Source of the DNA: a virus
Length of the DNA stretch: 21,447 bases
IMG/VR virus record: IMGVR_UViG_3300012929_000045
Coordinates: 1 to 21,447 of that record
Direction: 5' to 3' (one strand)
The first letter of the stretch is position 1, and each line of letters opens with the position of its first letter. The position numbers were made by a program, and so were the translations under genes. Shown piece by piece: positions 1 to 21,447 of this stretch. The notes beneath the pieces are model-generated. The model did not search any database. It was not told the origin of the DNA and saw only the letters and a program-made list of their open reading frames with translations.

Positions 1-2115
1 ATTCTCCCCGTCCAGCACGTGCACCTCGCTGGCGCTGAAGAGTGCGCCGGTGCGCATCGTCACGGTGAGCACGGTGGCCCGATCCCAATAGTCATGTGGC
101 CCATCGGGGATGGTGCCGGCCACGGTGCCGACGCCGAGCATGCTGCCGAACGAGGCGATGGCATCATAGGTCGTGTCGTCCGGCGATTTGAACGCGACCG
201 AGAAGCGAAAGCCCGGGTCCAGGGTGTAGATGCCCAGGTAGAAGCCGGCGTCATCGTGCGCATCGGCCAGCAGGCCCGTATCGAGAAACACCAGCATCCC
301 GTCAGCGGGTGGGTACACGGGTGTGCCTGCCGCTGGGGCCGGGGTGCCGAGGTGAGCGCTCGCATACGTGGTGCTGTTCTCGACGATGGCCTTGAGCTGC
401 AGGATCCCCGACGCCCCGCGGTCGGTCTGGAGCACCCGCACCTGATAGGCGGCTTCGGTGGTCTCGATGGTGACGACATCGGCCGGCTCGACGCGGCTGT
501 ATTTGGGGCCGACCTGCACGCCGACTTGCACGCGCTCGACCCAGGCGGTATAGAGCGTCTTCTCGGCGAGTTGCTTGGCCTGATCGGCGTCCATGGTGAT
601 CGGCACTTGCAGCGTGTGGGGGTCGCCGCTCCACATGCTCGACTCCGGGGACACCAGGCGCTTGGCATGCTGCACACTCGTTTGGAAGTCGCGGGCCGGG
701 TCGATGTAGCTGACCTCGACGCGCATGGGCAGCTCCAGGTCGGGCAGGCGCGTGCGCTCGACCAGGATGGGCGCGGCCTGGCCGTCCTCGTGCGCCCCGA
801 GGTCCGCTTCGGGGATGGTGAGCGCACTGGCCTGGCCACGATTGACGCCGACGAGCTTGCCGTCGCGCTCGACGACATCGACGAAATACGCTTGCAGCAG
901 CGGCAGCAGGGCCTCGCGGGCGGGCAGGCGGCGGGCGAGGGCGTAGCCCGAGACGAGCTGCGTCTGGTCGCTGACATCGTAGTCACTCGCGGTCAGTCCG
1001 GCGCGCTGGTAGAGATCCGCCATGATCTCGCTGAGCGGGATCGGCGCACAGAGTTGCGGCACGACACAGCTCGGATCGGGCTCATCCGGCAGCGTGAGCT
1101 GCCACACGCCAATCGGCGTGAAGCCGTCGCGGTAGGCCCACAGGGCGGGTGTGCAGATGTCATGGACATGGCCGCGAATCGCATCCTGCTCCGGTGGGTC
1201 TTCATCGGTGACGCCCCAGTCATCGGGCAGAGTATAGCTGCGGGCGATGGTGAAGGTGGTCATGTTGAGCTGGTGGAAGGTGGAGGTGTTGTCCCCCGTC
1301 GCACTGTTGAAGGATTCCCTGATCCAAAAGCAGCCCTGCACGCTGCCCCGTCGCACCACGCTTTGATGCGAGGCATGACCGAGGGGCGGGTCGCTGAAGC
1401 TCTCGACGATGCTGAGGCTGGTCAGATCAAACTTGGCGGCGATGTTGGGGCCGAGGGTCCAGCTCCGCTGATAGATGACCAACAGGCTGTCGCTGTCGGC
1501 ATCATAGCCCACCAGCTCAATGTGGCCGTCGCCGGTGAAGTCCAGGGTGACATCATACTCGGTCACCACGCCAGCCGTGGGTTCAATGCGGTAGAGACGT
1601 TGATCATCCCCAGTCCAGACATTGCCGTCCGCATCCACGGCGATCTGATGCGTCCCGCTGACGGGTGTGAAGACCGAGACTTCCCAGGTTATCGCCGAGA
1701 GATCCGCGGGCAATTGCGCCAGGTAGAAGGCCCCGCTGCCGACCTGTGAGTAGGCGTAGACCACGCTGCCTGCGGCTTCGAGCCATTGCAGATTGCCATG
1801 CAGGGCCGGGCTCGTCGTCATGACACTGCCGTCTGTGGCACTGATCCGCACCAGCAGCGCCGCACTGCCGCTGCTGTCATCGATGTAGATGGTCTCCCCA
1901 TCTGGGCTCAGCGTGAAGAAGGACGTGCCCCAGCTCTCATCGACCTGAGCAATGGTGTGATCGATCGTGCCGTGCTGCGTATCGACGGCGGTCAGCAGGG
2001 CGATGGGTGAGCCGCTGAGGTTGATCGCCCACAGGAGATGATTGGCCTGGTCGAGCAGCAGCGGGTCCGGCTGCCCGCCGCTGCCGAAGGCGAGGTCAAG
2101 AAAGGTCGCGTCCAT
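1..2115 (-). CDS. Tail tip/host-specificity protein with N-terminal beta-propeller-like region (3' end beyond window)
   Basis: One uninterrupted frame runs from ATG 2115 to the left edge (705 codons), starting directly after the preceding stop. Residues 1 to about 345 look like a beta-propeller, with repeated strand units such as TLSPDGETIYIDDSSG, HQIAVDADGNVWTGDDQRLY and LVGYDADSDSLLVIYQRSW, as in NHL/SMP-30-like folds. From about 355 it becomes a classic phage tail hub (Phage-tail_3 type): APIPLSEIMADLYQRAGLTA, a YFVDVVERDGKLVGVNRG strand pair, RTRLPDLELPMRVEVSYIDP (about 452-471), DADQAKQLAEKTLYTAWVER, and GMLVFLDTGLLADAHDDAGF near 605. This region matches the C-terminal part of GTA gp15 and lambda J-like proteins, which position the receptor-binding tip. 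The propeller may bind receptor or cell-wall glycan; this is inference. Confidence 0.87.
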   Translation of the reverse strand, partial: MDATFLDLAFGSGGQPDPLLLDQANHLLWAINLSGSPIALLTAVDTQHGTIDHTIAQVDESWGTSFFTLSPDGETIYIDDSSGSAALLVRISATDGSVMTTSPALHGNLQWLEAAGSVVYAYSQVGSGAFYLAQLPADLSAITWEVSVFTPVSGTHQIAVDADGNVWTGDDQRLYRIEPTAGVVTEYDVTLDFTGDGHIELVGYDADSDSLLVIYQRSWTLGPNIAAKFDLTSLSIVESFSDPPLGHASHQSVVRRGSVQGCFWIRESFNSATGDNTSTFHQLNMTTFTIARSYTLPDDWGVTDEDPPEQDAIRGHVHDICTPALWAYRDGFTPIGVWQLTLPDEPDPSCVVPQLCAPIPLSEIMADLYQRAGLTASDYDVSDQTQLVSGYALARRLPAREALLPLLQAYFVDVVERDGKLVGVNRGQASALTIPEADLGAHEDGQAAPILVERTRLPDLELPMRVEVSYIDPARDFQTSVQHAKRLVSPESSMWSGDPHTLQVPITMDADQAKQLAEKTLYTAWVERVQVGVQVGPKYSRVEPADVVTIETTEAAYQVRVLQTDRGASGILQLKAIVENSTTYASAHLGTPAPAAGTPVYPPADGMLVFLDTGLLADAHDDAGFYLGIYTLDPGFRFSVAFKSPDDTTYDAIASFGSMLGVGTVAGTIPDGPHDYWDRATVLTVTMRTGALFSASEVHVLDGEN

Positions 2116-2787
2116 TTAGGCACTCTCCGGCTCGCGGCAAATCTCCGCCGTGAACGTGGGGTAATGGCTGCCGAAGTCGGCCAGCGGAAAGCCGTGGCCG
2201 CCGCCGAACGCGATGTAGGCCAGGCCGCGATAGGCGGGCACCTGGCCCAAGCCCTGCGCCGCCTCCATCATGCCGTTGGGCATCTGCTCCTCGGTGCCCA
2301 AGTAGAGCTCCATCTCGCCGGGGTACTTCTCGGTGGCCGGCAGCGCGCGCGCGTCATAGATGAGCTTGCCATCGGCCCAGACGCGTCGGTAGTGGTCGAT
2401 CGGCCCGGCCGTAAAGGCCACCGCAATATGCCCCCAATAGGTGTAGCTGGTCGAGCTGCCGCCCCCGCCCTTGCCCTTGCCGCCCCCCTCTTCGGTGGAG
2501 GAGCGCGTCTCCAGCTCCTGGCCCCAGATGACCGTGCCGGGCACCCGCACGACGCCGTAGACGATGGGGATCGGGGTGCCGTAGCTGACGCTCTGGATCT
2601 GCAAGTCGGTCAGGCGCGGCCCGATGACATCCGGCGCATCGGGCGCGAAGAGCAGCGAGCCCAACGTGCTGCCGACCGCGAAGCCGATGGAGATCAGCGT
2701 CGCGATGGTCGCCGCGGTGACACCCACCGCCACCCCCGCCCCCGCCGCCGCCGCCGCAAACGCCACCCCGACCGCTAAGACGGCCAT
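2116..2787 (-). CDS. Tail tip hub protein, N-terminal module of a GTA gp15-like protein
   Basis: This 223-residue protein has a hydrophobic Gly/Ala-rich start (1-48), then GPRLTDLQIQSVSYGTPIPI (56-75) and YGVVRVPGTVIWGQELETRS. A Gly/Lys/Ser linker (about 100-113) follows, then HIAVAFTAGPIDHYRRVWAD, and YLGTEEQMPNGMMEAAQGLG with VPAYRGLAYIAF near the end. These blocks match the N-terminal region of the large GTA host-specificity/hub protein (Rcc01698 type) and its phage relatives, but here the protein stops where a TIM-barrel-like domain normally begins. The next gene starts immediately after the stop (TAAATG). GAGGAG lies about seven bases before the ATG. It probably acts in the tail tip together with the following protein. 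Confidence 0.82.
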   Translation of the reverse strand: MAVLAVGVAFAAAAAGAGVAVGVTAATIATLISIGFAVGSTLGSLLFAPDAPDVIGPRLTDLQIQSVSYGTPIPIVYGVVRVPGTVIWGQELETRSSTEEGGGKGKGGGGSSTSYTYWGHIAVAFTAGPIDHYRRVWADGKLIYDARALPATEKYPGEMELYLGTEEQMPNGMMEAAQGLGQVPAYRGLAYIAFGGGHGFPLADFGSHYPTFTAEICREPESA

Positions 2788-3263
2788 GGTGCCACTCCTC
2801 TGCCGCTGGGATAGGCCGCCCGCCAGGTAAAGGCCCGTCGCCAGGTGTCCCGCCAGTAGGCATCGAAGCGCTGCTCGACGACGCGCCGGGCGAGGGGCGT
2901 CGCATGGATCAGCGAGAACGGCTCGGCCCCGTCGGCCGCCAGCGCGACATAGCAGGGATAGCGGCCGTGATCATCAAAGGTCAGCACATCCCCAGGGCGC
3001 ACGGCCTGCAGGCTGGGCAGGTCGTCCAACACCTCTCGGCAGGCGGCTTCGAGCGTCACGCCATCGGCGTCCCGGCGATAGGCGCGCACGCTCAGGTCGA
3101 AGAGGCCGCACGCCTGCGCCAGCCAGCGCACCAGCCCGCCGCAGTCCATCCCCGTGTCGGGCCGCACGCCCTGATGCTTCCAGCGCACGCGCCGGGTGAC
3201 CAGGCTGCGCGCCAGGGTGATCAGATGGGCACGCGACACCAGCGTGACGGGGGCCTCACACAT
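2775..3263 (-). CDS. NlpC/P60-like tail protein with atypical active site (GTA gp14-like)
   Basis: This 162-residue protein has the position and pattern of the tail NlpC/P60 peptidoglycan hydrolases that help puncture the cell wall. The nucleophile region is PDTGMDCGGLVRWLAQACGL with Cys41, and GDVLTFDD marks the following turn. The usual strand with the catalytic His (H-[LVI]-A-[IL]) reads PCYVAL, giving Tyr105 where His is expected. The later SLIHATPLARRVVE retains the third-site His (His120). Activity is therefore doubtful unless another residue, such as nearby His99, substitutes. I start at 3263, where GGAGG is five bases upstream; an ATG at 3275 is also in frame. The 3' end overlaps the next gene by 13 nt. 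Confidence 0.82.
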   Translation of the reverse strand: MCEAPVTLVSRAHLITLARSLVTRRVRWKHQGVRPDTGMDCGGLVRWLAQACGLFDLSVRAYRRDADGVTLEAACREVLDDLPSLQAVRPGDVLTFDDHGRYPCYVALAADGAEPFSLIHATPLARRVVEQRFDAYWRDTWRRAFTWRAAYPSGRGVAPWPS

Positions 3264-4182
3264 CGCCGCCTCCATCGCCGCCGAGTTGGTCCAGCGGAAT
3301 GGGGGCGCCGGCGCCCGACAGGGGCATCGTCGGGGCGCTCACGTCCGGGTAATTGCGGGCCACGAAGTCCTGGCCGGGAATATGCGGCTCGCCCCGGAAG
3401 TTGAGCACGTTATCGAACTTGCCGATGCAGGTCTCCAGCCGCTTATCGCAGCCCGCTCGGGCGCGGTAAGCCGTGCCGGTGGCGATGACCATGGGCGTCG
3501 GCAGCCACAGCTCGAAGCTGCCGCCCGCCACAAAGGCTTTGATCTCCATCGTCAGGCCCGCGTTGGCGCCATCCAGAAACGTGATCGCGCCATGCTCGAA
3601 GTAGCCGGTCGCTTCGCCACGCGCGGTGTCAAAGACGTAGCGGTTGCTGCCCCCCGTCGTCACCGTGCTCTCCACCGTGAACGCCGCCGGGTCCACGTGA
3701 CAGCGGCGATCGTAGAGATCGGCCCGACAGTCGGGGGTCGTCACCTCAAGGATGTGGCGGGTGAGGGCCTGGGTTAGGCCCCGTAGCTCGGCGCCGAACA
3801 TGCCCCGCTTGAGAATCACCTGCCCCAGGAAGCCCCGGCGCTCGTGCAAGGCGCCCTGCGACAGGTCTTGCCAGTTGACTTGCGACACCAACACTTCGGC
3901 CCCGTCGTAGCGCCCGGCCAGCATATCCGCTTCGGTGATCGCCGCGTCATCGAAGACCGCCTCGACATCGAGATTATCGACCGCCAGCGCACCCGTGCTC
4001 TGGACCGCGGTGCGGGTGAAGCCGGTGGCGGCGCGGTAGGTGTGTCCGCCGAAGACGATATCCTGATCATGATCGGTGAAATAGAGCGTCACGCCGTCTT
4101 GGCGCATGATCTTCCACAGGGCGCACAGCGTCACGACCTCGCCGGCGAGATGGGTCGCCAGCGCGGCGCTGATCGACTTCAT
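3256..4182 (-). CDS. Baseplate hub protein, DUF2163 / phage_BR0599 family (GTA gp13-like)
   Basis: This 308-residue protein shows the DUF2163 N-terminal domain: ALATHLAGEVVTLCALWKIM, LYFTDHDQDIVFGGHTYRAA and LDVEAVFDDAAITEADMLAG. The conserved C-terminal domain follows, with DCRADLYDRRCHVDPAAFTV (151-170) and GCDKRLETCIGKFDNVLNFR (244-263), ending with GEPHIPGQDF. Four cysteines (152, 161, 245, 252) are well placed to bind a metal or an iron-sulphur cluster, as in lambda gpL and related tail hub proteins; that is family inference. It forms part of the tail tip ring. GGGAGGA lies four bases upstream of the ATG. The NlpC/P60-like gene overlaps its end by 8 nt. Confidence 0.9.
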   Translation of the reverse strand: MKSISAALATHLAGEVVTLCALWKIMRQDGVTLYFTDHDQDIVFGGHTYRAATGFTRTAVQSTGALAVDNLDVEAVFDDAAITEADMLAGRYDGAEVLVSQVNWQDLSQGALHERRGFLGQVILKRGMFGAELRGLTQALTRHILEVTTPDCRADLYDRRCHVDPAAFTVESTVTTGGSNRYVFDTARGEATGYFEHGAITFLDGANAGLTMEIKAFVAGGSFELWLPTPMVIATGTAYRARAGCDKRLETCIGKFDNVLNFRGEPHIPGQDFVARNYPDVSAPTMPLSGAGAPIPLDQLGGDGGGDV

Positions 4183-4193
4183 CGCGTCCTCCC

Positions 4194-4808
4194 TTAGAGT
4201 CGCAGCTCGACGACCTCGATCTCGTCGGCTTGCCCGATCTCAAACTGCTCGAACGAGGTGGGCAGGTGATCGATGTAAAAGCGGACCGGCACATGAAATT
4301 CGCCACTCCAGGTCAGTTCCGCCGCGTCGGCGGGCGGACTCGTGAAGGTGACGAGGCCGGTCGTCTCGTTCACCGTCCAGTTGCCCACCTGTTCCACGCC
4401 ATCGGCGTAGACCCGCACGGTGTTGCCGACCGGCTTCTTGATCGGGCGCACATACGAGGCCCCGCCGCCAGGACTATAGGTCTTCTGCAACTGGAACGTG
4501 TCCTCGCTGCCGTCCCCCGTGCCGAAGACTTCCAACGTGGCGGTACAATCCGCATGATCTTTGAATCGAAATCCCGTCGCCTTGCCGCGCATCGCCCGGA
4601 AAAAGCTAATCAGCTCGGTCAGTTGCGCGGGCGTGCGGACGCCGTAGCTCAGGTTGTAGCGCGCCCGACTCTGCTCCCAGGTGACGAGGCGTTGCTCATG
4701 TCCGGCGCTGGTGATCGTGACGAGCGTGCTGTACTCGGCGCCGCCGCGTGAGCCGTAGCTGATCGCGGTCGGCAGCAGCACTTCGGCAAAGCTTGGAATG
4801 GTCGCCAT
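4194..4808 (-). CDS. Distal tail protein, DUF2460 family (GTA gp12-like)
   Basis: This 204-residue protein has the DUF2460 pattern. It opens with SFAEVLLPTAISYGSRGGAE, then a strand with TLVTITSAGHEQRLVTWEQS. RARYNLSYGVRT and FFRAMRGKATGFRFKDHADC (69-88) are the family's hallmark region. Next come the TFQLQKTYSPGG and RPIKKPVGNTVRVYADGVEQ blocks, and a final TWSGEFHVPVRFYIDHLP. In GTA particles and related siphophages, this ring joins the last tail tube layer to the baseplate hub. Length is normal. It precedes the DUF2163 hub gene by 11 nt, as in GTA clusters. Confidence 0.9.
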   Translation of the reverse strand: MATIPSFAEVLLPTAISYGSRGGAEYSTLVTITSAGHEQRLVTWEQSRARYNLSYGVRTPAQLTELISFFRAMRGKATGFRFKDHADCTATLEVFGTGDGSEDTFQLQKTYSPGGGASYVRPIKKPVGNTVRVYADGVEQVGNWTVNETTGLVTFTSPPADAAELTWSGEFHVPVRFYIDHLPTSFEQFEIGQADEIEVVELRL

Positions 4809-4880
4809 TGAGCGCTTGACGCTCCTCTGTTCCCCTGAGACGATGGCTCACCGGGCAGATGCCCTGCCAGGGATTGACAC
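4809..4880 (-). other. Intergenic leader with small stem-loop between SD and start codon
   Basis: This 72-nt gap follows the tape measure stop. An AGAGGAG sits about 13 nt before the ATG of the next gene, which is too far, but a 5-bp stem (4810-4814 with 4820-4824, 5-nt loop) lies between them. Folding it would bring the two to a workable distance. I see no promoter or terminator here. Confidence 0.35.
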
Positions 4881-7800
4881 CTAAATGCTCCGCTTCTGCG
4901 CGCGCTGCAGGGCGAGCGCCAGCTGCCCGCTGAGCTGCCCCTGTGAGGCGCGGAAGCTGCCGATGTCTGGGGTCTGAATGTTCATGACGACCTGAATCGG
5001 CCTGCCGCTCTCCATCCGCGTCGGGATCTTGCCGCCTTGCAAGGGGATCACGGCTTCCGGCCCGGATTCCCCCACCATGGCCAAGGTGGGGCGGTTCACC
5101 AGCCCGCCGGCGGCGAACGCCGGGATCGCGATCCCGGCGAAGCCTGGGGAGACCCCGCCGAGCAGGGCCACCGCCGCGCTCGGCCCCAGCGCACCGCCCA
5201 GCGAGGCGGTCACATCGACGCCGCCGACGGCCGCCGTGGGGGCGAGCAGGCTGCCACCAATGGCGCCCGCGCCGCCGGAAGGGAAGAGGCTGGCGAGCCA
5301 CCCACCCCCCCGGCGCCACCACCAGAGGAGCCGCCCGCCATGGCAGACAGGGCCGCGGTCGCCTGCACCACGGCCCCGGTGAAGGTGGTGAGGGCACTGC
5401 TCGCGATCCCGGCGGTCGGGGCCAGCCCAGTCGCGCCACCCGCGACACTGCCGACGATATCCGACCACGATTTGCCGGCATTGGGAAACAGGGAGGTGGG
5501 CAGGATGGAGGCGATCCAGCTCCCCACCGATGAGCCGGCCTCGGCGAGACCACCGCCACCCTCTGGCGTCTTGGTCAGGCCCAGCGCGCTGCCGACGCCG
5601 CCGAGAAAATTGCGCGCCACGCCGACGAGCGGTTCCGTGAATAGCGTGCGCGTCAGGCCGCGCGACAGCTCTTCCATGAGCCCCTGGCCAAAGGCCTTCA
5701 CATCGAATTTTCCGGTGGTGAACAACTTCACGAAGGCATCTTCGACGGCTTCGATGCCGTGCAGGGCCAGCTCTTGGAACTGCTCCCAGCCGCTCTTGCT
5801 GTTCTTGAGGAACTCGCCCAGCGGGTCTTTTTGGCGGTCGAGCATCTGTTTGAGCGCGGCGTTGCTCGTCACGGCCGCCCGGATCCGGGCGACGTCCGCC
5901 TCGCCCACGTCCTCGCCCTTGGTGGCCTTGAAGGCGTGGATTTGCTTGAGCACCTCCAGCTCTTTCTCGCGCTCGGCTGGCATGAGCCCGACCAGCCCCA
6001 GCTGCGCCGCGAGGAGGGCGTTCTCGTCGCCCAGGTCCTTGAGCACCTTGGTGATGTCGTAGGCCTGATTCTCCTGGCGGATGGCCTCGGTGATGCGATG
6101 ATGCTGCTCTTCCAGCCCCTGCAGGGCCACACGCCGCGCCTCATCGTTGGCCGGGTCGTACACCTCCGGCTGGCGCAGCTTCTGCATGGCCGTCTCGAGG
6201 GCGCTGGCCTCGCGCCGGAGCGCGGAGAGCGTCTCGGTGTGCGTCTCCTCTGGCGTCTGCGCTTCTGACAGCCCAAGCCCGAGCTGCGACTGGCTCTCCG
6301 AGAGGGTGTTGGCGAGCGTCTTGGCGGTGTCCCCGATCTCGATCGCGGCCTTCTGGCGCCGGATGGCCTCGGCGGATTGATCGTAGACGTGCTTGAATTT
6401 GAGGACCTCGGCGGAGAGCGGGCTATACCCGGCCTCGATCATGCGCTTGATGCCGCTTTCGGCCTCGCGCATGCGATCTTCGGCGGCTTTCAGGCTATCG
6501 CCGAAGAGGGCTTCAGCGGCGTCGATGGCGGCGAACTCGCGCGATAAATCCTGCAGGAGATTGAGTGCTTCCTTGCTACGCCCGAACGCCTCACTCTGGG
6601 CGTGCGCCTGCTGGAAGCCGCGCCCCAGCTCGCCGAAGACCTTGTCGGTGCTCGGCACGCCGAGCCCCTGCAGCTCTTCGATCGCCTTCTTGTAGGCCTC
6701 CGCCTTGGCCTTGGCGGGGTCAAAGGTGGGCCCCAACAGCTTGGCCTTGGCGTCGATGGCGGCAAATTCCGTGTCGAGCTTCTGGCGCGCCGCCCGTACC
6801 GCGTTGGCGATCTCGTTTGGTTTGGCATCGACGGTCGTGGATGGACCCGTGAGGCTTTTGGTCAGGCCCGATCCCAGTGTGACCTCGGGGGGCTTGGCCC
6901 CGGGGCTCAGGGCCTTCTTGGCCTCCTCCAGGCGCTTCGTCAGCTCGGCCCGCTTGCCGGGGTCAATCGTCTTGTCGAGTTCCGCCTGCATGGCGCGCAT
7001 CACATCACCTGAGCCCGCCATTTGCTCGTTTTGCGCCTTGAACTGCTGCTCCAGTTGCAGGGTACGCTGCTGGGCGGCCAGTTGGGCATTGCTCATCTGC
7101 TGGAGCTGGTAGACCACCAGCGCCAAGGCGGCGGCGGCCGCGATCGCGCCCACGACAATGATGCCGGCAGTCCCCAGGAATGCCGCGATACCAGCCAGTG
7201 CACCGATGGCCGCCGAGGCGACTCCAGCCATGGAGCCGATGGAGGAGATGAGCGTACCCAGCGCGAAGGTGACCGGTCCCAGGGCAATCAGGAGCCCTGT
7301 CAGGCCGATGACCATCTCCTGGATTGGGACGGGGAGCTGCGCGAAGGCGGTGACCGCTTGTGACGCCATGTCGAGCAGCGCTTTGCCGAAGTCGACGAGC
7401 GCCTTGACGGCCGGCTGGAGCTGCTCACCCGCCTGTGTCGCGAAGACCTGGAGTTTCGCCGAGATCTCACTCAGCGCTTGCCCGGTCGTCGCCTTCATAT
7501 TCTGGAACTTCTCGGTGACGCCGCTGGAGGCCCCCTGGATGGTCTGCAGGGAGTCGCGGAACTGATTGGCTTGCGTGCCAGCCGTGGCCATCACGCCAGC
7601 CAGGGCGCGTGTCTCGGGCACCAGCTCTTTGAGGGCGCCCACGTCGCCATGCGCCGCTTGCACCAGGCCGATCAGCGTCTCCGTGAGCCCCTTGCCGCCT
7701 TGCGAGGGATCGCGTAGATTGGCCCGCACTTCGAGGACGGACGTCCCGAGGTGGCGCAACGCCTCGATGACGCCCGGTGTGGGCGCGGATAATCCCAGGA

Positions 7801-8482
7801 GGAGGGCGCGCAGCGAGGTGACGGCTTCTTCGGCACCGACGCCCTGCCGCGTGAACGACGCCACGAAGTTGGCCGCCTCGGCGAGGCCGACGCCCGCCGA
7901 CGCCGCCACCGACACGACACGCCCCATGGAGCCCGCCAGCTCGTTGGCCTCGGCGCCCCCGACTTCGGTGGCGCGGGCGAGGATATCGCCCGCCTCGGCC
8001 GCCTTAAGCGAGCTCCCCTGATACGCGTTCATGGTGCCGACCAGCAGGCGCGCGATGTCGACCGTCTGCCCCATGCCGGCCGCCGACGCCTTGGCGGCGA
8101 CGGTCAGCACCTCCATGGCCGCGGCGCCCTTAATGCCGTTGCCGGCGATGAAGTAGAAGGCGTCGATCAGCTCTTGCGGCCCCTTGCCGACATCGGCGGC
8201 CAGGGCGTTCAACGGCCCGCGGATCTGCTCGACCGCTTCCCGGCTCATACCGCCGAAGTTGACGATCTTGGTGATGCCGGTTTCCAGCTGGTTGGCAAAA
8301 TGCACCGCGGCGCCGGCGGCGGCGCCCAGGGGGGCGGAGATGCCGAGGGAGAGGCCCGCGCCGGCCGATTGCAGCTGACTGCCAAAGCTCCGCAGACGGG
8401 CGCCCGCCGCATCGAGCCCGGACGTAAAGCCTGAGGCGTCGACGGTCAAGCGCGCGATCACGTCCCCGACGGTCGTGGCCAT
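4881..8482 (-). CDS. Tape measure protein, interrupted by a single-base frameshift near its C-terminus
   Basis: This large tail protein sets tail length and is ejected during infection; it is about 1200 residues when the frame is restored. It starts ATTVGDVIARLTVDASGFTS. A TP901-type tape measure core follows at about 60-290 (GNGIKGAAAMEVLTVAAKAS, DILARATEVGGAEANELAGS). Hydrophobic, Gly/Ala-rich segments at about 390-460 are likely membrane-active. Long charged helices (470-960) then resemble coiled coil. The written frame stops at 5210 with an aberrant Pro/Ala/Ser tail. Adding one base to the G7 run (5305-5311) restores GGWLASLFPSGGAGAIGG and the familiar C-terminal AAGGLVNRPTLAMVGESG, then PEAVIPL, ending at 4881. 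The start abuts the T-like stop. The predicted tail is roughly 180 nm by the usual 1.5 angstrom per residue rule. Confidence 0.88.
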
Positions 8483-8848
8483 CTATGACTGCCGTTTCTT
8501 GGGCGTAAAGAACGCCTTCAGCCGCTGATACGCGGCGCGTTGGTGCGCCACGGATGACGCCGGCGCCGGCGGGGCGGCCGGCCTGGAGGCGTGGCCCACG
8601 AGGGGCCACTGGTGCAGGAGCAGGTCATCCACCGTGATCGCCTGGCCGCGCGTCTCCCGGTCGCGGTAGACCTCGGCGAGAATCGAGGCACACAGCGCGG
8701 CGCGCCGATCGTCCCGGAGCTGCCCCTCTTGCCAGCGGGCCAGGAGCTCGCGGTATTCCACGAAGGTCAGGGCCCAGACGGCCGCCTCGCTCAAGCCGAG
8801 GTCGTAGCGGCCTCGGCTCCAGAGCTGGAGCCAGTCGAGCTCGTCGTC
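8483..8848 (-). CDS. Tail assembly chaperone T-like extension, made by -1 frameshift (G-T fusion)
   Basis: After the slippery site the -1 frame reads DDELDWLQLWSRGRYDLGLS, then EAAVWALTFVEYRELLARWQ, strongly protein-like and continuous with the visible ORF, ending KAFFTPKKRQS. The fusion would be about 239 residues (118 from the short form plus 121). The only separate start is a TTG at 8794 with no ribosome binding site. It would cut off the conserved-looking DWLQLW segment, so independent initiation is unlikely. By lambda analogy the T part recruits tail tube subunits to the tape measure-chaperone complex. It ends directly against the tape measure start codon. Confidence 0.78.
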   Translation of the reverse strand, partial: DDELDWLQLWSRGRYDLGLSEAAVWALTFVEYRELLARWQEGQLRDDRRAALCASILAEVYRDRETRGQAITVDDLLLHQWPLVGHASRPAAPPAPASSVAHQRAAYQRLKAFFTPKKRQS

Positions 8849-9201
8849 AAAGGGTCGGCACCGTCTGCCGTCGGGGCAGACTCCGACGCACGGCCGTTGC
8901 TCAGCGCGGCCGTAAAGGCCTCGGTGATCTTCTGGCTGACCAGGCCGATGTGCTCCAGCTCGAGCAGCTCGCCGGCCTGCTCCAGGGTGAGGGACGGATC
9001 CTCATGGCGCAGCCCGGCCCACATCACCACGAGCAGGTCGGTAAAACTCACCTCGCCCCGCTGGAACAGGGCCAGGAGGTTGAGCTTGGGCACCCCGTAG
9101 ACCCGCTTCAGCTCGTCCTCGGCCAGCTTCATGGCCCCGAGGGTGAGCCGCAAGGTCCGCGGTTTGTCCAACTCCAGGGGCACGCTGAGTTTCCAGGGCA
9201 T
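8791..9201 (-). CDS. Tail assembly chaperone, short form (lambda gpG-like)
   Basis: This 136-residue protein, when read without frameshifting, lies between the major tail gene and the tape measure gene, where the lambda G/GT chaperones are found. It contains PWKLSVPLELDKPRTLRLTL, then helices (MKLAEDELKRVYGV, FTDLLVVMWAGL, LEQAGELLELEHIGLVS). After about residue 105 the zero-frame tail becomes Thr/Ser/Ala-rich and low complexity. Tail chaperones coat the tape measure protein during assembly and are absent from the virion. AAGGAG lies four bases before the ATG. The slippery site at 8848-8854 falls at codons 117-118, so some ribosomes are expected to enter the -1 frame and make the longer form. 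Confidence 0.85.
   Translation of the reverse strand: MPWKLSVPLELDKPRTLRLTLGAMKLAEDELKRVYGVPKLNLLALFQRGEVSFTDLLVVMWAGLRHEDPSLTLEQAGELLELEHIGLVSQKITEAFTAALSNGRASESAPTADGADPLTTSSTGSSSGAEAATTSA
8848..8854 (-). promoter_or_regulatory. -1 programmed frameshift heptamer C CCT TTG
   Basis: In the frame of the short chaperone the bases read C CCT TTG, an exact X XXY YYZ heptamer. A slip of -1 re-pairs both tRNAs on CCC and TTT and continues as GAC GAC GAG in the frame of the downstream ORF. A 7-bp GC-rich hairpin with a 4-nt loop (8815-8832) begins 15 nt downstream and could stimulate slipping, though that spacing is longer than usual. This matches the lambda G-T arrangement in position and direction. 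Confidence 0.75.
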
Positions 9202-9209
9202 GGGGCTCC

Positions 9210-9650
9210 TTAGACGAAGGTCGGCGCGCCCGCGAACTTGAGGCTGGCATCGAACGTCAGGATCGCCTTGGCGTCGGCCTTGGGGCTCATTTCCATGACC
9301 ACCATCGCGGCATCGATCTCCAGCGGCGAGGGGTCACCGGGGAGGCCGGGGAAAATCAGCTGGTAGTTGGCCTGGTCGCCGGCGATGAAGTGGCTCAAGA
9401 GGCCGGTGGTCGCGTCCTGGGTGGCGTCCTCGGGGATGAAGTTGCCGGCGATCTTGATCTCCGCCTCTTTCATGCCGGGGACGAATTCCTTCCAGCTCGA
9501 CGGCGTATCGTGGTTACTGGCGTCCAGGTCGTCGGCCTTGAACGTCGTATCAATTTTGGTGAGCTCGGCGATGGTGGTGAAGCTCTCCGGGCTGCCGCCA
9601 TCGCCCAATTTGAGCAAGGTGCCTTGCGCCCGTCGGGCTTGCGTGGCCAT
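9210..9650 (-). CDS. Major tail (tube) protein
   Basis: This 146-residue protein matches the short siphophage tail tube subunit, which stacks as hexameric rings around the tape measure. Hallmarks are MATQARRAQGTLLKLGDGGS at the start; FTTIAELTKIDTTFKADDLD (about 24-43) followed by ASNHDTPSSWKEFVPGMKEA, the typical 'tD-S-w-e-pGl-d-g' block of tube proteins; and a beta region ending in KADAKAILTFDASLKFAG. Length is normal, with no extra Ig-like domain. GGAGGA lies six bases upstream of the ATG. The tail assembly chaperones and tape measure follow immediately, as usual. Confidence 0.88.
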   Translation of the reverse strand: MATQARRAQGTLLKLGDGGSPESFTTIAELTKIDTTFKADDLDASNHDTPSSWKEFVPGMKEAEIKIAGNFIPEDATQDATTGLLSHFIAGDQANYQLIFPGLPGDPSPLEIDAAMVVMEMSPKADAKAILTFDASLKFAGAPTFV

Positions 9651-9681
9651 GGTGTGTCCTCCGTAGGTCTTGACATTCGTG

Positions 9682-9702
9682 ACGGCACGTCAGGCGTGCC
9701 GT
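9682..9702 (-). other. Stem-loop in the leader of the major tail gene
   Basis: A perfect 8-bp stem (9682-9689 with 9695-9702) with a 5-nt loop lies 32 nt upstream of the major tail start codon, in the only gap (66 nt) of this tail block. On the transcribed strand it is followed by CACGAATGTCAAG rather than a U-tract, so it is not a simple terminator. A 5' stabilising hairpin or processing site that raises tail tube expression is one explanation. Confidence 0.5.
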
Positions 9703-9716
9703 GAGCCGCCGCGTGC

Positions 9717-10097
9717 TTACGGCGTGGCGTCCACGCCCACGCCGAGCTTGACCGTCGTGCTCAGGCTGCCCGAGGTGGTAATGTAGAGCTTGGTGATGTC
9801 TGAGGCGCCCAAGAACAAGTCTTCCGAGTCGGTGTAGGACCAGACGAGGGGCACATTCGCCGTCAGCTCCAGCGCGACGCCGCTCGTGGTATTGATCTCG
9901 ACCGTGCAGTCGTGGTCAGCCTCGATCGCCGCCACCCTGACGGCGGACACGTCGATGTGGACATCGACCTCCTGATCCGAGCCGATCACGGTCGCGCTGA
10001 CCACTTGGGCGAGGTCGGTCGCAATGGTCTGCACCGTGCCCCCAATCGTGACCCCGCCGATGCTGAGCGAGCGGCTTAATTTATGATTCAGTGCCAT
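9717..10097 (-). CDS. Structural protein upstream of the major tail gene, unknown function
   Basis: This 126-residue protein is Thr/Val/Ser-rich and predicted all beta: LSIGGVTIGGTVQTIATDLA, DQEVDVHIDVSAVRVAAIEA, CTVEINTTSGVALELTA and KLYITTSGSLSTTVKLGVG. It has no signal peptide. Position between the tail terminator and major tail genes and a virion-like composition suggest a tail or head surface component, but I do not recognise a named family. I choose the start at 10097, with GGAGGAGAC ending about six bases upstream, rather than the in-frame ATG at 10124. Confidence 0.6.
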   Translation of the reverse strand: MALNHKLSRSLSIGGVTIGGTVQTIATDLAQVVSATVIGSDQEVDVHIDVSAVRVAAIEADHDCTVEINTTSGVALELTANVPLVWSYTDSEDLFLGASDITKLYITTSGSLSTTVKLGVGVDATP

Positions 10098-10317
10098 GGC
10101 TGTCTCCTCCGATGCGGTTGCCAAAGGCGTCGTACAAGCGCCCGGACCCGCCGGGCGTGGCTGCGTCCGCTGCCGGCTCCGGGCCGTGCAGCTCGTCGTA
10201 GTGTTGCGCCAGGATCGTCAGGCTGAGCGAGTCAAAGGGGCATTCCAGGCATTCATACTTGGGCCGCCCGCCCCAGGGGCGCCCCATCCGGTAGTGTTCG
10301 CCCTCGACCAGCTCCAT
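10081..10317 (-). CDS. Small C2H2 zinc-finger-like protein
   Basis: This 78-residue protein opens MELVEGEHYRMGRPWGGRPK and contains YECLECPFDSLSLTILAQHY followed by DELH. That gives Cys23-x2-Cys26 and His39-x4-His44, the spacing of a C2H2 zinc finger. The C-terminus (GPEPAADAATPGGSGRLYDAFGNRIG) looks disordered. Bacterial and phage C2H2-like fingers of this kind occur as small unexplained proteins near tail genes; nucleic acid or protein binding is possible, but no role is established. Its ATG overlaps the upstream stop by one base (TAATG), with GGAG just before. Its 3' end overlaps the next gene by 17 nt. Confidence 0.7.
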   Translation of the reverse strand: MELVEGEHYRMGRPWGGRPKYECLECPFDSLSLTILAQHYDELHGPEPAADAATPGGSGRLYDAFGNRIGGDSHGTES

Positions 10318-10721
10318 TACTCCGCCTCCCGGTGCACGGCATAATTGCAGGCCACCAGGGCCCGGTTGCTCGGGTCCGGCCCGACATCAAAGGGGCTCTG
10401 CAGCGCCTCGACGCCGAGGTAGCGCACCCCGGAGGTGAGGGTTTCGCCGTTGATCAGACTGAACGCATGCAACACCGCCCGCGCCGTGGCCATGGCTGAC
10501 TGGTAGGTGGGCGCGCGCACGATGACGTGCAGGCGCCCCTCCTCGGAGCTATAACCGGTCTGCCCCAGCAGGCGTCCTGGGGGCCGGCCTTCGTACTCGA
10601 TCAGGCCGATGGCCAGGTCGGGGGCCCCGGTGTCGGGGAGATCGGATTTGTAGAGATCGATTCCCACCTGGGCCACGCCTTGATCCTCCAGGTAACGCGC
10701 GAGATCATCTAAGAGCGGCAT
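10317..10721 (-). CDS. Tail terminator / minor capsid-like protein
   Basis: This 134-residue protein has an N-terminal helix (LLDDLARYLEDQG), a strand with IGLIEYEGRPPGRLLG, then RLHVIVRAPTYQSAMATARAV at about 64-84. It ends in strands GVRYLGVEALQSPFDVGPD and LVACNYAVHREAE. This helix-strand order and length match phage minor capsid / tail terminator proteins that cap the tail tube where it meets the neck. Position just before the tail tube genes fits. It overlaps the end of the frame-corrected glycosyltransferase, showing that the neck/tail gene series was split by the modification block. There is no clear ribosome binding site, so translation is probably coupled. Confidence 0.75.
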   Translation of the reverse strand: MPLLDDLARYLEDQGVAQVGIDLYKSDLPDTGAPDLAIGLIEYEGRPPGRLLGQTGYSSEEGRLHVIVRAPTYQSAMATARAVLHAFSLINGETLTSGVRYLGVEALQSPFDVGPDPSNRALVACNYAVHREAE

Positions 10722-11938
10722 CGACGGGTTCCTGGTCCTGCAGCACCGCCGTCAGCGCCACGTGGAAGCGCGCCGCGATCGACGCCCAGCGAAAGCGCTC
10801 CTGCTGGACGCGTTGTAACCCCTGCGCCCCCCAGCCAGGCGCGGTGCTCCGGCATCTCATACAGCGCCTGCAGGCCGTTGATGAAGCCCTCTTGATCCGG
10901 GATGCCGCCCACGGTATTGATCCCCCGCGGGGTCACCGCGTAGCTGGTACACGGGATCAGATGCGCCGCCCCCTGGGCCCAATCGCCCAGCCCAGCATAG
11001 TCGCCGGCGAGCTGCGGGATGCCGCAGGCCATGCCCTCCATCGTCGGCAAGCCCCAGCCTTCGCCCTGGCTGGTATTGATCTGCACGTCGAAGGCGTTGT
11101 AGATGGTGCGCAGGGTGTCCTCAGGCACTCCCGCGATCGCCTTCGTCCCGCGGCCGGTCAGCAGCAGACGCTCCTGGAGGCCCCAATAGTCGGCCAGCTG
11201 CAGGAGGTCGATGCCGACATCGCGGGTGGCGCAGTGGAGATAGAGATAGGCGTGGTCGATCGGCTCCCGCCTGATCCACTCCGCCACGTAGAGCAGGCTC
11301 AGGTCCAGCCGCTTGCGCGGTTGATTGCGCCCGACGTTGCCGACGATGTAGGCGTCCTCCGGGATCCCCAGGGCACGGCGGCAGGCGCCTCGATCCATCG
11401 GGTAATACTGCGCCAGGTCGACGCCGTGCGGGATCACCAGGGATGGCCCGGTATAGCCGCAGCGCTCGGCTTCGTGCTGCGCCCACTCGGTGTACCAGAT
11501 GGCCAGGTCCAGGCCCTCGGCCAGCGCCTTGGCCTCGGCGATATTCGGCGCGTCGATGGGCATATAGGCGACGAGCGGCATGGTCCCGATCTTCCCCATC
11601 TTCTCCATCTTCTCCATGAGCGTCTGGTGCAGGTCGACGAACTTGCGCACGATCCAGGGATCATTGAGGAGGACCACCACGTCCGGCTGAATCTGCTCGA
11701 CCAGCGCCTGATAGCGCCCATGCCCCCAGGGGTCCCCGCCGGGTGAGGCCGGGTACATCTGGTACGGGAGACCGCAGTAATCCCCATGCCAATTGATCCC
11801 GAGCACGTGGATGTCCCAGTCGGCGTGGAGGTGCGCTAAGATGTGCTCGCTCACCCGTGCGAAGCCCGTCGTGGCGACGATATCGCCGCACCAGAGCAGG
11901 CGTGGTTTCCGCTCCGCGGCGAGGAGTTCATACGGCAT
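10705..11938 (-). CDS. GT4-type glycosyltransferase (GT-B fold), interrupted by a frameshift near its 3' end
   Basis: This GT-B fold retaining glycosyltransferase is about 410 residues after correcting one base. The N-terminal domain starts PRLLWCGDIVATTGFARVSE, with the glycine-rich acceptor loop. The donor domain has IVGNVGRNQPRKRLDLSLL (198-216) and EGWGLPTMEGMACGIPQLA (293-311), which gives the E-x7-E motif of GT4 enzymes. As written, the frame ends at 10709 with an unnatural Gly/Arg/Ala-rich tail. Removing one base from the G6 run (10827-10832, residue ~370) restores AQGLQRVQQERFRWASIAAR and a stop at 10705. That end overlaps the next gene by 17 nt, as expected. The start has GAGGA seven bases upstream. 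A perfect 9-bp tandem repeat encodes MEKMEKM near residue 110. The acceptor is unknown; virion or tail glycan synthesis is inferred. Confidence 0.82.
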
Positions 11939-12149
11939 GAGGGGTCCTCGTTTCCGCCAGGCCGCGCAGCGCGTCGGTCAACCGGATGGCGCCACCGCGC
12001 AGCTCCAGGACGACCACGGGTTCGCAGCCGAGGCGGTGCTCGAAACGCGTGGACAGGACGTTGGTCAACTCGGCGCCGTCGGCGGTGTCGTAGACGTGGG
12101 TGCCGGCGACCGCCCCGGAGGCCTCGATCCGCACGCGTAACGCGTTCAT
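11928..12149 (-). CDS. Short conserved-looking phage protein, unknown function
   Basis: A 73-residue ORF starting MNALRVRIEASGAVAGTHVY, then DTADGAELTNVLSTRFEHRL and VVVLELRGGAIRLTD. The pattern of strands resembles short phage proteins of about 70 residues that carry a 'VRIEA-G' opening and sit among structural genes; I do not know a function. GGAGG lies 11 bases before the ATG, and an in-frame ATG at 12173 is possible. It lies 29 nt after the second methyltransferase and its stop overlaps the GT4 start by 11 nt, so it is embedded in the modification block. It might be a substrate or virion component rather than an enzyme. Confidence 0.6.
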   Translation of the reverse strand: MNALRVRIEASGAVAGTHVYDTADGAELTNVLSTRFEHRLGCEPVVVLELRGGAIRLTDALRGLAETRTPHAV

Positions 12150-12178
12150 CCTCGGCCGTCCCTCCGCCGCCATGGCGC

Positions 12179-12742
12179 TTAGACGCAGGTCATCCATAGT
12201 TTGCCCACCGGGTTGGTCGCGTCCGGGACGCACTCGGCCAGGGCCCGCTGCACACCCGGAAAACCGATGTCATCGCCGCACAGCAATCCGCCGCGGCGCA
12301 AGAGCTGGCGATACGCCAGGAGGTCATGGCGCACCGAGGCGTAGTCGTGGCTGGCATCGATGAAGACCAGGTCAAACGGCTCGCCTGAGAGCTGTATTGC
12401 GGCCTCAGCACTACTCATGCGCCAGACCTCGACTTTGCCCTGCAGGACCAGGTCGGAGACGTTGACGGCAAACTCCCGATAGAGGGCGGTCGCCCCGCGC
12501 TGGTCCACCTCGCGCGTGGTCTCGTCGGCGCCGACGGTGGAGCCGCGCCAGTGATCGACCACGGAGACCACCCCGGGCGTGTGCTCGGCCAGGGCGCGGG
12601 TGGTGCGACCCTTCCAGCTTCCGATTTCGCAAATTCGCATGGCCTGCTGCGCTTGTTGCGCCAGCCAAGTCAGCTCCTCTGGCGACATCCAGCCATGTAT
12701 GAGTAATGACCGAGAGATATCGATGGTGGAGATGGCTCGCAT
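12179..12742 (-). CDS. Class I SAM-dependent methyltransferase (Methyltransf_24-like)
   Basis: This 187-residue enzyme has motif I as ICEIGSWKGRTTRALAE (38-54), then VVSVVDHWRG (58-67), and FDLVFIDASHDYASVRHDL at about 123-141. It ends with YRQLLRRGGLLCGDDIGFPG. The IDA-HDY and GG-GDD pattern is characteristic of the Methyltransf_24 group, linked to O-methylation of sugars and polyketides. I place the start at ATG 12742, where the recognisable protein begins; the frame is open to 12892, but those residues lie within the preceding gene and look like frame shadow. Two unrelated methyltransferases side by side suggest a multi-step modification of one glycan. Confidence 0.8.
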   Translation of the reverse strand: MRAISTIDISRSLLIHGWMSPEELTWLAQQAQQAMRICEIGSWKGRTTRALAEHTPGVVSVVDHWRGSTVGADETTREVDQRGATALYREFAVNVSDLVLQGKVEVWRMSSAEAAIQLSGEPFDLVFIDASHDYASVRHDLLAYRQLLRRGGLLCGDDIGFPGVQRALAECVPDATNPVGKLWMTCV

Positions 12743-13311
12743 GAGCGCTCTTGCCTCTCTCGTCTGGCAAAAATGCGTAAATTTTGCGGATACCACCAAC
12801 ATGGTCCGGCGATCTTTTCCCATGCGTGGCGTACCATCTCGGTCATCTCCGGCTTGAGGATCAGGCCGGCCTTGCCGAGCTTCTCGACCCAATACGCATG
12901 CGGTTGCTCGTTGATATGCCCATCGCCGCCTTGGCCAGGTGTTGCCGCCGTGAAGAACAGGAATGTGCCGACATGCCGCGCCAGCGACTCACAGTAAGTG
13001 TCTGCGGCCGATGCCGGGAGATGCTCCGCGACTTCCCAGGAAATGACCCAATCAAAGGAGATTCGCGATAACCGCAGTGGCTTTGTGAGGTCCGCCTTGA
13101 AAACCGCCAAGGCTGGCCGCTCTATGCTCATGTCAGATCCCAGGGCATCGATGCCAAGCTGAAGTGCACCGCGCGGGATATGCCCCTCACCGCACCCCAT
13201 GTCCGGCAACGTCTTCGGTTTCTCGAAGAGATGCAGCAGCGTCACAAAGCAGCCCCAGCTCCATTGCTGCGTCCAGCGGTGATTGGCCTGCCAGTCGGCG
13301 TCATACCGCAT
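12670..13311 (-). CDS. Class I SAM-dependent methyltransferase
   Basis: This 213-residue Rossmann-fold methyltransferase has motif I as LPDMGCGEGHIPRGAL (35-50), an acidic residue after the second strand (GSDMS, D60), FKADLTKPL near 71-79 and the post-motif WVISWEVAEHLP (88-99). These mark a small-molecule, glycan or protein methyltransferase rather than a DNA methylase: there is no DPPY/NPPY motif. The substrate is unknown. I start it at 13311, where GGAG lies eight bases upstream and the ATG overlaps the glycosyltransferase stop; the longer in-frame start at 13368 would overlap that gene by 68 nt. The C-terminus overlaps the next methyltransferase by 73 nt, so the last ~25 residues may be unstructured. 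Confidence 0.82.
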   Translation of the reverse strand: MRYDADWQANHRWTQQWSWGCFVTLLHLFEKPKTLPDMGCGEGHIPRGALQLGIDALGSDMSIERPALAVFKADLTKPLRLSRISFDWVISWEVAEHLPASAADTYCESLARHVGTFLFFTAATPGQGGDGHINEQPHAYWVEKLGKAGLILKPEMTEMVRHAWEKIAGPCWWYPQNLRIFARRERQERSCEPSPPSISLGHYSYMAGCRQRS

Positions 13312-14023
13312 CGACGTAGCTCCATTCTGGACCCTGCCAGCTCTGCGCCTGATGGAACTGCGCATCATTCCCTAGCGCTGACTTGCGGCCGATATGGTCA
13401 ACGAAGCATGGCGCTGAAAACAGGAAATACTCGCGCGTTGGATAGACGGCCTGGCTCCAATCCTTCAGCATCAAATCCCAGCATGTCGTCTGCTGTGACC
13501 AGTAGGGATCAGTCGCCGCATAGCGCAAGATCGATTCCGCATTGTCCGGCGTCACGACCCAGCATTGCGTCCCATAGAAAGACCTGATGCCCAGCTCAAT
13601 CGCGCTGCCGCCGCGCTTGTAGGCGTGCAGGATTTCGCGATAGGCGCCATAGAACGAATACAGCGAGTACTCGCCCGCGTGATTCGATAGCCAGGCGTCC
13701 ACGCTCTCCAGGAAGTTGCGGCACACCACGATGTCGTCCTCACAGACGATGATCCAGTCTGCGCCGCTGTCGATCCCCACACGCAGGCAATCCATGGCGG
13801 TCTGCATGGCGGATTGCCCCAGGCGGCCGAGGTGTACCGTCGCGGGGTATGCCTTCGCATCGAGCCGGTGCGAGCGCTCCCGTGAGCCCCCATCACACAG
13901 ATGCACCACATGCGGAATCGCGCTGCGGAACACGCCGCCCCGGTCCAGGCTGGCCAGCGTCTGCGCCAGATAATTCTCGGCGCCCCGGTTGTAGGTGCCG
14001 ATGCAGAGGGCGTAGGTGGTCAT
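13301..14023 (-). CDS. GT-A fold glycosyltransferase (family 2-like)
   Basis: This 240-residue protein begins YALCIGTYNRGAENYLAQTL, the nucleotide-sugar binding strand-helix of GT-A enzymes. WIIVCEDDIVV follows at about 90-100, with an EDD (95-97) in the metal-binding DXD position. Further blocks are SFYGAYREILHAYKRGG and YGTQCWVVTPDNAESIL. The length fits a single catalytic domain with no membrane segment, suggesting a soluble enzyme acting on a phage or host acceptor. The donor sugar cannot be predicted. AGGAGG lies five bases before the ATG. Its 3' end overlaps the next gene, whose ATG lies inside the last codons, so the two are probably co-translated. Virion glycosylation is plausible from context but not shown. 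Confidence 0.82.
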   Translation of the reverse strand: MTTYALCIGTYNRGAENYLAQTLASLDRGGVFRSAIPHVVHLCDGGSRERSHRLDAKAYPATVHLGRLGQSAMQTAMDCLRVGIDSGADWIIVCEDDIVVCRNFLESVDAWLSNHAGEYSLYSFYGAYREILHAYKRGGSAIELGIRSFYGTQCWVVTPDNAESILRYAATDPYWSQQTTCWDLMLKDWSQAVYPTREYFLFSAPCFVDHIGRKSALGNDAQFHQAQSWQGPEWSYVDAV

Positions 14024-14032
14024 CCAGACCTC

Positions 14033-14776
14033 CTAGGCAAAGGGGTGGGTCCGTCCCGCCCCACTGTTAAACAACAGGCTGCGCTCGGCGCTGGTCAACA
14101 GGCGCCGCCAGACGCCGATCTCATCGGGCACGGCGTCGGCGGGGTCGATGTTGTTCGGGTTATGGCCCAGCGCGAAGCTCGCGGCCCCGGCATAGACGCC
14201 GAGGCTGTGGCTGGTCGTCAGGGGGGTACCGTTGTTTACCTGCAGCCCGATGACGTCCGTGACCGGATCATGCCACGCCACCACGCAGTGCCAGGCCTCC
14301 AGTGTAGCGCTGCCGCCGTCGACATGGACGCTATCGCTGCCGGTGGAGGACACGTACCATTGCCAGGTGCCGGCGTTGAGAATCAGAAAATATTCGCACG
14401 CCGTGCCGCCCCATTTGCCGAGCAGCGGTCGCACGTCACTGAGGCTGAGGGGATAGAACCACCCCGCGACCGTAAAGGCGCTATCGCCCCCTTGCAGATC
14501 CGGCGTACTGGCGCGACTGACGTAGCTCCCGCTGCCACAGTACAGCCCCTGGCCGATGCGTCCGGCCACCGCCAAGGCCACGCCGGTGGGGCTCAGATGG
14601 TTCCTGCGCCCGGTGGCATCGAGGCGAGTGCTGCCGCTGGCCTCCTCCAAGGCCCAGTAGGCCACCAGGCCGGTGAGCAGCGACGAGGCCGGCGCCGGGG
14701 CGGCTGGCCGCACGATGACGCTCGATTGTCCGCCTCCCATCCCGTAATGCGTCTGCCCTGCCCTGCCAAAGCGCAT
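14033..14776 (-). CDS. LamG/concanavalin-like lectin-fold protein
   Basis: This 247-residue protein has a short Gly/Pro/Ala-rich N-terminus (about 1-33), then a LamG-type jelly roll. The domain opens with GLVAYWALEEASGSTRLDAT, followed by DSAFTVAGWFYPLSLSDVRPL, YFLILNAGTWQWYVSS and EAWHCVVAWHDPVTDVIGLQ. It ends with FALGHNPNNIDPADAVPDEI and GVWRRLLTSAERSLLFNSG, the usual last strand and helix. LamG-like domains bind carbohydrates or proteins; in phages they occur in surface adhesins, head fibres and tail fibres. No signal peptide is visible. It is coupled to the 91-residue gene and lies directly before a glycosyltransferase/methyltransferase block. A virion-surface adhesin is the likely role, but the ligand is unknown. 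Confidence 0.8.
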   Translation of the reverse strand: MRFGRAGQTHYGMGGGQSSVIVRPAAPAPASSLLTGLVAYWALEEASGSTRLDATGRRNHLSPTGVALAVAGRIGQGLYCGSGSYVSRASTPDLQGGDSAFTVAGWFYPLSLSDVRPLLGKWGGTACEYFLILNAGTWQWYVSSTGSDSVHVDGGSATLEAWHCVVAWHDPVTDVIGLQVNNGTPLTTSHSLGVYAGAASFALGHNPNNIDPADAVPDEIGVWRRLLTSAERSLLFNSGAGRTHPFA

Positions 14777-15051
14777 TAGGTCACCACCTGGTAGGCCAGC
14801 ACCCGCACGGCCGCCGCATCACCAGACGCGCACAGGAACGAGCATCCGCTGGTCTGGTGCGCCAGTGCCAGTGATTCCCCAGAGGCCAGTGCGAACGAGT
14901 CGGTGGTCACCTCTCCTGCCGTCACGTCGAGATGCACGGCATCTGGCCCGTCATTGATCACGAGGCCGTATCCCAGAAAGCCGAAGAGCGCGGTCTCGAC
15001 CACGCCGCTGACGCTGATGGCCTCCGCAAACGACTCGTTGATGAATGGCAT
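14776..15051 (-). CDS. Small beta-rich virion protein, function unknown
   Basis: This 91-residue protein contains YGLVINDGPDAVHLDVTAG, ASGESLALAHQTSGCSFLC and AAAVRVLAYQVVT. The pattern resembles short beta-sandwich proteins common in phage structural operons, often with a 'GPD-V' strand, a 'GE-L' turn and a late 'A-VRV-A' strand. I cannot assign a precise role; a surface or decoration protein is the likeliest guess. A GAGGGG precedes the ATG by about six bases. Its stop overlaps the start of the next gene by one base (TAATG), indicating translational coupling with the lectin-like protein and suggesting that the two act together. Confidence 0.6.
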   Translation of the reverse strand: MPFINESFAEAISVSGVVETALFGFLGYGLVINDGPDAVHLDVTAGEVTTDSFALASGESLALAHQTSGCSFLCASGDAAAVRVLAYQVVT

Positions 15052-15061
15052 CGATGCCCCC

Positions 15062-15502
15062 TCACCCCGCCAGGGCCCGGCTGATCGCCGCGGCCAGCTC
15101 TTGCAGAAACGTCGCCGTCTCGCGCGTGAACGGCCCCTCGAGGTATTTCCACTGCCCGACCTTGGCCCAATGCTTGTAGGACCGGCCGCGGGGGCTTCTT
15201 CCGCCCGTCCGGCCAGCCCTAGGATTCTCGTGGACCTTCAGGGCGTACCGCGCCGCGGCGCCGCCGTAGCCCATGGTGACCTCCAGGGTGCGCCCGGTGA
15301 GCGTCGGCCCTTGCACGTGTCCACTACTGCGCAGGCGCCCGGTATCGACGGGCACCTCCGCCTTACTGGCGGTCATGATGCGCTCGCCCTTGTGGCGCAG
15401 GTAAGCGGCCACGATGGTCATGGCTTTGGCGTCCAGCTGTTTGAGCTTGGCTTGGAGCTCTGTCTGACCCCTGATATCAACCTTGGCGACAATCGTCGAC
15501 AT
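15062..15502 (-). CDS. Tail completion / neck protein (HK97 gp10-like)
   Basis: This 146-residue protein matches the HK97 gp10 family of neck proteins that sit between the head connector and the tail terminator. Supporting features are the N-terminal MSTIVAKVDIRGQTELQAKL helix pattern and AEVPVDTGRLRSSGHV at about residues 48-63, the family's 'P-x-D-T-G-x-L' hallmark. These are followed by a beta strand and ARYALKVHENP near 85. The C-terminal half has a basic Gly/Arg loop (RAGRTGGRSPRGRSYKHW), then a helix (TATFLQELAAAISRALAG). Length is normal. The ribosome binding site is weak (AGGTGG), and translation may be coupled to the mini-ORF ending 7 nt upstream. Confidence 0.87.
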   Translation of the reverse strand: MSTIVAKVDIRGQTELQAKLKQLDAKAMTIVAAYLRHKGERIMTASKAEVPVDTGRLRSSGHVQGPTLTGRTLEVTMGYGGAAARYALKVHENPRAGRTGGRSPRGRSYKHWAKVGQWKYLEGPFTRETATFLQELAAAISRALAG

Positions 15503-15509
15503 GGTCCAC

Positions 15510-15587
15510 CTATCGCGCGATCGCCACCAGTAATATCGCGATCATCAACACCGCCAGAGCGCTGGTGGCGATCCATTCCCAGCACAT
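15510..15587 (-). CDS. 25-residue single-span membrane mini-ORF
   Basis: A short ORF fits exactly between the head-closure stop (9 nt before it) and the tail-completion start (7 nt after it). It begins MCWEWIATSALAV and ends LLVAIAR, giving one continuous hydrophobic span of about 18 residues with a terminal Arg. An AGGGG lies six bases before the ATG. No function can be assigned: an inner-membrane micropeptide is the literal reading, while a translational spacer or RNA element is the alternative. The same bases carry a 12-bp inverted repeat (see separate entry), so coding is not proven. It is too short for routine gene finders. Confidence 0.45.
   Translation of the reverse strand: MCWEWIATSALAVLMIAILLVAIAR
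15519..15573. repeat. 12-bp perfect inverted repeat inside the mini-ORF
   Basis: GATCGCCACCAG at 15519-15530 is the exact reverse complement of the 12 bases at 15562-15573, with a 31-nt spacer. In mRNA it would form a GC-rich stem covering most of the mini-ORF just before the tail-completion start codon. It could control translation of that gene, or be a DNA-level palindrome. It is not a terminator, as no U-tract follows. Confidence 0.6.
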
Positions 15588-15596
15588 CAGACACCC

Positions 15597-15890
15597 CTAG
15601 CAGTACAGCTTGACCACCACGACGTGGCCCAGATCATCGACGTAGCGCTCGACTTTGACCAGGGGCGGTTGCGTGCCGTCGGGCAGCGTCAGGCGATCCT
15701 CGGGGCTGATCGGGTCGCCCGTGTTGAGCCACGAGACGGTGTCGGCGTCGAACACCTGGCCATCTTTGCTGCGGTACGACTTGCTGATGTACGTGACCAT
15801 GGCCTTATAGGTGACGGCCGCCCCAAAGACGGGCGCGCCATAGGCGTCCCGCCCGCTGAGCGGCTCGATGGTCACCGTCATGGGGAACAT
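15597..15890 (-). CDS. Head closure / stopper-like protein
   Basis: This 97-residue protein has the size, beta-rich character and position of head-tail joining proteins (SPP1 gp16 / HK97 gp7 class). These form the ring below the connector and hold DNA in until the tail joins. Visible blocks are VTIEPLSGRDAYGAPVFG, a central MVTYISKSYRSKDGQ and a terminal RYVDDLGHVVVVKLYC. It starts 23 nt after the connector stop and has no strong ribosome binding site; an in-frame ATG three codons in (15881) is an equally possible start. Assignment rests on size, predicted fold and gene order rather than a diagnostic motif. Confidence 0.7.
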   Translation of the reverse strand: MFPMTVTIEPLSGRDAYGAPVFGAAVTYKAMVTYISKSYRSKDGQVFDADTVSWLNTGDPISPEDRLTLPDGTQPPLVKVERYVDDLGHVVVVKLYC

Positions 15891-15913
15891 CTGCGGCGGA
15901 AAGGCGGCTATGC

Positions 15914-16522
15914 CTACACCCCGTGATCGCGGATAAACGGCTGGATCAGGCGCTCCACAATGGGCGCCAAGCCAATGGCGGAGTTTTTGTCTGGCTGCCC
16001 ATTGGCATTGCCGTAGGCGGTGTACAGATCGCCGATCTTCTGCTGGACGATCGTGCTGCCGGTCTGGTTGTGGTAGCGCTCCGCCGTCTCGATCTGGACC
16101 GCCAGCTTGGCGTTGCGCCGCACCTCATAGGCGGTGTCCCACAGCCCCGCGTCGAAGCTGATGTGCCAGAGCCCTGTCGGTATAGGCCAGCGCGAGGTAT
16201 GCAGGAGTTGGCCCTGCTCGCTGAGCAGCGTGTAGTCGTCCGCCTCGACCGTGTGCCCGTCGTCATCCTCGATCGAGAACACGCGCGGCACCGGTGCGCG
16301 ATTCAGGGTGATCACCCGACTCCCCCCGCGATGCGGCAAGATGCCCCCGGCGTGGTGCTCGGTGCGCTCGCGCACGATGAAGAACGTATGGCAGAAGTCC
16401 TCGATCGCTTGCTGTGCGCTCTCAACCAGGGCTTCTATCAGCTCCTGATCGTCGTCATTCGTCAGGCGCAGGTACTGCTTCACCTCGGCGTATTCGACGA
16501 TGCTGTAGAGGTCCACGGCCAT
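15914..16522 (-). CDS. Head-tail connector protein (HK97 gp6-like)
   Basis: This 202-residue protein is a gp6-type adaptor that forms a ring beneath the portal and links it to the neck. The N-terminus has the family's helical pattern: YSIVEYAEVKQYLRL, then DDQELIEALVESAQQAIEDF near residues 22-42, followed by a beta region (VITLNRAPVPRVFSI) and a C-terminal helical part (EVRRNAKLAVQIETAERYHN) near 155. The frame is open upstream to 16912, but I place the start at 16522: this ATG has AGGAGA seven bases upstream, gives the normal family length and avoids a long overlap with the preceding gene. Position after the capsid gene and before the head-closure gene fits the connector role. Confidence 0.85.
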   Translation of the reverse strand: MAVDLYSIVEYAEVKQYLRLTNDDDQELIEALVESAQQAIEDFCHTFFIVRERTEHHAGGILPHRGGSRVITLNRAPVPRVFSIEDDDGHTVEADDYTLLSEQGQLLHTSRWPIPTGLWHISFDAGLWDTAYEVRRNAKLAVQIETAERYHNQTGSTIVQQKIGDLYTAYGNANGQPDKNSAIGLAPIVERLIQPFIRDHGV

Positions 16523-16581
16523 CGTTGGTCTCCTGGCACGTGTCTGCCGGTTGCTCCGCCGGGCCGGCGGTGGGGGCCTCC

Positions 16582-16646
16582 GTCGGGCGCGGGACCGGTG
16601 GCCTCCCGCGCCGACGCTCCGGGATCTCAGACGGCTGAGTCCGGAG
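16582..16646 (-). other. Two strong stem-loops before the connector gene
   Basis: The 137-nt gap between the decoration-like gene and the connector gene holds two hairpins. One is a nested stem at 16617-16646: 6 bp outer, then a 5-bp inner stem with an ACGG (plus strand) loop. The other has a perfect 9-bp stem, 16586-16594 with 16604-16612, which can extend to about 12 bp with one bulge (16582-16615). No U-tract follows on the transcribed strand, so simple termination is not supported. Attenuation or mRNA processing that sets head-gene stoichiometry is possible. Confidence 0.5.
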
Positions 16647-16659
16647 AGCCCGATCCCGC

Positions 16660-17076
16660 TTACTGCGAGCGCCGGTGCCCACGCACCACCACGGCGCCGA
16701 TGAGGCAACCCGTGTTCGGCGAGCCCGTGATCGTCACCTTGGCCTGCAGATAGCGCTTGTCGCCGACGTATGCCACGGCGTAGGTCTGCTTCTCCTGGCT
16801 GGCGCCCGAGACGGTCGGCAGCGAGCCGATCAGGTCGCCGGCGGCCACATCGCTCCAGGTCGCGTGATCGTCGGACTCGCGCAGCACGAGCGCGTGTGAG
16901 CCGTCGACCCAATCGCCCACGTCGTAGACGACCATCGCCGACTCGTAGCCCTGCAAGTCGAAGTAGCTGCCGCTGGCGCTGGCGCTATTCACTTTGGGTT
17001 CCAACACTTGCGCCACGCTGGTGGCGTGGTAGAGCTCCCGGGTCATCGCCGCGGAGCTGGCGGCTGGTTGTGACAT
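16660..17076 (-). CDS. Small head-associated structural protein (decoration-like)
   Basis: This 138-residue protein follows the major capsid gene. It has the look of a recurrent phage family with YFDLQGYESAMVVYDVGDW, ALVLRESDDHATWSDV and AYVGDKRYLQAKVTITG blocks, predicted to be all beta, ending in AVVVRGHRR. I recognise the pattern from genes next to HK97-type capsids, usually annotated as hypothetical. A capsid decoration or virion-surface role is inferred from position and the predicted compact beta fold, not demonstrated. No signal peptide or membrane segment is visible. A GGAGG lies eight bases before the ATG. Paired stem-loops flank the gene on both sides. Confidence 0.7.
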   Translation of the reverse strand: MSQPAASSAAMTRELYHATSVAQVLEPKVNSASASGSYFDLQGYESAMVVYDVGDWVDGSHALVLRESDDHATWSDVAAGDLIGSLPTVSGASQEKQTYAVAYVGDKRYLQAKVTITGSPNTGCLIGAVVVRGHRRSQ

Positions 17077-17099
17077 GATGGTTCCCTCCCTGCCCCTGC

Positions 17100-17145
17100 G
17101 CCCCCTGCGGGGGGGCTAATAGCGAGGCTGCTTCGCGAGCCTCGC
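17100..17145 (-). other. Tandem stem-loops downstream of the major capsid gene
   Basis: Two inverted repeats lie between the capsid stop and the next gene. One has an 8-bp perfect stem (17122-17129 with 17138-17145, 8-nt loop). The other is a GC-only stem of 6 bp (17100-17105 with 17111-17116, 5-nt loop). Neither is followed by a run of U on the minus strand, so a classic intrinsic terminator is not supported. They may stabilise the capsid mRNA 3' end or mark processing or attenuation; that is inference. Confidence 0.5.
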
Positions 17146-17185
17146 GTCAGCAGGCTCGCAAGTCGCGTGCGCAGCACCGCCGCGA

Positions 17186-18448
17186 CTAGTCGTTATCGCC
17201 GATGATAAAGGCGTTCGAGCGCAGTGGTTGGCCGCCCGTGCGCGCCGTCGCCAGCAGCGCCACGTTGGGCGCGTAGCGTTCGACGAGGCGCTGCACGCGC
17301 AGGTCGCGGCGGTCAGCGATGGCGTAGTAGCTGAAGTCGCCAAACACGAGGCTCTTGTTCGTATGCGTGTTCCCGTCCGGCATGAACTCACTGGTTTTGA
17401 CGGGGCGCGCCAGAATCTGGGTCGGGAGCTGATTGGGGGGGAAGATCGGAAAGCCCGCGCTGGTTTCGAGGAGGAGTACCAGGCCGTAGGTGAGCGAGTT
17501 CATCAACCAGGTGGCGCGTTGGCGATACTGCGCCGGCAGCGCCGTATACACGCCGACCAACCCGGCGTAAGTCCAATTGGTGTCATGGCCGCTATGCACC
17601 ACGTCGGCGCCGCTGTTGAGGAGGCCCATCGGCATCCCCACCCCGGAGCCCGCGATGAAGCCGTAGTCCTCATCAAGGCTCTTGGTCTCGGCCAGGATGC
17701 GCCGCACCTCGGCCTCGAGGTCGACCACGGGGTCTTCCAACATCTCCGGGGTGATTTCGATCACATTCGGCTGCCAGATATGCACCGGCACCCGCTCGCG
17801 CCCGAAGGTCGGCTGATTCTGGGTCGTCAGGGCATCGCCGCCGGTGACGGAGCCTTCGGCCTTCCAGTTGCCGGCCAATCCGGAGGGATAGGCTTTGTTG
17901 CTGGAGGCCTTGATGGTCAAAAAGGTCCCGGCGCCGCGGACGGTCGGCCGCACCCGACACATCGGGCGCATCACCGCAAAGCCGGCCATGTCGCTAATCA
18001 ACTCGGCGTAGAACTCGTCGGGGACGAGCGACCCGCCGAGCAGATCGTTGCTGCTGATCAACGCGTGGCGCTCGACCGGGCCGCGCATGAGCAGTTCGCG
18101 CTCGGCTTCATTGCACAGCGCCAGGCCGTATTGCAGGAACTTGTGCCAGGCCTCGCGGTGGGCCGACGGCCTGGCGGCCTGCGCCTCGGCGCCCCGGGTC
18201 GTGACCGTGTGCACGGGCGCGGTGTAGTGGGCATACTGTGCGTCCAGGTGGGTCTCCGCCTCCTGGCGTTTTTTCAACTGTTCGACCTCGGCATGCAGCG
18301 CGGCAAACTCGCCCATGGCCTTGTCGAACTGCTCTTGCTTGTCAGCCGGCCACACGACCGCGTCTGACAGCTCGTCCTTGATCGCCTTGGCGGCATGCAG
18401 CACCTTGAGGGCCGCCTCGGTTTTGTCCTGGATGAGTTGTGCGAGCAT
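17186..18448 (-). CDS. Major capsid protein, HK97 fold
   Basis: This 420-residue protein builds the icosahedral head. Residues 1-70 form a charged, heptad-like helix (KAIKDELSDA, HAEVEQLKKRQEAET), matching the delta domain that acts as an internal scaffold and is removed by the upstream protease. After a linker (about 70-100), the HK97-type N-arm and body begin; ALISSNDLLGGSLVPDEF at about 129-146 is a typical capsid motif. The length is usual for an HK97 capsid with delta domain. The exact cleavage point cannot be read. The start ATG has a strong GGAGG four bases upstream, consistent with high expression. The 109-nt gap after the stop carries two stem-loops without a U-tract. Assignment rests on sequence pattern and position directly after the prohead protease. 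Confidence 0.94.
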   Translation of the reverse strand: MLAQLIQDKTEAALKVLHAAKAIKDELSDAVVWPADKQEQFDKAMGEFAALHAEVEQLKKRQEAETHLDAQYAHYTAPVHTVTTRGAEAQAARPSAHREAWHKFLQYGLALCNEAERELLMRGPVERHALISSNDLLGGSLVPDEFYAELISDMAGFAVMRPMCRVRPTVRGAGTFLTIKASSNKAYPSGLAGNWKAEGSVTGGDALTTQNQPTFGRERVPVHIWQPNVIEITPEMLEDPVVDLEAEVRRILAETKSLDEDYGFIAGSGVGMPMGLLNSGADVVHSGHDTNWTYAGLVGVYTALPAQYRQRATWLMNSLTYGLVLLLETSAGFPIFPPNQLPTQILARPVKTSEFMPDGNTHTNKSLVFGDFSYYAIADRRDLRVQRLVERYAPNVALLATARTGGQPLRSNAFIIGDND

Positions 18449-18554
18449 AGGGCCTCCTGTGCCGTGTCCCTGGTCGGTCCTGCGCTCGACCCAGGTGGGT
18501 GCCTGAACAGGCGGCCCGGCGTGGTAGGAGCTACGGAATGGCAGTGTCTGTCGG
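18449..18554 (-). other. Intergenic region between protease and major capsid genes
   Basis: This 106-nt spacer carries the strong GGAGG of the capsid gene at its downstream end and a weak 4-bp GCCT/AGGC stem near 18500. I see no convincing -35/-10 pair and no intrinsic terminator, although such a gap before a capsid gene is a reasonable place for an extra promoter. Confidence 0.35.
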
Positions 18555-19700
18555 TTAGAGCACCAGACTCGCGCCGGCCAGCTCGGCCGCGCGCAAACGT
18601 TGCAACCGTCCAGCCATCGCCGTGAGTGCCTGTTGGTCCTCAGGCGGCTCGGCGGCGGTTAATAACGCCTGCAAGGCCGTGACCGCGTCCTGCAGGAGCT
18701 GTTTATTCTTGGCCGAGAGCACTTTGCCCTCGGACAGTTCACGCATGGCGGCGAGGTCGCTGCCGATCGCCCAGGGGCATATCGCGGCCCCCCAGAGATC
18801 GAGCGTCGCCAGGCGTTGCACCGTGGGGTCCCACGGCGCGAGAATCGCGTCATCGTGGAACATCTGCGCCATCTTCGCGAAGTAGCGGCTCAAATGCGTT
18901 TTCACCCGCGCCACCTCGTGCACGGGAATCGTCACGCCCGCGCGCGCACCCTGGACGGTCGCCGCGGCGGCAAAGATCGCCCGGGGCACAGCGCGCAACT
19001 GGCCGTCGATCACATCCGCAATCGGCAAGGCAAAGCCCTCAAAGCTGTCGGCGCTGTCGGGGTCCGCCCACACGTAACTCCGCCGATAGTTGGGAGTCGG
19101 TCGCTCGTCGACCTGGGCCCAGGCGCGCACGCGTGCCTCGGCGGCGGCGGGGTCCCAGGCATACGCACGCGCGGCGAGGGGGAGGTCTTGGAAGGGCACG
19201 ACGCTTTGCACGTCGATGATATGCGCGGCGGGGTCGGCGCCGAAGGTCACGGCCGAGGTCTCCCAGAGGCGGACCTCGTGCAGGTGGCGCAAGGTGGGCA
19301 GCTCGCCGCGCTCCTCGAACTCGTACCGGATCGGGTCGAAGCCGATGCTCAGGGCCCGCACGGCCCCCGCTTTCATGAGCTGCAAGCGCTCCTGGTTGGT
19401 GCCCGTCGGCACCACTTTGGCGCGGATCTCGAGGCCGAGCTCCGTCTCGTGCAGCTCGGTATGGTAGCCCATGACCTCTTCGACGTTGTGTTGCCACAAA
19501 AATGGCACCTGCTCCGGCTTCTTGTCCTGCAAGGTCTTCGTGAAGGCGCCGCGCTCGATGACGGTCGGCGTCCAGGTGTCGATCAACGAGCCGAAGACCG
19601 CGGCGATGCCGACGACGGTGCCGCTCTGATCATCGACCTGGAACTGCTCCGGGAGAAAGGCCAGCCGCTCGAGGCTGGCCGGTCCACCGAATCGTTTCAT
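18555..19700 (-). CDS. HK97-type prohead maturation protease with C-terminal extension
   Basis: This 381-residue serine protease of the HK97 gp4 / S78 class cleaves the capsid protein delta domain and scaffold during prohead maturation. Residues 20-160 hold the family pattern: VVGIAAVFG near 30, ERGAF near 50, LWQHN with catalytic-type His71, RALSIGF with Ser118, and LWETSAVTFGADP with Glu147. The C-terminal half (about 185-381) is an extra domain including FALPIADVIDGQLRAVPRAI and ARVKTHLSRYFAKM, a tail I recognise from other phage protease genes; its function is unknown, and a scaffold role is only a guess. The ATG is preceded by GGAGGA four bases upstream. It sits between portal and major capsid genes, the classic order, and is separated from the capsid gene by 106 nt. 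Confidence 0.93.
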   Translation of the reverse strand: MKRFGGPASLERLAFLPEQFQVDDQSGTVVGIAAVFGSLIDTWTPTVIERGAFTKTLQDKKPEQVPFLWQHNVEEVMGYHTELHETELGLEIRAKVVPTGTNQERLQLMKAGAVRALSIGFDPIRYEFEERGELPTLRHLHEVRLWETSAVTFGADPAAHIIDVQSVVPFQDLPLAARAYAWDPAAAEARVRAWAQVDERPTPNYRRSYVWADPDSADSFEGFALPIADVIDGQLRAVPRAIFAAAATVQGARAGVTIPVHEVARVKTHLSRYFAKMAQMFHDDAILAPWDPTVQRLATLDLWGAAICPWAIGSDLAAMRELSEGKVLSAKNKQLLQDAVTALQALLTAAEPPEDQQALTAMAGRLQRLRAAELAGASLVL

Positions 19701-19710
19701 GGTGTCCTCC

Positions 19711-21447
19711 TTAGGCCCCGGCGAACTCCAGGGACATCGCGCACCTGCACTGGGGATGGGCGACCGGATGCATCAACGGTCCCACCGGGGTCTGAAACGG
19801 CTCGGTCAGGCCGACGCCCCGAGGATTCATGCTGGGAATCGGCGCGCAAATGGCCTGATCGAGGCGATCGTCAGGGGTCACCAGCCAGTGTCGCCGGGCC
19901 GCGTGGGGATCGATCAGCCCCTGCTCCACCCCTTGGAGCCAGAGCTCCTGCTGGCCGGCATTGGCGCTGGTGATCGTCTCGGTCCTGGCGATCAGCTCGG
20001 CCCGGTAATTGAGCAGCTGGCGGGTGTAGCGCGCCGCGGCGGTCGCGATCGTGTCGGCCGACGTCCCGGCCTCGGTCAAGCGCGTTTCGAGGTTGGCCAC
20101 GGCCTGGGCCTGGCGGGTCGTGAGGCCGATGCGGTCGCGGATCTGCTGGGCCGCCTGGCTGGGCCCCAGGTCGCCGCTGATGGCGCGGCTGATCGTGTCG
20201 CGGATGGCGTCGCGCGTCTCGGTGCTGACCTCGGTCACCAGGCGGGCGGCATTGGCCTTGGCCCATTCCACCGCGCGCGGATTGGTCAGGTCGAAGCTGA
20301 TGCCGAGGGCCGCATCCTCCGGGAGATACGCCTGCATAGCCTGCGCCGCGTCGGCGAAGACCAGCTCCAGATGGGGCCGCAGCGCCTTGTCGAGCAGGAG
20401 CGGGCCGTTCACCTCCCAGCCGATGGCCTGCATGGCGGCGTGCACGTCGCCCGCCTCCACGGCCGCGAGCAGCTCCTCCATGGCCACCTGGCGTTGCGCC
20501 GCATCCATCGCCGCAAGGACGTCCTGGATCATGCGCTCGGCCTCGGCATCGGCGATCTGGTGCAGGATCTGCCAGAATTCGGGCTCCGTGGCCAAGCGTT
20601 CTCGGGAGATCGCGGTTGCGTGCTCGCGATGGCGCGCGTGCTGGGTACGTCGCTGCCCCACGACGGCGATCACGCCCTCCTCGAGGGCCACCTTCGTCAG
20701 CGCGCCCTCCACGTCGGAGGCGGGCCATTGGTCGAAATGCCACCAGTGGGACTCCTCGCCCGGCTCGCTGTCGAGATAGCCATGGTCGATGATCCACTGG
20801 TGTGCATCGTCCACCTGGACGAACACCTTCTTGTCAAGCAGGATGGACTGTATATTGGCCTGGTTCGGCGTCTTGCCGCCGCCGATCGACCCGGGTAAAT
20901 CGGCGGGCACCACGTCTGAGCGGATGGTGGCATTGAACACATCGCCATCGGGGACTGGGGGCTGCTTGACCAGGGCGCGCGATTCATTGCGCGTAAGCAT
21001 GCCGCGCCACCAGCCATCCAACGCCAGCCGCCGCACGCTGTCCTGGTCTTCCTGCAGCGCTGGCACTTGTGACACATCGAAGCGAATGGTCAGGTGGCCG
21101 CCGAAGTCGCTGGCCAGCCCCATCGTGAGCTTGGCGCCGAGGCGTCGGTACAGGGGCATCAGCGTCTCGATCCAGAAGCTGCGCAAGGCGGCGTTGTAGT
21201 TCGAGTAGGTGGCGCGTTCCAGCCCCGAGAGCATGCCGACGATGATGGGGGGTACGCCGAACATGGCGCAACAGCGCGTCTCGGTCTGGGACAGGATGCC
21301 GTCCAGATTGAGCTCGTTCAGCTTCTGGCCGATGTCCTGATACTCCGCGCCGCCGTCCAGCACGGCGAGACGGTTCCAGCCACGCGTGCCGCTGTACTCC
21401 TCCTGCCACAGCAGCTTGATGCGCTCACGCTCGGCTTTCTCGACCCG
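19711..21447 (-). CDS. Portal protein fused to a Mu F-like head morphogenesis domain (5' end beyond window)
   Basis: The portal forms the dodecameric channel at one capsid vertex through which DNA is packaged and the tail attaches. The frame is open to the right edge (578 residues visible), so the start lies outside; the GTG at 21363 is internal, because in-frame codons upstream still read as portal (a GTRGWNRLAVLDGGAEYQ stretch). Portal signatures continue with FGVPPIIVGMLSG and ATYSNYNAALRSFW about 60-95 residues in. A middle segment (HQWIIDHGY then SHWWHFDQWP, about residues 190-220) resembles a small domain seen in other phage head proteins. The last ~200 residues are alpha-helical and end in HPQCRCAMSLEF, the C-terminal signature of Mu gpF-like proteins. 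Portal and Mu F-like proteins are more often separate genes, so this is a fusion. It precedes the prohead protease by 10 nt. Portal call firm; F-like call good. Confidence 0.9.
   Translation of the reverse strand, partial: RVEKAERERIKLLWQEEYSGTRGWNRLAVLDGGAEYQDIGQKLNELNLDGILSQTETRCCAMFGVPPIIVGMLSGLERATYSNYNAALRSFWIETLMPLYRRLGAKLTMGLASDFGGHLTIRFDVSQVPALQEDQDSVRRLALDGWWRGMLTRNESRALVKQPPVPDGDVFNATIRSDVVPADLPGSIGGGKTPNQANIQSILLDKKVFVQVDDAHQWIIDHGYLDSEPGEESHWWHFDQWPASDVEGALTKVALEEGVIAVVGQRRTQHARHREHATAISRERLATEPEFWQILHQIADAEAERMIQDVLAAMDAAQRQVAMEELLAAVEAGDVHAAMQAIGWEVNGPLLLDKALRPHLELVFADAAQAMQAYLPEDAALGISFDLTNPRAVEWAKANAARLVTEVSTETRDAIRDTISRAISGDLGPSQAAQQIRDRIGLTTRQAQAVANLETRLTEAGTSADTIATAAARYTRQLLNYRAELIARTETITSANAGQQELWLQGVEQGLIDPHAARRHWLVTPDDRLDQAICAPIPSMNPRGVGLTEPFQTPVGPLMHPVAHPQCRCAMSLEFAGA

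Follow-up and report, generated by a model that had tools for sequence, protein, structure and literature searches.

It is already known that phages can glycosylate their own virions. In Corndog, an O-methyltransferase and three glycosyltransferases (GTs) are encoded in the virion operon and were proposed to modify the capsid, and the GTs themselves were not found in virions (PMC4351075). A passage in a later publication, citing Freeman 2023, states that enzymes of the Corndog type modify capsid and tail tube (PMC11600133). Among GT4 enzymes, B736L of chlorovirus NY-2A binds GDP-mannose best, and its acceptor is unproven (PMC9614988). Here we describe a block of putative glycan-modifying genes within the structural genes of an environmental phage sequence from IMG/VR. 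The analysed stretch comprises 21,447 bases and is called the window in the following.

Gene organization of the window

All recognisable genes of the window lie on the minus strand. In the direction of transcription, a portal fused to a MuF-type head protein is followed by a protease, the capsid protein, a 138-aa protein, the adaptor, the connector and gp10/Neck1. Next come a 91-aa protein, a LamG protein, the block and the tail terminator, and then two small proteins, the tail tube, two small ORFs at the chaperone position, the tape measure and the tail-tip genes (Table 1). Within the block (10705-14023, minus strand), the order is GT25-like enzyme, methyltransferase, Methyltransf_24-type enzyme, 73-aa ORF and GT4. 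A sequence-only reading had listed here a GT-A enzyme, two class I methyltransferases, a 73-residue protein and a GT4 in one series, and all five ORFs were indeed found, overlapping or nearly abutting. It had also described structural genes resuming on both sides. This holds for Neck1 upstream and for the tail terminator directly downstream, but the 91-aa and LamG genes between Neck1 and the block had gone unmentioned.

Table 1. Positions of the block genes and of neighbouring structural genes in the window, in order of transcription
Feature	Position	Strand	Remarks
HK97-type major capsid protein	17186..18448	-	phrog_10 2.8e-47; candidate acceptor by analogy
Head-tail adaptor	15914..16522	-	phrog_442 2.4e-18; start is the likely one
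Head-tail connector protein	15597..15890	-	upstream flank; phrog_3881 8.7e-9
HK97 gp10-like tail completion / Neck1	15062..15502	-	upstream flank; phrog_5 1.6e-6, PF04883 1.1e-4
91-aa protein between neck and LamG genes	14776..15051	-	open frame abutting its neighbours
Laminin_G_3 / ConA-like lectin-domain protein, 247 aa	14033..14776	-	Pfam 8e-13; candidate acceptor or glycan binder
GT25-like / GT-A glycosyltransferase, 240 aa, EDD motif	13301..14023	-	Glyco_transf_25 E 0.0037; PHROG glucosyltransferase 1.3e-5
Class I SAM methyltransferase (Methyltransf_23/25/11-like)	12670..13311	-	ORF open to 13368, likelier start 13311; motif DMGCGEG
Methyltransf_24-type methyltransferase	12179..12742	-	ORF open to 12892; Pfam 3.6e-18
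73-aa ORF (101 aa from upstream GTG, to 12233)	11928..12149	-	open frame only; may or may not be a gene
GT4 retaining glycosyltransferase	10709..11938	-	Glycos_transf_1 8e-9; Glyco_trans_1_4 1e-8; PHROG glycosyltransferase 1.5e-32
Tail terminator	10317..10721	-	downstream flank, directly after block; Phage_tail_terminator_6 8.2e-10
Major tail (tube) protein	9210..9650	-	phrog_1407 8.6e-12; candidate acceptor by analogy

The 91-aa protein matched no family in Pfam or PHROG, and the 73-aa ORF none in Pfam, PHROG or NCBIfam. LamG proteins were also found near the GT4 gene in two relatives (L038 and L121). Among annotated phages, the LamG and GT25-like proteins have no close relatives and the capsid protein has only relatives of less than 60% identity. 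No membrane segment was predicted in the block enzymes, for which the mean hydropathy over 19 residues never exceeded 1.01 (never above 1.7 for the 91-aa and LamG neighbours), and the hydropathy scan showed no flippase or multi-membrane-spanning partner of the gtrABC kind within the block. Neither a defence nor an equivalog assignment was obtained with PADLOC and NCBIfam. A recent wholesale import of the block was rejected on the basis of codon use: measured against structural genes, a reference slightly contaminated by one wrong-frame adaptor sequence, the GT4 and Methyltransf_24-type genes appear native, and a mild deviation is confined to the first methyltransferase. The latter also has the lowest GC content of the block (0.584).

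Enzymes encoded in the block

The sequence-only reading had named four enzymes. In profile and structure comparisons the GT4 and the Methyltransf_24-type enzyme were clear, whereas the GT25-like protein and the first methyltransferase stayed below Pfam cut-offs. In the window, a one-base indel in a C run near 10830 puts the final ~40 codons of the GT4 gene out of frame. The L002/L003 contig is 99.93% identical over 16.3 kb and differs solely by an indel inside the GT4 3′ end; there, the gene is uninterrupted and encodes 410 aa. The GT4 motifs EX7E (E293, E301) and RNxxRKR are invariant among 22 aligned sequences. AlphaFold modelled the protein confidently (pLDDT 90, pTM 0.89) with a GT-B fold. 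B736L is the best PDB match both by profile (9.4e-35; next 1.5e-11) and by structure (3oy2; Z 40.3, rmsd 2.2 over 365 residues; next Z 35.1). Scores against the GT4 models of NCBIfam were far under their cut-offs.

The GT25-like protein reached 17.6 bits against Glyco_transf_25, below the Pfam gathering score of 24 bits. Its EDD motif is invariant across 4 aligned sequences, and the top PDB matches of its low-confidence model (pLDDT 56, pTM 0.66) are the GT-A enzymes GtrB and alpha-1,3-GalT, with E about 1e-5. Judged by the EX7E and EDD motifs, both GTs look intact. The first methyltransferase was under the curated Pfam cut-offs of four class I families, including Methyltransf_23 (2.7e-5, 24.4 bits, gathering score 27 bits). 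The Methyltransf_24-type enzyme passed its gathering score (66.8 vs 26.3 bits) and weakly matched the O-methyltransferase 6jcl (0.0043).

The GT4 gene accompanies head-tail joining genes

A first scan of IMG/VR yielded 28 loci besides the near-identical contig, with GT4 identities of 38-46%; in nearly all of them the GT4 gene adjoins homologues of neck, terminator, connector or tail-tube genes. A second, profile-based scan gave at least 564 GT4 relatives, of which the best 80 loci were analysed with iterated HMMs. Relatives scattered away from the structural genes, an outcome that the sequence-only reading had regarded as contrary to its proposal of a virion glycosylation system, were not the rule, and the genomic part of that proposal holds. 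In 74 of these 80 best loci a joining gene (connector, neck, terminator, tail tube or adaptor) lies on the same strand at most 1.5 kb from the GT4 gene, a count that includes near-duplicates and fragment contigs and that relatedness inflates. After clustering of the GT4 sequences the linkage was 60/66 at 90% identity and 41/45 at 60%, and in 36 of the 60%-identity clusters a joining gene abuts within 20 bp. Four of the six exceptions carry, directly before the GT4 gene, a homologue of a 181-aa gene of L038, which is adaptor-like by its position there; in L177 the neck gene is 2.4 kb away, and L113 is unexplained. Such recurrence of the same genes together, in comparable positions of unrelated contigs, indicates that the block is more than chance.

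The slot between connector and neck genes is the most frequent. The GT4 gene was also found between terminator and tail tube (L008, L018), between neck and terminator with further genes on the neck side (the window), between adaptor and connector (L056), and directly before the adaptor (nine loci). A fixed insertion site was thus ruled out. Fifteen long contigs (56-102 kb) contain 19 PF00534 matches, every one of them inside the cassette, and no GT4-type gene (PF00534) was detected outside it; GT2 matches are fewer, and some are located 6-29 kb away. For GT4 distances, the correlation coefficient r is 0.64 with those of the tail terminator, 0.61 with those of the tail tube and 0.47 with those of the neck; these three correlate about as strongly among themselves (r 0.53-0.56), all values being likewise inflated by relatedness.

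Cassette partners are variable

In other cassettes the GT4 gene is accompanied by a DegT sugar aminotransferase with a hexapeptide transferase, GT2s, second GT4s, methyltransferases or GT-A enzymes, and further by radical SAM/B12 proteins, an epimerase, PhyH or cupin proteins. Matches to the GT25-like and Methyltransf_24-like models occur beside the GT4 gene in 14 and 13 of the 80 loci, respectively, and these iterated models may admit broader GT-A and methyltransferase relatives. No partner match was found in 38 loci, some of which are short contigs. L056 (capsid 42% identical) is the closest head relative with a GT4 gene, which stands alone there. In the contig of L093 (capsid 40% identical), no GT4 or other block homologue was detected, and a 2OG-Fe(II) oxygenase gene adjoins the tail-tube gene; the enzyme is therefore not needed for a neck of that kind. 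The proposal that the block is an inserted unit of gain and loss is too simple, as the GT4 gene tracks the neck and tail genes. Co-inheritance of the GT4 gene together with swapping of its partners makes it the stable core and the partners the variable part.

Origin and annotated relatives

Most phage members of the GT4 tree group together with a Verrucomicrobia clade (SH-aLRT 99), and within this group the window and its near-identical contig stand apart on a long branch. The Verrucomicrobia loci are conserved and chromosomal and contain a Ser/Thr kinase, a polysaccharide pyruvyl transferase, a SASA esterase and another GT4. Annotated phage records contained only eight distant GT4 matches of 25-35% identity, two of them duplicates: S-CBS4, S-EIVl, TJE1, phiPsal1, Mae-JY09 and one unannotated record. 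The gene lies inside the head genes in S-CBS4, phiPsal1 and Mae-JY09 but not in S-EIVl and TJE1, so that neck linkage is a property of the window's clade rather than of phage GT4s generally. No close cultured member of the neck-linked clade was found.

Possible function of the cassette

Taking position, co-inheritance, enzyme chemistry and precedent together, the block is probably a phage virion-glycosylation cassette with the GT4 as its core. The recurrent location and the partners with glycan chemistry suggest this reading. We infer a glycan on a virion protein as the product from position, precedent and enzyme chemistry. As part of the late operon and placed among the head-tail joining genes, the cassette would be co-expressed with the structural genes, and the acceptor would be a virion protein from the same transcript, most likely the tail-tube, neck, capsid or LamG protein. 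The GT4 may transfer a first or core sugar, presumably from a host nucleotide sugar, and the GT25-like GT-A enzyme might then add a second one, before the two methyltransferases methylate and thereby cap the glycan. It is conceivable, though we consider it doubtful, that, throughout the widespread neck-linked clade, the GT4 enzymes glycosylate a tail-tube or head-tail joining protein and that this modification is an integral part of virion maturation, with the swappable partners providing a phage-specific sugar coat.

The main competing explanation is that the cassette acts on the host surface, where it would alter a glycan (capsule, O-antigen or exopolysaccharide) at a late stage of infection. 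This might, for instance, prevent superinfection or keep released phage off debris. As the Verrucomicrobia members of the same GT4 group sit with a pyruvyl transferase and an esterase, besides another GT4, the acceptor could be a polysaccharide, and several solved structural relatives of the GT4 act on lipids, small molecules or polysaccharides. The block enzymes, however, are soluble and come without a GtrA-like flippase or membrane protein, the block is located beside head-tail genes, and genes in a late structural position would act slowly if they served superinfection exclusion; we therefore regard this explanation as unlikely. Still less probable is a gathering of unrelated morons, lacking a common pathway, at a permissive site of the late operon. 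The wide variation of partner genes, the 38 of 80 loci without a partner match (short contigs among them) and the somewhat atypical GC content of the first methyltransferase are in line with it, but the GT4 belongs constantly to the module and is co-inherited, and almost every partner found is a sugar-nucleotide, GT or methyltransferase enzyme.

Phage GTs that act on DNA are known (PMC12619734), and the GTs and methyltransferases might serve DNA hypermodification by glycosylating a modified base. A thymidylate-synthase-type gene (PF00303) is present in two of eight larger relatives, and the window itself is a fragment. On the other hand, the remaining six show no PF00303 match, the GT4 travels with neck and tail genes, and DegT, hexapeptide and Methyltransf_24 partners would better suit oligosaccharide chemistry, which makes this role improbable. 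The constant adjacency of the GT4 gene to neck genes across divergent phages could also mean that the protein directly serves neck or tail assembly, as a structural component or chaperone, and that glycosylation is secondary or absent. Considering that its catalytic motifs are invariant and that the GTs of the analogous Corndog system were not found in virions (PMC4351075), we give this idea very little credence.

If the block is a virion-glycosylation cassette, environmental tailed phages would commonly glycosylate their virions autonomously, which would thus not be a speciality of mycobacteriophages, with more than 560 IMG/VR matches carrying such a GT4. The constant GT4 gene beside neck genes would then be a sequence marker that predicts sugar-coated phages from metagenomes. 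Additionally, one could then test which virion proteins carry sugars and for what purpose, e.g. adsorption, stability, shielding from immunity or escape from lectins and proteases of the host. Should glycosylation moreover be built into virion maturation, phage particles would carry lineage-specific surface glycans comparable to bacterial serotypes. A limited literature search returned no description of a widespread neck-linked, GT4-centred cassette, which may still have been published.

Comparison with known systems

The gtrABC serotype-conversion modules resemble the window in that they are phage-borne and contain glycosyltransferases, and the low-confidence GT-A model resembles GtrB. Unlike gtrABC, the block has no flippase or membrane GT, and its genomic setting is different. 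For the Corndog type (cluster O), Firecracker, Dylan and Catdawg were used. As in these phages, at least two GT genes and a methyltransferase gene are found in the virion structural operon of the window, and their O-methyltransferase and three GT genes form one overlapping run, just as the genes of the window's block overlap. Their block, in contrast, lies between portal and protease, whereas that of the window is at the neck. No GT4 relative was detected in the Corndog-type block, and a four-protein search gave no significant pairwise match between the two sets of enzymes, only weak superfamily profile signals with E about 1e-4 to 1e-3.

A more similar setting is seen in Pontimonas phage phiPsal1, with a GT4, a methyltransferase and a GT2 gene between capsid and head-tail adaptor/neck genes, and in Microcystis phage Mae-JY09, with a GT4 and an epimerase gene at the same place. 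Their GT4s are only 25-29% identical to that of the window, and the likeness is one of gene content. By sequence and structure, the closest solved relative of the GT4 is B736L (PDB 3oy2/3oy7), yet at only ~20% identity. It belongs to a virus of algae that glycosylates its own capsid, and chlorovirus A064R, a GT that also contains a methyltransferase domain, serves to make a methylated rhamnose.

Partners of the glycosyltransferase at other loci

LamG lectin-domain proteins were observed near the GT4 glycosyltransferase in unrelated phages (L038 and L121), as is the case for the window's own protein at 14033-14776. These proteins may represent an acceptor or a glycan-binding component of the virion. 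The radical SAM/B12 proteins of L014 and L024 are possibly C-methyltransferases that act on the glycan.

Proteins encoded with GT4 at other loci
Protein	Locus and position	Placement
LamG lectin-domain protein	L038:2109-3326	near GT4
LamG lectin-domain protein	L121:3836-4543	near GT4
Radical SAM protein with B12-binding domain	L014:3495-4910	inside GT4 cassette
Radical SAM protein with B12-binding domain	L024:6214-7854	inside GT4 cassette

GT4 of the same group is also found in Verrucomicrobia (L039-L055), in a conserved chromosomal locus that encodes a Ser/Thr kinase as well as a polysaccharide pyruvyl transferase.

Head and tail genes

In L093, a phage related by its capsid, a 2OG-Fe(II) oxygenase (8937-9461; PF13759, 5.7e-16) directly follows the tail-tube gene, and other protein-modifying enzymes may thus use the same neighbourhood. 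Between the tail terminator and the tail tube, the window encodes a 78-aa protein (10081-10317) with a C2H2-like Cys/His motif, which matched zinc-finger models weakly (E 0.02).

The tape-measure reading frame (5210-8482, minus strand) contains a run of seven G (within 5300-5480), and what appears to be its natural C-terminus is read on in another frame (4881-5468). Since the near-identical contig shows no indel at the run compared with the window, the frame change may reflect either a programmed frameshift or a homopolymer error common to both contigs.

A single reading frame of the window (19711-21447) joins portal and MuF-type head morphogenesis domains; in L056, a relative by its head genes, these are separate genes (3342-4748 and 4765-5748).
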